The notes below the pieces were generated by a model. That model ran no database searches. It saw only the letters and a list, made by a program, of their open reading frames with translations, and was not told where the DNA came from. A program made the translations under genes and the position numbers. 64,000 bases of DNA from Ruminococcus sp. (lineage in GTDB: Bacteria > Bacillota > Clostridia > Oscillospirales > Acutalibacteraceae). The DNA lies in NCBI GenBank assembly GCA_017411385.1, contig JAFQQF010000013.1, positions 40,412-104,411 of the forward strand. Direction: 5' to 3'. Of the stretch, positions 1-64,000 are shown in pieces. Positions within the stretch are counted from its first letter, which is position 1; each line of letters begins with the position of its first letter.

Positions 1-392
1 ATTACATAACAAAACCGTTTCTTTTAAGCGTTCTGAAAGAACACATAAACGCATTGCTCACCCGCTCAGGGCATACGAAGGAAAACAAAACACACCTCAC
101 AAGAGGAGCTTTGAAGCTTAACACAGCCCATCGCAAAGTATATTTAGACGGAAGGCTCATAAACACCACACCGCGAGAATACGACCTGCTTCTCTTTTTT
201 ATGGAAAACGAGCGTATCGTTATGAGCCGTGACACCATCCTTGACCGAGTATGGGGTGACAGCTATTTTGGCGATTTGCGCACCGTTGACACCATCGTAA
301 AACAGCTGAGAAAAAAGCTTAACGGACACAACAACTACATTGTGTCCGTCTATGGAATAGGATATAAATTTGAGGTTAGCGATGAAAAATAA
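1..392 (+). CDS. Response regulator, C-terminal part (OmpR/PhoB type)
   Basis: Cytoplasmic DNA-binding half of a two-component system, cut by the left window edge. Reading from base 3 gives YITKPF just inside the edge, the conserved end of a receiver domain (the lysine-proline of beta5), so the gene clearly begins outside the window and the TTG at 54 is not a start. The following 90 or so residues form an OmpR-type winged helix: a REYDLL helix, the recognition helix region RTVDTIVKQLRKKL, and the terminal hairpin VYGIGYKFE. The stop overlaps the start of the histidine kinase gene by 11 bases, so the two are co-translated partners. The regulated genes cannot be told from the sequence. Confidence 0.92.
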   Translation, partial: YITKPFLLSVLKEHINALLTRSGHTKENKTHLTRGALKLNTAHRKVYLDGRLINTTPREYDLLLFFMENERIVMSRDTILDRVWGDSYFGDLRTVDTIVKQLRKKLNGHNNYIVSVYGIGYKFEVSDEK

Positions 393-1830
393 ACTTACGG
401 TTAAACTTATTATAGTGATTGTTCTGTCCATTACATTGCTGGCAGGCATTATGGCTCCAATCTACTTTTATCTTCAGCCCAGAATGTATATAAAGCAGGA
501 ATCGCGCTATGTTTCTGATTTTTCTCAGAAGCTAAAAGCGGTTGAACCTTTTAACAGCGATACAATCAAAGAATTTTTTGTAGAATCCGGCGTAACATAC
601 AGAGTATATGTATTTACCGAAGAATTCGAACCGATTTTCACTTCATTCGAAATGGGAAACAATAAAAAATTCCTACATAAACTTTTCGGCGACAAGATGG
701 ACCGTTTCCGTGAAACCTCCAAGCCATCCTATGCAAAGATAGACGATGAATCCGCTATAAGATTGTATACCCGTTGCACCATTGACGGCAAAACATATTA
801 TATCAACATAAAAAACAACTTAAGCGGTGTCGGCAAGGTATTCGAATTATCTAACCGAGTTTTAGGCTATGTAGTTATTGGTTATCTCATAATCTGTTCG
901 ATAGTACTTTATTTTGCTATATCGCCGTCAATGAAAGCGCTGAAAAAGGTAACTGACGTAGCAACAAACATCTCAAAAAACAATCTTTCTGTTCGTTACC
1001 AAGGCAAAATATATAAAAATGAAATCGGCGCTCTTGCACTCAGCATAAACAAAATGGCTGACACCATTCAGGATAATATCAATACCCTTGAAAATTACAA
1101 CTTTGTTCTGCGCGAAGACCATCGGTATATGATGGAATATGAGCACTCGCGACGCATATTGCTTCGGAACATTACCCACGACTTAAAAACGCCCCTTGCG
1201 GTTATATCCAGTCAGGTTGAAATGATACGCACCTGCGAGGAACAAGAGAAAAAAGATTATTATTACGAATCAGCCATGGAAGAAATCAGCAAGATGAGCC
1301 ATATGATAAGCGAAGTTCTGCAGATGACCGTGGACGAACGCCGTATCATATTCAAAGAATCTCAACCGCTGAACGTAAGTGATGTTATTACTGAGCTTTG
1401 CGATAACAACAGTGCCTACATTAAGTCCTGTGACTTAATGTTAATTAAGGATATCACACCAAATCTTGAGATAAACACTATAAAAGATTATATGGAGTTT
1501 GTATTCAGGAACTACCTTGCCAATGCTGTTCAGAATGCAACAAAAGCCTCAACAATCACTGTGTCCCTCAAAGAGTCAAATGGCGCAATACGATTAGCAA
1601 TTGAGAACGAAGGCAAACGCATCTCCGATGAACTGAAGGACAAAATCTGGACAGAAACCTTTACAACCTCACCCCAGGGTAAAGAAAACAGCGGTCTTGG
1701 ACTTTATATCGTCAAAGAAATATCCCTTATGGAGCACACTGTGTGCGGCTTTACTAATACAGAAACAGGTGTACGATTCTGGTTTGATTTTACAGATTGT
1801 TCCGAAAAAAATGAGTATACGATATTTTAA
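382..1830 (+). CDS. Sensor histidine kinase with HAMP domain
   Basis: Membrane sensor of the two-component system, 482 residues. ATG 382 is chosen because GAGG lies six bases upstream; the in-frame TTG at 370 has no such signal. Two membrane segments (about residues 7-27 and 155-178) enclose an extracellular sensor domain of about 125 residues without a recognised family. A HAMP linker follows, then the H-box ITHDLKTPLAV (phospho-accepting His near residue 265), an N-box NYLANAVQNA and a G-box GLGLYIVKEIS. All catalytic boxes look intact. A strong hairpin terminator follows at 1862-1899. The ligand is unknown. Confidence 0.93.
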   Translation: MKNKLTVKLIIVIVLSITLLAGIMAPIYFYLQPRMYIKQESRYVSDFSQKLKAVEPFNSDTIKEFFVESGVTYRVYVFTEEFEPIFTSFEMGNNKKFLHKLFGDKMDRFRETSKPSYAKIDDESAIRLYTRCTIDGKTYYINIKNNLSGVGKVFELSNRVLGYVVIGYLIICSIVLYFAISPSMKALKKVTDVATNISKNNLSVRYQGKIYKNEIGALALSINKMADTIQDNINTLENYNFVLREDHRYMMEYEHSRRILLRNITHDLKTPLAVISSQVEMIRTCEEQEKKDYYYESAMEEISKMSHMISEVLQMTVDERRIIFKESQPLNVSDVITELCDNNSAYIKSCDLMLIKDITPNLEINTIKDYMEFVFRNYLANAVQNATKASTITVSLKESNGAIRLAIENEGKRISDELKDKIWTETFTTSPQGKENSGLGLYIVKEISLMEHTVCGFTNTETGVRFWFDFTDCSEKNEYTIF

Positions 1831-1861
1831 GAAATATCAGTTATCAACAACGATAAACAAC

Positions 1862-1899
1862 AAAAACACAGGGCATCGTTTCTGATGTCCTGTGTTTTT
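1862..1899 (+). terminator. Rho-independent terminator of the two-component operon
   Basis: The arms AACACAGGGCATC and GATGTCCTGTGTT pair perfectly around a six-base loop and are followed by TTTTTC. It lies 32 bases after the kinase stop. Confidence 0.85.
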
Positions 1900-1958
1900 C
1901 TTTGTTCAGAACATGAATATATCCCTTTGCAGCAGGAGTTTAGCAGAGATATAAAATT

Positions 1959-1990
1959 AACCCCTCTGCATTTTATTTTGCAGAGGGGTT
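1959..1990 (-). terminator. Terminator of the two-gene dockerin operon
   Basis: Perfect stem AACCCCTCTGCA/TGCAGAGGGGTT; on the minus strand it is followed by TTAATTTTAT. It sits 12 bases beyond the stop of the 571-residue dockerin protein. Confidence 0.8.
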
Positions 1991-2001
1991 AGCCTGAGAG
2001 T

Positions 2002-3717
2002 TTAGTTATTCTCTTTTGAAACTATTGGTTCACCAATGGGGAATCCTGTGTCAAGACCTGCAATATGCTTCTGGATAGCAGTTGCATCCTTGATGTTAAC
2101 AATGGTGCTTGCATCAACATCTGCAAGCTTAACCCCTGTTTCGGTAAGAGTGATAAGTCCTGCAATATGCTTTTGAATAGCCGTTGCATCCTTAATATTT
2201 ACGTTGTTGTCTTCGTTAGCATCGCCCAATATTCCCACGTAAACGGGCTCGGAAGGATTTGTGGGATTTGAAGGCTTGTTGGGAGTTGTTTTTTCCTCGT
2301 AGGTAAACTCGCAAGCAATAGACATCTGCTTATTGTCAGACAAATTCTCGACAACCTCTGCAGGCATACCGTTGATTGCAGCAGTAACATCAACACGGCC
2401 GCTGTTATCTACTCTGAATTCATATCCATACTCAGACTCAATCCACATCTGCATACGATATGTATGGCCGTCAATAAAATCAGTACCCGCCGGGACATAT
2501 TTACCGTCTAATGTCATATCATTCCACGTTGTGGATTTTACACATACACCGGGAGTAACTGTAACAGGAGTATACATAGGTCGCACCCAGTTTTCCAGCT
2601 TGTCAAAATCAACGCTTACCTCCGTAAGTATCTGAGGCGTTACTATATCTACAACGTATGACTGTGTACGGGTTCCCAATACGTCCAGTGTAGGAGACAT
2701 CAGGCAAATTTTCTGCTCCAACGTATATCTTCCTTCTTCGTTGATAAGTAGTTCGGAAAGCTTTGCGGAAGTTCCTGTTATGTCATGCACTTCTTTGCCG
2801 TTTTTTATAAGATTTGTTTCTCCGAAAAGATGGTAACCATTTTGGCTCATACTTGAGGGCAAGTCCTTGACTCCAAAGCTGAACTCGGTATCCATATCCG
2901 AAGTACCAAGGCAAAAGGTACCCCCATAAACATCGTGTTCTCCCAGAGGAGCATTAGGTTTTCTCGACTCAAAGTCCAAAATCCCCTCAGGCAAAGTTCC
3001 CTTAAAAGATACTGTGTAAACACGGTCTGCATAATAAGCAATTGTTCCGTCGTCACTCTTTTCAGAATACACTTTGCAAATAATGCCATCCACACTGCAA
3101 TCAGAATTTTCATTGAAGGTATATCCCTTCGCAGGAGCAAGGTAGAATCTGCACTTGTATTTACCCTCAACATAAATATCCGTACTCTTCATCAGCGGAG
3201 CAGATGAACTGTTTATTGGTCCATACCACACCATCGAACTCAGGTCGTATTGTTCGCTCAGAATATCATCAGTTCTGTATTTGGGACCGCATCCAAAAAC
3301 AGGAGCATCCACACCTACAACATATGCCCTGCTGATCACCTTAGGGTCAAGGAAGGTAAAATGGAAAACCTGACTGTAAACCTTGCCGCCGTTATAGGTA
3401 ATCTTGCAACGGAAATCAAGAGAATCAAGTTCTCCTGATGCCAAAAGCTTAAAATGGTTTGTTTTTGTTCCGATGTAATACTCGTTATCATCAAGATCTA
3501 CAGGGTCAAATGTACTGTCAAAAAAACCTGCCTGCCATTGATAAGTTACATTGGTGGCTCCTGTAACCTTCAGCTTGATTTCTCCGAAAGAACCCATATA
3601 GGGAGTGATTTCCAGACTTTCAACAGATACAACAGGTGCTGCCTGTGCTGTCATTACAGACACAGCACACATTATCATCAAAAGACTAAGAATAAGTGAA
3701 AGAACTCGTTTAACCAT
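2002..3717 (-). CDS. Secreted dockerin protein with Ig-like domains (571 aa)
   Basis: Secreted protein with a signal peptide (residues 1-26, ending MTAQA), then an Ig-like domain with YQWQ and FRCKI signatures (about 30-125), and two copies of a beta-rich module of about 110 residues (about 130-230 and 360-480). That module has the pattern F..G..Y......A..GY.F and an ..INGMPAEVV segment, and recurs in the two neighbouring dockerin proteins. The protein ends with a proline linker and a two-repeat type I dockerin (about 500-562; loops DANEDNNVNIKD and DVDASTIVNIKD). The dockerin implies docking to a cohesin on a scaffold. No catalytic domain is seen, so a binding or structural role is inferred. 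The start lies five bases after the upstream dockerin gene, with AAAGGAG overlapping the end of that gene. Confidence 0.88.
   Translation of the reverse strand: MVKRVLSLILSLLMIMCAVSVMTAQAAPVVSVESLEITPYMGSFGEIKLKVTGATNVTYQWQAGFFDSTFDPVDLDDNEYYIGTKTNHFKLLASGELDSLDFRCKITYNGGKVYSQVFHFTFLDPKVISRAYVVGVDAPVFGCGPKYRTDDILSEQYDLSSMVWYGPINSSSAPLMKSTDIYVEGKYKCRFYLAPAKGYTFNENSDCSVDGIICKVYSEKSDDGTIAYYADRVYTVSFKGTLPEGILDFESRKPNAPLGEHDVYGGTFCLGTSDMDTEFSFGVKDLPSSMSQNGYHLFGETNLIKNGKEVHDITGTSAKLSELLINEEGRYTLEQKICLMSPTLDVLGTRTQSYVVDIVTPQILTEVSVDFDKLENWVRPMYTPVTVTPGVCVKSTTWNDMTLDGKYVPAGTDFIDGHTYRMQMWIESEYGYEFRVDNSGRVDVTAAINGMPAEVVENLSDNKQMSIACEFTYEEKTTPNKPSNPTNPSEPVYVGILGDANEDNNVNIKDATAIQKHIAGLITLTETGVKLADVDASTIVNIKDATAIQKHIAGLDTGFPIGEPIVSKENN
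2041..2270 (-). repeat. Dockerin-coding repeat, copy 1
   Basis: About 230 bases encoding the PVYVGILGDANED linker edge and both dockerin repeats. It matches 3745-3975 and 5865-6090 with only scattered single-base differences, close to 95% identity by eye. Confidence 0.85.
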
Positions 3718-3722
3718 AATAG

Positions 3723-5708
3723 TTAAATCTCCTTTCCAATATCAAAGCCTGTGTCAAGACCTGCAATATGCTTCTGAATAGCAGTTGCATCCTTGATGTT
3801 AACAATGGTGCTTGCATCAACATCGGCAAGCTTAACCCCTGTTTCGGTAAGGGAGATAAGTCCTGCAATGTGCTTTTGAATAGCGGTTGCATCCTTAATA
3901 TTTACGTTGCTGTCTTCGTTAGCATCGCCCAATATTCCCACGTAAACTGGCTCGGAAGGATTTGTGGGATTTGAAGGCTTGTTGGGGTTTTCCTCACAAG
4001 GAGAGAACACAAATCCAAGCTCCAGTTTGGTTTCATCGTGAGATCCGTATTCTATAGCATCGCTTCCGTTGATGTAGCCTATGGCTTCATTGTAACCGTC
4101 TATCATCAGAAAAGCATAGTTTTCTTCCGCTTCGACTAACACATCCACTCGGTATATTCTACCTTTCCGGAAGGTATCATTCTCTGACATCAGAACTCCT
4201 CTGCTCTCGGTGACATCGTACCACTGAACTTTTGCTACATCACAACCCTGTGTTGCGCAAGAAGCCTCTGTGTCGGGATATTCACCCTCAAGAGGTTCAT
4301 CTATTCCTTCTATATACGCAGCATCAATAATTGTTGTTTCCTGCTCTTTTTCAAGAGGCTCGTAATATATCCGCACTATATCCTCGTATGTTGACAGGTC
4401 TGAATTTGTTACAACACAGCGGATGATGTAGCTTGTTGCACCCTCAGGTCGCTCCTGCAGCTTACAGTGAGAAACATTATAAGCATCGCCGATATGAGTC
4501 CACTGTGTGTCCTCACCCTGATAATCAGACTCATCGCACATATACCAGTTTACATACTGATGGTCAATGGTACGGTTTTTAAGTTCAAGAAGAGGTGACT
4601 CTTTCTCTGTTTCCGGCACAAGGATTGTATCTATCCTGCTGAGAATATCATCAAAATCCTCTTTATGAAGCTCGTATACAGATTTGCCGTAGCTATTTAC
4701 AATTTCTTTATCACACAGACCTATCAATCTGTAATAATAATCGAGGTTTTCAGAGATAATCATGGGAGGCGCTGTTACCGCGTAATATCCTCCTGTGTAA
4801 TCGTCAATTGTTTCGGAAAAGTATTTTTTGGAAACACCGCTTAAGAACATCTGATCTCTTGAATTCAGACATTTTGAAAGGACTGTTCCCTCGGCAACAA
4901 CAACTCTGCCCCAACCGTTGTTGCAGTAAGCAAAGCCTGTGCTTTTGCTGTTTTTGGTTACATAAAAGTTACCGCCCAACACATACACTCTTGGGAAAAG
5001 GCAACCGTAATTTAAGAAATTGTCAAAAGGAGTTACATCTATGCTACTGTATTTACCATAGAAATCACCGCCAAAAACAACCACTTGGGGTACCTCGTAC
5101 ACATAAGCATTGTGACCGACAGATATGGTGTCACCGCCCCAAGAGGCACTTGAATCAAAGGTACCGTCGTAGATATATGTATATCCGCTTGTAGTACGGA
5201 TTACACTGCATTCGCCCTGCTCGTAGGGTGAAAGTATCTCGTAGTAGCCGCCAAGTATTTCAAGCTCACCGCCTTCGTTGAAAAAAACAGCCTTACTGGA
5301 TGAGGAGTACCCCTCAGAAAAAGAGCAGTATCCTGTCTGTGCGGAGGATGTATCCATGATAGTCATAGTCGCATCCGAACGGACACGGAACAGTGCACAG
5401 TCGTTACCCAGAGTGCTTCTCTGAATGCTGTAGCCGTTAAGGTCAAGGTTAAAACACGCACCTGAAGGAATAACAATTTCCATATCGTTCTTGTTATCCA
5501 CCTGCTCAATATCAGCATTAAGGATATATCTGTAACCTTTTTGTGCCTTTTTTGCGTGATCCATAAGCTGGTCGTAGGTTTCGATGTAATATACAGGATC
5601 CTCCCCTGAAGGTACAAGCACCATTTCCTTTGCCGATACCGAGAAAGGTACTGCAGAAATAAACACCACAAGGCTCAGCAGAACACATAAAAAACTTTTA
5701 AACTTCAT
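3723..5708 (-). CDS. Secreted dockerin protein with beta-helix-like domain (661 aa)
   Basis: Signal peptide MKFKSFLCVLLSLVVFISAV... ending near residue 27, then about 270 residues of short repeating strands (LDLNGYSIQ, LEILGGYYEI, VVVFGGDFYG, VYVLGGNFYV) typical of right-handed parallel beta-helix proteins such as pectate-lyase-like folds; no lyase catalytic residues could be assigned. An Ig-like domain (about 365-455, NWYMCDE...YIIRCVVT) is followed by one copy of the beta-rich module shared with the adjacent dockerin proteins (about 460-570), a Pro/Asn linker and a two-repeat dockerin. First gene of a two-gene operon with the 571-residue protein. The substrate is unknown; binding to plant polysaccharide or a surface-structural role are both possible. 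Confidence 0.87.
   Translation of the reverse strand: MKFKSFLCVLLSLVVFISAVPFSVSAKEMVLVPSGEDPVYYIETYDQLMDHAKKAQKGYRYILNADIEQVDNKNDMEIVIPSGACFNLDLNGYSIQRSTLGNDCALFRVRSDATMTIMDTSSAQTGYCSFSEGYSSSSKAVFFNEGGELEILGGYYEILSPYEQGECSVIRTTSGYTYIYDGTFDSSASWGGDTISVGHNAYVYEVPQVVVFGGDFYGKYSSIDVTPFDNFLNYGCLFPRVYVLGGNFYVTKNSKSTGFAYCNNGWGRVVVAEGTVLSKCLNSRDQMFLSGVSKKYFSETIDDYTGGYYAVTAPPMIISENLDYYYRLIGLCDKEIVNSYGKSVYELHKEDFDDILSRIDTILVPETEKESPLLELKNRTIDHQYVNWYMCDESDYQGEDTQWTHIGDAYNVSHCKLQERPEGATSYIIRCVVTNSDLSTYEDIVRIYYEPLEKEQETTIIDAAYIEGIDEPLEGEYPDTEASCATQGCDVAKVQWYDVTESRGVLMSENDTFRKGRIYRVDVLVEAEENYAFLMIDGYNEAIGYINGSDAIEYGSHDETKLELGFVFSPCEENPNKPSNPTNPSEPVYVGILGDANEDSNVNIKDATAIQKHIAGLISLTETGVKLADVDASTIVNIKDATAIQKHIAGLDTGFDIGKEI
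3745..3975 (-). repeat. Dockerin-coding repeat, copy 2
   Basis: Second of three nearly identical dockerin-coding segments; compare 2041-2270 and 5865-6090. Confidence 0.85.
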
Positions 5709-5745
5709 ACATATTCCTCCTTAAAAGAGAATACTGTTATTTGCA

Positions 5746-5779
5746 AAACAGGCGGTGACGAAATTTTCACCGCCTGTTT
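5746..5779 (-). terminator. Hairpin between dockerin units: terminator and 5' stem-loop
   Basis: AAACAGGCGGTGA and TCACCGCCTGTTT form a 13-bp stem. It follows the five-gene operon, but the promoter at 5782-5810 fires just before it, so it would also be the first element of the next transcript. On the minus strand only TTTTGC follows, a weak U-tract. Confidence 0.6.
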
Positions 5780-5781
5780 CT

Positions 5782-5810
5782 ATTATACTATCAAAACACA
5801 ATAATGGCAA
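5782..5810 (-). promoter_or_regulatory. Sigma-A promoter of the two-gene dockerin operon
   Basis: On the minus strand TTGCCA (5805-5810), 17-base spacer, TATAAT (5782-5787). The predicted start site is near 5775, directly before the 13-bp stem-loop. Confidence 0.7.
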
Positions 5811-5839
5811 ATCAAGAAATCAATATATTATGCTAAGCA

Positions 5840-7639
5840 TCAGATTTCCTTATCAATATCAAAGCCTGTGTCAAGACCTGCAATATGCTTCTGGATAGCG
5901 GTTGCATCCTTGATGTTAACAATGGTGCTTGCATCAACATCGGCAAGCTTAACCCCTGTTTCGGTAAGGGGGGCAAGTCCTGCAATGTGCTTTTGAATAG
6001 CCGTTGCATCCTTGACATTTACGTTGCTGTCTTCGTTAGCATCGCCCAATATTCCCACATAAACGGGCTCGGAGGGATTTGTGGGATTTTCCGCACAAGG
6101 TGCAAAGGTGTACCCTAACTCAAGGTAAGTATCATCGTAGGAGCTGTAAGCATCCGCTCTTTCTCCGTTGATGGTACCCTCAGCAATATTAGCTCCTATA
6201 TCATCAACCTCAAAAACGTGGTTACCCTCGGCATCTACACGCACGACAGCTTCATATTTTCTGCCTGCTTCAAAAGCATCTCCCTCGTTCATAAGAACGC
6301 CTCTGCCTTCGGTAACATCGTACCACTCCACCTTGGATACATTACAGCCCTGAGTTGTGCAGAAAGCATCATAGACGGGGTTGTTGCCTGCTACAGGTGC
6401 CACAACGTCAACAACCTCTACAAAGGAAATCACATTATCCGCAGAGAGAGTATATCTGACAAAAAGCTCCGCAGAAATCTCAGAGCCCGGCACAATTACA
6501 TCTGCCTGAAGACCGCCCACAAGTGCCATAATATCAATGTACCCATCCTCATCGGTTGAGAACTTGTAGTTATCGTTTGCTCTTAACCAAACCTGAAGCT
6601 CATAGGTGTGACCTGCTTTGAAGGTATCGTCTGCTTTGAGGTTCACTTCCGTGGACTCTGTAACATCTGTCCAGAAAACTCCGTTTATGCAGAATTTGTC
6701 GTTTGCAGGAGTAACATCAAAATCGGGAGTTGAGCCAACTGTTGGTTCTGTAACCCCTGTAACCTCAACGTAAGAAACCTCTTCTCTGATGTCGCCGTAA
6801 ACTACCCGTGCAACACGAATATGGTACTTATCGTTTTTTCCTGCAGTTTCCGAGATACCCTCTTTGCCGTTGATTATTGCATTGACTTCGGCTTTATCAT
6901 TTTTGGTTGCAAAGTAATAGTCGCCAATGGTGGTAAGTACAATGTTAACCTCGTAGATACCATCCTCTTTGAAGGTATGAGAAGGGTCAAGGAAGGTCTG
7001 GTTTACGCAGTCATACCATGCAACACTCTCGATATAGTAAGGAGAGTCTGATTCATCCCCAACTACACCGCCTGTAAGTATCTCAACATCATACGAAGGA
7101 TATCCGCCTGCCACAGGCTCTTCTACGTTAACCTCTACCTCTGAAATCTCATAGTTATAATCGCAAGGCTCAAAAGTGAACTCAACAAAAGCCCGTTTTT
7201 TACCTGTCAGATCATCAACAACATCCGCTGTTTCTCCATTGACAGTAGCACTTATAAAAGGTGTGTTGTAGTTATCAACACGGAACTCATAACCATCATT
7301 TGCTACAAGCATGATAGTGAAAGTATAAATATGCCCTTTGACAAAAGTGTCCTCAGGGCTTACAACAGCACGAGCTGTTTCGTCGTACCACCACTTTCCA
7401 TCCACAACCTCAGGGTCGTCAGCAAGCTGGTCATCGTATGTATAAGCAGAGCTTGCAAGCTTGCCGGTATAATCAGGACACTCGCCTGCATAGGGAGTGT
7501 GAACTCCATAAACAGATACCTCTTTAATTATATCTACATCCGATGAATTAGCCGCAAACACATTTACTGACAATGCTGACAAAAGCATCATAATTACCAG
7601 TATCAAGCTCAGAACTTTAACCGATAATATTTTTTTCAT
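5840..7639 (-). CDS. Secreted dockerin protein with four beta-module repeats (599 aa)
   Basis: Signal peptide MKKILSVKVLSLILVIMMLLSALSVNVFA (about 29 residues, cleavage after VFA). The body is four copies of the beta-rich module seen once or twice in the two downstream dockerin proteins. Each copy begins with a pattern like V..P.AG..P.Y, has a WYD or WTD strand, then F..GH.Y......A...Y.F and an ATINGE-type segment. A short linker leads to a two-repeat dockerin. No enzyme domain is visible, so a spacer or carbohydrate-binding role is inferred. The start is only 14 bases after the lipoprotein gene at 7654, with AGGAGG in that gap, so it is the last gene of the five-gene run starting at 10054. 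Confidence 0.87.
   Translation of the reverse strand: MKKILSVKVLSLILVIMMLLSALSVNVFAANSSDVDIIKEVSVYGVHTPYAGECPDYTGKLASSAYTYDDQLADDPEVVDGKWWYDETARAVVSPEDTFVKGHIYTFTIMLVANDGYEFRVDNYNTPFISATVNGETADVVDDLTGKKRAFVEFTFEPCDYNYEISEVEVNVEEPVAGGYPSYDVEILTGGVVGDESDSPYYIESVAWYDCVNQTFLDPSHTFKEDGIYEVNIVLTTIGDYYFATKNDKAEVNAIINGKEGISETAGKNDKYHIRVARVVYGDIREEVSYVEVTGVTEPTVGSTPDFDVTPANDKFCINGVFWTDVTESTEVNLKADDTFKAGHTYELQVWLRANDNYKFSTDEDGYIDIMALVGGLQADVIVPGSEISAELFVRYTLSADNVISFVEVVDVVAPVAGNNPVYDAFCTTQGCNVSKVEWYDVTEGRGVLMNEGDAFEAGRKYEAVVRVDAEGNHVFEVDDIGANIAEGTINGERADAYSSYDDTYLELGYTFAPCAENPTNPSEPVYVGILGDANEDSNVNVKDATAIQKHIAGLAPLTETGVKLADVDASTIVNIKDATAIQKHIAGLDTGFDIDKEI
5865..6090 (-). repeat. Dockerin-coding repeat, copy 3
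   Basis: Third nearly identical dockerin-coding segment; its downstream arm lacks the PNKPSNP linker present in copies 1 and 2. Confidence 0.85.
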
Positions 7640-7653
7640 TTTATTTCCTCCTG

Positions 7654-8085
7654 TTAATCTGCTCTTGTAACCGTCAAATCCTCGGCTACTTCAAGAGTTA
7701 TTGAATATTCCTCCGGCTCGCAGGTCGGGTATTCGTAAACAAAGGTAACCTCTACTCTGCCTTCTTTAAGCCCAACAAAATACATATCGGCACCGCGGTC
7801 TTTCATCCCGCATTCATTTTCGGGTGTAGGTCTGACATAGCTATAGTACTCTACAATTCCTTCAGGCTCAAAAGTCAGATGAACGGCGCCGCCTGCAATT
7901 ACTCCTTGACGAGAATAATAGTAAGCTTTTTCTTTATCAAAGGGATATTCAGGCTTTTTGCTGCAGCCGAAAAGGCTTGTCAAAAATCCCAGCATACAAA
8001 TCACCGTCAGTATTCTTAGGCCCAAGGGTCTTTTGACTTTGGTGTGCGTATTCCCACCATTATGAACTGTTCCCACAAAAACCAC
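7654..8085 (-). CDS. Small lipoprotein, unknown function (start uncertain)
   Basis: Exported lipoprotein: the hydrophobic stretch LRILTVICMLGFLTSLFGC ends in a lipobox (LFGC). The mature part of about 100 residues has no family I recognise. The longest frame starts at GTG 8085, which would overlap the upstream gene by 70 bases and put 21 residues before the hydrophobic segment; TTG 8025 would give a normal 22-residue lipoprotein signal (MGLRILTV...) and only a 10-base overlap, so it is the likelier start although no good ribosome binding site precedes it. Fourth gene of the run 10054-5840. Confidence 0.72.
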   Translation of the reverse strand: MVFVGTVHNGGNTHTKVKRPLGLRILTVICMLGFLTSLFGCSKKPEYPFDKEKAYYYSRQGVIAGGAVHLTFEPEGIVEYYSYVRPTPENECGMKDRGADMYFVGLKEGRVEVTFVYEYPTCEPEEYSITLEVAEDLTVTRAD

Positions 8086-8579
8086 CTGCCGTCGCCTTTT
8101 CTTCTGAGTGTAATCTGTCTTTTGCTGTCAGCTCCGCCGCTTTCAAGCCACAAGGTCATATACCCCTCATTTAAACCGCTGTTGGGATTGCTCTCAATCT
8201 CCAAAGTAAAGGGAGTCGAGGGAGTGTAATCATTCTCAGGCTTTGCACCCTTGAAATATGAAAAAGGCACATACCACTGACCGTCACGGAATCTGTCATC
8301 AAGAAAAGATATTTCTGCAGGACTCAGAGGCTGAGGACCTTTAAGAAAATTCAGCATCTCTATGCCGATGTTTTTATCTGCACCATAAGCGCAAAGGGCA
8401 AGCACCGAGAGGGCTGCCGTCTTAAACGGACTGTCCAGACTTGCCTCGGGCAAGGCCTGAAGCTCTGAAAGGCTTTCAGGCAAACTGCCAAAGGTAAATG
8501 TTTCTTTTTTTGCAAGTTCGTTTGTAACAGGCTGTACCGCAGGTGTAACAGCCTCCTTGAATTTATCAAATATTCCCAT
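8016..8579 (-). CDS. Conserved protein, probable DUF6935 family (187 aa)
   Basis: Soluble protein without signal peptide or membrane segment. It begins MGIFDKFKEAVTP, has a conserved-looking helical centre LPEASLDSPFKTAALSVLAL and ends WFLWEQFIMVGIRTPKSKDPWA. From memory this matches a family of gut-Firmicute proteins labelled DUF6935; no activity is known to me and the family name was not checked. It sits one base downstream of a lipoprotein gene and overlaps the next, so it is translationally coupled within the five-gene run. The MGxFDK start resembles that of the DUF4428-like protein two genes upstream. Confidence 0.8.
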   Translation of the reverse strand: MGIFDKFKEAVTPAVQPVTNELAKKETFTFGSLPESLSELQALPEASLDSPFKTAALSVLALCAYGADKNIGIEMLNFLKGPQPLSPAEISFLDDRFRDGQWYVPFSYFKGAKPENDYTPSTPFTLEIESNPNSGLNEGYMTLWLESGGADSKRQITLRRKGDGRWFLWEQFIMVGIRTPKSKDPWA

Positions 8580-8580
8580 A

Positions 8581-9087
8581 TTAACTCACCTTTCCTACCA
8601 CGGAATACTCTTTGTACTCCTGTGCCAAATCTGTAAAAAATGCATACAAAACCTCTATATGTTCATCCTTTGACTCTGCTCTCTTATAGCTTCCGTCGTC
8701 AAAATGAACCGTGGTTTTGTTTTCTGTTTTATCCATCACTTCAAACAGCGAGGGCTTTTTTCTGTATGAGCTTACATACTCAGAAATACCATATTCTTTA
8801 TCAAGCTTTTGAAGTCTTTTCAGGCATTCGGCATCCACCTTTATGCCCTCCAGAATTATCTCATAGGGCTCCTCTTCAAACCTAAACTGTGCATCAAGCA
8901 ACACATCCTCACCCTCCTGCCTGAGATAAAAACTGTAGCAACAGCTGTAGTTCATATGATTCTGTGTAAAGCTAAGTCCCTTAAGCTCTTTACTCTCGTC
9001 AGGCGTAACACAGCATCCTGCAAGCACCATCACAAGCATTATGACGCTTGTAAGAGAAATAACCGCATATACCATTCGCTTCATCAC
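8581..9087 (-). CDS. Lipoprotein, unknown function (168 aa)
   Basis: Lipoprotein signal MMKRMVYAVISLTSVIMLVM followed by VLAGC (lipid-attached Cys near residue 25, directly followed by a second Cys). The mature part, about 140 residues, is rich in charged residues with alternating strand-like segments (YSFYLRQEGEDVLLDAQFRF) and no recognised family. GGAGGATGTG lies upstream of the start. It lies between the zinc-ribbon gene (31-base gap) and the DUF6935-like gene (one-base gap), so all are probably one transcript. Confidence 0.8.
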   Translation of the reverse strand: MMKRMVYAVISLTSVIMLVMVLAGCCVTPDESKELKGLSFTQNHMNYSCCYSFYLRQEGEDVLLDAQFRFEEEPYEIILEGIKVDAECLKRLQKLDKEYGISEYVSSYRKKPSLFEVMDKTENKTTVHFDDGSYKRAESKDEHIEVLYAFFTDLAQEYKEYSVVGKVS

Positions 9088-9118
9088 ATCCTCCTGTGTG
9101 TACTCTATATTAATCTGT

Positions 9119-10054
9119 TTACATTTTATCTCTGAAATCTATAGGGTCACCGCACTGAGGACAGAAGTTTGGTGCAGGCTGATTAGAAGGCAAAACCCAA
9201 CCGCATTTATCACAGCGCACACCAGTACCCATTCCCATAGGCTTTCTGCTTCCGCATACAGGACAGAACTCGCCTTGATTTTGAGAATTACAATTACTGC
9301 ATACCCACATTGCACCACCTGCTGAATGACTATAAGCAGGCTGACTGTATGTAGGCTGATTATATATAGTTTGGTTGTACGCGGGCTGATTGTATGAGGG
9401 CTGATTGTATGCAGGCTGATTGTACGTGGGCTGATTGTATGCAGGCTGATTGCTTGCCTGAGCATTACCTATCAGCAGATTGCTCAGCTCGTACATCTGT
9501 CTTTCGTATTCCCTATACATATCTGTCATCACATTCTGGGGACGATCGCCGTCGCTGAGCTCAAGCTCAATTTCAGAGAACCAAGGCGAATCAACGCTGA
9601 GCTCAACTCTGAACTCATACTCAATTTCATATCTGGGAGGATTGTAGCTCACGCTGTTGCCGTCTGCATCCTCTCTGTATATTTCATCCCTATGCTCAAC
9701 TATATCTGTGTTACATGCAAGAACCTGAGAGATATTTATAATATCCGGGTTATCGCTTCGCCAATCTCTGCTTCTTGTCACAATAAACTTCTTACTCTGC
9801 ACATCCACATACACTTTCTCGTTGTTACCAAACACAAGGGTAGGGTTAAAGCTCTGCAGATTTCTTTTGTTTTCCTCTCTGTATTCAAGCTGCTCTTTAA
9901 TCTGTGCTACAGTAGAGCTTCTCCTCTCGCTGAAAAAGGGACTGAGCTTTCTTGCACAATCCTTGCAGAGGTTACCGTCATCCAGCTTCCTGTTGCCTAA
10001 AAGACCGATTTTTTCACCGCATACGTCACAGAATTTTTTGTCAAACAATCCCAT
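9119..10054 (-). CDS. DUF4428-like zinc-ribbon protein with Gln/Pro/Tyr repeats
   Basis: 311 residues, cytoplasmic by lack of signals. Residues 1-60 form a treble-clef or zinc-ribbon unit (CDVCGEKIGLLG...LCKDCARKL) of the DUF4428 type; the centre (about 75-190) is a beta-rich domain of unknown role; residues about 203-245 are tandem copies of NQPAYNQPTY; the C-terminus holds two more zinc ribbons (CSNCNSQNQGEFCPVCG and CDKCGWVLP...FCPQCG). In all, six CxxC-type pairs are visible. Such proteins are common in gut Clostridia but have no known function to my knowledge. It heads the five-gene run that ends in a dockerin protein; AAGGAGGC precedes the start. Confidence 0.82.
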   Translation of the reverse strand: MGLFDKKFCDVCGEKIGLLGNRKLDDGNLCKDCARKLSPFFSERRSSTVAQIKEQLEYREENKRNLQSFNPTLVFGNNEKVYVDVQSKKFIVTRSRDWRSDNPDIINISQVLACNTDIVEHRDEIYREDADGNSVSYNPPRYEIEYEFRVELSVDSPWFSEIELELSDGDRPQNVMTDMYREYERQMYELSNLLIGNAQASNQPAYNQPTYNQPAYNQPSYNQPAYNQTIYNQPTYSQPAYSHSAGGAMWVCSNCNSQNQGEFCPVCGSRKPMGMGTGVRCDKCGWVLPSNQPAPNFCPQCGDPIDFRDKM

Positions 10055-10403
10055 AAAAAAGCCTCCTTAAAATTACAGTTTACAGTCCTTTCTCTTATTG
10101 ACTGAAACTAAAAAATAGATTATAATTTAATGGTTAATAAAATTATACAGGGCGGCTCTGTTTTTGGTGGAACTTAACAGAGCTTTGCTTTGAACAAATA
10201 GGGTACCCTTGGGGATTTAACTAGGCAAGGTCTATACCCTCCTTCAAACTCTTGCAACTATATTATATGGATTTCAGTTTGTTTTGTACCCACCCAAAAC
10301 CAAACTTTTCGGGTGGTTTTGTCCTCTTTTTTTCAAAAAGGGGTGGGAAAAAGGGTGGGAACAAATAAAAAGCGCGCACAATCCTTACAAAAGGAGTTCA
10401 TTT
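10055..10403. promoter_or_regulatory. Divergent intergenic region with structured leader
   Basis: 349 bases without a gene, between the zinc-ribbon operon (minus) and the LuxR-type gene (plus). It contains a dyad at 10201-10239 (GGGTA/TACCC outside CCTTG/CAAGG). Nearer the plus-strand gene there is one CCCACCC (10289-10295) and three complementary GGGTGG-type segments (10311-10316, 10341-10347, 10353-10359) around a T7 run (10327-10333). CAAAACCA/TGGTTTTG before the T-run makes a terminator-like hairpin, while CCTCTTTTT/AAAAAGGGG would sequester the T-run. This suggests an attenuator, not proven. No promoter with both boxes and 17-base spacing was found. Confidence 0.45.
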
Positions 10404-11465
10404 ATGATAAAAAAGCTCGCCGGCATAGGGAGTATTTTCCTTGTGCTTTTGTCACTCTTTGGTTGCTCTGCTGTCGGGGATAAATCTCTATCCCTCAGTA
10501 CAGTTTATCTTGCAACCACAATACTTGCTCTCCTCCTGCTGGGAGCATATTGCCTTCTTATCCGAAAGCGACAGCTATGGTTAACCGTTCTGTTTTTAGC
10601 GGTAAGCATTGTCAACACAGGCTACTTTGCCCTTTCGATTTCCTCCACCTTGGAGGAAGCCCTGCTTTCGAACCGCATTGCCTATGCAGGCTCGGTTATG
10701 CTCCCCTTGTCAATGCTTATGGTTATACTACACACCTGTCAAATAAAATTTCCAAAGTGGGCAACCTACACCCTCACAGGCATAAGTGCTGTGGTATTCC
10801 TCATTGCCGCAAGTCCCGGATATCTGGATGTCTATTACAAGGAAGTCACACTAACAACGGTAGGAGGAGCAACCGCCCTTGAGAAGGTATACGGACCATT
10901 GCATAGCGTATATCTTTACTATCTGTTGGGACACTTCTTGCTTATGGCAGGTGCCATAGCCTACTCTTTTGTTAAGAAAAAAATCTCCTCTCCGTCACAA
11001 GCCGTACTTCTGCTGTCCTCCGTACTGGTCAACATGGGGGTATGGCTTATGGAACAGCTTATTAAGGTTGAATTTGAATTCCTTGCTGTTTCCTATATTC
11101 TAAGCGAGGTTTTTCTTCTTTGCTTCTATGTTCTGATTCAAGATATGCTGCAAAAAGCCCCTGTTACCCAGCAAAGCACATCTGCCCCGCCTTCCTCTGT
11201 CCCTTCTCAAAGCAATGACGAGGAGGACAAAGAAAAGGTTCAGCACCTTGCCTCTATGCTCCACACCCTCACACCTACAGAAAAGCAGGTATATACTCTG
11301 TATCTTGAAGGCAAGGGCACAAAAGAGGTTATGCAGGAACTCACAATCACAGAGAACACTTTGAAATACCACAACAGAAACATCTACTCAAAGCTTGGGA
11401 TATCCTCCAGAAAAGAGCTTTTAAAAATAGCTACTCTTGCAACAAAGGAAATCAACTCAAAATAA
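10404..11465 (+). CDS. Membrane-bound LuxR-type regulator (7TM + HTH, 353 aa)
   Basis: Membrane transcription factor. ATG 10404 is preceded by AAAGGAG. Residues 1-22 look like a signal with a lipobox (LLSLFGC); then about seven hydrophobic segments between 30 and 250 resemble the 7TM sensor region found on some histidine kinases and LuxR regulators. A Ser/Pro/Asp-rich linker (about 265-290) leads to a LuxR-type helix-turn-helix (about 298-350: LTPTEKQVYTLYLEGKGTKE and TLKYHNRNIYSKLGI). It presumably senses something in or outside the membrane and binds DNA directly; the targets are unknown. Upstream in-frame sequence from 10284 lacks start signals and is leader RNA. Confidence 0.85.
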   Translation: MIKKLAGIGSIFLVLLSLFGCSAVGDKSLSLSTVYLATTILALLLLGAYCLLIRKRQLWLTVLFLAVSIVNTGYFALSISSTLEEALLSNRIAYAGSVMLPLSMLMVILHTCQIKFPKWATYTLTGISAVVFLIAASPGYLDVYYKEVTLTTVGGATALEKVYGPLHSVYLYYLLGHFLLMAGAIAYSFVKKKISSPSQAVLLLSSVLVNMGVWLMEQLIKVEFEFLAVSYILSEVFLLCFYVLIQDMLQKAPVTQQSTSAPPSSVPSQSNDEEDKEKVQHLASMLHTLTPTEKQVYTLYLEGKGTKEVMQELTITENTLKYHNRNIYSKLGISSRKELLKIATLATKEINSK

Positions 11466-11468
11466 ATC

Positions 11469-11504
11469 AAAGCGTACTGAAGTATTTTTTCAGTACGCTT
11501 TTTC
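11469..11504 (+). terminator. Terminator, usable from both sides
   Basis: AAGCGTACTGAA pairs with TTCAGTACGCTT and is followed by TTTCTTTT on the plus strand; on the minus strand it lies 51 bases past the stop of the gene at 11555. Confidence 0.8.
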
Positions 11505-11554
11505 TTTTAATTTATTATTTCTGATTATTCTGCCAGACTAAAGCATTGTGCAAA

Positions 11555-12910
11555 TCAATGGCGGAAGGCACCGTCAGGAGGTGCCATTCCAGGCATTCCG
11601 GGGCCTCCTGCCATACCCTCGCTGCCTACAGCAACCTGTTCTTCTCCGCTATACAGGGTGTAGGTATCATCTGTCAGGTCAGAACTGCTGTAAACAATCA
11701 CAGAACAATCATTTTCAATGAAAAGAGTTGCAACAGCTTCGTCTGAAGAATTCTTAATGCTTAATTCCTCTGTATCTGACAGACTCTGTCTGAGATTGAA
11801 AACAACATAATTTTGTCCTCCGTCCTCAAATCTGTCAAGCATACTGCCGCTTGCAACAACGGTTCCGCCGTTTATGTGTATACCCATATCAGAATCAATA
11901 CCTGCATCTGCACTTGTCGAGCAAGCCTGAGCCTTTACTTCGCCGCCATTGATAACAAGCCAACCGTTAGAATCAATGCCGTCGCCCTCGCCTGTTTCGC
12001 CTGTAACCTTTATGTTAAGCACACCGCCGTTTACGGTAGTAACCGAAACACCGTCTTCGTTGGTATTGATTCCGTCATTACCCGAATTAATATTGATTAT
12101 GCCGCCGTTAATTGTAAGATGCAGTTCGCTGTCCAAGCCTTCATTTTCTGCATTGATAGTGAGCACTCCCGTGCCTTCTTCACCGCCGTTTATATTCATT
12201 GACATCTTTGAATAAAAAGCACCGTCGTACTTATGCAGCTTGCTTGCATCCTCAACGGAAGCTCCGTCTGCACTGAGCACAATGCTGTCGGGCTTGTATA
12301 TTTTCGCAACATAAGAGCCGTTTACTGTGTTTTCTGAGCCGTCTGCAATAATAACATTAGCTCCTGTAAGGGTTGTATCCACATCCTTTGAGGCTGTATC
12401 TGCATCATCGCTTCCACATTCATATACGTTGTAGAAAATTATAGCAGGAGCTACCTCACAGGTAATATCCACACCATCAAGAATCAGAGTAACAACCGCC
12501 TCCGGATTTTCTTTTGCACTATCACCCAAGTCAACTGCAATCTGTCCTTTTGAAAGCTTACCGCTCAGTCTGTAAGTACCTGCTTTTGTGATGTGCACAA
12601 CTGTGTGAGCTAAAGCTTCCTCTTCGCTGTGAGCATCCTCATCGGAGCCTTCGCCATAGGTGAAATCCTTGCCCTCTTCGTAATACACAATGTCTTTATC
12701 TATATGCGTTGTGTCAGAAGCAGCAGCCTCCACTGTGATATCTTCATCGTCAAGTCCGATATCCACCACACCGTCATCTGCTAAAACGGAGTCTGTGGGC
12801 TGAGCTTCGGTTGTGATGTTCTCCGGCTCGGTTACATCGGAGGTCATACCGCAAGCTGTAAGAATAAACATCAAACAAAGCAAAATTGTAAAAACACTAA
12901 ACTTTTTCAT
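11555..12910 (-). CDS. Carbohydrate-binding beta-helix lipoprotein (Cthe_2159-like)
   Basis: 451-residue lipoprotein: signal with lipobox LTAC (Cys20). After an acidic Thr/Glu/Asp linker the core (about 105-420) consists of Gly/Asn-rich turns such as MNINGGEEG, LTINGGIININSG, GINTNEDG, LVINGGEVKA and IHINGGTVVASG, the repeating strands of the Cthe_2159 family, calcium-binding parallel beta-helix proteins that bind acidic and other plant polysaccharides. The Gly-Met-Pro-rich tail (GGPGMPGMAPPDG) is typical of the family. No catalytic activity is expected. It lies on the same strand as the lipoprotein amylase upstream, but a terminator separates the two, so the transcripts are probably separate. 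Confidence 0.85.
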   Translation of the reverse strand: MKKFSVFTILLCLMFILTACGMTSDVTEPENITTEAQPTDSVLADDGVVDIGLDDEDITVEAAASDTTHIDKDIVYYEEGKDFTYGEGSDEDAHSEEEALAHTVVHITKAGTYRLSGKLSKGQIAVDLGDSAKENPEAVVTLILDGVDITCEVAPAIIFYNVYECGSDDADTASKDVDTTLTGANVIIADGSENTVNGSYVAKIYKPDSIVLSADGASVEDASKLHKYDGAFYSKMSMNINGGEEGTGVLTINAENEGLDSELHLTINGGIININSGNDGINTNEDGVSVTTVNGGVLNIKVTGETGEGDGIDSNGWLVINGGEVKAQACSTSADAGIDSDMGIHINGGTVVASGSMLDRFEDGGQNYVVFNLRQSLSDTEELSIKNSSDEAVATLFIENDCSVIVYSSSDLTDDTYTLYSGEEQVAVGSEGMAGGPGMPGMAPPDGAFRH

Positions 12911-13014
12911 AACATCATCCTTTCACTTATCATTATATCATTCAATTTTCATAATTACAGGTAAATCAATATAATTTCACTTACTTTTCACCTAAAAACC
13001 ACATTCAACAGGTT

Positions 13015-13052
13015 CAAAACGGCTGAGGATATTTTTATCCTCAGCCGTTTTG
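13015..13052 (-). terminator. Terminator after lipoprotein amylase
   Basis: Perfect 16-bp stem CAAAACGGCTGAGGAT/ATCCTCAGCCGTTTTG with a six-base loop, 11 bases after the amylase stop. Confidence 0.8.
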
Positions 13053-13063
13053 AAACGTTTTTG

Positions 13064-14560
13064 TTAATTCACAGTAAAAATGTAGAATTCATAGGGCTTG
13101 AACTCTTTTAAGTTTAAATCACTCAGGGTAAACTCTTTGTCTTCAACATCAATTGCAGTACCGTCATAATGCATTACGCACTGTGCTTTTTCTACATCGA
13201 AGCTGAATGTAACATCAGAGATTGCTTCGTAGTAAAGGTTTGCTACGTAATACACCTTGTTGTTTCCCATAGTCCTTGAAAAAGCAAGGAACTTGGGGTT
13301 GCTTGTTTCCAAGAATTCAATATCACGGTTAGTAGAAGCCAGAGCCTCGTTCTCTGCTTTCAAGGAAGAGAGCTTAGAGATAAGCTCTGCATACACAGGC
13401 TCACTTTCCCACACGATTGTGTCTTTTTCAAAGAACTCAATCTCATGGTCGTAGCCCTGCTCGTTGGCGGTATATATCAAAGGAAAACCGGGAGCTGTGT
13501 AAGAAAGTGCAAACATCGCAGGGTATGTTTCTCTAAAACGGTCAACAATGGTTCCCTCGTAGGAGTTCTTATCATGGTTATCCGTGTAGTTCATGGGGAA
13601 GCTTCCCTCTGCATAAATTGTGCTCAGAGGCAGAGCTTTTTTCATAGAATCTGTATCAAGACCTGCTTTAACCATAAGTGACTGGCTGTAAAGACTGTCG
13701 TTATAACAACAATCGAAAGCATAACAGGTAAGCAGATTTGATGCAGAAACCTCAGCAAGCATCATAATTTCGCTGTTGATGGACTTAAGCTTGTAAACTG
13801 CCGCATTCCAGAATGTAACAGGTACACCGCTGGCGTGGTCACATCTGAAACCATCAACGCCTACCTCCTCAACCCAGAACTGCATACATTTAATCATTTC
13901 TGCACGCATTTCGTAGTTGTCAAAGTTAAGCTCGGCAATATCAGTCCAGTCATAAGGATATGTAATCTCGCCGTTTTTGTCGTGCTCGTACCAATCCTCA
14001 TGCTCTTTTATCCACTTATGGTCCCAGCCTGTGTGATTGGCAACCCAGTCCAGTATAACCTTAAAGCCCATTTCGTGTGCTGTATCAACAAGGTGCTGAA
14101 AATCCTCCATTGTACCAAACTCAGGATTTATTGCCATATAGTCGTCAACCGCATAGTAAGAGCCTAAGGTACCCTTTCGCTCGGTTTCGCTGATGGGATG
14201 TATAGGCATAAACCAAAGAGTGTTGATGCCCATATCCTTGAGTCTTTGCAGGTGGGCTTCAAAAGCTTTGAAGGTGCCCTCCTCTGTATACTGTCTGATA
14301 TTAACCTCATACAGAACACAGGTATCAAGCCAAGAAGCGGTAGTCTTTTTGAGCACAGGGTCAGCACCCGACAAATCGGTCATAACCCCGTCTACTATAC
14401 TGCCCTCTAACACATCCTCAGACAAAACATAATCTTCTTTTTCAAGCTCCTCTGTCGCCTGTGTAGGGGGAGTGCTCTCTGTGTTTGACTGTCCCGAGGT
14501 GCAAGCAGCCATTGACAAAAACACTACAAGAGCAAGTAATAACGCAAGATACTTTTTCAT
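13064..14560 (-). CDS. GH13 alpha-amylase, membrane-anchored lipoprotein
   Basis: 498 residues. Signal peptide with Cys20 after SMAA as lipid site, then a Ser/Thr/Glu linker and a TIM-barrel GH13 catalytic domain. All four conserved regions are present: DWVANH (171-176), GFRCDHA with nucleophile Asp241, LAEV with acid/base Glu270, and NYTDNHD with Asp330. A short C-terminal beta domain follows (about 420-498). It would hydrolyse alpha-1,4-glucans at the outer face of the membrane, probably on oligosaccharides released by surface amylases. No CBM is attached. Single gene with its own promoter (14613-14641), AAGGAG and terminator. The GH13 subfamily could not be fixed by eye; a maltogenic or neopullulanase-like specificity is possible. 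Confidence 0.9.
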   Translation of the reverse strand: MKKYLALLLALVVFLSMAACTSGQSNTESTPPTQATEELEKEDYVLSEDVLEGSIVDGVMTDLSGADPVLKKTTASWLDTCVLYEVNIRQYTEEGTFKAFEAHLQRLKDMGINTLWFMPIHPISETERKGTLGSYYAVDDYMAINPEFGTMEDFQHLVDTAHEMGFKVILDWVANHTGWDHKWIKEHEDWYEHDKNGEITYPYDWTDIAELNFDNYEMRAEMIKCMQFWVEEVGVDGFRCDHASGVPVTFWNAAVYKLKSINSEIMMLAEVSASNLLTCYAFDCCYNDSLYSQSLMVKAGLDTDSMKKALPLSTIYAEGSFPMNYTDNHDKNSYEGTIVDRFRETYPAMFALSYTAPGFPLIYTANEQGYDHEIEFFEKDTIVWESEPVYAELISKLSSLKAENEALASTNRDIEFLETSNPKFLAFSRTMGNNKVYYVANLYYEAISDVTFSFDVEKAQCVMHYDGTAIDVEDKEFTLSDLNLKEFKPYEFYIFTVN

Positions 14561-14612
14561 GAATATTTCTCCTTAAAAACATAAAAATGTTTATGAATAT
14601 CATACAAAAAGT

Positions 14613-14641
14613 ATTATATATTCTTTCTGCAAAAAAATCAA
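14613..14641 (-). promoter_or_regulatory. Sigma-A promoter of lipoprotein amylase
   Basis: Minus strand TTGATT (14636-14641), 17 bases, TATAAT (14613-14618); leader of about 45 bases to AAGGAG and ATG 14560. Confidence 0.75.
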
Positions 14642-14695
14642 ACACAAATATACATTTATCCGTTTATCAGCAACACTTGTCATATATGAGCTAAG

Positions 14696-14734
14696 AAAGA
14701 GGCTTCTCAGGCAGTACTCCCGAGAAGCCTCTTT
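14696..14734 (-). terminator. Terminator of ABC-2 transporter operon
   Basis: AAAGAGGCTTCTC pairs with GAGAAGCCTCTTT; five bases downstream of the permease stop. Confidence 0.75.
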
Positions 14735-14739
14735 ATCTG

Positions 14740-15492
14740 TCATTTATCCTGCTTCATTCTTATATTAAAAGCAAAAACCGCCGCAATTGAAATAATTAAA
14801 GCATAGCCCAACACCCACATAAGCTCGGGCATAATCAAAGAGAACTCACCCGACAATGCATATCTGCCTGCATCAACTGCGTGCACAAAGGGCAGCAACT
14901 CTGCGGTTTTTTCAAAGGCTCCGCCTACAAGGGACAAGTCAAACCATGTGCCCGAAAGCCATGCAGAAAGGTTTGTAAGCAATGCTCCGCAGACTCCACC
15001 CACAGCCTTGTCATTAAAAATTGTACCGCACAGCAAACCGATTGCAATATACAGCACCGCCACAGGGATATTCACCGCAATGGCAAGAAGTATGTTTGTG
15101 CTCCATTCCAAACCAAAAGCGAAGGCAGCAGCGTAACAAACAACACTCTGCACCAAAGCCACAGGCACAAGAGGAAGAGTATATCCGACAATATACTGTG
15201 CAGGCTTGAGCGGTGAAGTGAACAAACGGAGAATAAAGCTTGTGCATCTGTCCTTGGACACAAGGGTTGCCGTAAAAAGAGAGATAAAGCTAAGTCCGAA
15301 CACAGAAATTCCGGGCACAAGATTTGAAATTTCAAAAAGTGACATTTCTGCTTCTTCGGGAATTCCTGCATTAATAGCCGAAAGCAATACCAGAAGCACC
15401 AAAGGAAATAGAATGCCAAACACAAGGGTAAACATATCCCTTACGATTTCTTTTGTGTTTCGAAGTGCAAATACAAAAGCTCTCATATTCAC
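14740..15492 (-). CDS. ABC-2 type transporter permease (250 aa)
   Basis: Integral membrane partner of the ATPase upstream. Six hydrophobic segments are visible (about 20-40, 57-80, 102-125, 135-160, 167-185, 222-243) with the layout of the ABC-2 permease family used for drug, bacteriocin or polysaccharide export. Its start overlaps the ATPase stop by four bases, so the two are translationally coupled. The substrate cannot be told; the HTH+AbrB regulator at the head of the operon suggests expression is conditional. Confidence 0.88.
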   Translation of the reverse strand: MNMRAFVFALRNTKEIVRDMFTLVFGILFPLVLLVLLSAINAGIPEEAEMSLFEISNLVPGISVFGLSFISLFTATLVSKDRCTSFILRLFTSPLKPAQYIVGYTLPLVPVALVQSVVCYAAAFAFGLEWSTNILLAIAVNIPVAVLYIAIGLLCGTIFNDKAVGGVCGALLTNLSAWLSGTWFDLSLVGGAFEKTAELLPFVHAVDAGRYALSGEFSLIMPELMWVLGYALIISIAAVFAFNIRMKQDK

Positions 15493-16214
15493 ACCTCACC
15501 CTCTGTAATTCGCACAAAAGCTTCTTCGAAGCTGTCTGTATTAGCTAAATTCTTCAGTTCATCCGCCGTACCCTCTGCCATAAGCTCCCCTTTTGCCATA
15601 ATTCCGATGCGGTCAGCCAAAGCTTCCGCTTCTTCAAGGTAATGGGTAGTAAGTATAATTGTAATTTTACCTTTCAGCTTCTCTATCTGCTTCCAAAGTT
15701 CACGGCGGGCAAGCACATCAAGCCCCAAGGTGGGTTCGTCAAGAAACAGCACAGAAGGCTCGCTGATAAGTGCCATGGCAATGCTCAGCCTTCTCATAAA
15801 TCCGCCAGAAAGCTTTTTAGCTCTGATATTTTCTACTTCTCTCATACCTAACTCGTCAATTGTTATCTGAGCTTTTCTTTTTGCTTCTGCCTTAGAAAAT
15901 CCGAAAACCCCTGCAATAAATTCAAGATTTTCCTTAACACTCAGGTTAGGGGCAACCGAGGTTTCCTGAGGCGAAACGCTGATTATCTGCTTCACCTTAT
16001 GGCTGTCTGAAATGATGCTGTTTGAAAAAACCTGTGCTTCTCCCGAGGTTGGTCTGATAAGGCAAGAGAGCATTTTGATGGTTGTGGATTTGCCTGCACC
16101 GTTCACACCTAAAAGTGCATACATCTCACCCTTTTCGATAGTAAGATTAAGCTCCTTAACAACTGTTTTTTCTTTGTATTTTTTAGTAAGATTATGTGTT
16201 TTTACAGCTATCAT
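15489..16214 (-). CDS. ABC transporter ATP-binding protein (241 aa)
   Basis: Cytoplasmic ATPase of an ABC-2 exporter. Walker A GVNGAGKST, signature KLSGGFMRR (variant of LSGGQ with Phe for Gln), Walker B VLFLDEPTLGLD and switch His in TTHYLEEAE. ATG 16214 is used because AGAGG lies five bases upstream; the in-frame GTG at 16220 would lie inside that signal. Second gene of a three-gene operon, nine bases after the regulator and overlapping the permease by four. Confidence 0.92.
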   Translation of the reverse strand: MIAVKTHNLTKKYKEKTVVKELNLTIEKGEMYALLGVNGAGKSTTIKMLSCLIRPTSGEAQVFSNSIISDSHKVKQIISVSPQETSVAPNLSVKENLEFIAGVFGFSKAEAKRKAQITIDELGMREVENIRAKKLSGGFMRRLSIAMALISEPSVLFLDEPTLGLDVLARRELWKQIEKLKGKITIILTTHYLEEAEALADRIGIMAKGELMAEGTADELKNLANTDSFEEAFVRITEGEV

Positions 16215-16223
16215 AAGCACCTC

Positions 16224-16631
16224 TTATTTGCCTAAATCAAAATCAGACAAACCCTTAATTTTTGCAAACGCCATTCCTCGTTTGTCACCCACAACCAAAA
16301 GCTTATCACCGGGGGTTATGTCATAAACACTTCGGGCATGCTTTGGTATAACTACCTGTCCCCGCTCGCCCACCTTTACAATTCCGAAAATATAGTTCCC
16401 TTCAGACGTGCCTAAATCACTCTCTGTTTGCTCTTCTAAAGGACAGGACACAATAGCATCCAATGAAACACCGTAAAGCATTGCAAGCTCTGCACATTTT
16501 GAAATATCGGGCAAAGATTCTCCCGACTCCCACTTTGCCACGGTCTGACGGGACACTCCCACCCTTTCGGATAGCTCCTCCTGAGAGAACCCCTTGCTTC
16601 GTCTGAGGTATTTCAAGTTTCTGCTAATCAT
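16224..16631 (-). CDS. HTH (XRE) + AbrB-fold regulator (135 aa)
   Basis: Two DNA-binding folds in one small protein. Residues 5-60 form an XRE-type helix-turn-helix (LRRSKGFSQEELSERVGVSR). Residues 82-130 have the SpoVT/AbrB swapped-hairpin pattern (GIVKVGERGQVVIPKHAR...ITPGDKLLVVGD). It heads the ABC-2 exporter operon and most likely controls it. A perfect inverted repeat TTTAACA-N5-TGTTAAA lies just upstream of its promoter and is the best candidate operator. XRE+AbrB fusions next to ABC exporters occur in other Clostridia. Confidence 0.88.
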   Translation of the reverse strand: MISRNLKYLRRSKGFSQEELSERVGVSRQTVAKWESGESLPDISKCAELAMLYGVSLDAIVSCPLEEQTESDLGTSEGNYIFGIVKVGERGQVVIPKHARSVYDITPGDKLLVVGDKRGMAFAKIKGLSDFDLGK

Positions 16632-16656
16632 ATTTATTCATTCCCTTCATACTCTC

Positions 16657-16713
16657 ATTATATCAGTCTTTATCTTGGTTTTCAATCAACAAACTTTAAC
16701 ATTCATTGTTAAA
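16657..16713 (-). promoter_or_regulatory. Promoter and candidate operator of exporter operon
   Basis: Minus strand TTGAAA (16680-16685), 17 bases, TATAAT (16657-16662). Perfect inverted repeat TTTAACA-TTCAT-TGTTAAA at 16695-16713, ten bases upstream of the -35 box. Confidence 0.75.
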
Positions 16714-16726
16714 ATCAGTAGCAAAA

Positions 16727-16760
16727 AAGAGTCTTCGCTCACAGTGAGCGAAGACTCTTT
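16727..16760 (-). terminator. Terminator after giant gene
   Basis: AAAGAGTCTTCGCTCA/TGAGCGAAGACTCTTT, an almost unbroken palindrome, 20 bases past the stop of the 4365-residue gene. Confidence 0.8.
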
Positions 16761-16780
16761 ACGCTTAATTCAATTAGGGC

Positions 16781-17885
16781 TTATTTGGTTGCTTCTACAA
16801 CATCTGAGTATACTACAAAAATCTCACCTGTGGCGTTATCCTTGTACTGAACATAAGCTCTTGCTACCCATGTATCGCCTGTTGAAATATTTTTCTTTGT
16901 CCAGGTGTAAGCACCCTCAGCAACCTTGTATGAATCAGAAGGAATTCTGTTGTATACGCTGGCATCTGCTGTACCTACAACGAGGTTTTCGCCTGTGTAA
17001 TTCACCTTGTTTGTTGCAAGAATACCTGCTGTGATGTAGGTGATGCCAAGCTCCTCTGCAGGAACAGACCAGCTGTAGTAGAATATGTTTTTGGTTTCCT
17101 CCGTTATTGTATCAATTAAATCAAGATTAACCACAATCTGATAATCAATAACAGTATTGGTGTCAACAAATACAGCTTCAACCACCATATCCTTTGTGGG
17201 ATAGATGATATAAGTGCTGTTGTAGCTTCTGATTTCGCCGTCAATAAGCCAATATGCAAACTTCTTACCTGCAGGTGCCTTGTCGGCTGTCAGGGTTAGC
17301 TTGTACTTGGAACGATAATTACCGTCAGCATCGGTATCACCAACGCCCTTACCGCCGATGATAGATATCTCGTGGTAAGTTTCCTTCATAACCCATACAG
17401 CTACAACAGTTACATCATTGCCTGCTGCAATAGCTGCCTTAATCTCTGCCTCAGTCATACTCCAACCTGTGAAGTCATAGCCAACCTGAGAGGGATTTGC
17501 AGGGAAGAATATGCTGTCGCCTGCTGCATAATACTGCATATCCAGAATCTGACCGGAACCGCTGTACGCCTTATCATTCATAAACATAACAGAGTTAAGT
17601 CCGATATAGTCTGTAAGATACAGAGCCTTGATGTGGTCGTTACCGGATGTAATAAAGCTGTAGGTATATTCCTTTGTGAGAACCTGACCGTTATCAGCAT
17701 TAATCCATCCGATGAATTCCTTGCCGGAAATTGTGTTTGCAATAATTGATACACTTACGCCGATGGGAGCCTTAGAATTGAAGTAGCTAAGACCCTGTGC
17801 ACGATAATCACCGCCATCAATGGAAATCTTGAAGCCTGTACCGCTTACGACATCAATAACAAGGGAACCTGTTGTAACAACAATG
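16781..17885 (-). other. C-terminal region shared with secreted amylase
   Basis: Codes for about 366 residues starting near TTGSLVIDVVSGTGFKISI. It aligns end to end with 58591-59688, roughly 55-60% identical by eye, including GQILDMQYY, KKFAYWL and the closing YSDVVEATK. Candidate surface-attachment or assembly region common to both proteins. Confidence 0.7.
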
Positions 17886-20800
17886 GGAACCATTATTCGT
17901 TTATACTGTGCCGTGATAATAAGGTCAGAGGTTACAATATCGAAGGTCTTGTTCCAGCCCGTGAAGATGTAACCGCTTAACTCAGGTGCCGTGGGCGCCT
18001 GTGCTCCTTCTCCGCTCTTGACTATCTGTTCTGAGAGGATGTTTCCGTACTTATCAACAAAGATTACAGTATGAACAACATCGGGAAGCTCGGGAAGCTC
18101 AGGTTCGGGCTCATCGGGATCATCGGGATCATCGGGATCAACCTCGTCACCTGTAGAGGGAACATCAGGCTCGTCGGGGGTTGTGCCGGGATTGGGGTCA
18201 ACCTCATCGCCTGTGGAAGGATTATCGGGGATAACAGGCTTGTCGGGAGTAATTTCGTCATCTGTTGAATCAGAAAGCTTCTCAACAACCAACAGATTTG
18301 TTTCTGTATCAAAGATAAATCTGTAGATACCGCCTGTTGCAATAATTGTGCACTTGCCTGACTCGGTAATCATTGTGAGTCCTGCAGTTGTGTCAAGGAA
18401 GGTGCTGTTTGCAGAATAGATAACTCCGCCGTAGTTGATATCGAAGGTGTATGTACCCGCCTCGATTCTGACAGTAGTCTTGTAAACAGAACCCTCTGTG
18501 TTTGTCATTTCAGTGCCTTCTTCTGCAAAGGCACCGTTGAGTGTAACTGTCTTCTTATACATAGCAGTTACAGTAATAGATTCAGTAATGTAGTCGATTG
18601 CCTTATCCCAGCCTACGAAGGCATAACCATCACGTACCAATCCCTCGGGGGGTGTGGCTGCACCGCCGTAAGGAACGGTCTGGGTTTCAATCACTGTGCC
18701 GTCAAAGTCTACGAAGGTTACTGTTACTGTATCGGTAACTCTGATAATCTCCAGCATTCTGGTGTCTACGTTGAATCTGAACAGATAAGTGCCACCCTGT
18801 GCTATGAGCTTACAATCGCCTGCAACGTCTGTCATTTCCCAACCGTTGGGAGATGTTGTAACGGTTGTATCCTCGATAGTACCGGCGTTTCCGTACCAAA
18901 CCTCAGACCTGAACACCTTGAAGGTGTACTCGCCTGCTGCAAGGTTGAGAACGTAGGTGTAAACCTTGGGATTATCGGTTCCTCTCATAGGAGCACTGAG
19001 GCCCCAATCGTTGAATGTACCTCTCAGATATACAGCCTCATCACCATACAGAGCAGTGATTGTGGTGTTACCTGTAATGTAGGAGAAGTCTGCACTCCAA
19101 CCTGTGAAGGTGTGTCCTTCTCTCTCGGGTGCGGCAGGAGCCTGAGCTGCCTTGCCGTATTCAACTCTCTGAGTGCTGATGATTGAACCGTCGAAGTCAA
19201 CGAAGGTTACTGTGTAGGAAGGTCCTTTGTAAAGGATTTCGAGCATTCTTGTTTCGGTATTGAAACGGAATGTGTAGGTACCGCCTGTAGCATTAAGTGT
19301 ACAGTCGCCTGCATCCCATACCATCTCCCAACCAATTGCAGAGGTTGCAAGAGTTGAGTTTTCGATTGTACCATTGTTACCATACCATGTATCAAGATGC
19401 TTAATCTTGAACTTATAAGTGTCTGCGCTAAGGTCAAGTGTAGTGGTATAAATATTACCGCCTGCAGGTGCCATTGTGCGACCGGACTCCCAGTCTGTCA
19501 TCTCGCCCATCAAGCTTACTTCGTTCTTAGCAAACTGAGCTGTAACTACTGTATTCTCATAAATCCATGAGAAATCCCTGTCCCAACCTGTGAAGATATA
19601 GCCAGATCTTGTGGGATCTGCAGGAGCGTATGCGGGATTACCGCGTTTTACGTACTGAGTCTTCAGCACTGCACCGTTCCAGTTTTTGAAGGTAACTGTG
19701 TAGGTAGGTGCAACGTAGAGAATCTCCAGCATTCTTGTAGCTGTGTTGAAGCGGAAGGTGTATGTGCTGCCTGAACAGTTGAGTGTGCAGTCGCCTGCAT
19801 CCCAGCTCATTTCCCAACCTACATCAGAAGTATAGGTAGTGGTGTCATCAATCCAGCCGTTGTTACCATACCAGCTGTCGCCCTGCTTAACCTTAAACTT
19901 ATACTGACCGGGAGCAAGATAAATCTTGCCCTGATATGTGGTACCGCTTACAAGACTAAGCTTTGTACCCTGCCAGTCGTTGAAATCGCCCATAATGTAT
20001 ACGCCGTTGTCTGCGTACTGAGCTGTGAAGGTAGTGTTACCTGTGATGTACCAGATGTCGCCGTCCCAACCTGTGAAGATATAACCTGTTCTGGTGGGGT
20101 CTGCAGGAGGAGTAGCCGCTGTACCGTAAGCAACGGACTGTGTTTTCAGCACTGCGCCGTTCCAGTTCTTGAAGGTTACTGTATACATCTTGGGAGTTGC
20201 CTTGTAAACCGCTGTTACTCTCAGAGGAGCAATAACGTTTGTAAAGTCCATATCCCAACCTGTCCATACGTAGGTATAACCGTCGTCAGCAGGTCTTGAA
20301 AGTGTAACATTGGGAGCTGTTGCAGAACCGCCGGGCTCAACAACCTCAGTCTTGAGGACTGTGCCGTCCCAGTCAACAAAGGTTACCTTGAACTCACTGC
20401 CTACGTATACAACCTCAAGCATATGAGTGGAGATTGTGTAAGTGAAGATGTAGGTGCCGCCGCCTGCAATGAGAGTACAGTCGCCTGCAAAAGCATCCAT
20501 CTCCCAACCAACATCGGAGGTGGTGATGGTTGTATCTGCGATTGTGCCCCAGTTACCGAACCAGTTGCCGTTGTCAACAACCTTGAACTGGTAGGTACCT
20601 TCACTAAGCTTCATCTGAAGTGTTACCTTATCGCTGTTGCCTGTAACAAGGAAGGGAGAAGCTGAGGGGTTCCAGCCGTTGAATGTACCTGCAAGAGATA
20701 CAGAGCTTGCAACGCCTGCCATATACTTGGCTGTAACTACAGTTTCACCTGTGATATAGGAGAAGTCTGTATCCCAGCCTTGGAAGATGAAGCCGTCCTT

Positions 20801-23800
20801 CATAGGTGCCTCGGGCTCAGAAGCCGCTGCACCGTACTCAACTTCCTGAGTAGAGAGAATTGTGCCGTCAGAGTCAACAAACATTACGGAATACTTGTTG
20901 ACTGTCTGTGTGTAGGTAGCAGTTACTACAAGGTCTGCCTTAACGTTTGTGAAGTCCTTATCCCATCCCTTGAAGGTGTAGCTGTACTGAGCGTCACCCA
21001 GTCTTACGGGGTCTGCAGGAGCCTTGGCGGAGTTGCCGCCTGCTACTGTCTGAGTTGAAAGAACTGTGCCGTCAAAGTCCTTGAATACTACCGTGTATTT
21101 CTCTGTGGAGTGGAATACCTCCAGCTTGTTTGTAGCAACATTGAATCTGAATGTATAGGTTCCGCCTGTAGCATTGAGGTAAATATTACCCAGTGCAGGG
21201 TCAGTGCGAAGCTCTATACCTGTGGATGATGTTACTGTTGTTGTGTCAAGAATTGTACTTGCACTTGTGTACCATATATCATTCTGGAGAAGCTTGAACT
21301 CGTAATTGCCTGCCTCCAGATTGAGGGTTACTGCGAATACGTTGCTTGAGCCATCTCTTGTCATACTGGTGTCAAGTGCCCAATTGCTCCAAGAGCCTGC
21401 AAGGTAAAGCTGATTATCCTTGTACTGAGCTGTAACAACAGTATTCTTTGTAATGTAGTCAAATTCCTTATCCCAGCCTGTGAAGATATAGCCAACTCTT
21501 ACAGGGTCAGAGGGAGCCTGAGCAGCCTCGCCGTACTCAACCTCCTGAGTATAAAGAACTGTACCGTCAAAGTCTGTGAAGGTTACTGTGAGCTTTGTGT
21601 CATCCTTCAGGTAAACAGCAGTGATAACTGTGTCGCCTGTGATGTTTGTAAAGTCTTTATCCCATTCGGAGAAGATATAGCCGCCTACCTCGGGAGCTTC
21701 GGGGGCAGTAGCGTCTGCACCAAGCTTTACTGTCTGAGTAGAAAGCTCGTTGCCGTCTTTATCCTTGAATACTACTGTGTATTCAATGGGTGTATACAGA
21801 ACCTCCAGCATCTTGGTTGCTGTATTAAATCTGAATACATACTTACCGCCTGAAGTTGTAAGTGAGCAGTTCTGGGCATCAATAATCATTTCCCAGCCAA
21901 CTTCGGAGGTAGCAAGGGTTGTGTCTAAGATATTACCTGCGTTACCATACCAGTTGTCGAGATTTAAGAGCTTGAAGAAGTATCTGCCCTCGGGGAGAGT
22001 TAACTCATAGGTTACCACATCGCCGTTTTCAGCAGAGGTCATTGTGATACCCTCAGCCCAGTTGTTGAAAGAGCCGTAAAGGTAAACTGTGTTGTCCTTG
22101 TACTGTGCTGTAACAGTTGTGTCCTCTGTGATGCTTGCAAATGCCTTATCCCAGCCTGTGAACACATAGCCTACTCTTGAAGGAGATGCAGGAGCAACAG
22201 CAGATTTTCCGTATCTTACGTACTGAGTAGAGAGCACCTTGCCGTCGTAATCTACAAAGACTACTGTGTACTCGGTTGTATCCTCAACATAAGTAGCTGT
22301 AACTGTGGTGTCTGCCTCAATGCTTGCAAAGGTCTTATCCCAGCCTGCGAAGACATAGCCTTCTCTTGCAGGAGCTTCGGGTGCAACTGCATCTGCGCCG
22401 AACTTCACGCTTTGAGTTGAAATTACTGTGCCGTCAAAGTCCTCAAATGTTACTGTGTACTCAATGGGAGTATACACAATCTCAAGGAATTTTGTATTTA
22501 TGTTGAAATTAAAGGTATACTTACCGCCTGTTGCAATCAGATTACAGTTGCCCACAGACTGGTCAGTTGTCATCTCCCAACCGATGGGAGAGGTTGCAAG
22601 TGTTGTATCTTCAATTGTTCCCTGATTTGTATACCATACATCCTGATAGAGAAGCTTGAAGGGATATGTACCTGCTTTAAGGTCGATTTCAACAGTTACA
22701 ACATCACCGTTTGCTGTGAATATGGTGTCTGTGTGCCAGTCGTTGAAGGAGCCTACCAAGTACACTCTTGTGTCCTTATAAATCGCCTTAACCGTAAGGT
22801 TGTATGTTACATTTGAGAAATCCTTATCCCAGCCTGTGAACTCGAAATTCTCAACTTCAGGCACTTCGGGAGCCTGAGCACCCTCACCTGTGGTAACAAT
22901 CTGTGTATCCAGAACTACATCGTTGAAGCCTAAGAAGGTTACTGTGTAGGTAATCTTCTTCTGGAGATATGTAGCTGTAACCACTGTGTTTGTATAAATG
23001 TAAGAGAAGTCCTTGTTCCAGCCCTGGAAGATGTAGCCTTCACGCTCGGGGTCAGCAGGAGCAGTTGCAGAGTTACCTCTTACAACTGTGTCGGTTTTAA
23101 GAACCTTACCATCGTAGTCTACGAAGGTTACTGTGTATGAGGGAGGAGTAAAGAGCACTTCAAGAGCGTTGGTCTTTGTGTTGAAGTTGAAGGTATAGGT
23201 ACCGCCTGAAGCCTTCAGGATACAGTTGTTATCTCCTTCAACAAGCACCCAACCAGACTCTGAAGTCTTGATGGTTGTATCGTCGATTGTACCCGTGTTA
23301 CCGAACCATGTGGCAATATTAAGAATCTTAAACTGATATGTGCCCTCATTAAGCTCAAGTGTTACGGAAACTATGTCGCCTGAGCCTGTCATTTCTGTGC
23401 TGAGAGCCCAGTCGTTGAAATCACCAGCAAGGTATACAGTATCCTCTGCATACTGAGCGGTAATTGTGATGTCTGCCTGAACATTGGTGAAAGCCTTGTT
23501 CCAACCGATGAATACATAGCCTGCACGAACAGGGTCAGAAGGAGCAGTTGCATCATTGCCTCTTACAACTGTGTCGGTTTTAAGCACCTTGCCGTCGAAG
23601 TCCACGAAGGTTACTGTGTATGAGGGAGGAGTAAAGAGCACCTCCAGCATACCTGTCTTCTTGTTGAAGTTAAAGGTGTAGGTACCGCCTGATGCTGTGA
23701 GAGTACAGTCGCCTGCATTCTCTGTCATTTCCCAACCTGTTGCAGAGGAGGTTGTGGTTGTGTCCTCAATGTTTCCATCGTTACCCAGCCACTTAACTGC

Positions 23801-26800
23801 ATTGAGAATCTTGAAGGTATATGTACCTGCTGAAAGCTCAAGAGTTACGGAAACTGTGTCACCTGAGCCTGTCATAACTGTGGTCTTTTCCCAGTTATTG
23901 AAGGAGCCCAGCAGGTAAACAATATCCTCAGCATACTGTGCCTTAACGGTAATGTTACCTGTAACGTTTGTAAAGTCTTTATCCCATCCTGTGAACACGT
24001 AGCCTGCACGAACAGGGTCAGCAGGAGCAGTTGCAGAGTTACCTCTTACAACTGTGTCGGTTTTAAGAACCTTACCATCGTAGTCTACGAAGGTTACTGT
24101 GTATGAGGGAGGATTGAACTCAACAACGAGCATCTTTGTGTCTGTGTTGTACTTGAACACATAGGTACCGCCTGTTGCTAAGAGCTTACAGTTATCAGCA
24201 CCCTCTACCATTTCCCAACCAATATCGGAGGATGTAGCAGTTGTATCTTCGATTGTTCCCCAGTTACCGTACCATTTGCCGTTCTGGTCAATCTTGAACT
24301 CGTATGTACCTGCATCAAGGGTGAGAGTAGTTGTATACCAATTATCCTCTGTCTTGGTCATCTCTGTACCGTTATCCCAGTCTGTGAGAGTACCCTTGAG
24401 GATTGCCTTGACAACATCGAACTTAGCTGTAACTGTCAGGTTACCTGTGATGTTTGTGAATTCCTTATCCCAACCTGTGAATACATAGCCATCTCTTGTG
24501 GGGTCGGCGGGAGCCTGAGCACCCTTGCCGTATTCAACCTGCTGAACGTTATATTCAGAGCCGTCCCAGTTCACAAAAGTTACTGTGTACTTGTTCACAG
24601 TCTGGGTAAAGGTTGCCTTAACCGTAAGGTTGCCTGTAATGTTGGAGAAATCCTTATCCCAAGAAGCAAATGTGTAGCTGTACTGAGCATCACCCTGCTT
24701 TGTGGGATTTGCGGGAGCCTGAGCACCCTTGCCGTATTCAACCTGTACTGAAGTGATAACTGTATCATCCCAGTTTACAAAGGTTACGGTGTATTTATTG
24801 AGAGTCTTTGAGTAAGTAGCAGTTACAACTGTGTCGCCTGTGATGTTATTGTATGCCTTATCCCAAGAAGCGAAGGTGTAGGTATACTGAACATCGGCAG
24901 CCTTTGTGGGATTTGCGGGAGCCTGTGCGCCCTTGCCGTACTCAACACTCTGGGTAGAGAGCACCGTGCCGTCCCAGTTCTTAAAGGTAACTGTATACTT
25001 GTTAACTGTCTGACTATATGTAGCAGTTACTGTTGTATCAGCCTGAATGTTGGAGAAATCCTTATCCCAACCGGAGAAGGTGTAGGTGTACTGTGCATCT
25101 GCAGGTCTGCCGGGAGTTGCAGGAGCAGTAGCGGCAGAGCCTTGCTTTACAGCTTCGGTCTTAAGCACGGAGCCGTCCCAGTTCTTGAAGGTTACCTGAT
25201 ATGCATTAGCCTCATGGAGAACCTCAAGGAAATGAGTTTCGGTATTGTAGTTGAAGATATACATACCGCCTGTAGCTGTAAGAGTACAGTTACCATGGCC
25301 GTCTTCCATTTCCCAACCGATGTCTGAGGAAGTAACTGTGGTGTCAACGATTTCGCCGTAATTGCCGTACCATATCTCCTTGTGGAGAATCTTGAAGGTG
25401 TAAGAACCTGCATCAAGCTTCAGAGTTGCTGACACAATGTTGCCGGACTTGGAAGCCATAACGCCTGCGTTCTTATCCCAGCCGTTAAAGTCGCCGAGGA
25501 GGTAAGGTGTTGCATCAACATACTGTGCAGTAACAGTCAGATTACCTGTGATATTGCTGAAATCAGCATCCCAGCCTGTAAACTCGTAGCCTGTTCTTGT
25601 GGGATCTGCAGGGGCAGAAGCGGCAGAGCCGTACTCAACTGTACGAGTTGCCAGAGTCTTTCCGTTCCAATCCTTGAAGGTTACGGTGTACTTGTTGACT
25701 GTCTGATTGTATGTAGCAGTAACAGTAGTGTTTGCTGTAATATTTGTGAATTCCTTGTCCCAGCCCTTGAAGGTATAGGTATACTGTGCAGTTGCAGGGC
25801 GTGTGGGGTTTGAAGGAGCAGTTGCGCTCTCACCGATATTTACAGTGTCGGTTTTGAGAACCGTGCCGTCCCAGTTCTGGAAGGTTACCTTGTATGTATA
25901 AGGAGCGTACAGAACCTCAAGGAAGTGGGTTTCGGTATTGAAGTTGAAGGTATAGGTACCGCCCTTTGCTTTGAGGGTACAGTTGGAGCCTTCCCAATCG
26001 AACATTTCCCAACCGATTGCGGAGGTTGCAAGTGTTGTATCCTCAATAGTACCGGTATTTCCGTACCAGATACCTGTGTCGCCCTTCATAAGCTTAAAGC
26101 CGTAGGAGCCTGCATCAAGGGTAACAGAAATTGTAACGATGTTACCTGTAGTTTCTGTCATGGGTGTGGAGGAAGCCCAACCGTTGAAATCACCCATAAG
26201 GTACATCTGAATATCTTTGTACTGTGCTGTAACAGTTAAATCACCTGTGATGCTTGAGAAGTCCTTATCCCAGCCTGTGAATTCATAGCCCTTAATCACG
26301 GGAGCTGTGGGAGCCTGAGCACCCTTGCCGTACTCAACACTCTGAGTTGAAAGGGTTGCTCCGTCTTTTCCTACAAACTTAACTGTATACTTGTTTGTGG
26401 TTGTACCGAATTGTGCAGTAACAGTCAGATTGCCTGTGATTTTTGAGAAATCCTTATCCCAGCCTGTGAAGGTGTAGGTGTACTGTGCATCTGCAGGCTT
26501 TGTAGGAGTTGAGCCTGTGTAAGAAGCTGCCTTACCATACTCTACCTGCTGTGTTGTCAGGGTTTTACCGTCGTAGTTTTTGAAGGTTACTGTGTACTTG
26601 TTTACAGACTGTGTAAACTGAGCAGTAACTGTGAGATTTCCTGTAATCTTGGAGAAGTCCTTGTCCCAGCCGGAGAAGGTGTAGCTGTACTGAGCATCGC
26701 CAAGTCTTGCAGGAGTAGCACCTGTGTAGGAAGCAGCCTTGCCGTACTCTACAAGCTGAGAGGTAAGCTTTGAGCCGTCCCAGTTATTAAAGGTTACTGT

Positions 26801-29800
26801 GTACTTGTTTGTGGTTGTGGAGTACTGAGCAGTAACTGTCAGGTTGCCCGTAATATTGGTAAGTGCCTTATCCCAGCCCGAGAACGTGTAGGTATACTGA
26901 GCATCTGCTGGTCTTGTAGGAGTAGCACCCGAATACGTTGCTGTCTTGCCGTACTCTACCTGCACAGATGTAAGCTTTGTACCATCCCAGTTTTTGAAGG
27001 TTACTGTGTATTTATTTGTAGTTGTTGAATACTGTGCAGTAACAACAAGGTCGCCTGTAATGTTTGAGAATCCCTTATCCCAACCTGAGAATGTGTAGGT
27101 ATACTGTGCATCTGCAGGTCTTGAAGGAGTTGAAGGAGCTGTTGCACTCTTGCCGTACTCAACGGTCTGTTCTTTAAGTTTTGTGCCGTCCCAGTTGTTA
27201 AATCTTACTGTATACGAACGAACATTTGCAGTAAACTGAGCTGTAACTGTCAGGTTGCCTGTAATGTTATTCAGGGACTTATCCCAGCCTGAGAAGGTGT
27301 AGCTGTACTGAGCGGTAGAAGCTTTTGTGGGAGTTGCACCTGTGTAGGTAGCATTTTTGCCGTATTCTACCTGCTGAGTACCAAGCACTGTGCCATCATG
27401 ATTCTTGAAGGTTACAGTGTACTTATTTGTTGTCTGAGTAAACTGAGCTGTAACGTCCAAAGTTGACTGAACATTAGTGAGGGTTTTATCCCAACCCTTG
27501 AAGGTATAGCTGTACTGACCATCTCCGGGTTTTGTAGGAGTTGCACCTGAATATGTCGCAGTTGCACCTTCCTTAACGACACCTGTCTGAAGCACAGTGC
27601 CATCCCAGTTAAAGAATGTTACTGTATATCTGTCGGGGTCGTAATCAACAACAAGTCTTTTTGTAGAGGTGTCGAACTTGAAGGTATAGTCACCGCCGAA
27701 CACACTGAGAGTACAGTCGTCGGCATCTGTATACATCTCCCAACCTGTGGCAGATGTGTTAATTGTGGTATCAACGATTGTGCCGTTGTTACCCCACCAA
27801 GTGCCGTCACGGGTAATCTTGAACTTATATGTACCGGGTTCAAGGTGAACTTTAACACTTGCAACGCCATTTGACTCTGTCATAACAGTGCCAGCCCATG
27901 TGTTCATATCACCCATAAGGTAATACTGAATATCCTTGTAGGTTGCAGTAACGGTCTGGTTAGCGGTTACATTTGTATACGTACCGCTCCAACCTGTAAA
28001 CTCATAACCTGCTCTGGTAGGATTTGAGGGAGCAGTTGCGTTTGCACCGTGGTTAACAGTTCTTGTAGCCAAAACCGTGCCATCGTGATCCTTGAAGGTT
28101 ACTGTATATGTATTGATAGCAAAGCTGGCCGTTGCAGTAGTCTGGTCCTGAACCGTGATAGATGTGCTTGCAGAATTTTTATTCGGCGAGCCTGCATATG
28201 TACCTCCGAAGGTCCAGCCTGTGAAGTGATAGCCTGTATTTGGTGTTGCGGTAATTGTTACAGACTTATTATAGTCATACAAATTTTTGCCGGAAGGAGA
28301 AACTGTACCGCCTGAACCTGCAGATACAGTAAGACCTGCATAGAAGTTAGCCTGTGCTGTAACACTAGAAGTAGGCTTGATAGTGATTGAAGTAGAATTC
28401 GCGTTGCCGGAGGTAATGGTGTAGGAACCTGAGAATGTCCACTTATTAAAGCCGTTTCCTGAATCAGGACTTGCTGTAAAGGTTACTGTACCGCCGGAAC
28501 CGGGAGTGATGTATGTAGTGCTCTTGGAAACAGAACCCAACACACCCCAGTTCTGGTTAACAGTCATTTTATACTGAGTACCGAAACTCGCCTTACAGGT
28601 AATTGCCGCACCATTAGAAATAGGCTGAATGGTAATAGATGTACTGGAGGTAGAGCCTGAAGTAATCTTATAGTCAGTATTCAGGGTACCACCGGAGATA
28701 GTCCAGCCTGTGAAGTAGTAACCTGTTGAAGCAGTAGCAGTTGATGACTTTGCACCGCTATAGGTAGTTGAGCCGCCTGTGCTGGAAACACTACCGCCTG
28801 TGCCTGCAGAGAAGGTAACCTTACCTGTATTTGCAGCAAACGTAGCCTTTGCAGTTACATTGCCTTTAACTGTCAGCGTAGGCTTAAGAGCAGTAGTACT
28901 GCTGAGTGAGCCTGAACCCGAGGTAACCGCCCAACTGGACAGATGATAACCTGTCTTGGGTGTTGCAGTAAGAGTTGTGGTCTTACCATAATACACAGAT
29001 GTAGAGCCTGCTGAAACTGTACCATAAGAGGTAGAGTTTGTCTGAACAGTTACTGTATAAGGTCCGTTAAGCTGGAACTTCGCATACAGGGTCTTTGCTG
29101 AACCATCATTTGTATAGGTATATGTAGAACTTGTGCTTGTAGCAGATGTAGCAGTAGTAGAGGTAAACCAACCCTTAAAGGTATAACCTGTTGCTGCTGT
29201 CGCGGTCATAGTAACAGATGTACCCTTTGCAGAACTGATACCTGTACCGGAGGTAGAGCTGCTTTTAGAGCTTGCAGTAGCACCGGATACATTATAGCCG
29301 GAAACCTTTACCGTACCTCCTGTGGTACCTGTTGAGTAGGAACCACCGCCCGAAGACTGATAACAGGCATATGCTGTCTGAGTAGTATTGAGAGTTGTGC
29401 TCTTTGTAATATTGCCTGTTCCTGTTGAAGAGAACACATGGGTACCGCTCAGGTTTGCAGTTATAGAGTACACACCTGTTCTGTTATCACACCAAGGAAT
29501 ACGCTGTGAAACACTTTCTGTGGTGCTTTCTCCCCAGTTTTCACTGGCAGAAAGAATACCCAGCTCAGTACAGCCATCCCATTGGGGCATACTGACATAG
29601 TACAGATTATCTCTGATGAGCGTCATCTGATAGGTTGTTGAATAGGAACCGTGACCTATCATAACCTGTGTGACAGCACCTGTCATTGCATTATTGGTGT
29701 CATCATAGTAGAACGCTGTTCCGCTTGATACGTTCGCACCAATATCTGCCAATTCAACAGACGCGCCTGTTTCTGCTTTATCCACGCTTGCCGCACCTAC

Positions 29801-29878
29801 TGTAGGCATAGCAATAGTAAGCATAGACAAAAGCATACATAGAAGTAATACTATGCTGGTTATTTTCTTCCAAGCCAT
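16781..29878 (-). CDS. Giant secreted protein: 14 X25-like modules and ~30 B-repeats
   Basis: 4365 residues in one unbroken frame. Signal peptide MAWKKITSIVLLLCMLLSMLTIAM... (cleavage near VGA, residue 28), then ETGASVELADIG, a motif also placed after the signal peptide of the amylase at 58591. Residues about 50-145 are an unrecognised beta-rich domain; about 150-590 are divergent InlB-type repeats rich in Ser/Thr/Gly. From about 590 to 3870 come about 29 Listeria-Bacteroides B-repeats (YTVTFKNWDG...F.GWDKDF) alternating with 14 modules of about 100 residues like the pullulanase X25 or E-set starch-binding fold (MGDFNGW...WYGN.GTI.DTT...GWEM...CTL..GGTYTF.FN). An acidic proline linker (about 3872-3935), one more B-repeat and a C-terminal region (about 4000-4365) shared with that amylase complete it. 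No catalytic domain, dockerin, LPXTG or SLH motif is seen. Likely role: a long surface fibre binding starch; binding itself is inferred. Confidence 0.85.
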   Translation of the reverse strand: MAWKKITSIVLLLCMLLSMLTIAMPTVGAASVDKAETGASVELADIGANVSSGTAFYYDDTNNAMTGAVTQVMIGHGSYSTTYQMTLIRDNLYYVSMPQWDGCTELGILSASENWGESTTESVSQRIPWCDNRTGVYSITANLSGTHVFSSTGTGNITKSTTLNTTQTAYACYQSSGGGSYSTGTTGGTVKVSGYNVSGATASSKSSSTSGTGISSAKGTSVTMTATAATGYTFKGWFTSTTATSATSTSSTYTYTNDGSAKTLYAKFQLNGPYTVTVQTNSTSYGTVSAGSTSVYYGKTTTLTATPKTGYHLSSWAVTSGSGSLSSTTALKPTLTVKGNVTAKATFAANTGKVTFSAGTGGSVSSTGGSTTYSGAKSSTATASTGYYFTGWTISGGTLNTDYKITSGSTSSTSITIQPISNGAAITCKASFGTQYKMTVNQNWGVLGSVSKSTTYITPGSGGTVTFTASPDSGNGFNKWTFSGSYTITSGNANSTSITIKPTSSVTAQANFYAGLTVSAGSGGTVSPSGKNLYDYNKSVTITATPNTGYHFTGWTFGGTYAGSPNKNSASTSITVQDQTTATASFAINTYTVTFKDHDGTVLATRTVNHGANATAPSNPTRAGYEFTGWSGTYTNVTANQTVTATYKDIQYYLMGDMNTWAGTVMTESNGVASVKVHLEPGTYKFKITRDGTWWGNNGTIVDTTINTSATGWEMYTDADDCTLSVFGGDYTFKFDTSTKRLVVDYDPDRYTVTFFNWDGTVLQTGVVKEGATATYSGATPTKPGDGQYSYTFKGWDKTLTNVQSTLDVTAQFTQTTNKYTVTFKNHDGTVLGTQQVEYGKNATYTGATPTKASTAQYSYTFSGWDKSLNNITGNLTVTAQFTANVRSYTVRFNNWDGTKLKEQTVEYGKSATAPSTPSRPADAQYTYTFSGWDKGFSNITGDLVVTAQYSTTTNKYTVTFKNWDGTKLTSVQVEYGKTATYSGATPTRPADAQYTYTFSGWDKALTNITGNLTVTAQYSTTTNKYTVTFNNWDGSKLTSQLVEYGKAASYTGATPARLGDAQYSYTFSGWDKDFSKITGNLTVTAQFTQSVNKYTVTFKNYDGKTLTTQQVEYGKAASYTGSTPTKPADAQYTYTFTGWDKDFSKITGNLTVTAQFGTTTNKYTVKFVGKDGATLSTQSVEYGKGAQAPTAPVIKGYEFTGWDKDFSSITGDLTVTAQYKDIQMYLMGDFNGWASSTPMTETTGNIVTISVTLDAGSYGFKLMKGDTGIWYGNTGTIEDTTLATSAIGWEMFDWEGSNCTLKAKGGTYTFNFNTETHFLEVLYAPYTYKVTFQNWDGTVLKTDTVNIGESATAPSNPTRPATAQYTYTFKGWDKEFTNITANTTVTATYNQTVNKYTVTFKDWNGKTLATRTVEYGSAASAPADPTRTGYEFTGWDADFSNITGNLTVTAQYVDATPYLLGDFNGWDKNAGVMASKSGNIVSATLKLDAGSYTFKILHKEIWYGNYGEIVDTTVTSSDIGWEMEDGHGNCTLTATGGMYIFNYNTETHFLEVLHEANAYQVTFKNWDGSVLKTEAVKQGSAATAPATPGRPADAQYTYTFSGWDKDFSNIQADTTVTATYSQTVNKYTVTFKNWDGTVLSTQSVEYGKGAQAPANPTKAADVQYTYTFASWDKAYNNITGDTVVTATYSKTLNKYTVTFVNWDDTVITSVQVEYGKGAQAPANPTKQGDAQYSYTFASWDKDFSNITGNLTVKATFTQTVNKYTVTFVNWDGSEYNVQQVEYGKGAQAPADPTRDGYVFTGWDKEFTNITGNLTVTAKFDVVKAILKGTLTDWDNGTEMTKTEDNWYTTTLTLDAGTYEFKIDQNGKWYGNWGTIEDTTATSSDIGWEMVEGADNCKLLATGGTYVFKYNTDTKMLVVEFNPPSYTVTFVDYDGKVLKTDTVVRGNSATAPADPVRAGYVFTGWDKDFTNVTGNITVKAQYAEDIVYLLGSFNNWEKTTVMTGSGDTVSVTLELSAGTYTFKILNAVKWLGNDGNIEDTTTTSSATGWEMTENAGDCTLTASGGTYTFNFNKKTGMLEVLFTPPSYTVTFVDFDGKVLKTDTVVRGNDATAPSDPVRAGYVFIGWNKAFTNVQADITITAQYAEDTVYLAGDFNDWALSTEMTGSGDIVSVTLELNEGTYQFKILNIATWFGNTGTIDDTTIKTSESGWVLVEGDNNCILKASGGTYTFNFNTKTNALEVLFTPPSYTVTFVDYDGKVLKTDTVVRGNSATAPADPEREGYIFQGWNKDFSYIYTNTVVTATYLQKKITYTVTFLGFNDVVLDTQIVTTGEGAQAPEVPEVENFEFTGWDKDFSNVTYNLTVKAIYKDTRVYLVGSFNDWHTDTIFTANGDVVTVEIDLKAGTYPFKLLYQDVWYTNQGTIEDTTLATSPIGWEMTTDQSVGNCNLIATGGKYTFNFNINTKFLEIVYTPIEYTVTFEDFDGTVISTQSVKFGADAVAPEAPAREGYVFAGWDKTFASIEADTTVTATYVEDTTEYTVVFVDYDGKVLSTQYVRYGKSAVAPASPSRVGYVFTGWDKAFASITEDTTVTAQYKDNTVYLYGSFNNWAEGITMTSAENGDVVTYELTLPEGRYFFKLLNLDNWYGNAGNILDTTLATSEVGWEMIIDAQNCSLTTSGGKYVFRFNTATKMLEVLYTPIEYTVVFKDKDGNELSTQTVKLGADATAPEAPEVGGYIFSEWDKDFTNITGDTVITAVYLKDDTKLTVTFTDFDGTVLYTQEVEYGEAAQAPSDPVRVGYIFTGWDKEFDYITKNTVVTAQYKDNQLYLAGSWSNWALDTSMTRDGSSNVFAVTLNLEAGNYEFKLLQNDIWYTSASTILDTTTVTSSTGIELRTDPALGNIYLNATGGTYTFRFNVATNKLEVFHSTEKYTVVFKDFDGTVLSTQTVAGGNSAKAPADPVRLGDAQYSYTFKGWDKDFTNVKADLVVTATYTQTVNKYSVMFVDSDGTILSTQEVEYGAAASEPEAPMKDGFIFQGWDTDFSYITGETVVTAKYMAGVASSVSLAGTFNGWNPSASPFLVTGNSDKVTLQMKLSEGTYQFKVVDNGNWFGNWGTIADTTITTSDVGWEMDAFAGDCTLIAGGGTYIFTYTISTHMLEVVYVGSEFKVTFVDWDGTVLKTEVVEPGGSATAPNVTLSRPADDGYTYVWTGWDMDFTNVIAPLRVTAVYKATPKMYTVTFKNWNGAVLKTQSVAYGTAATPPADPTRTGYIFTGWDGDIWYITGNTTFTAQYADNGVYIMGDFNDWQGTKLSLVSGTTYQGKIYLAPGQYKFKVKQGDSWYGNNGWIDDTTTYTSDVGWEMSWDAGDCTLNCSGSTYTFRFNTATRMLEILYVAPTYTVTFKNWNGAVLKTQYVKRGNPAYAPADPTRSGYIFTGWDRDFSWIYENTVVTAQFAKNEVSLMGEMTDWESGRTMAPAGGNIYTTTLDLSADTYKFKIKHLDTWYGNNGTIENSTLATSAIGWEMVWDAGDCTLNATGGTYTFRFNTETRMLEILYKGPSYTVTFVDFDGSIISTQRVEYGKAAQAPAAPEREGHTFTGWSADFSYITGNTTITALYGDEAVYLRGTFNDWGLSAPMRGTDNPKVYTYVLNLAAGEYTFKVFRSEVWYGNAGTIEDTTVTTSPNGWEMTDVAGDCKLIAQGGTYLFRFNVDTRMLEIIRVTDTVTVTFVDFDGTVIETQTVPYGGAATPPEGLVRDGYAFVGWDKAIDYITESITVTAMYKKTVTLNGAFAEEGTEMTNTEGSVYKTTVRIEAGTYTFDINYGGVIYSANSTFLDTTAGLTMITESGKCTIIATGGIYRFIFDTETNLLVVEKLSDSTDDEITPDKPVIPDNPSTGDEVDPNPGTTPDEPDVPSTGDEVDPDDPDDPDEPEPELPELPDVVHTVIFVDKYGNILSEQIVKSGEGAQAPTAPELSGYIFTGWNKTFDIVTSDLIITAQYKRIMVPIVVTTGSLVIDVVSGTGFKISIDGGDYRAQGLSYFNSKAPIGVSVSIIANTISGKEFIGWINADNGQVLTKEYTYSFITSGNDHIKALYLTDYIGLNSVMFMNDKAYSGSGQILDMQYYAAGDSIFFPANPSQVGYDFTGWSMTEAEIKAAIAAGNDVTVVAVWVMKETYHEISIIGGKGVGDTDADGNYRSKYKLTLTADKAPAGKKFAYWLIDGEIRSYNSTYIIYPTKDMVVEAVFVDTNTVIDYQIVVNLDLIDTITEETKNIFYYSWSVPAEELGITYITAGILATNKVNYTGENLVVGTADASVYNRIPSDSYKVAEGAYTWTKKNISTGDTWVARAYVQYKDNATGEIFVVYSDVVEATK
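18071..18265 (-). repeat. Acidic Pro/Asp/Glu linker with 9-base tandem repeat
   Basis: Encodes the linker of the giant protein. A 9-base unit, ATCATCGGG in plus-strand orientation, is tandemly repeated near 18114-18145 and gives DPDDPDDP; PSTGDEVDP is encoded twice. The unit length keeps the frame if copies are gained or lost. Confidence 0.75.
18270..27940 (-). repeat. X25-like / B-repeat array
   Basis: Protein-coding array of 14 X25-like modules of about 95-105 residues separated by one, two, four or seven B-repeats of about 60-72 residues. The block of seven B-repeats follows the first X25-like module (about 26230-27640). Copies differ in sequence, but a 99-base stretch is identical at 23049-23147 and 24015-24113, exactly 966 bases apart, indicating a recent duplication or conversion of a two-unit block. 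Confidence 0.85.
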
Positions 29879-29959
29879 AGAATCCTCTCCTTCTCTCTGA
29901 TTTATGCTATTTTACAAAAGACTATACTTTTACGCATAATAGCATATTATACATATTAT

Positions 29960-29988
29960 ATATTAACAAAAATGCCCAACTATTGCAA
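29960..29988 (-). promoter_or_regulatory. Probable promoter of giant gene
   Basis: Minus strand TTGCAA (29983-29988), 17 bases, TAATAT (29960-29965). The leader is about 75 bases with AGAAGGAGAGG before ATG 29878. Several alternative TATAAT-like boxes are nearby. Confidence 0.5.
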
Positions 29989-30072
29989 CAATTTTTGCAC
30001 AAGAAGCATAAAAATAGCCAAAGATAAAAAAAGCCCATCCGTTTTCTAAATTTAACACACTAAAATATAAAG

Positions 30073-30107
30073 CAACACCCGACTTCGATTGTAAAAGTCG
30101 GGTGTTG
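30073..30107 (-). terminator. Terminator of ABC exporter gene
   Basis: CAACACCCGACTT/AAGTCGGGTGTTG stem, about 40 bases after the stop at 30147. Confidence 0.8.
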
Positions 30108-30146
30108 TTATATACACAATATACTGTGTCTGTCTTATTATAAACA

Positions 30147-31844
30147 CTACAAAGGCTTGTGTTGCGCTTTTCCCTCACCGTCAATCTCAAAAACAGAGTC
30201 ACAGTATTTGAGCATAGACCTGCGGTGAGTAATGATAAAACAGGTTTTGTCGGTTTCTGCTGTGAGCCGCTCAAAAATCCTTGCTTCTGTATTTTCGTCA
30301 AGTGCTGAGGTTGCCTCGTCAAGTATAAGCACAGGGCGGTTTCTGAGGATTGCCCTTGCAATGGCTATTCGCTGAGCCTGTCCCTCGGATATACCTCCCG
30401 CCTTCTCGGAAAGGGGGGTATCCAAGCCATTGGCACATTTTCTCACAAACTCATCTGCACAGGCAATTTCAAGCGCTTTCCACATCTGCTCATCGGTTGC
30501 GTCCTTGTCTGCTGTAAGCAGATTACTTCGGATTGTACCCGAAAGCAGAGTGTTTCCCTGAGGCACATAGGATATGAATCGTCTTGAATCGGGGGATGCC
30601 AATTCTTTCTTGCCGTCTGCAATATACGAAACCTCTCCGTAATCAGCCTCAATGAAAGAAAGCAAAAGCCTGATAAAGGTAGTCTTTCCTGCTCCTGAGC
30701 TTCCTACTATACCTACTCGCTCTGAGGGTTTGACACAAATTGAAACCGAATCCAGCACCTTTTCGCTCTCGTAGGTAAAGCTTACATCCTTAACCTCCAA
30801 GCCAACCCTTTCAGGTATGTCCTGTCTTCCCTCGGACTTTTCCTCGGGAAATTCGGTAATCTCTCTGAGTCTTCTTGCAGAAACAATGGTAGAAAACGTC
30901 TGAGGAATAATACTACCAAGGCTTTTGATGGTACCTTGAAGCAGAGAAACCAACGAAAGAAACAAAGTCATATCGCCGTAGGTATACCCACCCGAAGGCT
31001 GTGAAAGTCTGTATGCACACCAGCTGAACGCCGCAATATAGCCTATGTTATAGACAAGCCCCATAAAAGTACCCATCAAAGAACCAAGCCAAGAGCTTTT
31101 CAGCACAAGGGAGAGCCTTCTGCCTCTTACCTCCTCAAAGAAAGCCTCGTTGCTGTCTTCAAGCTGAAAAGCCTTTGTAACGGGAATATTAAGCAGAGTT
31201 TCCTGAAAAAACGAGTAATACTCGGACTCGCTCTCCCTCAGCTCCTTGCGGAATTTCACAAACTTTCTTCTGTAAACCGCACCTGCAATAGCCCCCAAGG
31301 GACCTACCACCAATCCGATAATCGCCATTACAGGGTCATAGCAGATAAGCACTACCGCAACTATCACAAGCTCCAAAAAAGCCACGACACTTGTAGGCGC
31401 AATGGAAATAATGGCACTTGCAAGATTGTTTACATCCGATGTAAGACGGGAAAGTACATCCGCAGAATGAATCCTGCTCAGGTCGCGCCAACGGCTTCTC
31501 TGAACTCTGTCAAACATTTTTGCTCTGACAGTAAAAGCATATTTCTCGCTGACATAACTTACAAAAAGGTTTGAAGCAAAGGAAAGTCCGAGAGTAAAAA
31601 GCGTTGTGCCTGCCATTATAAGAATATACATCCAGAAAGCCTCTGTATCAAAGCCTGTAGCTGCATCTACCACATACTTGCCTGCTACAGAGGAAACAAG
31701 GCTTACAATCATACTCACCAGATTTAATGCAAGAAAGCCCAGAATATATTTGCGAAAGCTTCTGCCTTGTTTAATTATCCACCATATATGACCTTTGTTG
31801 TTTTTCCACTCCTCTCGGAGTCGGAATTTCTTTTTAGGTGCCAT
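30147..31844 (-). CDS. ABC exporter, fused membrane and ATPase domains (565 aa)
   Basis: Half-transporter of the MsbA/MdlB/LmrA type: a six-helix membrane domain (about 30-310) followed by a nucleotide-binding domain with Walker A GSSGAGKTT, Walker B LILDEATSALD and switch His in ITHRRS. The signature is GISEGQAQR instead of the usual LSGGQ, a change tolerated in some exporters. It probably works as a homodimer since no partner gene is adjacent. ATG 31844 is chosen because AAGGATG precedes it by six bases and contains the alternative upstream ATG. The substrate is unknown. Confidence 0.9.
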   Translation of the reverse strand: MAPKKKFRLREEWKNNKGHIWWIIKQGRSFRKYILGFLALNLVSMIVSLVSSVAGKYVVDAATGFDTEAFWMYILIMAGTTLFTLGLSFASNLFVSYVSEKYAFTVRAKMFDRVQRSRWRDLSRIHSADVLSRLTSDVNNLASAIISIAPTSVVAFLELVIVAVVLICYDPVMAIIGLVVGPLGAIAGAVYRRKFVKFRKELRESESEYYSFFQETLLNIPVTKAFQLEDSNEAFFEEVRGRRLSLVLKSSWLGSLMGTFMGLVYNIGYIAAFSWCAYRLSQPSGGYTYGDMTLFLSLVSLLQGTIKSLGSIIPQTFSTIVSARRLREITEFPEEKSEGRQDIPERVGLEVKDVSFTYESEKVLDSVSICVKPSERVGIVGSSGAGKTTFIRLLLSFIEADYGEVSYIADGKKELASPDSRRFISYVPQGNTLLSGTIRSNLLTADKDATDEQMWKALEIACADEFVRKCANGLDTPLSEKAGGISEGQAQRIAIARAILRNRPVLILDEATSALDENTEARIFERLTAETDKTCFIITHRRSMLKYCDSVFEIDGEGKAQHKPL

Positions 31845-31893
31845 ATTGAACATCCTTTATATCTGAATAAGTTAGCAAAACACTATTATAAAT

Positions 31894-31922
31894 AGTATAT
31901 CGTATTACACCTGTGCCCACAA
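31894..31922 (-). promoter_or_regulatory. Probable promoter of ABC exporter
   Basis: Minus strand TTGTGG (31917-31922), 17 bases, TATACT (31894-31899); the -35 box lies inside the end of the upstream RluA-type gene. Confidence 0.45.
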
Positions 31923-32495
31923 GGGCAGAGCCTCAAAAGAAGCCGCTTCCCCTCTATAAGGAAACGTTATCCTGAAAGAATAGAGCAGGGGTGCTGTCTT
32001 CTCGCTCTTTGAACCGTATTTGTGGTCACCAACAAGAGGATACCCTCTGCTTGCAAACTGCACGCGTATCTGGTGACTTCTGCCTGTGTGAAGCCTTATT
32101 CGCACAAGCGACTCTTCCCCTTCAGTAAGGCGCACATATTCAAGGCTTGCCTTTTTCACCCCTGCACGCTGTCTTTTTACCACAAAAACCTTGTTTTTGC
32201 GGGAATCCTTAAAAAGTAAATCCTCAAGCACGCCTTCCTTTTCGGGTGAGCCGTGCACCATAGCCACATACTCCTTAACCATTCTGCCTTCGGCAATTAC
32301 GCGGGAAAGCTCTGCGGCTGTGTGCTTATTCCTTGCATAAACCATCACGCCGCCTACATTCAAATCAAGCCTGTGGACAGTAAAGATTTCTCCGCCAAAC
32401 TCAGCCTTCAACACCTCGGGCACCTGCTTTTCGCTGTCAAGCCCAACTTCCTTTATGCAGACTATTAAGTTTTTGTCAGAATACAAAATCTCCAT
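31905..32495 (-). CDS. RluA-family pseudouridine synthase (196 aa)
   Basis: RNA-modifying enzyme that isomerises uridine to pseudouridine. The catalytic motif HRLDLNVGG (Asp44) and the downstream LHTGRSHQIRVQFASRG and PLVGDHKYG signatures of the RluA/RluD family are intact. At 196 residues it is a short form without an N-terminal S4 domain, so the RNA target (tRNA or rRNA position) cannot be assigned. A weak ribosome site (GGGCGG) precedes the ATG. Confidence 0.92.
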   Translation of the reverse strand: MEILYSDKNLIVCIKEVGLDSEKQVPEVLKAEFGGEIFTVHRLDLNVGGVMVYARNKHTAAELSRVIAEGRMVKEYVAMVHGSPEKEGVLEDLLFKDSRKNKVFVVKRQRAGVKKASLEYVRLTEGEESLVRIRLHTGRSHQIRVQFASRGYPLVGDHKYGSKSEKTAPLLYSFRITFPYRGEAASFEALPLWAQV

Positions 32496-32526
32496 ACATA
32501 CCGCCCAAAGCTTTGGTTTTTGCTAA

Positions 32527-32555
32527 ACTATACAACTATTATACAATTTTTGCAA
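32527..32555 (-). promoter_or_regulatory. Promoter of RluA-type gene
   Basis: Minus strand TTGCAA (32550-32555), 17 bases, TATAGT (32527-32532). A second overlapping pair, TTGTAT-16-TATAAT, lies at 32538-32565. Confidence 0.55.
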
Positions 32556-32580
32556 AAGAATACAAGAAGACCACGATTTA

Positions 32581-33474
32581 TTAATCCCTAAGCTTACTTT
32601 CTATTTCCTTATCAGGCCAATAACCCCAAGACTCCTTGATTTCGCCTTTTTCCACTCTAAAGTTTTCCAAAGCCTCAAATCGTATAACCTTACCTGTTGC
32701 GGGAATGCCCATACACTCGCCGGTATGTACTCCCTCAAAAAGCACTCTGGCGGCAACCATATTGTTTTCCGAAAACACATCAACAACCGTTGCCTTAAAA
32801 TCAGTAAACTGACCTGCCACTATTTTAAGAACCCCCACCGTGTCTGCATTGCTTTTGGCAGAAGCAGGGCTGTGGTCAGCATAATCCTCCGCAACACATT
32901 CCATTACAAAATCATAGTTTCGGTTTGTATATCCGTTCTCAAAGAACTTAACCACCAAATCCTTGGGCGGCATATAATAAACGAATTTGCAGATTTCGCA
33001 CTCCTCGCTTTGATAACTTCCAAGCCCCTCATATAGTTTTACAAAGCCAGACTTTTCCATCACCCTTACAGAGCCTTTGTTTTCGCTTAGACACACACCA
33101 AACATTTTTGTTATGCCCAACCTCTCCATAATCACCGGCAGAAATGCCTTTACCGCCTCGGTTGCATAGCCTTGCTTTGTAAAGGCTTCACCGATGTGGT
33201 AACCTATTTCCCACTTATTTTCCTCAAAGGGTACCGCCTGCACATAGCCTATATATGTATTGTCTTTAAGAAGTATGGGATACACAAGGGGACCGTCGCC
33301 GTTTTCGTATACACCCATAAGAAAGCCTACTGTATCCTTAGCTTCCTCCAAAGTTTCAAACACTTCATCAGGAACAAAACGTCGGTTATCCTCATCAAGA
33401 GAATTCTCTTGAACCGCCTGCGCCATATCCATTGTGAATTTTGTAATTATAAGTCGTTCAGTTTCAATTTTCAT
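32581..33474 (-). CDS. GNAT acetyltransferase fused to SnoaL-like domain (297 aa)
   Basis: Residues 1-165 are a RimJ/RimL-type GNAT domain (METERLIITKF start pattern, GYHIGEAFTKQGYATEA as the acetyl-CoA loop, CLSENKGSVRVMEKSGF). Residues 170-297 resemble the SnoaL/ester-cyclase cone fold (VVKFFENGYTNRNYDFVMECV, DHSPASA, TGECMGIPATGKVIRFEALENFRVEKGEI). Both parts are in one frame with no sign of a frameshift. ATG 33474 fits AAGGTG six bases upstream, whereas GTG 33483 would be part of that site. The substrate is unknown; a small-molecule or toxin acetylation role is possible. Confidence 0.82.
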   Translation of the reverse strand: MKIETERLIITKFTMDMAQAVQENSLDEDNRRFVPDEVFETLEEAKDTVGFLMGVYENGDGPLVYPILLKDNTYIGYVQAVPFEENKWEIGYHIGEAFTKQGYATEAVKAFLPVIMERLGITKMFGVCLSENKGSVRVMEKSGFVKLYEGLGSYQSEECEICKFVYYMPPKDLVVKFFENGYTNRNYDFVMECVAEDYADHSPASAKSNADTVGVLKIVAGQFTDFKATVVDVFSENNMVAARVLFEGVHTGECMGIPATGKVIRFEALENFRVEKGEIKESWGYWPDKEIESKLRD

Positions 33475-33547
33475 AAAAAACACCTTAGTATTATAAATAA
33501 TCCGTAGCTCCAGTATATTCCAAAAAGCTCAGACTTGTCAACAAACA

Positions 33548-33580
33548 AAAGCCTGACAGTATAGCTCACCGTCAGGCTTT
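33548..33580 (-). terminator. Terminator of ABC importer operon
   Basis: AAAAGCCTGAC/GTCAGGCTTT stem, directly after the permease stop at 33588. Confidence 0.8.
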
Positions 33581-33587
33581 GTATAAA

Positions 33588-35213
33588 TTATTCTGTTTCT
33601 ACAGGTAAAGAAAGTATTTTTTCATCTTCCTTTGCAATGGTTTTCTTAACCGCAAAGGCTATACCCTTCTCCACAAGGTTAATCACCAGAATCATCAAAG
33701 ATACCATAGCAGTACCCTCTATGAAGGACTGGGATTCAAGCTGAGGAATCATCAAAGAAAGGGGCATTATGCGGAAATTCGTAAGGAAGGAAACCGCTGA
33801 AATTGTAATCATAGCATTTACAAAGAAATAGCTATACATTTCTACAATGGTAGCTCTTGTACTGGGGATGTAAACCGAGAACAAAAGCTTCATTCTGTTG
33901 ATACCCAGAGTATCTGCCACGTCCTCCAAATTCGGATTAAACTTGGAAAGTGAGTTGTAAGCAAGCAAGTAGGGAGAAGAGAAAAAGTGAGCAATGTTTA
34001 CAACCACAAGAATAAAGATTGTGCCGTAAATAGGAACATTCTTAAAGGTCATAACGTAGGAAAGACCGAGAACAATACCGGGAACCGCAAGAGAAAGCAT
34101 ACTGATAAAGTGCAAAGCTCCGTTTGAAATAGCTTTTTTGCTTCTTGAGGTAACATAAGCCGAAAAATAAGAAAGACAAGTACCTACCAAAGATGTAAGC
34201 AATGCAACAGCAACCGAGTTTACAAAGTACTGTCCTATACCTGAGGAAAGAAGTTTCTTTGCTGTGTCAAGGCTTAAAGACATATCAATGGGATACTGCT
34301 TAACAAAGCTTAAAAGCACAAAAGCAAAAATCGGCAGACAAAGCAGAATAATTACAACAGCAAAGATAATATAAACCGCAATATCCCTGCCCTTGTTATC
34401 CTCAATCTGATAAGCCTTTGTAACCGTACTGCCTGAAGCATTGATACCGCTGTTCTTCAAGTCCATGATAAACGCAACCATTGCAGGAAGAAGCAATACA
34501 ACACCGACTACCGCACCGCCTGAGAAGTTCATCATACCGATAACCTCGCGGTACATATATACAGGCAGAGTCATCTGGGTTCCGCCTGTCATAAGGGATA
34601 CACCGTAGTCAGTAAAAATCATAGTGAATACAGCAAGAACGGAAGAAACAATTGTGCGGCGCATTGAAGGCAGAGTAATGGACACAAACTGTCTGAACTT
34701 GGACATACCAAGCACACCTGCCGCCTCATAAATTGTAAAATCCTCATACTGGAAAGAGTCGTTGAACATCAGAAAGGATACAGGGAATGAATAAAGCACA
34801 GAGCCCATAATAATACCCTTGTAGCCGTAAAGTCCGATGTTAAGTCCCAAAAGGTTTGTCACAATGCCGTTGTCACCGAAAAGGAACACAAGTCCCATAC
34901 CGTGAGATATACTGGGAATCAGCATAGGAATTGTGAAAAGCACAACAAAAAAAGATTTAAACTTAATGTTGGAACGGTTTATCATGTAGGCAAGAAAGAA
35001 GGAAAGCACCACAGATATAGCCGTTGCAATTACGGTAGTAATTACCGAATTCTTGAGCATGGGGAAAAACTGAGCAGAAGAAAAAACCTCTGAAATATTG
35101 TTCCCTCTGATACTGCTGAAAAGGTAGATAATTGGCAGAACAACAGAAACCAGCAGGTATGCAATCAACAGATACTTTGCCCCGAAATATCCTTTGTTCT
35201 TATTTATCTTCAT
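33588..35213 (-). CDS. ABC importer permease, two fused membrane domains (541 aa)
   Basis: Twelve-helix permease made of two BPD-type halves, as in FbpB, ThiP or aminoethylphosphonate permeases. Each half carries an EAA-type loop (YEAAGVLGMSKFRQFVSITLP and DVADTLGINRMKLLFSVYIP), the contact site for the ATPase. ATG 35213 is preceded by GAGG and overlaps the ATPase stop by 14 bases. Third gene of the SBP-ATPase-permease operon. The substrate could be iron, a phosphonate or a similar small anion; sequence alone does not decide. Confidence 0.88.
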   Translation of the reverse strand: MKINKNKGYFGAKYLLIAYLLVSVVLPIIYLFSSIRGNNISEVFSSAQFFPMLKNSVITTVIATAISVVLSFFLAYMINRSNIKFKSFFVVLFTIPMLIPSISHGMGLVFLFGDNGIVTNLLGLNIGLYGYKGIIMGSVLYSFPVSFLMFNDSFQYEDFTIYEAAGVLGMSKFRQFVSITLPSMRRTIVSSVLAVFTMIFTDYGVSLMTGGTQMTLPVYMYREVIGMMNFSGGAVVGVVLLLPAMVAFIMDLKNSGINASGSTVTKAYQIEDNKGRDIAVYIIFAVVIILLCLPIFAFVLLSFVKQYPIDMSLSLDTAKKLLSSGIGQYFVNSVAVALLTSLVGTCLSYFSAYVTSRSKKAISNGALHFISMLSLAVPGIVLGLSYVMTFKNVPIYGTIFILVVVNIAHFFSSPYLLAYNSLSKFNPNLEDVADTLGINRMKLLFSVYIPSTRATIVEMYSYFFVNAMITISAVSFLTNFRIMPLSLMIPQLESQSFIEGTAMVSLMILVINLVEKGIAFAVKKTIAKEDEKILSLPVETE

Positions 35214-35985
35214 ACTTACCTCGTCCTGTGTATCTGGAAAGGTCCTGATACTTCTTGTCAAGCTGTTCTACAACGAATTCTTTAATATAGTCGTTTGCAG
35301 GATTCTGATAAAGCTCCAAGGGAGTAGCCATCTGCTCAATGTTGCCTTCGCTCATAACCATAATACGGTCAGAAAGGAAGAACGCCTCCTCCTGGTCGTG
35401 AGTAATGAAGAGCATTGTTGCATTAAACTTCTTCTGCAGAGATTTAAGCTCAGCCTTCATAATCTCGCGGTTTGTAACGTCAAGAGCAGAGATAGGCTCA
35501 TCAAGAAGAATAACATCGGGATTCATAGCAAGGGTACGGGCAATGGCAACTCTCTGTTGCTGACCGCCTGAAAGCTGATGAGGACGCTTGTGCATCTGGT
35601 CGGTAAGACCTACCTGCTCCAGAGTTCTCTCGGCAATTTCCTTTGCCTGCTTCTTTGTGTCCTTGCGAAGTGTCAGTGCATACATAACGTTCTGCAAAAC
35701 CGTCATATTGGGGAACAGTGCATAGTTCTGGAACACAATTCCCATTCCTCTGTCAAAGCTTGCAAGAGAGGAAATATCCTTGCCACCCTTGATAATCTCA
35801 CCGGAGTCTGCCTTTTCAAGACCGATGAGAATTCGAAGAAGCGTGGTCTTACCGCAGCCTGAGGGACCGAGGATAGAGAGGAATTCACCCTCCATAAGAT
35901 CAAAGCTTATATTGTTGAGAACAGTTTTGCCTGCATAAGATTTGTTCAGATTTTTTACTGAAAGCTTAGTGTTTAATACTTCCAT
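35200..35985 (-). CDS. ABC importer ATPase, FbpC/PotA type (261 aa)
   Basis: Walker A GPSGCGKTT, Q-loop GIVFQNYALFP, signature LSGGQQQRVA, Walker B VILLDEPISALD and switch His in FITHDQEEA are all present. At 261 residues it lacks the long C-terminal TOBE regulatory domain of full-length FbpC or PotA. It overlaps the binding-protein gene by 13 bases and the permease by 14, showing tight translational coupling. Confidence 0.92.
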   Translation of the reverse strand: MEVLNTKLSVKNLNKSYAGKTVLNNISFDLMEGEFLSILGPSGCGKTTLLRILIGLEKADSGEIIKGGKDISSLASFDRGMGIVFQNYALFPNMTVLQNVMYALTLRKDTKKQAKEIAERTLEQVGLTDQMHKRPHQLSGGQQQRVAIARTLAMNPDVILLDEPISALDVTNREIMKAELKSLQKKFNATMLFITHDQEEAFFLSDRIMVMSEGNIEQMATPLELYQNPANDYIKEFVVEQLDKKYQDLSRYTGRGKYEDK

Positions 35986-36953
35986 ATTGACAACAGCCTC
36001 TCTTTCTGTGAATAGTCCTGAATACCCGTCATATCTGCATAAGTAATATTCTGGGGATAGTTTTCTATATTGTTAACCTGTCCCTCATAAATGGTTTCGG
36101 GAGAGAAATATTCCTTGTCGTATTTAAGGAACTCGTTTGCAATGTAATCGAACACCTCAGAAACACCCTTTTTGTCTTGATGTCCCTTAACAATCGCACT
36201 GCCTGTCAGCGAGTAGGGTGAACCCTCGGGAGGGAATATAATCTCAAAGGGCTGTCCGTCGTTGATTTCATTGATGCCTTGGAAGGTAAGTGCAAGACCT
36301 ACTGCAATCTCACCTTGTTTGAGAAGCTTAATGGGGCCTGAGCCGGACTCAGTAAACTGCTTTAAGTTAGGATAAAGCTTGTCAACATATTCAAGAGTTT
36401 TCTCTTCGCCCCAGATATTCACCCAGTTTTTATAGAAGAAGTAGCCTGTACCCGAGGATTTGGGGTCGGGCATTGCAACCAAGCCTTTATATTCTGGCTT
36501 TAAAAGGTCATCATAAGTCTTGGGTGCTTCCAATCCGTGCTTTTTAAGAATTTCGGTGTTAACAATAATCGCACCTGCCTGTCGCTCCCATGTAACCCAA
36601 AGATTGCCGTTGTCTGCAGGTGTAAGCCCCTCAACATAAGGGATACGGCTCATACCGGAAATATCCGCAAGCTCACCCTTGATGTTGTTCATATAGCCTG
36701 TTTCCAGACCTGCAATGATGTCAACCTCTGTCGTTTCCCCCTCGGCGTAAATCTTTGCAGCAGCTTTACCCGTAGACATATAAGTAACAATTACATTATA
36801 ATGAGGAAACTCCTCTGAAAGCTGTTCCTGCAATTCATCGTTGCGGAACTGCTCAAGGGAAGAACAAACCACTATTGTTTCCTTTGAGCCGAAATCAGCA
36901 AAGAAAGTGAACAAAAGAGTAATTGCTATAAGCACAATCAAAGCTTTTTTCAT
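35973..36953 (-). CDS. Extracellular solute-binding protein (AfuA/PhnS-like, 326 aa)
   Basis: First gene of the importer operon. N-terminal hydrophobic segment MKKALIVLIAITLLFTFFAD without a lipobox cysteine, so it is either cleaved by signal peptidase I or stays membrane-anchored, unusual for a Gram-positive binding protein. The rest has the type II periplasmic-binding fold of iron, spermidine or aminoethylphosphonate binders (VVCSSLEQFRNDELQEQL, VDIIAGLETGY, WERQAGAIIVNTEIL, PDPKSSGTGYFF). ATG 36953 has AGAGGTG upstream. An attenuator-like hairpin lies in its leader (37041-37081). Confidence 0.85.
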   Translation of the reverse strand: MKKALIVLIAITLLFTFFADFGSKETIVVCSSLEQFRNDELQEQLSEEFPHYNVIVTYMSTGKAAAKIYAEGETTEVDIIAGLETGYMNNIKGELADISGMSRIPYVEGLTPADNGNLWVTWERQAGAIIVNTEILKKHGLEAPKTYDDLLKPEYKGLVAMPDPKSSGTGYFFYKNWVNIWGEEKTLEYVDKLYPNLKQFTESGSGPIKLLKQGEIAVGLALTFQGINEINDGQPFEIIFPPEGSPYSLTGSAIVKGHQDKKGVSEVFDYIANEFLKYDKEYFSPETIYEGQVNNIENYPQNITYADMTGIQDYSQKERLLSIWKY

Positions 36954-37029
36954 TTTGGCACCTCTTTCTACGTATTTTGTGTTTTCAAAAATCAAAAACC
37001 GTTTCAGAAACCACTTTAAAAAACACATT

Positions 37030-37081
37030 AAAAAACAAAAAGCCCGTGTTTTTCACAAAATTCTACAGAATAACAAGGGCT
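37030..37081 (-). promoter_or_regulatory. Terminator-like hairpin in importer leader
   Basis: On the minus strand AGCCCTTG ... CACGGGCT forms a stem with one mismatch and an inner ATTCT/AGAAT hairpin, followed by TTTTTGTTTTTT. It begins about 12 bases after the predicted start site and ends about 75 bases before ATG 36953, so it could stop transcription early. Candidate attenuator or riboswitch; no known class recognised. Confidence 0.5.
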
Positions 37082-37099
37082 ACGCGTTCATTTTCTCTT

Positions 37100-37128
37100 A
37101 TAATACAACCTTTCTAGAACATTGTCAA
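37100..37128 (-). promoter_or_regulatory. Sigma-A promoter of importer operon
   Basis: Minus strand consensus TTGACA (37123-37128), 17 bases, TATTAT (37100-37105). A TTCTAGAA palindrome lies in the spacer. Confidence 0.8.
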
Positions 37129-37210
37129 CAGATTTTTACATATTTTTCAGGTTCGAAATTCAGGCCTTGTTTGCAATTTCTAAACAAACGCAGGAATTTT
37201 ATAAGTACAA

Positions 37211-37242
37211 AACAAAAAGTGCCCGACTGAACATCGGACACT
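37211..37242 (-). terminator. Terminator of small lipoprotein gene
   Basis: AGTGTCCGA/TCGGGCACT stem with one mismatch, followed on the minus strand by TTTTTGTTTTG. Confidence 0.75.
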
Positions 37243-37264
37243 CCCATCGTATTTATTAGTCAGT

Positions 37265-37630
37265 TTAATTTGCAGGAACAAAGGGCAACTCGATTCGCGA
37301 CTCATTCGGCACGTTCTCTGTCTGGGGCTCAGATTGCTTTTGAGGGCTTGTTGGTTCGGATATTGCTTCCGACTTATCCTCCTTTACTTCTTCCTGCGGA
37401 ACGGTTATAATCTCCAGCTCGCCTGCCTCTGTAGCAAAGGATACGTCCTGCGTTTCCTTTTGCTCTGCAGTTGCATTCTCAGCTTCGCTTGTATGTGTAT
37501 CAGAAGCCGATTGCACCGACGTGTTTTCAGTAGCAGGTTCGGTGGTATCAACATCTGCTCTGCAGGCACAAAGCACAGACAGGATAACAAGCATTGATAT
37601 AAAAAAACAAAACACCTTTGTATACTTCAT
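37265..37630 (-). CDS. Small Glu/Thr/Ser-rich lipoprotein (121 aa)
   Basis: Lipoprotein signal MKYTKVFCFFISMLVILS ending in a lipobox (VLCAC, two Cys at the site). The mature part is low complexity, rich in Glu, Thr, Ser and Gln, with no domain, so it is probably a disordered surface peptide or spacer. ATG 37630 is eight bases after AAGGA; the in-frame ATG at 37639 overlaps that site. It has its own promoter and terminator. Function unknown. Confidence 0.7.
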   Translation of the reverse strand: MKYTKVFCFFISMLVILSVLCACRADVDTTEPATENTSVQSASDTHTSEAENATAEQKETQDVSFATEAGELEIITVPQEEVKEDKSEAISEPTSPQKQSEPQTENVPNESRIELPFVPAN

Positions 37631-37664
37631 AGGAACCATCCTTTTTAAGAGTTACATTATAATG

Positions 37665-37693
37665 ATTATATCACACAGAAAAACTCAATTCAA
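37665..37693 (-). promoter_or_regulatory. Promoter of small lipoprotein gene
   Basis: Minus strand TTGAAT (37688-37693), 17 bases, TATAAT (37665-37670). Confidence 0.65.
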
Positions 37694-37777
37694 CCTCAAC
37701 AAGATACCGATTAATCAAGATAAGAGTATCAACGCCGGGCGAAAAATCATCAAAACAACAAAGAGTCCTGTGCAACA

Positions 37778-37811
37778 AAAAAGCAACACCTCTTGCAAAG
37801 TGTTGCTTTTT
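37778..37811 (-). terminator. Terminator of DUF2238-like gene
   Basis: AAAAAGCAACAC/GTGTTGCTTTTT stem, four bases after the stop at 37815. Confidence 0.75.
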
Positions 37812-37814
37812 CAG

Positions 37815-38507
37815 TTAGTTAGTCTGGTTTTTTCTTTTGGAGCTGCTCATAAAGAAGCCAACTACAGCTACACACAAAGCAGACAAGGCATCAATTATTA
37901 TATCCTTCATCGTATCAGAAAGTGCCTGCACTCCTGTAAGTGCCACTCCTGTCTGGGTGGTGTGCTTCTGCATATTAAGTCCCAGAATTGCATCGAAGGA
38001 ATACTCGTACACCTCCCACAAAGAGCCTGCCGCCAACGCAAAGGCAAAAGCAAAAACAGAAAGAAATAAGGGGCTCAGACTCACGCTTACCTTACTATCC
38101 TTATTAAGAATATCCACAAGCATAAAGCCGAGAGCTCCAAGCATTGCTCCTGAAAAAGCATGGAGTATAGTGTCCCAGTGAGGAATCACATAATAAAAGC
38201 TGTGTACCTCACCCAAATATATAGCACAATATAAAAACACAAAATACATAATCACTATTGCGTCAGGCACCACAACCTTCCAACGTCTGGCTATTATGGT
38301 CGGAATCATCATTACAACTATACCGAGCACACATTGAGTTGTCATCAGCAGATAATCCGACTTCAGCTTCTGATGCGGTAAAGCAGGGTCTGCCTGTGCC
38401 GGCGCAAGGATAAAGTTGACTAAAGCGTACACAACAGACAACACAAGGGTTACCAACAGGACTATTCCTATTATTTTTGTTACTCTGCTCTTCTTTTCAG
38501 CTTTCAT
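37815..38507 (-). CDS. Integral membrane protein, DUF2238/YjdF-like (230 aa)
   Basis: About six hydrophobic segments (about 11-32, 55-70, 80-100, 115-135, 145-165, 197-217). Motifs HWDTILHAFSGAMLGALGF and GSLWEVYEYSFDAILGL, and the later TMKDIIIDALSAL, match the DUF2238/YjdF type of small membrane proteins, whose function is unknown. The conserved Asp/His/Glu in membrane segments hint at metal or proton chemistry; that is inference. Single gene. Confidence 0.78.
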   Translation of the reverse strand: MKAEKKSRVTKIIGIVLLVTLVLSVVYALVNFILAPAQADPALPHQKLKSDYLLMTTQCVLGIVVMMIPTIIARRWKVVVPDAIVIMYFVFLYCAIYLGEVHSFYYVIPHWDTILHAFSGAMLGALGFMLVDILNKDSKVSVSLSPLFLSVFAFAFALAAGSLWEVYEYSFDAILGLNMQKHTTQTGVALTGVQALSDTMKDIIIDALSALCVAVVGFFMSSSKRKNQTN

Positions 38508-38538
38508 CCCATCATCTCCCTCGATTAATTATTTTTGT

Positions 38539-38567
38539 ATTTTAGCACAACATTATGTAATTTACAA
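38539..38567 (-). promoter_or_regulatory. Promoter of DUF2238-like gene
   Basis: Minus strand TTGTAA (38562-38567), 17 bases, TAAAAT (38539-38544). Confidence 0.6.
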
Positions 38568-38614
38568 CATTCCCGGACTATGTTTTACAATATATTAACA
38601 ACTGCAACAAACAG

Positions 38615-38643
38615 TTGAAAACACCGCCCTCTTCTGCTATTAT
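38615..38643 (+). promoter_or_regulatory. Promoter of acyltransferase gene
   Basis: TTGAAA (38615-38620), 17 bases, TATTAT (38638-38643). Confidence 0.65.
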
Positions 38644-38711
38644 AATATTATATTTACCGGCGAAGAGTTTTGTTACTCTTTCTGTTACAAAAAAGCATAG
38701 GAGCACAGCGT

Positions 38712-39575
38712 ATGTTTGACCCGAAAACAAACAAATTCCCCTATCCTGAGCAAACAGACCAACATTATCTTAAATTGAAAAAAGACCGCAAAATCATCTT
38801 TGACAGCGACTATCCCTTTGTTGATAACCGTTTTTTCTTCCGTATGGGAAGCTTTTTTCTGCGTATTTTGCTGATTACCGTTGTATTACCTGTGGTACGT
38901 ATCCGTATGGGACTAAAGGTTGAGGGCAGAAGGAACCTCAAAAAACACAAAGAAGTCATAAAGAACGGTGTTATTTCCTGCTGTAATCACGTACATATGT
39001 GGGATTACCTTGGGATTATGAGTGGCATAAGCCCTATAAAGCCCAATGTGCTTATCTGGGCACCCAACATCAACGGCGAATGGGGTACAATGATGCGCCA
39101 CGTAGGCGGTATCCCCATTCCCGAGGAAGGTACTAAAGCAACACTTACCTATTTGCGTGCCGTAAAAGGGCTTCTCAAAGCTGGCAAATGGCTACACATC
39201 TATGCCGAGGGCAGTATGTGGGAATATTACAGACCCATCCGCCCCTTCAAAAAAGGTGTGGCTTTCCTTGCTTGCGAGTGCGACAAGCCTGTTATACCCC
39301 TTGCATATACATACCGAGAACCCGGCTTTATCAGAAAACACATTTTCAAGCAGATAGCCTGCTACACCCTGCACATCGGCGAGCCTGTTTACAAAGACGA
39401 AACTCTCAAACCCAAAGAGCAAAGAGCTGACCTTACTAAGAGAGTTCACGAAGCTGTGTGTGCTTTGGCAGGTATCAAGCCCGAAGAAAATATTTATCCC
39501 CCGATATTCGACAACAACAAGAGAGTGGATTACTACACCCACACCTACGGCGTAGGCTACAAGGGCTCTCACTAA
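38712..39575 (+). CDS. PlsC-like 1-acyl-glycerol-phosphate acyltransferase family
   Basis: 287-residue membrane-associated acyltransferase. The catalytic H(X4)D motif is NHVHMWD (His93, Asp98), followed by WAPNINGEWGTMMRHVGGIPIP and the substrate-binding EGSMWEYYRPIRPFKKG (in place of the usual EGTR). A hydrophobic segment at about 46-65 anchors it. It probably transfers an acyl chain to lysophosphatidate or a related acceptor. ATG 38712 is eight bases after AGGAG; the longer frame from 38670 has no such signal. Confidence 0.85.
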   Translation: MFDPKTNKFPYPEQTDQHYLKLKKDRKIIFDSDYPFVDNRFFFRMGSFFLRILLITVVLPVVRIRMGLKVEGRRNLKKHKEVIKNGVISCCNHVHMWDYLGIMSGISPIKPNVLIWAPNINGEWGTMMRHVGGIPIPEEGTKATLTYLRAVKGLLKAGKWLHIYAEGSMWEYYRPIRPFKKGVAFLACECDKPVIPLAYTYREPGFIRKHIFKQIACYTLHIGEPVYKDETLKPKEQRADLTKRVHEAVCALAGIKPEENIYPPIFDNNKRVDYYTHTYGVGYKGSH

Positions 39576-39593
39576 AAATCAAAACAAGCTAAA

Positions 39594-39626
39594 AGCGTCA
39601 GCTTCAATGAAGCTGACGCTCTTTTT
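39594..39626 (+). terminator. Terminator of acyltransferase gene
   Basis: AGCGTCAGCTTCA/TGAAGCTGACGCT followed by CTTTTTC. Confidence 0.85.
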
Positions 39627-39641
39627 CTGCCACTCACACAA

Positions 39642-39669
39642 AAGGCTCCCGAGTAAATTCGGGAGCCTT
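39642..39669 (-). terminator. Terminator of dockerin glycosidase gene
   Basis: AAGGCTCCCGA/TCGGGAGCCTT stem; on the minus strand TTTTGTGTG follows. It is about 40 bases after the stop at 39709. Confidence 0.7.
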
Positions 39670-39708
39670 CGGCTTATTTTAAGCTTTTATGCTTTGTAAA
39701 CTTATAGC

Positions 39709-42700
39709 TTATTTAATGGGCTTATCGATGGGATAGCCTGTAGGAAGATCAGCAATGTGTTTCTGGATTGCAGTAGCATCCTTAACGTTAACATTACCTG
39801 AACCGTCTGCATCTGCAGCCTTGTTTGCATCCTCAGAAAGAGTCAGAAGCTCTGCAACTGCCTTCTGGATTGTTGTTGCATCCTTAACAGAAATCTTATT
39901 GTCAAGGTCTGCATCACCGAGAATGATATCCTTTACAGGAGGTTCTACAACACCGATATCGCCTGTGCGTGCAAACTGTACTGTGTGGTAGGTTACGTTG
40001 TTGTTAGCCTCACCGTGTGCCTGTGACATATTTCTGTCATACCAGTTCTCGGTGTCATACTTGATTGTAACCTCATGCTCACCCTTAGTAAGCTCAAGTC
40101 TTAAGTGTGAGCTTACCTGATTCTTAAAGCTCATTGCAGGGAATACCAGAGAACCAACGTCCTCACCGTCAACATATACAGAACGGATAGCTGCTGTGAT
40201 ACCTGCAGTGGGGTCGCCCTGATTGGTGTGAATCACTGACATCTGATATACACCGTCTGAGGGGATGTTAACCTTAACTGTAAATGTGCCTGCAGCTGTA
40301 TCAGCATCAGAAGGCTTGAATGTAGTATTTGTCCAAGTTCCTACTGTCCACTTACCTGTGTTCTTATCAAGGTAGAAGCCTGCGTTATCCTCAACACCTG
40401 TAGTAATATCAACAGTCTGCTCAGAGCCGTTGTTGAAGATGATGTTGGGAGTATCCTTGGGGATAGAGTAGCAATATACATCCTCGCCGCCGTCGTTCTT
40501 ACCAACATATCTCATAGACTCACCGGGCCAGCCTATGCTTGCAGAACCGCCCCAGAAGAAGATATTAACTGTGCTCCAACCCTTGTTGTTTGTGAAGTAA
40601 ACGGTCTTTACATTCTCAGTGTCAATAGGACCGGAGGTTGAGGGTGCCTTATCATAGTAGTTATTAGCATTAACAGTAACCTTTGTGCCTGAAGGATTGT
40701 ACTCCTTGGGAGCTGAAAGCTCAGACCAGAGGCCTGTTGTCTTATCAACTGCAACAACACAGTAGCAACCGTACTTAGTTGTGTCGATTGTATAGGATGT
40801 GCCCTCTACATCTACATACTCTGTGCCTGTCCATACCTTGTATGTGCAGTTATTTACTGCGTTCCATCTGAGTGTGGAGCCACTAAGTGTTGCTGTGGGA
40901 GCGTTGGGAGCCTTTGCTGTGTTCTCATCCTTAAGGTTAATCTTATCCTCTGCACCACTGTCCTTGAGGTTGATTACGATGTAATATTCACCCTGTGCAT
41001 CTGTGGGAAGAACATAGTCGTTTGCTACCTGCTCATCGTTAACATAGATAGACTCTACTGTGTCGCCCTTGCCGTGAAGTTCCATGTTAATTACAGCATC
41101 TCTGTACTTATACTCGTTGATATAGAAGGGACCTTCCATCCAATCGGGAACATAGGGGTCAAAGGTGATACCGTCTGTTGTGTATTCCATACCAAAGAGA
41201 ACTCTGTAGTAACCTGCCATGGTAGCAGCAACAGACCAAAGCTGCTGAGTTGAGTGTAAGCCTTCACCTGTTTCGTAGTCGATAACCTCGTAGTTTGTAA
41301 GGCAAGCAACTGCGCCACGGATACAGGAGTTCCAGATTTCCTCAGCAAGGAGGTTGTTTTCGTTTGCGTTATTAACTGCACCAATCATCAGAAGTGCTTC
41401 CCAACCGGGCCATACGCCTGAGTCATGATACTTATAGTCTGTCCAACGCTGTGCGTTCTTCTGGGGATATACTGTATTTGCACCGAAGGGAACGAGAGTA
41501 TGGTTTTCCATAATGGAATCTGCCTTCTCCTGACCGCCGATGTTGTACCATACTGCATAGCCGTTAGCAAGAACATCCTGCTTGTATGCAAGGGGTGAGC
41601 CCATCCAATCGGGATACTCCCAAGATGCGTATGTGCCAAGGTCTTCGTGCCAGAGTCTTGTGGAGATTGCTTCTTCAAGGTCAGCTGCAAGGTCAGCCCA
41701 AGCCTTGGACTCAGCCTCGTCTTTACCGAGAATTGTAGCTGCCTCAGAAAGAATCTTCATAGCCTGACAATAGATAATATTTGTGGAAGCTGCCTTGCTT
41801 TCTGCGATGTTAACAATACCGTTCTGGTCGTCTTCACCTGTCCAGTCGCCGTAGGTCTTATCTCTGTGGTCAAGACCGCAGGTTTCGCCTCGGAAGAGTC
41901 CTGCTTCCTTGTCATAAACTACTGTGTAGTCCTGTTTGATTGTATTGGATGCTACCTCGTAGAAATATTCAAGGGTTTCCTCGTTACCGTCTGCAAGGTA
42001 GGTTTCCCAAACAGCCAGCATCATAATGATACGGTCTGTGGATACGGGGTAAGAACCGCCTGTACCTGTATCTTCTTCGAATGTAAGGTTGCCGTCTTTA
42101 CCTACAACCTTAGCGTTTGCACAGTTTGTGGAAATCTCGGGGAACATCCAAGAAAGAATGTACTGCATAGAAAGAGCAGTATCACGAGTCCAAACCTTGT
42201 GCCAGTTTGTACCTGTATAGAATACATCGCCAAAGGTTTCATCGTGATTGATGCTCTTGAAGATTTCATCCATTGTGAGATTATATGCAGCCTCAGCAAG
42301 GGGTGTGTTGGGAGCTGAGAAAGAAGGAGCCCCGCCCATGCTTAGATACTCATAATACCAATCTCTGTCAGAGCCTGTTTCAGAAGTAAGGATGTGGTCG
42401 CCTGTGTTAGCAATTACACGGGAGTCATCCTCTGTAAGACCGTTAGCAAACAGAGTGTAATCCTGTCTGTCGCTTACGTTTGTTGTGCCACCCTTGAAGG
42501 TGTCGTCGCCGTAAACCTGAATAGCAGCGTATGTAATCTCCTGTGCAAAATCAAGGTAGAAGCCAAAGGAATACGCATCCTCGATTTCGAACACTACGTC
42601 GTTGCCCTTCTTTGTACCTGTAAGCTCTACGGTTTTGTTGTCAGCAGTTGTAAGGGTTGCTGTAGCGGGGATTGTATCATCAACGCCGATAACAACAATC

Positions 42701-44226
42701 TTTTCAACTGTAACTTCCTTATCAAAGCCGAAGCCGAGTTTTCCTTCTGTTGCGGTAGTTGTGCAGTAGGGATAGTTAACAGCCTGCATCCAGCCGTTAA
42801 CTGTGCTTACATAACCGTCAAGAGCGATATCCTCAGCAGAATCCATAACCTTTGTACCGATTACCTGAATTTCCGCATTTGCAAACTCGTCTGTTTTATA
42901 AGTAAACCAAGTAATATTCTCAGGTGTATCAAAGTTTACTAAGTAAGGCGTTGTTTCTGCTTCAATAGCAGGAATTTCAAATTCCTTGCCGTTGGAAAGA
43001 ACAAGCTTGCCTGCTTCTGCACCTGTTGCAGTTGCATCAATGACGATTCTGTCAACAGCTACTGTGTTCTTGAAGCGATAACCGAAAGTAGAGCCATCAT
43101 AAATCTGATAACCCATCAGTTCAATGTTGTTGATGCATTCAAAAGAAACCTCGCTGATAGTAACATTTGCTTTGTTTGCATAAACAACGAGCTCTGTTTC
43201 ACCCTCGATTACAATGTTAGCAACAGGAGTTTCGCTTGTAAGGTCATAAACATAACCGTTTACTTCAATTGAACCCTCAGCGTCAAGAGTTACAGCATAA
43301 ACGCCGTCCTGCTCGGGCTTAACAATCAAGGAAGCATAGTCAAATTCACATCCGCTTGTAAATGCTCCGTCCTTAATGAGGGCAGCATCAGAAGCAGCAT
43401 CATAACCTGAAAAATCAAGGGTAGTCTTGCTCTTTGCGATATTCTCTGCAGCATCAACAGGAGTTACAACAATCTTATCAACGTTGTATGTACCGTCAAG
43501 ATTTTCAATTGTAATTCTGTTGTAGCCGGGGTTGAGAGTCTTTGTTACAACAACGGTCTTGTATGTCTGCCAAGCACCTGTGGATGAGAAGTTTGCGTAG
43601 TAGTCCTCTTCCCCTGCTGTAAATACAAAGTAACCGTCGTCAGCTTCAGATGCAACAGAAATTTCAAATCTGTAAGCCTGAGCCTTGTCACCTGCAACTG
43701 TAACACCGTAGTTAAGGGAGTCGCCTGCATCAAAAGCACCTACATACTTGCCTGCAGATGCAGCAGCATCTTCCCATATATTTACAGCACCCAGAGCATA
43801 TGTGTACTTCTCTGCTTCAATAGTCTGAGCTGTTGTGCCCAATGTGAAGTCAGATTTTGTATTCATAGACTCCGCTGTGTAGGTTCTGTTCTTTGTGTTT
43901 GCTGTAAATTTGATGATTGAGTCTGCCTCGATAACGAGATGCTCGTTATCATTGTGGCCGATTGATGTACTCCAGTTGGGAGTAGCAATTTTAAATTCGT
44001 AGTTACCGCCTGTCATATCAAGCACCAGAGTGTAGATTCCGTTACCTTCGTCTACAAATCTGTACTCATCGTAGCAGTTCCAGCCGTTCATATTACCTCT
44101 GAGGAAGAGGCCATCAGCCAGACTGTACGCAGAAACAGACAGCATACCCATGGTTGTAGTACCCACAACCAGAAGAAGTGCCAGTATAATACTGAGCATT
44201 GCTTTGAGTCGACTGTGTTTTTTCAT
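39709..44226 (-). CDS. Dockerin-bearing six-hairpin glycosidase with CBM26
   Basis: 1505-residue secreted multidomain protein; ATG 44226 is preceded by AAAGGAAAG. Order: signal peptide (1-33); X25-like module (about 35-115, FLRGNMNGW); CBM6/35-like domain (about 125-235, IEAEKYTYALG); F5/8-like beta domains (to about 590); an (alpha/alpha)6-type catalytic domain (about 640-1090, NWHKVWTRDTALSMQYIL, YHDSGVWPGWEALLMIG, STQQLWSVAATMAGYYR); Fn3-like domain; CBM26 starch-binding module (about 1205-1285, VYFTNNKGWSTVNIFFW...IIFNNG); a further CBM6/35-like domain (about 1300-1395); two-repeat dockerin (about 1420-1500, GDADLDNKISVKD). The CBM26 points to starch or a related alpha-glucan. The glycosidase family could not be named; it resembles glucoamylase or debranching-type hairpin domains. 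Confidence 0.85.
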   Translation of the reverse strand: MKKHSRLKAMLSIILALLLVVGTTTMGMLSVSAYSLADGLFLRGNMNGWNCYDEYRFVDEGNGIYTLVLDMTGGNYEFKIATPNWSTSIGHNDNEHLVIEADSIIKFTANTKNRTYTAESMNTKSDFTLGTTAQTIEAEKYTYALGAVNIWEDAAASAGKYVGAFDAGDSLNYGVTVAGDKAQAYRFEISVASEADDGYFVFTAGEEDYYANFSSTGAWQTYKTVVVTKTLNPGYNRITIENLDGTYNVDKIVVTPVDAAENIAKSKTTLDFSGYDAASDAALIKDGAFTSGCEFDYASLIVKPEQDGVYAVTLDAEGSIEVNGYVYDLTSETPVANIVIEGETELVVYANKANVTISEVSFECINNIELMGYQIYDGSTFGYRFKNTVAVDRIVIDATATGAEAGKLVLSNGKEFEIPAIEAETTPYLVNFDTPENITWFTYKTDEFANAEIQVIGTKVMDSAEDIALDGYVSTVNGWMQAVNYPYCTTTATEGKLGFGFDKEVTVEKIVVIGVDDTIPATATLTTADNKTVELTGTKKGNDVVFEIEDAYSFGFYLDFAQEITYAAIQVYGDDTFKGGTTNVSDRQDYTLFANGLTEDDSRVIANTGDHILTSETGSDRDWYYEYLSMGGAPSFSAPNTPLAEAAYNLTMDEIFKSINHDETFGDVFYTGTNWHKVWTRDTALSMQYILSWMFPEISTNCANAKVVGKDGNLTFEEDTGTGGSYPVSTDRIIMMLAVWETYLADGNEETLEYFYEVASNTIKQDYTVVYDKEAGLFRGETCGLDHRDKTYGDWTGEDDQNGIVNIAESKAASTNIIYCQAMKILSEAATILGKDEAESKAWADLAADLEEAISTRLWHEDLGTYASWEYPDWMGSPLAYKQDVLANGYAVWYNIGGQEKADSIMENHTLVPFGANTVYPQKNAQRWTDYKYHDSGVWPGWEALLMIGAVNNANENNLLAEEIWNSCIRGAVACLTNYEVIDYETGEGLHSTQQLWSVAATMAGYYRVLFGMEYTTDGITFDPYVPDWMEGPFYINEYKYRDAVINMELHGKGDTVESIYVNDEQVANDYVLPTDAQGEYYIVINLKDSGAEDKINLKDENTAKAPNAPTATLSGSTLRWNAVNNCTYKVWTGTEYVDVEGTSYTIDTTKYGCYCVVAVDKTTGLWSELSAPKEYNPSGTKVTVNANNYYDKAPSTSGPIDTENVKTVYFTNNKGWSTVNIFFWGGSASIGWPGESMRYVGKNDGGEDVYCYSIPKDTPNIIFNNGSEQTVDITTGVEDNAGFYLDKNTGKWTVGTWTNTTFKPSDADTAAGTFTVKVNIPSDGVYQMSVIHTNQGDPTAGITAAIRSVYVDGEDVGSLVFPAMSFKNQVSSHLRLELTKGEHEVTIKYDTENWYDRNMSQAHGEANNNVTYHTVQFARTGDIGVVEPPVKDIILGDADLDNKISVKDATTIQKAVAELLTLSEDANKAADADGSGNVNVKDATAIQKHIADLPTGYPIDKPIK

Positions 44227-44364
44227 AGTCTTCTTTCCTTTCATTTTTTGCCCGCACAAAACAGTGCAGTTATTCAGCCTCATTTTATCATAAACTTTAC
44301 TCGTTTACAATAGATTTCCGTCAGTATTTACAAATAATTTTTGCTGAAAACTGTAAAAACATAT

Positions 44365-44392
44365 ATTATAACCATAAAAAACAAAAAGGCAA
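44365..44392 (-). promoter_or_regulatory. Possible promoter of dockerin glycosidase
   Basis: Minus strand TTGCCT (44387-44392), 16 bases, TATAAT (44365-44370); leader of about 130 bases. Confidence 0.45.
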
Positions 44393-44415
44393 AAAACAAT
44401 AAAATCTACACATAA

Positions 44416-44452
44416 AAAGCTTCGCAAAGGAGCAAAACCTCTGCGAAGCTTT
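44416..44452 (-). terminator. Terminator of DUF896 gene
   Basis: AAAGCTTCGCA/TGCGAAGCTTT with inner AGG/CCT pairing, 21 bases after the stop. Confidence 0.7.
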
Positions 44453-44473
44453 AATTTCTGCATATTAACAACC

Positions 44474-44689
44474 TTATCCCTGTTTTTTGGGAAAAGCCTC
44501 CTTAAAGGGCACAACCTGCCCCTTTTCATCCTTAACACTTACATTATCAAGGGTAGCTTCAAACTGACTTCTGATACCGCCAAGGTATATTTTGTAGAGC
44601 TTCTTCTGCTCTTCCTGTTCTTGGGGTGTAAGCCCTACCGTCTTCTTCTTTTTTGCAAGCTCATTGATTCTTTTGAGTGTGCTGTCCAT
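44474..44689 (-). CDS. DUF896 / YnzC-like small protein (71 aa)
   Basis: Small cytoplasmic protein starting at ATG 44689 with AGAGGTG upstream; longer upstream reading is not supported because the promoter (44714-44742) lies inside it. The sequence RINELAKKKKTVGLTPQEQEEQKKLY...YL and NVSVKDEKGQ matches the DUF896/YnzC family, a two-helix protein of unknown function linked in Bacillus to the SOS operon yneA-ynzC. Single gene here, divergent from an XRE regulator. Confidence 0.9.
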   Translation of the reverse strand: MDSTLKRINELAKKKKTVGLTPQEQEEQKKLYKIYLGGIRSQFEATLDNVSVKDEKGQVVPFKEAFPKKQG

Positions 44690-44713
44690 TCTTATCACCT
44701 CTGCAATGCAGAT

Positions 44714-44742
44714 ACTATAACACAAAACTGATAAATTATCAA
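44714..44742 (-). promoter_or_regulatory. Promoter of DUF896 gene
   Basis: Minus strand TTGATA (44737-44742), 17 bases, TATAGT (44714-44719). The -35 box is four bases from that of the opposite promoter. Confidence 0.7.
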
Positions 44743-44746
44743 GCAA

Positions 44747-44775
44747 TTGAATTATCCGATCAGTTGTGTTAATAT
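44747..44775 (+). promoter_or_regulatory. Promoter of XRE regulator
   Basis: TTGAAT (44747-44752), 17 bases, TAATAT (44770-44775); divergent from the DUF896 promoter. Confidence 0.7.
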
Positions 44776-44804
44776 GAAAACAAACCACTATAGGGAGCAT
44801 AAAC

Positions 44805-45641
44805 ATGAGTATTATCGGCAAACAAATCAAAAAATACCGCGTTGCAAAGAACATCACGCAAGAACAGCTTGGCCAACTTGTGGGTGTCACTACCCAAGCC
44901 GTTTCCAAATGGGAAAGAGGCTCAACCCCGGATGCAGAGCTTTTGCCTGCATTGTCACAGGTACTATGTGTAAGCATCGACACCTTGTTCGGTAGAGAAG
45001 AAGAAACCCTTGTGTCAACACTCGCCCGTAAAATCAGCTCTATGCCCAACAAAGAGGCCTTCAAGTTTGCCTTTGGCATTTGCTGGGCAATGGAAATCGG
45101 CTTGCGTCAGGATGAAAATATGCCTGACGACATCCTAAACACTTTTATTGATTACTCTGCTGTCAGTTCAGATAAAGCAGATTATACAGCAAAAATGGTC
45201 TACGATAACGGTATTGCAACGGCAAGGCTTTCTCAGGACTGGCACCACTTCTTTTTGATGTCGGAACCAAAAAACGGTATAAAAGCACAGTTATCTGATA
45301 CCGAAACCCTCAGACAAGTATTTGAAATTTTCGCCGATAAAAGAATGATTAGTATTATTTTTTATATGTACTCCCGACTCAACACCCCCATTGCAACATC
45401 TCTCATCAGCAAAAACACAGGTATTGACACCGAAGAAGTCGACAAGTGTATGAAAGTGCTGTGCGACAACAGGTTGGCAACAAGAAGCATTGTAGCTACT
45501 GCGGACGGCGAAATATTCACCTATATGTTTCATCAGGAAAGCTCCGTAATACCCTTGTTATGCATAGCCGACGAAATTGCAAAGAAAGATTTTCACGATG
45601 TTATAGGAGCCTTTGAACGAACCAAACCCCTGCTGCAATAA
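44805..45641 (+). CDS. XRE-family regulator with C-terminal winged-helix-like domain
   Basis: 278 residues. N-terminal XRE helix-turn-helix (about 5-60: IKKYRVAKNITQEQLGQLV, TTQAVSKWERGSTPDAELL). The middle is helical and unassigned. Residues about 190-250 (ATSLISKNTGIDTEEVDKCM...LATRSIVATADGEIFTYMF) look like a winged-helix fold, so the protein may carry two DNA-binding parts. GGGAG precedes ATG 44805. It lies 122 bases upstream of the MutS-like gene on the same strand and may regulate it; that gene has its own promoter. Confidence 0.85.
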   Translation: MSIIGKQIKKYRVAKNITQEQLGQLVGVTTQAVSKWERGSTPDAELLPALSQVLCVSIDTLFGREEETLVSTLARKISSMPNKEAFKFAFGICWAMEIGLRQDENMPDDILNTFIDYSAVSSDKADYTAKMVYDNGIATARLSQDWHHFFLMSEPKNGIKAQLSDTETLRQVFEIFADKRMISIIFYMYSRLNTPIATSLISKNTGIDTEEVDKCMKVLCDNRLATRSIVATADGEIFTYMFHQESSVIPLLCIADEIAKKDFHDVIGAFERTKPLLQ

Positions 45642-45693
45642 ACTTACGGTTGATTTCATTTTCTTTTGGTTGATACACTAAACAAAAAGTTGC

Positions 45694-45722
45694 TTGATTA
45701 CATTCAACCTCAGGTTTATACT
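45694..45722 (+). promoter_or_regulatory. Promoter of MutS-like gene with internal dyad
   Basis: TTGATT (45694-45699), 17 bases, TATACT (45717-45722). The spacer holds the dyad AACCTCAGGTT (45706-45716), a possible operator. Confidence 0.65.
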
Positions 45723-45763
45723 ATTTATGTAACAGCAAAGCAAACACACATAAGGAGGTTACT

Positions 45764-47473
45764 ATGAATCAAGAAGAATTCAGCCTGTTTTATCCCGAAG
45801 GCTCTGATACAACAAGCCTAACTCTTCAGAAAGAAGCCATAAACGACCTGTCCATAGACTACCTTGTAGAGGCTCTCACAAAAGAACCCTACGAGCAAAA
45901 CAGCATCAAACAGCTCCTCATACAAATCACCTGCGACGAGGAGATTATAAAATACCGCTGTGATGTATTTGAGGATTTCCTCAGATTTCCTAAGCTCAGA
46001 GAAGATTTAACAACCCTTCTTGCAAAGCTCAAGGATTTGCGTGAAATCGAAAGATTTCAGAAGGATTTTGAGTCCTCTCACCTTTGGCAGCTTGTAAACC
46101 GTCTGCGCGAGATGGACTGCTACGTTGACTGCATCACTCAGATTAAAACAACCTTGGAAGGGCTCGACATCCGCTCCGAAGGACTTATCACTTTGAGAAA
46201 CAAGGTGCAGGCAATTTACAACGACAGCGGATTCCCCCTGCTCAAAGAAGACATCGAAACGACACTCAAGGAAGTTCGAAACGTAAAGAGTATTACTTTG
46301 GGTGTTAACCTTGACGATATGCTCCGCCCAAAGACTGTGGGTGTAATCTGCCTCAACAACAAACACTTCACCGACAGCGGTCTGCTTAAAAAGTTTATGA
46401 GCTTTGCCTCAAAGCAAAGCGAGCTTCACGAAGGCACCGATGTTTCGGGCTTTCTCTCTTTCCATCCTGCCAACCCCACAACATCTTCCTTCGGTTTAGG
46501 TCAAGCGGTAACAGGTGCACAGCAGGATATAAACCACTTTGAAAACTCAAGCCTTACAGGTGCAGACCCAATGTCGGACGCTCTCAAGCGAGTTGTAACC
46601 GACATCCTCAAAAGAACAGTTAACAACCTGAAATCCATGCTGAACAAGTACGTAGGCATCAGCGGTTACTCCTTCATAAGCCTTATGCCCGAGATCATCT
46701 TCTACATCCGCTTTGCTGAGCTTATTGACAAAATCTTGGCAAAAGGACTGCCCTGTTGCAAAGCAGAAATAACTAGTAAGGCAAACCGCACCTGCACAAT
46801 CCGCGATATATACAACTTCAAGCTTGCAATCAAATCCGTACAGGAAAACTCAGACAACAGCATTGTCACCAACGACTTTGAATTTTCTCAAAAGGGCAGA
46901 ATATATATCCTCACAGGTCCTAACCGAGGCGGCAAAACCACCATCACTCAGGCTGTGGGACTTTGCTTTCTGCTTGCACAGCACGGCATTTATGTACCTG
47001 CAACAAGCATGAGCTTCAGCCCTTGCGACAACATCTACACCCACTTTCCTGCTGACGAAAACGATACCGTAGATTTAGGCAGACTTGGCGAAGAAAGCAA
47101 GCGTCTTTCTGAAATCTTCCAAAGTGCCACAAGATACAGCCTGCTTCTTTTAAACGAAAGCCTTGCCACCACCAACGTTGCCGAAGGACTTTACATTGCA
47201 AAGGATGTAATCAGAGCAATGCGTTACCTGGGTGTGAGGTGTGTGTTCAATACCCACATGCACGACCTTGCCCGCAACCTCGCACAGATGAACGAGGAAA
47301 CAAAGGGTGACAGCTTTGTTGAAAGTATGGTAACAGGGGTAGAAAACGGAGAGCGTTCCTACAAAATTTTCATCGCACCCCCACAGGGTGTCAGCTATGC
47401 CAAGGATATTGCCGAAAAATACGGTGTAACCTTTGAAAGCATCAAACAAAACATCGACTCACGAACAGAATAA
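45764..47473 (+). CDS. MutS-related ATPase without mismatch-recognition domain
   Basis: 569 residues. The C-terminal 200 residues are a MutS domain V ATPase: Walker A TGPNRGGKTTITQ (near residue 388), Walker B region LLLLNESLATTN (near 462; Asn-Glu replaces the classical Asp-Glu) and FNTHMHDLA. The N-terminal part is helical with core or lever-like segments, without the mismatch-binding domain I (no FYE motif), so it is not classical MutS. It may act on recombination or branched DNA, or another process. AAGGAGG precedes the start. Preceded by an XRE regulator. Confidence 0.85.
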   Translation: MNQEEFSLFYPEGSDTTSLTLQKEAINDLSIDYLVEALTKEPYEQNSIKQLLIQITCDEEIIKYRCDVFEDFLRFPKLREDLTTLLAKLKDLREIERFQKDFESSHLWQLVNRLREMDCYVDCITQIKTTLEGLDIRSEGLITLRNKVQAIYNDSGFPLLKEDIETTLKEVRNVKSITLGVNLDDMLRPKTVGVICLNNKHFTDSGLLKKFMSFASKQSELHEGTDVSGFLSFHPANPTTSSFGLGQAVTGAQQDINHFENSSLTGADPMSDALKRVVTDILKRTVNNLKSMLNKYVGISGYSFISLMPEIIFYIRFAELIDKILAKGLPCCKAEITSKANRTCTIRDIYNFKLAIKSVQENSDNSIVTNDFEFSQKGRIYILTGPNRGGKTTITQAVGLCFLLAQHGIYVPATSMSFSPCDNIYTHFPADENDTVDLGRLGEESKRLSEIFQSATRYSLLLLNESLATTNVAEGLYIAKDVIRAMRYLGVRCVFNTHMHDLARNLAQMNEETKGDSFVESMVTGVENGERSYKIFIAPPQGVSYAKDIAEKYGVTFESIKQNIDSRTE

Positions 47474-47480
47474 TAAACAT

Positions 47481-47512
47481 AAAAGAGCACGGATACCCTC
47501 CGTGCTCTTTTA
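47481..47512 (+). terminator. Terminator of MutS-like gene
   Basis: AAAAGAGCACGG/CCGTGCTCTTTT perfect stem, seven-base loop, eight bases after the stop. Confidence 0.85.
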
Positions 47513-47530
47513 AATATAGAATGGTCAGGC

Positions 47531-47601
47531 TCCCTCAAAGAGGGAAGCTGTTTACATCTCCCTTCTGTGCTTACGCACAGCCACCCTCCTCATTAAGGAG
47601 G
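47531..47601. repeat. Cluster of three short palindromes at gene end
   Basis: TCCCTC-aaa-GAGGGA (47531-47545), CTGTGC-ttac-GCACAG (47565-47580) and CCTCCT-N5-AGGAGG (47585-47601) in a row. The last two contain the final codons and the stop of the HD gene. They resemble a small interspersed palindromic element of the kind frequent in gut Firmicutes. Confidence 0.55.
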
Positions 47602-48176
47602 TCTTTCTCGCAAAAAAGCTCATAAACATTCTTGCCGACTTTTTGGCTGAAATACCCTTTCAATTCTATGTGCTTATCCCATTTTTCCTGCGGATAATAT
47701 CCGTATCGCACCTTAACATCAGCCATTCTTTTTTCCACAGAAACCACACCCTGAGCAGAACCCATTGCATCACACAGTTGAATTAACCTGTCATAATCAT
47801 CGTACTGTGTTTTTTCAATGTACTCTTCAACAAAAAGCTTTACGTCCTCTGTCACGTCGCAATTTCCAACATACGAGATTAAACTCTTCACCGCAAAAGA
47901 ATGGGTAATGCAAATCCGAGCAACCTCATCGTAGCCGAGAGATTTCATATATATGTATCCGTCATACACGTGAGCCAAGTGCTTCACACCGAACTTCCTG
48001 CCGATGTCGTGCAAAAGTCCAAAGACATAAGCTTTCTCAGCATCTAAGCCTACACAATTCATTGCTATTTTTTCTGCACAAAATGCAACTGCCTTGCTGT
48101 GCTTTACCCAAGGTCCTAGATTTGACCTTTCCGCATCTTCAAGCAATCTGTGTGCTTCTTCTCTGCTTGGAATCAC
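47571..48176 (-). CDS. HD-domain phosphohydrolase (201 aa)
   Basis: Metal-dependent phosphohydrolase fold of the YqeK/HDIG-like HD superfamily. First His26 (VKHSKAV), HD motif LLHDIGR (His56-Asp57), later His residues in GVKHLAHVYDG and ITHSF, and Asp in LIQLCDAMG. The substrate (a nucleotide or second messenger) is unknown. The last residues, about NEEGGCA, are encoded inside a palindromic repeat, so the natural C-terminus may once have been different. Confidence 0.85.
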   Translation of the reverse strand: MIPSREEAHRLLEDAERSNLGPWVKHSKAVAFCAEKIAMNCVGLDAEKAYVFGLLHDIGRKFGVKHLAHVYDGYIYMKSLGYDEVARICITHSFAVKSLISYVGNCDVTEDVKLFVEEYIEKTQYDDYDRLIQLCDAMGSAQGVVSVEKRMADVKVRYGYYPQEKWDKHIELKGYFSQKVGKNVYELFCEKDLLNEEGGCA

Positions 48177-48193
48177 TCAAACATCTCCAATGC

Positions 48194-48550
48194 TTATTTA
48201 TTAAAAACCTCTGCCCACTGAGGCTCCTTGAAGCCGATGAGGACTGTGTCCTCTGTAACAAGCAATGGTCTTTTCACAAGCATTCCGTCGGTTGCAAGGA
48301 GATTTATCTGCTCTTCCTCCGACATTTCGGGAAGCTTTGCTTTGAGCTCCATTGATTTATAAAGAAGTCCGCTTGTGTTAAAGAATTTTCTTAAAGGCTG
48401 TCCGCTCTTTGTATACCACACTCTCAGCTCATCTGCAGTGGGGTTCTCCTCTTTGATGTTTCTGAGGGTATATTCAACCCCTTTTTCTTCCAGCCAAGCT
48501 TGTGCCTTTTTACAGGTTGTGCACTTGGGATAGCAGATAAAAGTTACCAT
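48194..48550 (-). CDS. ArsC/Spx-family thioredoxin-fold protein (118 aa)
   Basis: Small thioredoxin-fold protein with Cys10-Thr-Thr-Cys13 in YPKCTTCKKAQAWLEEKGV, followed by LRNIKEENPTADEL, PLRKFFNTSGLLYK and LLVTEDTVLIGF, the layout of the ArsC/Spx/YffB family (118 residues is typical). The CxxC motif allows redox switching as in Spx-like proteins; arsenate reduction is possible, but no ars genes are near. ATG 48550 sits six bases after AAAGGTG; GTG 48559 is part of that site. It follows tex by 12 to 21 bases with the same orientation and may be co-transcribed with it. Confidence 0.88.
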   Translation of the reverse strand: MVTFICYPKCTTCKKAQAWLEEKGVEYTLRNIKEENPTADELRVWYTKSGQPLRKFFNTSGLLYKSMELKAKLPEMSEEEQINLLATDGMLVKRPLLVTEDTVLIGFKEPQWAEVFNK

Positions 48551-48571
48551 ATCAATCACCTTTTATAAAAC

Positions 48572-50719
48572 TTAAAAACCTTTCATTGTAAGAGAAATAC
48601 GCTTTTTTGGCACGTCAACGGAAAGCACCTTAACCTTTACAATATCGCCTACCTTGAGAGCTTCGGAAGGATGCTTTATAAACTTTTCGCTTATCTGAGA
48701 GATATGCACAAGTCCGTCTTGATGCACACCGATGTCAACAAAAGCACCGAAGTCGATTACATTTCGCACCGTACCTGTAAGCTCCATTCCCTCACGCAAA
48801 TCCTCCATCCCCATTACATCTGTGCGAAGCACAGGTGCGGGCAAGCTCTCTCGGGGGTCACGGCCGGGCTGAGTAAGCTCGGAAAGGATATCCTCAAGGG
48901 TAGGCACACCGATGCCAAGTTCCTGTGCAACGGCTACCTTGTCTGTCACCTTGTCCCTGATACCCTTGATACCGCCTGACTCTACATCCTTTGCAGTATA
49001 GCCCAGAAGCTTCAGAAGCTCCTTTGCCGCCTTGTAGGATTCAGGGTGCACCGCTGTATTATCGAGTGCCTCTTTACTGTCTGCAACACGCAAAAATCCT
49101 GCACACTGCTCAAATGCCTTGGGGCCCAGCTTAGGTACCTTTTTAAGCTCTGCACGGCTTGTGAATTTTCCGTTTTCTTCTCTGTATGCAACGATATTCT
49201 TGCAAACTGTGGAGCTTAAACCTGCAATACGTGAAAGCAGAGCAGGAGAAGCCGTGTTAAGGTCTGCACCAACAGAGTTTACGCAATCCTCAACAACGCC
49301 GTCAAGGGTTTCGCCCAGACGCTTCTGAGGCATATCGTGCTGATACTGACCGATACCAATGGACTTGGGGTCTATCTTTACAAGCTCTGCCAAGGGGTCC
49401 TGCAGACGTCTTGCGATGGAAACCGCACTTCGCAAGGTCAAGTCAAGCTCGGGAAGTTCATCTGCCGCAAGCTTACTGGCAGAGTAAATAGATGCACCTG
49501 CTTCACTTACTATCATATAGGCAAGGTCGGGCTTTTTAGCCTCGGCAATAACCTCGGCGGCAAATAGCTCAGTTTCCTTGCTGGCGGTACCGTTACCGAT
49601 AGAAAGCACGGTAGCACCGTATTTTTTAATAAGGCTCAAAAGCTTTGCCTTTGACTCTGCTACCTTTGCCTCGGAATGTGTGGGATAAATAACAGTTGTA
49701 TCAAGAACTCTGCCTGTGCCGTCAACCACCGCCACCTTACAGCCTGTACGGTAACCGGGGTCAAGTCCGATTACCACTCTGTCCTTTACGGGAGGCTGCA
49801 TCAGAAGCTGGTGCAGATTGGTAGCAAAGAGCTTCATGGCAGCTACAGAGGCATTCTCTGTAAGCTCAGCTCTCACCTCACGCTCAATAGAAGGCAGGAG
49901 AAGTCGGGTGTAGGCATCCTCGCAGGCAGTCATTACAGCCTCCGAGCAAGGAGATGTTCCCTTTACCATTACCTTTCTTATCATATTAAGAGGCTTTTCG
50001 TCCTCAATCTCTACAGTAACCTTCAGAAATTTTTCTCTTTCACCGCGGTTGATTGCAAGAATTCTGTGACCGCTGATTTTCTTAACAGGCTCTGAAAAAT
50101 CATAATAACCTGTATATACGCTTTCTGCCTCTTCGTCTGTTGCCACACTCTTTATAATTCCGTTTACCCAGATAAGATTGAAGAGGCGTTTGCGGATATC
50201 GGGGTTATCGGAACAAACCTCAGCAATAATATCCAAAGCACCCTGCAGAGCATCTTCTGCAGTTTCTACACCCTTTTCTGCATCCACGTAGTTTTCTGCC
50301 AAATCTATGGGAAAAACTTCTTCGTTCTCCTGAGCCAGAATAAATTCGGCAAGAGGCTCCAAGCCCTTCTCCTTTGCAACGGATGCACGGGTTTTTCTTT
50401 TGGGTCTGAAGGGTCTGTAGATGTTCTCCAAATCAGCCATTGTTTCAGCTTTTGCAATTGACTCTCTGATTTCGGCAGTCATCTTCTCCTGAGCTTCAAT
50501 AAGCTCTGTAATCTCCTGTGCACGGGCTACAAAATTGCGAAGATACTCAAGTCTTTCTGCAAACTCACGAATAAGCTGGTCGTCCATAGAGCCGTGCATT
50601 TCCTTACGGTAACGGGCAATAAAGGGAATGGTGTTGCCCTCGTCAAGAAGGGCAATAATATTGCCTGCATACTCAGGCTTAATGTTAAACTCCTGCGATA
50701 GCTTTGCTGCAAAATCCAT
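48572..50719 (-). CDS. tex: RNA-binding transcription accessory protein Tex
   Basis: 715-residue cytoplasmic protein with the full Tex architecture: N-terminal helical region (NIIALLDEGNTIPFIARYRKEM), YqgF/RuvC-like fold (VIGLDPGYRTGCKVAVVDGTG), helix-hairpin-helix motifs (NTASPALLSRIAGLSSTVCKNI and GPKAFEQCAGFLR) and a C-terminal S1 RNA-binding domain (about 645-712, GTVRNVIDFGAFVDIGVHQDG). Tex binds RNA and RNA polymerase and affects transcription in many bacteria. Confidence 0.96.
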   Translation of the reverse strand: MDFAAKLSQEFNIKPEYAGNIIALLDEGNTIPFIARYRKEMHGSMDDQLIREFAERLEYLRNFVARAQEITELIEAQEKMTAEIRESIAKAETMADLENIYRPFRPKRKTRASVAKEKGLEPLAEFILAQENEEVFPIDLAENYVDAEKGVETAEDALQGALDIIAEVCSDNPDIRKRLFNLIWVNGIIKSVATDEEAESVYTGYYDFSEPVKKISGHRILAINRGEREKFLKVTVEIEDEKPLNMIRKVMVKGTSPCSEAVMTACEDAYTRLLLPSIEREVRAELTENASVAAMKLFATNLHQLLMQPPVKDRVVIGLDPGYRTGCKVAVVDGTGRVLDTTVIYPTHSEAKVAESKAKLLSLIKKYGATVLSIGNGTASKETELFAAEVIAEAKKPDLAYMIVSEAGASIYSASKLAADELPELDLTLRSAVSIARRLQDPLAELVKIDPKSIGIGQYQHDMPQKRLGETLDGVVEDCVNSVGADLNTASPALLSRIAGLSSTVCKNIVAYREENGKFTSRAELKKVPKLGPKAFEQCAGFLRVADSKEALDNTAVHPESYKAAKELLKLLGYTAKDVESGGIKGIRDKVTDKVAVAQELGIGVPTLEDILSELTQPGRDPRESLPAPVLRTDVMGMEDLREGMELTGTVRNVIDFGAFVDIGVHQDGLVHISQISEKFIKHPSEALKVGDIVKVKVLSVDVPKKRISLTMKGF

Positions 50720-50808
50720 AGTTCATATTCCTTTACTTAAAAATATAACCTAATTATAACACAAACATCCCAAATTTCAAACCCAAGGATAAAGCTTATC
50801 CATAACCC

Positions 50809-50837
50809 TTGTATTTTAACTGCACTTAGTCTATACT
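50809..50837 (+). promoter_or_regulatory. Promoter of ComEA-like gene
   Basis: TTGTAT (50809-50814), 17 bases, TATACT (50832-50837). Confidence 0.65.
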
Positions 50838-50853
50838 GAAAACAGGTGATATT

Positions 50854-51222
50854 ATGAAGAAACTGCTCAGACGTCCTGAAGCACTGCTGATTTGTATGGG
50901 GCTTGCTTTTCTCAGCGTTACCATACTTGCGAGCTATTTTTCTGCTTACATTCCCGAAGGACAAAAAATCATCTATGTGACAAAGGAAGAAAAAGAAGCC
51001 TTGCTTCAGGAAGGCTATGCCGACTCTGTGCTTATCAATCTTAACACCACCACCTCAGAGGAGCTTTGTTCCCTTGAAGGCATAAGCACAGTCACCGCCG
51101 ATGCCATAATCGCCTACCGCACAGAGCACGGAAGCTTTGACAGCGTAGAGGAGCTGAAAAACATCAAAGGTATCGGAGAGGTGAAATTTAAAAGCATCTG
51201 CCCTTATGTTGTCGCAGAGTAA
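50854..51222 (+). CDS. ComEA-like helix-hairpin-helix protein (122 aa)
   Basis: Membrane segment at about 11-31 (ALLICMGLAFLSVTILASYF), then an extracellular linker and two helix-hairpin-helix motifs (about 60-120: INLNTTTSEELCSLEGISTV and EELKNIKGIGEVKFKSI). This is the ComEA DNA-binding domain without the usual SLBB part, so it may bind DNA outside the membrane in uptake. No other com genes are near, and competence is not otherwise indicated. ATG 50854 has AGGTG upstream. Confidence 0.88.
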   Translation: MKKLLRRPEALLICMGLAFLSVTILASYFSAYIPEGQKIIYVTKEEKEALLQEGYADSVLINLNTTTSEELCSLEGISTVTADAIIAYRTEHGSFDSVEELKNIKGIGEVKFKSICPYVVAE

Positions 51223-51231
51223 GCCAGCCTC

Positions 51232-51260
51232 TTGCCTTGACAAGGAAATAATACTATAAT
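51232..51260 (+). promoter_or_regulatory. Promoter of yfcE
   Basis: TTGCCT (51232-51237), 17 bases, TATAAT (51255-51260). Confidence 0.6.
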
Positions 51261-51290
51261 ATAAAAACACAATCGGAGTGAGGAAATTTT

Positions 51291-51836
51291 ATGAAATGGT
51301 TTATTGCATCAGATATTCACGGAAGTGCTTTCTACTGCGAAAAACTTCTTAAGGCTTTCGAAAAAGAAAAAGCAGACAGGATTCTGCTTCTGGGAGATAT
51401 ACTTTATCACGGGCCCAGAAACGACCTGCCCAAAGGCTACAATCCAAAAGACGTCATTGCTATGCTAAACCCCTTGAAGGATATAATCCTCTGTGTCAGA
51501 GGCAACTGTGAAGCCGAGGTTGACCAGATGGTGCTTGACTTCCCCGTGCTTGCAGATTACGCACTTATCCCCACAGATAAAAACTTAATCTATGTAACCC
51601 ACGGTCATAACTTCAACAACGCAAAGCTTCCTGCAATAAAAACGGGAGATATTCTTCTGCACGGACACACCCACGTGCCTGCCTGCGAAGAGCACCCCAC
51701 TCACATCTACATAAATCCCGGCTCAGTTTCAATCCCTAAGGAAGACTCTCCCCACAGCTATATGACACTTGAAAACAACACCTTCACTTGGAAAAACCTT
51801 GATGGTGAAGCATACAAAACCTACACTATAAAATAA
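51291..51836 (+). CDS. yfcE: YfcE-type metallophosphodiesterase (181 aa)
   Basis: Calcineurin-like phosphodiesterase with metal ligands Asp8 and His10 (SDIHGS), LLLGDILYHGPRNDLPKGY, VRGNCEAEVDQM, YVTHGHNF and LLHGHTHVP. The motif spacing and length (181 residues, versus 184 in Escherichia coli) closely follow E. coli YfcE, a manganese-dependent phosphodiesterase active on model diesters; its natural substrate is not established. Single gene with its own promoter and terminator. Confidence 0.92.
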   Translation: MKWFIASDIHGSAFYCEKLLKAFEKEKADRILLLGDILYHGPRNDLPKGYNPKDVIAMLNPLKDIILCVRGNCEAEVDQMVLDFPVLADYALIPTDKNLIYVTHGHNFNNAKLPAIKTGDILLHGHTHVPACEEHPTHIYINPGSVSIPKEDSPHSYMTLENNTFTWKNLDGEAYKTYTIK

Positions 51837-51837
51837 C

Positions 51838-51872
51838 AAAACAGGACTGTCTGCAAAAACAGTCCTGTTTTT
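51838..51872. terminator. Bidirectional terminator
   Basis: AAACAGGACTGT/ACAGTCCTGTTT with T-runs on the plus-strand side; it separates yfcE from the convergent transglutaminase-dockerin gene. Confidence 0.8.
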
Positions 51873-51884
51873 TATTGTTTACAT

Positions 51885-53609
51885 TTACAACTTTTGAATT
51901 AAACCAGCAATATATTTTTGAATAGCAGTTACATCAGAAATGCTAATTTTTCCGTCTGAAGTAGAGTCAGCGGCTTTTTTCTGCAGGTCGTTGAGCATCA
52001 CAATTGATGCAAGATATTTTTGAAGCATGGTTGCATCTGCAATAGTAACCTTGCCGTCAAGATTCACGTCGCCCTTAGAATAAATTGTAATCTCGTACTC
52101 AATCAGAATTCCGTGACAGGAAACAACTACCGTCTGCTTTCCAATCTTTTCTTTGTCGTAGCGAACAACTTCAATGTTGCTTTCTTCTCTTTTCACAGTT
52201 CCGTCAGAGTAGGTAATGTCCACTACAAGCCCTGTAGTGTCAAGCTCTTCGCCTGCAATGTAAAAGCCTCTGACAGGAGAACCGGAAACAGAAGCATTCT
52301 CGGGAACAGCAGGGGGTGCAAGCTCAGTAGGCACAAACTTTCCGCTTACCCTGAGTATATCTGCATTAAAGTAGTTATTCGTTGAGGACAAATCGCAAAT
52401 CAGATTTCCGTCATCATACATAAATCCGTAGATTTCCAAATCCTTTTCCTTGACCTCTTTTGGTGCAAAAGCAAGTGCAGAAGCACGGCTCTCCAAATCG
52501 AAGAAGTAAACCTCCTCGTTTGTGGAATAGAAAAGGTTTTCGCCGTCAGAAGACAGTCGGCTGTAGCAATTCCAGTATTTATTCCAACGGTCCTTACCCT
52601 CAAAAAGCAGCTCTGAGCCTTCTTGGTTGTATTTGTATATTGCCTGTTTTCTGCCGTTAAGATAGTAAAGCTCTCCATCAATAAGCTGAATCTCTGTGTA
52701 TGAGTCGTGCCAAAAGTAATTATCGTAGGTAGTATCCTGAGGAGCGGTGCTGTAATCCGATGTATTGTGAGCGTTCATAAAGAACTCGGAACCACCCTTG
52801 TAAAGAGCATCTGTGGAGAGCAGGAAGTTGTCGTGATAAACCTCACCTGCCACAACGCCGATGTCATCCCATGTAACGTCTGCGTGGTAGGGCTTGCCGT
52901 CAATATAGATTATATTCCATGCGTGAGAAAGCTCCTTTGAAGCACAGAACTCACTCTTGATTCCCATCTTGGAAAGCAAATAGGTGTAAGACTTGGTGTA
53001 GCCCTCGCAAACAGCAAGACCATCAATAAGTGCACCGTAAATATCAAACTTGTTTACGTTCTGCATCTTGCGGTCATAGGTGCAAAGCATAGCCAACCTA
53101 TCATGAATAAGCAGAGCAATCTCAGCCTGTGTCAGAGTGGGAGTTGCCTTAATATCCGCAAGCATTTCTTCTGCTACAGCCTCACACTCTGAGAGCATCT
53201 GTCTGTACTCCTCAGGGGTATAGAGGTACTCTATGTTAATATAAAGAATCGTATCACCTATATAGGAATAAGCAATGCTGTCAATGTTGAAAAGCTCAGG
53301 TGCTTCCTTATAAAGCACTACTGCAATAGCCTCAATAACCTGCTCTTCTACAGGCAGATTGTACTGTCTGATGTCTATCGCCTCATTAAAATTCTTTGCC
53401 TCAGAGATAATATACTCCTTAAACTCATCGCAATCATCTACGTATTTATCAAGGAATCTGATATCATAGCCCACGGGCACAGGGATACTCTTATCCTCTG
53501 GCTTGATTATATATTCAGCTTCATTAACCGATGCCGCCGCACTCAGCGGAAATGCTATCAGCATAAGCAGTACCAAAGCAGCCGAAATAAAACCCTTGAG
53601 CTTCATCAT
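51885..53609 (-). CDS. Secreted transglutaminase-like protein with dockerin (574 aa)
   Basis: Signal peptide (1-26, ending SAAAS), helical region, then a transglutaminase-like cysteine protease fold with Cys201 (LAVCEGYTKSY), His229 (LSHAWNIIYIDGKPYH) and Asp244 (ADVTWDD). A region of WD/Kelch-like strands (about 285-400, DGELYYLNGRKQAIYKY) and a Big_4/Ig-like domain (about 425-505) lead to a two-repeat dockerin (DVNLDGKVTIAD and DSTSDGKISISD, about 512-572). The dockerin differs from those at 2002-7639, so it may prefer another cohesin. It could process or crosslink surface proteins; this is inferred from the fold. Confidence 0.87.
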   Translation of the reverse strand: MMKLKGFISAALVLLMLIAFPLSAAASVNEAEYIIKPEDKSIPVPVGYDIRFLDKYVDDCDEFKEYIISEAKNFNEAIDIRQYNLPVEEQVIEAIAVVLYKEAPELFNIDSIAYSYIGDTILYINIEYLYTPEEYRQMLSECEAVAEEMLADIKATPTLTQAEIALLIHDRLAMLCTYDRKMQNVNKFDIYGALIDGLAVCEGYTKSYTYLLSKMGIKSEFCASKELSHAWNIIYIDGKPYHADVTWDDIGVVAGEVYHDNFLLSTDALYKGGSEFFMNAHNTSDYSTAPQDTTYDNYFWHDSYTEIQLIDGELYYLNGRKQAIYKYNQEGSELLFEGKDRWNKYWNCYSRLSSDGENLFYSTNEEVYFFDLESRASALAFAPKEVKEKDLEIYGFMYDDGNLICDLSSTNNYFNADILRVSGKFVPTELAPPAVPENASVSGSPVRGFYIAGEELDTTGLVVDITYSDGTVKREESNIEVVRYDKEKIGKQTVVVSCHGILIEYEITIYSKGDVNLDGKVTIADATMLQKYLASIVMLNDLQKKAADSTSDGKISISDVTAIQKYIAGLIQKL

Positions 53610-53662
53610 AATCCCTTTCCTTTATTATTTGAACAAACATTTTCTCATACCCGTTCATAGTT

Positions 53663-53691
53663 ATAATAACATATTGATATTAAATATTCAA
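53663..53691 (-). promoter_or_regulatory. Promoter of transglutaminase-dockerin gene
   Basis: Minus strand TTGAAT (53686-53691), 17 bases, TATTAT (53663-53668). Confidence 0.55.
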
Positions 53692-53721
53692 TACAAATAT
53701 AGTGATAATTTACATATAAGT

Positions 53722-53750
53722 TTGACACAACAGCCAATTTTGTATATAAT
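53722..53750 (+). promoter_or_regulatory. Consensus promoter of amino-acid symporter
   Basis: TTGACA (53722-53727), 17 bases, TATAAT (53745-53750), a perfect consensus, 32 bases before ATG 53783. Confidence 0.85.
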
Positions 53751-53782
53751 TTGATTGTATTTTACAAAATGTGGAGGATTTT

Positions 53783-55222
53783 ATGCTAAACAACATTATT
53801 TCTTCAGTCAACGACGCCCTTTACACCTACATTTTGATAATCGTTCTTGTGCTGGGCGGACTGTACTTTTCCCTCCGCACCAAGTTTGTGCAGTTTCGGC
53901 TCTTCGGTGAGCAAATCCGCTCTGTTGCAGAAAAGCCCAAGGGCAAAGGCTCAGTTTCATCCTTTCAGGCTCTGATGGTTTCCACCGCGTCGCGCGTAGG
54001 CACAGGTAACATAATCGGTGTTTCGACAGCTCTTTGCCTTGGCGGATTCGGCTCTGTTTTCTGGATGTGGGTTATCGCACTCATCGGCGGTGCTTCTGCC
54101 TTTGTAGAAAGCACCCTTGCACAGATTTATAAAAAGAAAGGCAATGACGGTTGCTACGGCGGTCCTGCCTACTACATTGAAGCGGCAACCAAAAACCGAG
54201 TGCTTTCAATAATTTTCACCTTGTTTCTGATTCTCACCTATGGCGTAGGCTTCAATATGCTTGCTTCCTACAACCTACAATCCACCTTCTCTGCATATGA
54301 ATTCTACAACACTAATGTTAGCCTTGCACTCTTCGGCAAGGAAATAACCTTCAATATTATACCTTGGGTTATCGGTCTGGTTGTTGCCGCTTTAGTGTGC
54401 TTCTGCCTTTTCGGCGGCGGCAAGCGTATCATCAAGGCAACCAGCACAATCGTACCGATTATGGGTCTTGCCTACATATTGGTTGCCCTTGTAATCAGCC
54501 TTATCAACATTAAGCTTCTCCCTGATATTTTTACAAAAATCTTCACAGAAGCATTTGATTTCAAGGCAATCTTCGGAGGCTTCACCGGCTCCTGCGTAAT
54601 GTTCGGTATTAAACGCGGACTCTTCTCCAACGAAGCAGGCGTAGGCTCTGCACCCAACGCTTCTGCATCTGCCGAGGTTTCTCACCCTGTAAAGCAGGGA
54701 CTTGTGCAGATTCTCTCTGTGTTTATCGACACTCTTCTTGTGTGCACCGCCACAGCCTTTATGTGTATGAGCTCAGGCATTGAGCCTATAGCAGAGCTTT
54801 CAGGTGCCCCCTATGTTCAGATGGCTATGGAGAAAACAATGGGTATTGCAGGACCTATCTTCATCACCGTTGCAATGGTGCTCTTTGCATTCACCACCCT
54901 GCTCGGAAATCTCTTCTATGTAGACAAAGCCTTCAACTATCTTTTGGGCAGACAGCCGAGCAAGGCATTTATGACGGTTTACCGCATTGTGGCTTCTCTG
55001 CTTATCTTTGTGGGCGCAGGACTGAGCGCAGATTTACTCTGGAATGTGTCTGATGTATTTATGGGCGGTATGACTCTCATCAATATGCCTGTTATCATCA
55101 TACTCGGCAAGTATGTTTTCCGTGCTTTGGACAACTACACAAAGCAACGCAAAGAGGGCAAAGAGCCTGTGTTCAAAGCAAAGGACATCGACCTTCCTCA
55201 GGAAGTTGACTACTGGAAATAA
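53783..55222 (+). CDS. Sodium:alanine/glycine symporter (AGCS family, 479 aa)
   Basis: Inner-membrane amino-acid symporter with about ten or eleven hydrophobic segments. AGCS signatures: GSVSSFQALMVSTASRVGTGNIIGVSTAL (N-terminal discontinuous helix), GGASAFVESTLAQIYK, GGPAYYIE and GIKRGLFSNEAGVGSAPNASASA. Length fits the family (about 450-540). It imports alanine or glycine with sodium. ATG 53783 is preceded by GTGGAGGAT; the in-frame GTG at 53771 is part of that site. Transcribed from a consensus promoter, so probably strongly expressed. Confidence 0.93.
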   Translation: MLNNIISSVNDALYTYILIIVLVLGGLYFSLRTKFVQFRLFGEQIRSVAEKPKGKGSVSSFQALMVSTASRVGTGNIIGVSTALCLGGFGSVFWMWVIALIGGASAFVESTLAQIYKKKGNDGCYGGPAYYIEAATKNRVLSIIFTLFLILTYGVGFNMLASYNLQSTFSAYEFYNTNVSLALFGKEITFNIIPWVIGLVVAALVCFCLFGGGKRIIKATSTIVPIMGLAYILVALVISLINIKLLPDIFTKIFTEAFDFKAIFGGFTGSCVMFGIKRGLFSNEAGVGSAPNASASAEVSHPVKQGLVQILSVFIDTLLVCTATAFMCMSSGIEPIAELSGAPYVQMAMEKTMGIAGPIFITVAMVLFAFTTLLGNLFYVDKAFNYLLGRQPSKAFMTVYRIVASLLIFVGAGLSADLLWNVSDVFMGGMTLINMPVIIILGKYVFRALDNYTKQRKEGKEPVFKAKDIDLPQEVDYWK

Positions 55223-55241
55223 CATTCAAATGTAAAAAAAT

Positions 55242-55274
55242 AAAGGGTACGGAAATAAACTTCCGTACCCTTTT
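55242..55274. terminator. Bidirectional terminator
   Basis: AAAGGGTACGGAA/TTCCGTACCCTTT stem between convergent genes. The stem sequence resembles that at 56254-56284. Confidence 0.8.
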
Positions 55275-55285
55275 GTTGTGTATTA

Positions 55286-55591
55286 TCAAACTATACTTCT
55301 TTTGCTTTTTATCTGCCAGAACACAGGCACAGCCAAAGTTACAGCACCCAAAGCCACCAGAACAACTCCTGCCGCTTTCGCAGGCAGTATAAGCATAAAA
55401 AGCCCTGCAAAAAAGCCTGCAATGCTGACAGGGTTTGGGATTATAAGCCCGGAAATCAGGTTGACACCAAGAACCACACCGCCTGAAATCTTTGCAACAT
55501 CTGAGTTTGTCACAATGAACACAAATCCTATAATCAGCAATAAAGCTCCTGTAAATCCGATTAACAGTTGAAACAGCTTTTTCGCCTTCAT
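55286..55591 (-). CDS. Small membrane protein, likely under TetR control (101 aa)
   Basis: Three to four hydrophobic segments (about 8-28, 38-55, 58-75, 77-92); no family recognised. ATG 55591 is eight bases after AGGAGG. Divergent from a TetR-type gene; copies of an AACACTTGTTA-type half-site lie between the two genes, so it is probably repressed by that regulator. Function unknown. Confidence 0.75.
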   Translation of the reverse strand: MKAKKLFQLLIGFTGALLLIIGFVFIVTNSDVAKISGGVVLGVNLISGLIIPNPVSIAGFFAGLFMLILPAKAAGVVLVALGAVTLAVPVFWQIKSKRSIV

Positions 55592-55620
55592 AAACACCGC
55601 CTCCTGATTTTTATTAACAC

Positions 55621-55698
55621 AACACTTGTTATGTTTTTACACTTGTATTATAATATATCTAAAGCAAAATTAACATCATCAATATTCTAACAAGTGTT
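55621..55698. promoter_or_regulatory. Candidate TetR operators and tetR promoter
   Basis: AACACTTGTTA (55621-55631) and its exact inverse TAACAAGTGTT (55688-55698), with a related ACACTTGTA at 55639-55647. The plus-strand promoter TTGTTA (55626-55631), 17 bases, TATAAT (55649-55654) overlaps the first and middle sites, which suggests autorepression. Confidence 0.65.
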
Positions 55699-55723
55699 GA
55701 GATAATAGAAAAAGGATTGAATT

Positions 55724-56251
55724 ATGAATACAAAAAACAACAAAAGGCGCCAACTCTCCAGAAAACGAATTCAAGAAGCTCTGCTTTTCTTTCTTGAAAC
55801 AAAGGAGCTTCATCAAGTAAGGGTTTCAGAAATCTGCGGCCGTGCACAAATCAACAGAACCACCTTCTATGCAAACTTCAGCGATATTTATGATTTGGCA
55901 GACTCTATCCGAACACAGCTGGAAAAGGAGGTCAGCTCCTTCTTTACTTCTGATGCAACAAACAGCTTCTCCACAGACATTTTTCTTAAGCTGTTTCAGC
56001 ACATTGCAGAAAACCAGCTCTTTTATAAGCTCTATTTCAAATTAGGCTATGACAACAGCACCACCTTTAGCTTTCTTGATAATGGCACACTACCCGAAGG
56101 AATAGACGAAATGCATCTTGACTATCATGTAGAATTCTTCAAAAGCGGTCTGAATGCCCTTATTAAAAAATGGCTTTTGGAGGGGTGCAGAAACTCACCA
56201 CTTGAAATGTGCGACATACTTCTTAAAGAGTACAAAGGACGCTTTGCATAA
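55724..56251 (+). CDS. TetR-family regulator (175 aa)
   Basis: N-terminal TetR helix-turn-helix (about 10-55: RIQEALLFFLETKELHQVRV and EICGRAQINRTTFYANFSDI) and a helical C-terminal domain like the TetR_C_7/DhaS group (KLGYDNSTTFSFLDNG, YHVEFFKSGLNALIKKWLLEGC). Repressor by family precedent; it probably controls its own promoter and the divergent membrane protein through the AACACTTGTTA sites. The ligand is unknown. Confidence 0.88.
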   Translation: MNTKNNKRRQLSRKRIQEALLFFLETKELHQVRVSEICGRAQINRTTFYANFSDIYDLADSIRTQLEKEVSSFFTSDATNSFSTDIFLKLFQHIAENQLFYKLYFKLGYDNSTTFSFLDNGTLPEGIDEMHLDYHVEFFKSGLNALIKKWLLEGCRNSPLEMCDILLKEYKGRFA

Positions 56252-56253
56252 CA

Positions 56254-56284
56254 AAAAGGGTACGTTTTTCCGTACCCTTTTGCT
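56254..56284. terminator. Bidirectional terminator
   Basis: AAAAGGGTACG/CGTACCCTTTT between the convergent tetR-type and SNF2 genes. Confidence 0.8.
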
Positions 56285-56291
56285 ATGCTCT

Positions 56292-58430
56292 TTATTTTGC
56301 AGAGAGTCTTTCTTGTTCCTCTCTGACCATCTTTGTAATCCAAGACTCCGAAGAAGCCTGCTCTGCATTCAATCCTTCTTCGCCCACCACAGATTCATCA
56401 GCAAAGCTGTCAAATTCAATCTGCTTATTCCTGAGTATTTCAAGCATTCTCTCGTCTATGGTTTCGTCACACAGGAGTCGGTGCACCATAACGTCCCTCA
56501 CCTGTCCCATTCTGTAGGCTCGGGATATTGCCTGATTTTCGATGGATGGCTTAATCTGAGGCTCGCAGAAAATTATTACGCTGGCACTCTGGATGTTAAG
56601 TCCCGTGCCTCCTGCCTGCACCTGACTTATGAGCACCGCGCCTGCCTCGGCATTTGTAAATTCATCAACAATTTCCTGACGCCTCTGAGGGCTTACCGCA
56701 CCTGTGATAACCTCCATACATCTGTCAGAGAGGAGTGCTTGCACTTTTGTGAGCGTTTCTCTGAAAAAGGAGAAAACTATAACCTTGCGGTTCTCGTCCT
56801 TTGCCTTGTCGCAAAGCTCCAGAAGTCTTTGCGCTTTGCAGGAGTCCTTCATATCTGCCATTTGCCACGAAACCTGACGAATAGCCATAAAGTTTCCGCT
56901 TCTGACAGACTCTCGGTATGCACTGTCCTCTTGGGGGCTCATTACACACCATTGTTCTTTTTCAATCAAATCGGGAAGCTCAGTGAGCACATCCTCTCGG
57001 GTACGTCGAAGATACACAGGCGCCAGCTCCTGACGAAACTGCTCAGCGGTGGAAATATACTTGACTCTTTCAAGCTCCTGTGCCACCTCAGGCTGAAGGC
57101 ACTTGCACAAAAAACACATTTCGTCTACTCGGTTTTCAAGGGGTGTGCCCGACATAAAGAGTACGTTTTCGGTTTTCTGAAGCAATGCAACCAAAGCCTT
57201 TGTACGCTGAGTATCGGGATTTTTCACATAATGAGCTTCGTCTGCAATAATCATTCCGATTTTAAACTTTTCCGGCATATTGAAACGGCTTATTGACTCG
57301 TAGGTTGTAACTGCCACGTCACCGTTTTTTCTCCAATGAAGCAAGGCTTCTTCGTCACCGCCGTGAACCTTGGTAACAGAAAGTGTGCTGTGCTTTTCAA
57401 TCTCTCTGCACCAGTTTATGAGCACGCTTGCAGGGCACACAACCATAAAGTGATGTACGCCCTCGGCTTTGAGGGCTGCCATAGAGGCTATTGCCTGAAC
57501 AGTCTTGCCCAAACCCATCTCGTCGCCCAGAAGTGTCCGCTTCTGGTGGACTATATACTTCACACCAAAGGTCTGATAGCTTCTGAGTGTTGCCTTCAGA
57601 TACTGCAAATCAAGTGGATGTGCCTCAACCTCTTTTACAAGCTGGGCAGGAAGTCCCATGTTGGAATTATCAGGTGCCACCAAACCTTGACCTACCTGCT
57701 CCAACGCGGTGTAATAGGAGGCAGAGTTCAGCATAAAGTCAGCCATACAGGTGCTGTTAGAAGCATCAAGCACAGCGTTGTATTCCTCAAAAAGTGCGGT
57801 TGAACCAAACCCCCCCGACATTCTCCGAGAAAGGCTCTCAACACTCATCTGAGCATTTGCCTTTTTACTTTTTGAGGCAAAAAGCATAGAAATGGCAGAA
57901 CCTGCCTTACCTGCGCTTTCAAGCTCCTGCAAAAGAGGTGTGTGGTTTGCCTCGTAGAGAGCTTTTGCACTTTCTCTGAGAGGCTTGCACTTTATCAAAA
58001 CATACAAAGCTTTGACAAGGTCCTCATCCGCCTTGTTGGGGTTATCTGCGTTAATTCTCACCCTGAGGTTTTCTTTAGTATTCTCTACAATCTGTTTGAC
58101 GGTAGCACTCACCTTCTGAGCTGTCTGCTCACCGACTCCTTTTATTGCTACAATCTGGTTGTAGGACATCTGTGACAGCTGCCAGATATTTTCAATGCCT
58201 GCATCGGTAAACAAGGAAACCCGTATTCCCTGCTTGCCCTTTGCAAGGTGCTCTGTGTCCATAGCCTCAAGGCTTGATTTAAGCCTATCGTTATAAAGTG
58301 CCTGTGCGGCTTTTCTCACAGAAACTATCTGCTCGCCTTCCGAGTCTATAAGCTTTTTATAGCCTGCGTCTGTATCCTTCGCACGCTTAATAAGCTTTTT
58401 TATCTGAGAGCGGTCAAAATTTTCACTCAA
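56292..58430 (-). CDS. SNF2-family helicase with N-terminal HhH region (712 aa)
   Basis: DNA translocase. Residues 1-250 are helical, with a helix-hairpin-helix (ENIWQLSQMSYNQIVAIKGVG, about 78-98). From about 285 the SNF2 core: Walker A DEMGLGKT (near 308), Walker B DEAHYVKN, MSGTPLENRVDEM, then helicase motifs V (QAGGTGLNIQSA) and VI (QAISRAYRMGQ). No SWIM zinc finger and no methyltransferase or nuclease neighbour is seen, so this is a free-standing translocase, perhaps in recombination or transcription-coupled processes. Single gene. Confidence 0.92.
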   Translation of the reverse strand: MSENFDRSQIKKLIKRAKDTDAGYKKLIDSEGEQIVSVRKAAQALYNDRLKSSLEAMDTEHLAKGKQGIRVSLFTDAGIENIWQLSQMSYNQIVAIKGVGEQTAQKVSATVKQIVENTKENLRVRINADNPNKADEDLVKALYVLIKCKPLRESAKALYEANHTPLLQELESAGKAGSAISMLFASKSKKANAQMSVESLSRRMSGGFGSTALFEEYNAVLDASNSTCMADFMLNSASYYTALEQVGQGLVAPDNSNMGLPAQLVKEVEAHPLDLQYLKATLRSYQTFGVKYIVHQKRTLLGDEMGLGKTVQAIASMAALKAEGVHHFMVVCPASVLINWCREIEKHSTLSVTKVHGGDEEALLHWRKNGDVAVTTYESISRFNMPEKFKIGMIIADEAHYVKNPDTQRTKALVALLQKTENVLFMSGTPLENRVDEMCFLCKCLQPEVAQELERVKYISTAEQFRQELAPVYLRRTREDVLTELPDLIEKEQWCVMSPQEDSAYRESVRSGNFMAIRQVSWQMADMKDSCKAQRLLELCDKAKDENRKVIVFSFFRETLTKVQALLSDRCMEVITGAVSPQRRQEIVDEFTNAEAGAVLISQVQAGGTGLNIQSASVIIFCEPQIKPSIENQAISRAYRMGQVRDVMVHRLLCDETIDERMLEILRNKQIEFDSFADESVVGEEGLNAEQASSESWITKMVREEQERLSAK

Positions 58431-58521
58431 TGGAGCTCACTCCGTTTCACTTGGTATATTCCGATTTTAGCACAAATTACCCTTGTGTGTAAATACTTAG
58501 TTCGTTCTGAAATAAAAGAAG

Positions 58522-58550
58522 AAGACTCGGCAAGATGCCGAGTCTTTTTC
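58522..58550 (-). terminator. Terminator of modular amylase gene
   Basis: AAGACTCGGC/GCCGAGTCTT stem; the minus strand continues with T-rich CTTCTTTTATTT. It is 41 bases after the stop at 58591. Confidence 0.7.
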
Positions 58551-58590
58551 TTTATCATATAGGTTCATCCTCAATTCTTCTGAGAAAGGA

Positions 58591-59688
58591 TTATTCCTTT
58601 GTAGCACGAACCACATTGGAGTAAGCAATCATTTCTTCGCCTGATGCTGTCCTATACTTAACATAAGCAACTGCTACCCAAGTGGTGCCTACTGCAACGT
58701 TTGTCTTAGTCCAAGACCAAGTATTTACTGCGGTTGCACCAACCGTTCCTTCGGGGGAGCGGTCGTAAACATTCTCATCGGTTGTGCCTACAACAAGGTT
58801 ACTTCCTGTGTATGCACTCTCGTTTACAGCCAGAATACCGGACTTGACGTAGGTAATACTCATTTCCTCCTCAGGAACATACCAGCTGTAATAGAATACG
58901 TTCTTCTCAGAAATAGTGGTTGTATCAATAGTATCTACGTTTACAATTACCTGATAATCAATCTGAGCAGCTTTATCAACATACACCGCCTCGGCAGTTA
59001 TCGCCTTGGAGGGGTAAATCACCTGAGTTTCGCTGTAGCCCTTAATGCTTCCGTCAACAAGCCAATATGCAAACTTCTTGCCTTCCGGTGCAGGATTTGC
59101 AGTTAATGTCAGCTTGTAGTTTGCAAGGAAAAGTCCAGCCTCGTTTTTAAGTCCTGTGCCGCTTCCGCCCAGAATTTCTACGTGAACATACGCCTGCTGA
59201 ACCTTCCACAAAGCAGTAACCGTTACATCGTTTCCTGCCTTAAGCTCATTCTGAATCTCGTCTTCTGACTTGCTCCAACCGTTAAAGATAAAGCCAACCT
59301 GTGAAGGCTCATCGGGAATTGTGAGCTCGTCGCCATAGGAATAATACTGCATATCAAGAATCTGACCCTTACCGCCAAATGCCTTGTCGTTCTTGAACAC
59401 AACCATATTTATGCCTTCGTAATCTGTAACATACATGGCTCTCAGGTAATCCTTACCAGTAGTTGTAAAGGTGTATGTATAGTCTGTGGTGAGTATCTGA
59501 CCGTTCTTTGCATTTACCCAACCCATAAACTCAAGACTTGAAACCTTGTTAGCAGTAATTGTTACAGATGCATTAAGTGAAACCTGTGAGTTGATGTAGC
59601 TCATACCCTGAGGACGTGCAGCCGAACCGTTTATGGAAATCTTAAATCCGGTACCGCTGATAACATCAATCTTCAGAGAGCCGTTTGT
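58591..59688 (-). other. C-terminal region shared with giant protein
   Basis: Encodes about 365 residues (TNGSLKIDVISGTGFKISI to the end), homologous along its whole length to 16781-17885. It contains divergent B-repeat-like parts and a final domain ending YSNVVRATK. Confidence 0.7.
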
Positions 59689-62600
59689 GTTAACAACGGG
59701 CTCTGCGTTCTTTCTGTACAAGGCAGTAACGGTGATATCCTCTTTAACGCTCTTGTAAGAAGCATCCCAACCTGTGAAGGAGTAGCCCGTTCTTGTGGGA
59801 TTTGTGGGAGCAACGGCAGCCGAACCGTACTCAACCTGCTGGGTTCTGAGCTGTGTGCCGTCGTAGTCAACAAAAGTAACTGTATACTTGTTAACTGTCT
59901 GCAGATATGTTGCTGTAACAATCATATTATCCATAACACAGGAATAATCTGAATCCCAGCCTGTAAAGGTATAGGTGTACTGTGCGTTACCCTCTCTTGT
60001 AGGATGAGCAGGAGATTTTGCACTATTGCCCATTTTTACCTGCTGAGTACTGAGTACTGTGCCGTCATAGTCTGCAAAGGTAACTGTATACTCAGGCACA
60101 ATATGAGTAACTATGAGCATACCCGTTACGAGATTAAAGCTGAAGGTATACACACCGCCTGTAGCCTCAAGAGTACAGTTGTCCTTGTCAGCCTCCATTG
60201 CCCAGCCTGTTGCAGATGTTTTATCCGTGGTATCCTCAATAACACCGGGATTACCGAACCAAATGTCGTCCTGCTTAATCTTGAAGTAGTATGTACCTGC
60301 TTCAAGCTCAAGATCTATGGAAACGATGTTGCTGTCTTCCGAAGTTGCAAGCATTGCATCCTTCTGCTGCCATTCGTTGAAGGAACCCATGAGGAATACT
60401 GAAAGCTCAGAATAGGTAGCTGTTATGATAATGTCATCTGCGATATTATCAAAAGCTTTGTCCCAACCTGTGAAGGCATAGCCTTCGCGCTGGGGTACTT
60501 CGGGAGCCTCGGCAGGATTACCTGCTTCTATGTACTGGGTGCTCAGCACCGTGCCGTCATAATCCTTAAAGATTACCGTGTAAACCTCTCCGCGAACTCT
60601 GTAAGTAGCGGTTATGGTTGTATCTTTTGTAATATTATCAAAGGGTACATCCCAGCCTGTAAAGGCATAGCCCTCTCTTTCAGGAGAAGCTGGTGCCACA
60701 GCGGAGCTTCCGTATTCTACCTGCTGAGTTGAAAGCACCGAACCGTCATAGTCCATAAATGCAACTGTGTACTTATTGACTGTGCTCTCATAAACAGCGG
60801 TTACATCCATATCCTCTGTAACGTTTGTAAAATCCTTATCCCAACCTGTGAAGGTGTAAGTATACTGAGCATCTGCAGCTCTCACAGGGTTTTCTGGAGC
60901 TACAGCCGACTCTCCTGCATCTACCTTCTGCTGAGAAAGAATCATTCCGTTGTAATCCTTAAAGGTTACGGTGTAGCCTGATTCTGTTGGATCAGTTTCA
61001 TCAGGAGTAAAAAGAATGATGAGGAAGTTGGTTTCTGTGTTGTATTTGAAGGTATATGTACCGCCCGAAGCAGCCAGCACACAGTTGCCGCCGTCTTCAG
61101 TTTTCATTTCCCAACCAAGCTGGGGAGATGTAGTTTCTGTTGTGTTTTCAATGGTACCCGAATTACCGAACCAAGCATCTGTCTCTTCGTTGTAAATCTT
61201 GAACTCATAGGAGTCTGCCTCAAGCTCAAGCACAACTGTTGCAATACCGTTCTCCGATGTGGTCATAAACTTGGTGTCTGTACCCCAATCGTTAAATGAA
61301 CCTCTCAGGCAGAATGCTGTGGGCTCTGCTACGGGCAGAGTTGTGGGAGGCTCTGTGGGTTCTGAAGTTTCAGGAGCTGTTGTTTCTACCACAGCATCCG
61401 TGGTAACTGTCAGCTTCTGGGTTGAAAGATTAAAGTAGAACTTGTATGTTCCGCCTGAAGCGTTCAATGTGCAATCAGCGGCACTTGGCTCCATTACCCA
61501 GCCGTCGTCACCTGTTGTGTCATTGATGACACCTGAGTTTCCGTACCATACGTCAATATCGGAATTGTTGAGCTTGAAGGTGTATGCTCCCTTTTCAAGC
61601 ATCATAGTTGTGGTAACTATATTGTCATCGCTTGCATATTCCATAGGATGGGTTGTGCCCCAATCGTTAAAGGAGCCCTTCAGATAAATATCAGAGGTTG
61701 TATCTGTTGTATCCTCATAATCAACCACAAGCATACCTGTGCTTACATTGAAGGTGAAGGTATACTTACCGCCTGATGCCTTAAGAGTGCAGTTGTCCTG
61801 ATTTGCAGAGGACATAGTCCAGCCAATATCAGAGGTAGCCAAGGTTGTATCTTCGATAGTGCCTGAGTTGCCCATCCAGATACCGTTTGTTGTAGAAAGC
61901 TTAAATGCGTATGTTCCCTCCTCAAGGAACATTGTGGTGGTAACTGTATTGCCGTCTTTTGCAATCATTCTGTCAGCACTTGCATCCCAGCCGTTGAAAT
62001 CACCGGCAATGGAAACATCGGTAACACTACCCTTTGTGAATGTGCCGCTGCTCTCTACATTGTAAACTACAGCAACGCCTGAATCACCGATATCGCCTGT
62101 AATGTAACCATTTGAAACAGTAAATATATTACCTGTAATTGCATCTGTGTATGTGCCTGCTGCCATTGTATGAACAGGAGCACTCATATCGTTGTAGAAT
62201 GTACCGCCTGTGTTGACAATTATCATACCTGAATTGCCGCGCTCTACACAAGCAAGGTTCTGATAAGAGGAAAGATACTCGCTTTGTCCTACAAAGTGAT
62301 TTTTGAAGTTGTTGATAGCTTTAACCGCAGGAAGTGTCCAAGAGGTGTGGTCAGCTTCGCCCATAAGAGTGGTGTTGATATCCTCAGGACGTGCAAGGTA
62401 CATACCGCAAACCTCGTTACGGGAGCCTACGATAGCCCATGTTTTGTTGATATTATCTGCACTGATATACTGTGTGCCGTCATCCTTATAGTTATCGTGA
62501 GATTCTGTCCACTGAACAGTCTTTGAAGGAGCAGCTCCGTAGCTTGTGCCTGAATTAACCGCATTTGATGCGTTGCCGCTGCAAACAGCCTCTCTGATGC

Positions 62601-63525
62601 TGTTACCGATAGTATCGGTAAAGCTCATATATCTTGTGTACGCCTCAATGCTTAAGCCACCGCCGGGCGAACCAAGGATTTCACCATAGTAATAGGGAGT
62701 GAAGCCTTTTGTTTCCTGTGCATAAGCGTTAGCTGTTCCGATAACATTACTCCAGAAATCAGATCTTGTTCCGTCTGCGTCCCAATCTGTTTCAATATGC
62801 TTTGCCGCATCAATACGGAAGCCGTCTGCACCTGCATCAATTGCTTCCTTCAGCAAATTGATACAATTCTGCTGAACAACGGGGTTTGCTGTGTTCAAGT
62901 CAGGCAAGCCTGTAAGACAATAATGAGTAACATCATATCTGTTATCAAAGTTGTAAATATTTTGAGAAATATCATGCCAACAATCAGGGTTATCCTTAAT
63001 CTCAGAAGGAATCCAAGGGTGAATTGTGTTGCCCGACATATCGTTAGCCATGTGGTTGAATATAACGTCAACAATAACCTTGACGCCGTATTTCTCAGCC
63101 ACACTGCACATATATTCAAAATCACCCTTTGTACCCAAAGCATTGAAGCTGTTGGTTTCAATTCCAAAGGAAACAGGCTGATAAACCACCCAAGAAGAGT
63201 TCTGAACAGTATTATAGTACTCCCTTGTGGTTTCCTTTGTAGCCTGAATAGGGGATGTCTGAATTGCAGAGAATCCCTGCTGTGCAATCAAACTCATATT
63301 AGCCGCAATATTCTGATACGACCAGTTCCAACACTGCAGAATCTGACCTTTCTGAATATCATCAACAAGGCCGTACATTCCTTCGCCTGTGTCGGCAAGC
63401 TCCACACTTGCACCTGTGTCGGCGACCTCGGTTTGTGCCGCAGAAGCACCAAAAGGAGCAACTGCAAAAACAGAGATTATCATACACAGAGCTAAGAATA
63501 AGCTTATACTTTTCTTGAAACTCAT
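58591..63525 (-). CDS. Secreted modular GH13 alpha-amylase (1644 aa)
   Basis: Signal peptide (1-30, ending GASAA), then TGASVELADTG as in the giant protein. GH13 catalytic domain (about 50-490) with DVIFNH (153-158), GFRIDAAKH with nucleophile Asp239, YGEIL with acid/base Glu282, and ESHDNY with Asp344; all four regions are intact. Three X25-like modules (about 501-845), three B-repeats, a fourth X25-like module (about 1045-1145), two B-repeats and a C-terminal region (about 1280-1644) shared with the 4365-residue protein. It should cleave internal alpha-1,4 bonds of starch while its modules hold the granule or a partner. There is no dockerin or sorting motif. AGGGGGT precedes the ATG. Confidence 0.92.
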   Translation of the reverse strand: MSFKKSISLFLALCMIISVFAVAPFGASAAQTEVADTGASVELADTGEGMYGLVDDIQKGQILQCWNWSYQNIAANMSLIAQQGFSAIQTSPIQATKETTREYYNTVQNSSWVVYQPVSFGIETNSFNALGTKGDFEYMCSVAEKYGVKVIVDVIFNHMANDMSGNTIHPWIPSEIKDNPDCWHDISQNIYNFDNRYDVTHYCLTGLPDLNTANPVVQQNCINLLKEAIDAGADGFRIDAAKHIETDWDADGTRSDFWSNVIGTANAYAQETKGFTPYYYGEILGSPGGGLSIEAYTRYMSFTDTIGNSIREAVCSGNASNAVNSGTSYGAAPSKTVQWTESHDNYKDDGTQYISADNINKTWAIVGSRNEVCGMYLARPEDINTTLMGEADHTSWTLPAVKAINNFKNHFVGQSEYLSSYQNLACVERGNSGMIIVNTGGTFYNDMSAPVHTMAAGTYTDAITGNIFTVSNGYITGDIGDSGVAVVYNVESSGTFTKGSVTDVSIAGDFNGWDASADRMIAKDGNTVTTTMFLEEGTYAFKLSTTNGIWMGNSGTIEDTTLATSDIGWTMSSANQDNCTLKASGGKYTFTFNVSTGMLVVDYEDTTDTTSDIYLKGSFNDWGTTHPMEYASDDNIVTTTMMLEKGAYTFKLNNSDIDVWYGNSGVINDTTGDDGWVMEPSAADCTLNASGGTYKFYFNLSTQKLTVTTDAVVETTAPETSEPTEPPTTLPVAEPTAFCLRGSFNDWGTDTKFMTTSENGIATVVLELEADSYEFKIYNEETDAWFGNSGTIENTTETTSPQLGWEMKTEDGGNCVLAASGGTYTFKYNTETNFLIILFTPDETDPTESGYTVTFKDYNGMILSQQKVDAGESAVAPENPVRAADAQYTYTFTGWDKDFTNVTEDMDVTAVYESTVNKYTVAFMDYDGSVLSTQQVEYGSSAVAPASPEREGYAFTGWDVPFDNITKDTTITATYRVRGEVYTVIFKDYDGTVLSTQYIEAGNPAEAPEVPQREGYAFTGWDKAFDNIADDIIITATYSELSVFLMGSFNEWQQKDAMLATSEDSNIVSIDLELEAGTYYFKIKQDDIWFGNPGVIEDTTDKTSATGWAMEADKDNCTLEATGGVYTFSFNLVTGMLIVTHIVPEYTVTFADYDGTVLSTQQVKMGNSAKSPAHPTREGNAQYTYTFTGWDSDYSCVMDNMIVTATYLQTVNKYTVTFVDYDGTQLRTQQVEYGSAAVAPTNPTRTGYSFTGWDASYKSVKEDITVTALYRKNAEPVVNTNGSLKIDVISGTGFKISINGSAARPQGMSYINSQVSLNASVTITANKVSSLEFMGWVNAKNGQILTTDYTYTFTTTGKDYLRAMYVTDYEGINMVVFKNDKAFGGKGQILDMQYYSYGDELTIPDEPSQVGFIFNGWSKSEDEIQNELKAGNDVTVTALWKVQQAYVHVEILGGSGTGLKNEAGLFLANYKLTLTANPAPEGKKFAYWLVDGSIKGYSETQVIYPSKAITAEAVYVDKAAQIDYQVIVNVDTIDTTTISEKNVFYYSWYVPEEEMSITYVKSGILAVNESAYTGSNLVVGTTDENVYDRSPEGTVGATAVNTWSWTKTNVAVGTTWVAVAYVKYRTASGEEMIAYSNVVRATKE

Positions 63526-63879
63526 GGGAATACCCCCTAAAGATTATTCATAGTTAAATTTTACTATATTATTTAAAGATAATCAAACTATTTTATAATA
63601 TTCTACCTTTACCACAAAAACACTACCAAGATTTTTGTTAAATAACACAAAAACTATTCCTAAAAATTACCATATAAAAACAACAACTTTCAATCAGGAT
63701 AAATAATAACAAGCATAAATGCATTATTCCTTTATCGCATTAAAGTGTGTTTGATAAAAGCCAACACCAATATTGTGTGAACAAAAAATCATTTTCAAAT
63801 AAACAAACACAAAAACACGCAACTCATCCTACACAAAGGATACCTCAAAAAGCTATACAAACACCCCCGACAGAGTTTC
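63526..63879. other. AT-rich intergenic region upstream of modular amylase
   Basis: 354 bases with no supportable gene. It holds the amylase promoter near its left end and the imperfect dyad TTTTTGTTA-AA-TAACACAAAAA around 63632-63653. No other feature seen up to the insertion-sequence end. Confidence 0.6.
63558..63586 (-). promoter_or_regulatory. Promoter of modular amylase
   Basis: Minus strand TTGATT (63581-63586), 17 bases, TAAAAT (63558-63563). Confidence 0.55.
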
Positions 63880-64000
63880 TGGACAGTATCCAGGAAAGTA
63901 GACAAAGAAAAAAGACCCCTATCGTAGAATATCATTAAATTACGCGGCTTTACTCCGAATTTCAAACGGAGTAAGGCCGTCTTTTAAATTGATACGTTCA
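63880..64000 (-). mobile_element. End of an IS3-type insertion sequence
   Basis: TGGACAGTATCCAGGAAAGT (from 63880) looks like an IS3-family terminal repeat beginning with TG. It is followed inward by the 3' end of a transposase gene that runs off the window. The outer boundary is inferred from the TG start. Confidence 0.6.
63940..64000 (-). CDS. IS3-family transposase OrfB, C-terminal fragment
   Basis: Read on the minus strand from the window edge, the last 19 codons give ERINLKDGLTPFEIRSKAA and a TAA stop, the typical C-terminus of IS3-family (IS3/IS150-like) DDE transposases, where the motif RIxLKxGLTPxExR follows the catalytic core. Only the tail is in the window, so intactness of the element cannot be judged. 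Confidence 0.8.
   Translation of the reverse strand, partial: ERINLKDGLTPFEIRSKAA

Follow-up and report, generated by a model that had tools for sequence, protein, structure and literature searches.

A 13-kb reading frame encodes an array of X25-type modules and B-repeats

The window, a 64,000-nucleotide stretch of DNA from a gut Ruminococcus sp., carries on its minus strand an intact frame of 4365 codons (16781-29878) that starts with ATG. The gene and its product have the following features:

16781..29878, minus: gene for the giant protein of 4365 aa, with orthologous arrays in four more genomes of this genus
29887..29892, minus: AAGGAG, ribosome-binding-site-like, read from the sequence, 8 bases before the ATG
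29789..29878, minus: signal-peptide-like N-terminus, residues 1-30, by eye
29279..29791, minus: N-terminal domain, residues 30-200, about 170 aa, without a confident Pfam match
28109..29281, minus: divergent InlB B-repeat region (Flg_new_2), residues about 200-590, from the Pfam scan
18260..28111, minus: continuous array, residues 590-3873, with 14 X25/CBM48-type modules and 29 of the 31 B-repeats, by profiles
18074..18259, minus: acidic, proline-rich linker, residues 3874-3935, read from the protein sequence
17165..18073, minus: C-terminal B-repeats 30-31 and the region after them, residues 3936-4238, by the B-repeat profile
16784..17164, minus: C-terminal domain of about 125 aa, candidate attachment domain, common to other large proteins of the genus

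The original prediction had described, giving no strand, one intact 13-kb frame with 14 X25-like modules and about 30 InlB-type B-repeats, and this architecture holds. A profile built from 12 of the protein's own modules detects 14, 13 of them at 106-160 bits and the fourteenth at 50 bits; a profile made from the modules of a homologous fibre alone (genome G069 of the same genus) recovers the identical 14. A corresponding B-repeat profile, also derived from repeats of this protein, yields 31 copies scoring over 15 bits, and a Pfam scan places Flg_new in 31 stretches. That scan also returns AMPK1_CBM in 12 stretches, X25_BaPul_like in 8, Flg_new_2 (the divergent InlB repeat) in 15, as well as CBM48 and CBM53; with the first 651 residues scanned separately, Flg_new_2 appears in 6 stretches. 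In 100 shuffled copies of the protein neither profile gives any match above 20 bits, ruling out a chance artefact, and the presence of homologues of the same design in other genomes makes an assembly artefact unlikely.

The array is tiled almost without linkers, X25-type modules and B-repeats covering 3283 residues out of 3284 (590-3873). Neighbouring X25-type modules are always separated by one to seven B-repeats, with no directly adjacent pair. Their start-to-start spacing is 161-162 residues where one B-repeat lies between them and 224-236 where there are two, and the two widest gaps, of 367 and 573 residues, hold four and seven. The modules are listed below, with W/K/W denoting W10, K37 and W44; all residue numbers within modules are those of module 11.

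27629..27925, minus: module 1, residues 652-750, W/K/W kept
25895..26206, minus: module 2, residues 1225-1328, W/K/W kept
25202..25504, minus: module 3, residues 1459-1559, W/K/W kept
24104..24403, minus: module 4, residues 1826-1925, W/K/W kept
23621..23920, minus: module 5, residues 1987-2086, W/K/W kept
23138..23437, minus: module 6, residues 2148-2247, W/K/W kept
22460..22765, minus: module 7, residues 2372-2473, W/K/W kept; groups with one module in each of three other genomes (weak support)
21782..22087, minus: module 8, residues 2598-2699, W/K/W kept; orthologous in five genomes
21098..21406, minus: module 9, residues 2825-2927, W/K/W kept, N47 and W63 changed; orthologous in five genomes
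20393..20701, minus: module 10, residues 3060-3162, W/K/W kept; orthologous in five genomes, two copies in G077
19703..20002, minus: module 11, residues 3293-3392, W/K/W kept; the most conserved module among those compared, at 84% mean identity across five genomes
19217..19519, minus: module 12, residues 3454-3554, W/K/W kept; orthologous in five genomes
18728..19033, minus: module 13, residues 3616-3717, W/K/W kept; orthologous in five genomes
18260..18541, minus: module 14, residues 3780-3873, W/K/W, N47 and W63 lost in every one of the five genomes, nine further conserved columns retained throughout

The modules match alpha-glucan-binding families

When Pfam models are scored over the whole protein, AMPK1_CBM reaches 235.8 bits (cut-off 26.8; E 3.8e-71), X25_BaPul_like 107.2 bits (cut-off 27; E 4.7e-31), CBM48 59.3 bits (cut-off 22.4; E 4.9e-16), and CBM53 45.1 bits (cut-off 27.6). 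All four stand above their cut-offs, in agreement with the starch-binding look first ascribed to the modules. Among known structures, the best match of the module profile is the glycogen-binding module (CBM48) of AMPK beta (1z0n, 3.3e-4), a single, regulatory module of eukaryotes. Matches to the pullulanases 5ot1 and 2wan are weak (0.033 and 0.051), as is that to 7rpy (E 0.4), which we take, from its title 'Cohesin-containing protein', to be the X25 pair of Sca5.

The AMPK alignment pairs the three module residues, W, K, and W, with chain residues 33, 59, and 66, the latter two lying 26 and 33 residues beyond the first. By this spacing they fit W100, K126, and W133 of AMPK beta1, which excerpts of two studies report to contact, or to be needed for, glycogen or cyclodextrin (PMC2642990, PMC4032982). 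The alignment spans the first half of the module only, and we therefore claim no equivalent of N150. The distance of seven between K37 and W44 equals that between K654 and W661 in the excerpted account of Sca5 (PMC9112005). The triad is kept in 13 of the 14 modules and all three residues are absent from module 14. Judged by family and residues, membership of an alpha-glucan-binding type is well supported, and in 13 modules we predict a site of CBM48/X25 type with an AMPK-like W-K-W.

The B-repeats, whose Flg_new matches total 572.5 bits over the 31 stretches, resemble those of InlB-type proteins and match the internalin B structure 2y5p at 2.5e-6. Unlike internalins, the giant protein has no leucine-rich-repeat family in the Pfam scan, scores far under the cut-offs of the NCBIfam internalin models, and sets its B-repeats between modules of glucan-binding type.

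Starch-degrading genes and related modules elsewhere in the genome

Two other genes of the window bear on the modules:

58591..63525, minus: paralogous 1644-aa GH13 alpha-amylase with 4 X25-type modules and 6 B-repeats; C-terminal domain shared with the giant protein, 54% identical
39709..44283, minus: 1524-aa protein with an MGH1-like GH domain, CBM26 and dockerin, and with X25 and CBM35 below cut-off (amylosome-type component)

A 498-aa GH13 protein also lies in the window, and a second amylase with four X25-type modules is found elsewhere in the same genome, at a contig end. The expectation that X25 modules normally come as one or two copies was too narrow, given the four on the window's amylase and the four reported in excerpts for Sca3 (PMC9112005).

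Cohesins give three matches in this genome, clustered on one other contig (L010, C7). One of the proteins combines X25, PT, and cohesin and another CBM26, PT, and cohesin; by this composition both would be Sca-like scaffoldins. A phmmer search with the X25-cohesin protein returned mostly low-complexity matches to its repetitive linker; R. bromii Amy10 was matched through CBM26, and the search was uninformative on X25 residues. Within the genus, 149 of 161 genomes have cohesins, among them all six with giant arrays (below), so the cohesin background is general and the giant proteins are an addition to it. On the minus strand of the window, three dockerin-bearing genes stand in a row (2002-3717, 3723-5708, and 5840-7639), in which Pfam matches nothing else at E<=0.01, and another (51885-53609, minus) carries Big_3; these four proteins are possible amylosome clients.

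X25-type modules and B-repeats are also carried by peptidoglycan hydrolases with CHAP and/or GH25 domains and choline-binding repeats or F5/8 (L001, at the start of contig C33 of this genome; L004, at the start of C28; and L047, in genome G077), and X25 is found on metallophosphoesterase-CBM26-dockerin proteins of this genome. X25 is thus not tied to amylolysis. A CotH-kinase-type protein (L005, at the start of C53 of this genome) combines four CBM26 stretches with X25-type modules and B-repeats.

X25 modules on cell-wall hydrolases hint at contact with envelope polymers. Together with a glycogen-binding module as the best structural match, this would suit a protein whose target is alpha-glucan of the cell itself or of its neighbours, either glycogen or a glucan exopolysaccharide, and which acts as a matrix or a cell-to-cell linker. 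The GH13 amylases, CBM26, dockerins, and cohesins nearby fit external starch better, and we consider such a target improbable.

Giant arrays are conserved within the genus

We searched 161 genomes of the same genus, 33 of which gave a match at E<=1e-25, and found giant arrays in at least six. The frames measure 7258 codons in G069, 6832 in G088, 5940 in G020, 5286 in G077 (where the frame runs off the contig), 4376 from stop to stop in the window, and 3633 plus 988 in G081, as two frames on one contig. At more than 20 bits they hold 18, 22, 17, 18, 14, and 13+3 X25-type modules, respectively. The G081 contig is that of Ruminococcus sp. isolate RGIG3836, from roe deer caecum. A scan of named genomes with the whole protein gave two loci, of which the one in RGIG3836 is a true relative; the other encodes a B-repeat protein with 0 X25 and 9 B-repeats by our profiles. 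At E<=1e-8, 5 of 394 genomes sampled from the order match (four of the genus, counting this one, and a fifth, from another family, that has one module), as do 2 of 398 from the phylum (this genome and one half-module); neither sample contains an array outside the genus at that threshold.

In a tree of 105 modules, modules 8-14 each pair with one module of G020, G088, G077, and G081, in identical order along the proteins, except that G077 has two counterparts of module 10. Support for these groups is 98-100, from a bootstrap that had not yet settled; the alignment behind the tree is short in columns relative to its rows, and 36 forks are left open. Module 7 joins modules of G020, G088, and G081, weakly supported (93/68), and module 1 clusters with module 1 of G020 and module 2 of G088. 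The N-terminal half of the arrays shows lineage duplications, such as modules 3-7 of G088, and most of the G069 modules branch separately. Across five genomes the C-terminal modules are orthologous and collinear, with low dN. For modules 7-13, dN is 0.04-0.37 and dS 0.54-3.09, with one pair lacking a dS value (module 11 against G088: dN 0.06, dS 1.04), and for module 14 dN is higher, at 0.29-0.59; with dS near saturation and two pairs lacking it, dN/dS is to be read qualitatively only.

Conservation extends to genes upstream of the fibre:

30147..31853, minus: gene of ABC exporter type immediately upstream, with a 78% identical orthologue next to the G088 fibre
33588..37028, minus: ABC transporter of three genes, with syntenic orthologues (82-97% identical) upstream of the G020 and G088 fibres

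This comparison covered G020, G088, and G077, the contigs of G081 and G069 ending near or inside the array on the upstream side. We found no orthologue of the exporter in the G020 stretch beside the fibre, and none of these ABC genes in the 2.1 kb fetched upstream of the G077 array, which instead hold another gene with the shared C-terminal domain.

The N-terminal heads differ. In the protein of the window and that of G020 the head is a domain without a confident Pfam match; in G088 it is an X25-type module, and in G077 (L040:1-15858, minus) a GH13 amylase 66% identical to the amylase of the window. The claim that there is no catalytic domain is right for the giant protein itself, in which the Pfam scan finds no catalytic family at E<=1; given the G077 head, it is not a rule for the family. 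Directly adjacent X25 modules are present in the amylase paralogue and, at a single place per array, in the fibres of G020, G088, G077, G081, and G069.

The last module lacks the W-K-W triad

The 105 modules, from six fibres, leave 100 for comparison once the five orthologous last modules are set aside. Of these 100, 99 retain W10, 98 retain K37, and 94 retain W44. One row is a truncated module with gaps at all three positions, and every other departure (one at K37, five at W44) belongs to the divergent G069 fibre. None of the three residues survives in the five last modules (0/5 for W10, K37, and W44). There are 21 columns at least 90% conserved in the 100 modules. Nine of them (G32, F36, A76, G78, G79, Y81, F83, T89, and L92) are kept in all five last modules and four (G5, L29, Y34, and T55) in two to four of the five; W10, K37, W44, N47, W63, and L74 are lost in all five, L74 becoming I, F, or M. 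The remaining two, V103 and F105, border on the next B-repeat.

Since the last modules keep nine conserved columns without the triad, the triad seems not to be needed for the fold. The same modules have lost N47, W63, and L74 and are thus more diverged in general, so that as a natural control for the triad they would be suggestive rather than clean. Module 9 and its orthologues keep the triad with W63 changed, and with N47 changed in three of the five. By its residues, module 14 is predicted to be non-binding.

These patterns bear on whether the X25-type modules might be mainly structural, serving as rigid spacers in a long S-layer-like filament or surface stalk that binds glucan hardly or not at all. 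The nearly linker-free packing with B-repeats would suit such a role, as would the X25 modules that wall hydrolases and phosphoesterase proteins of the same genome carry and the statement, in excerpts of PMC9112005, that single Sca5 X25 modules do not bind. The joint loss of N47, W63, and L74 with the triad could also mean that the triad belongs to a general structural pattern. Set against this are the nine columns that the five last modules keep without the triad, the triad that module 9 retains through changes at N47 and W63, and the occurrence of like modules on amylases. A mainly structural role strikes us as distinctly unlikely.

The C-terminal domain is a candidate attachment domain

By eye its start looks like a signal peptide, and the giant protein is probably secreted. 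Its N-terminal domain (residues 30-200) is matched in 19 of the 161 genomes at E<=1e-4; we tried and rejected a known CBM as its identity, the best match being 0.054 for one member of six.

The C-terminal domain has relatives in 18 of the 161 genomes, with up to 14 copies per genome (contig-end partial copies included). In 18 frames picked for carrying it, the domain ends within one residue of the frame end in 16, at 5 residues in one, and at 268 in one. Its hosts include amylases (that of the window and L045), GH25 proteins, LRR/C-type lectin proteins, and GH20/CBM26 proteins. Carriers are found at 16784-17164 and 58594-58977 of the window (both minus) and at L025, L026, L027, L030, L039, L040, and L044, with further loci at L045, L046, L047, L048, L049, L050, L051, and L052, often at contig ends. 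We regard the domain as new. It has no confident match in Pfam or NCBIfam; single members of 17 reach DUF7202 at 0.0078 and choice_anch_V (NCBIfam) at 0.007, which we took as chance and not as identification of a known anchor. PDB matches (8prj at 3.7e-7, and relatives) were set aside as sums of repeated stretches of 3.6-5.8 bits each in one alignment.

The Pfam scan (E<=1) finds no dockerin (Dockerin_1), cohesin, or SLH family in the giant protein, and an LP-x-T-(G/A/N/S) motif occurs nowhere in it. This profile, along with the lack of a named anchor in the C-terminal domain, would be consistent with a protein that is secreted and released, a soluble multivalent binder that coats or cross-links starch granules much as excerpts of PMC5814915 propose for cell-free amylosomes in R. 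bromii. The C-terminal domain, found on very different proteins and at the frame end in 16 of 18, looks rather like an attachment or sorting part, and we judge release to be a somewhat unlikely alternative. The domain is a reasonable candidate for an attachment domain, through which the protein may be anchored at the surface.

A putative multivalent starch-binding rod

The reading we prefer, with a probability of about 0.6, is that the giant protein is a secreted, extended, multivalent alpha-glucan binder that holds starch by avidity. Thirteen CBM48/X25-type modules with W-K-W sites would be spaced along a rod of InlB-type B-repeats, and many weak sites would jointly hold granules or released chains. 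With about 50 domains, the rod might measure some 150-250 nm if extended, an estimate from typical domain sizes. The C-terminal domain would hold the protein at or close to the cell, in the company of the amylase with which it has modules and C-terminus in common; there it would also neighbour dockerin and cohesin proteins. The head would be exchangeable, taking the form of the domain without a confident Pfam match (this protein and G020), of an X25-type module (G088), or of a GH13 amylase (G077).

Several observations weigh against this reading. The AMPK match covers the first half of the module and the match to 7rpy has an E-value of 0.4; the last modules have diverged beyond the triad, at N47, W63, and L74. 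In excerpts of PMC9112005, single Sca5 X25 modules fail to bind and two are needed, and the X25s of the giant protein are split by B-repeats. In addition, X25 is found on wall hydrolases and phosphoesterase proteins, the giant protein has no recognised anchor, the giant array is known from at least 6 of the 161 genomes, and the upstream synteny is absent from the 2.1 kb of G077. The original prediction of a multivalent starch-binding surface fibre is partly upheld, and in its main line: the alpha-glucan type of the modules is backed by their families and residues, by the amylase paralogue, and by the amylase-headed homologue, but for the surface there are a signal-like start seen by eye and the new C-terminal domain common to other large proteins, and no dockerin, cohesin, SLH family, or LPXTG-type motif.

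Capture of insoluble starch by Gram-positive bacteria of the gut is known mainly from R. bromii amylosomes, and the nearest known counterparts of the giant protein are Sca5, Sas20, and Sca3 of that species. SusE and SusF of Bacteroides are outer-membrane proteins of another phylum. Excerpts of PMC9112005 describe R. bromii Sca5 and Sas20 as having X25 pairs that bind starch, Sca5 with two X25 regions that bind as adjacent pairs, two cohesins, and a sortase signal. The giant protein is like them in having X25-type modules with W and K ligand residues in a Ruminococcus that has cohesin and dockerin proteins. Unlike Sca5, it has 14 single modules split by B-repeats, so that no two directly adjacent X25s could share one site, and its modules match the Sca5 structure weakly; the cohesin, dockerin, and C-terminal LPXTG-type sortase signal of the R. 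bromii amylosome are all absent from it. Sca3, in the same excerpts, likewise places several X25-like modules on one non-catalytic protein, but it is a cohesin scaffoldin with four predicted modules in which one tryptophan only is conserved. SusE and SusF have two or three X25 modules in one starch-binding protein, and their single modules bind (excerpts of PMC9112005); they differ in their few modules and in having no B-repeats. Judged from its domains, the giant protein would thus be a new, extreme form of multivalent starch-binding protein, of a kind already known. We found no description of a giant X25/B-repeat protein in the titles and abstract beginnings listed by searches of the open PMC library.

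If the preferred reading is true, some 13 predicted sites on one rod, in an order kept across genomes, would be an extreme avidity solution without cohesins, and the kept order raises the question of graded affinities versus register along the rod. Module 14, likely non-binding, and the natural amylase-headed version offer ready comparisons. Should the shared C-terminal domain be an anchor, it would explain the display of a class of large Ruminococcus proteins. We put forward tentatively, as a doubtful but possible extension, that these proteins adhere to starch by a device other than the cohesin-dockerin amylosome. They would be giant rods bearing 13-22 glucan-binding modules, each conserved individually, and an exchangeable head, held to the cell by the new C-terminal attachment domain, which, being common to amylases, peptidoglycan hydrolases, and lectin/LRR proteins, would be one display system for many surface proteins. 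Another large carrier of that domain in the same genome, on contig C43 (L044:871-11646, minus), is a protein of 3592 codons with five CBM26 stretches and GH20.
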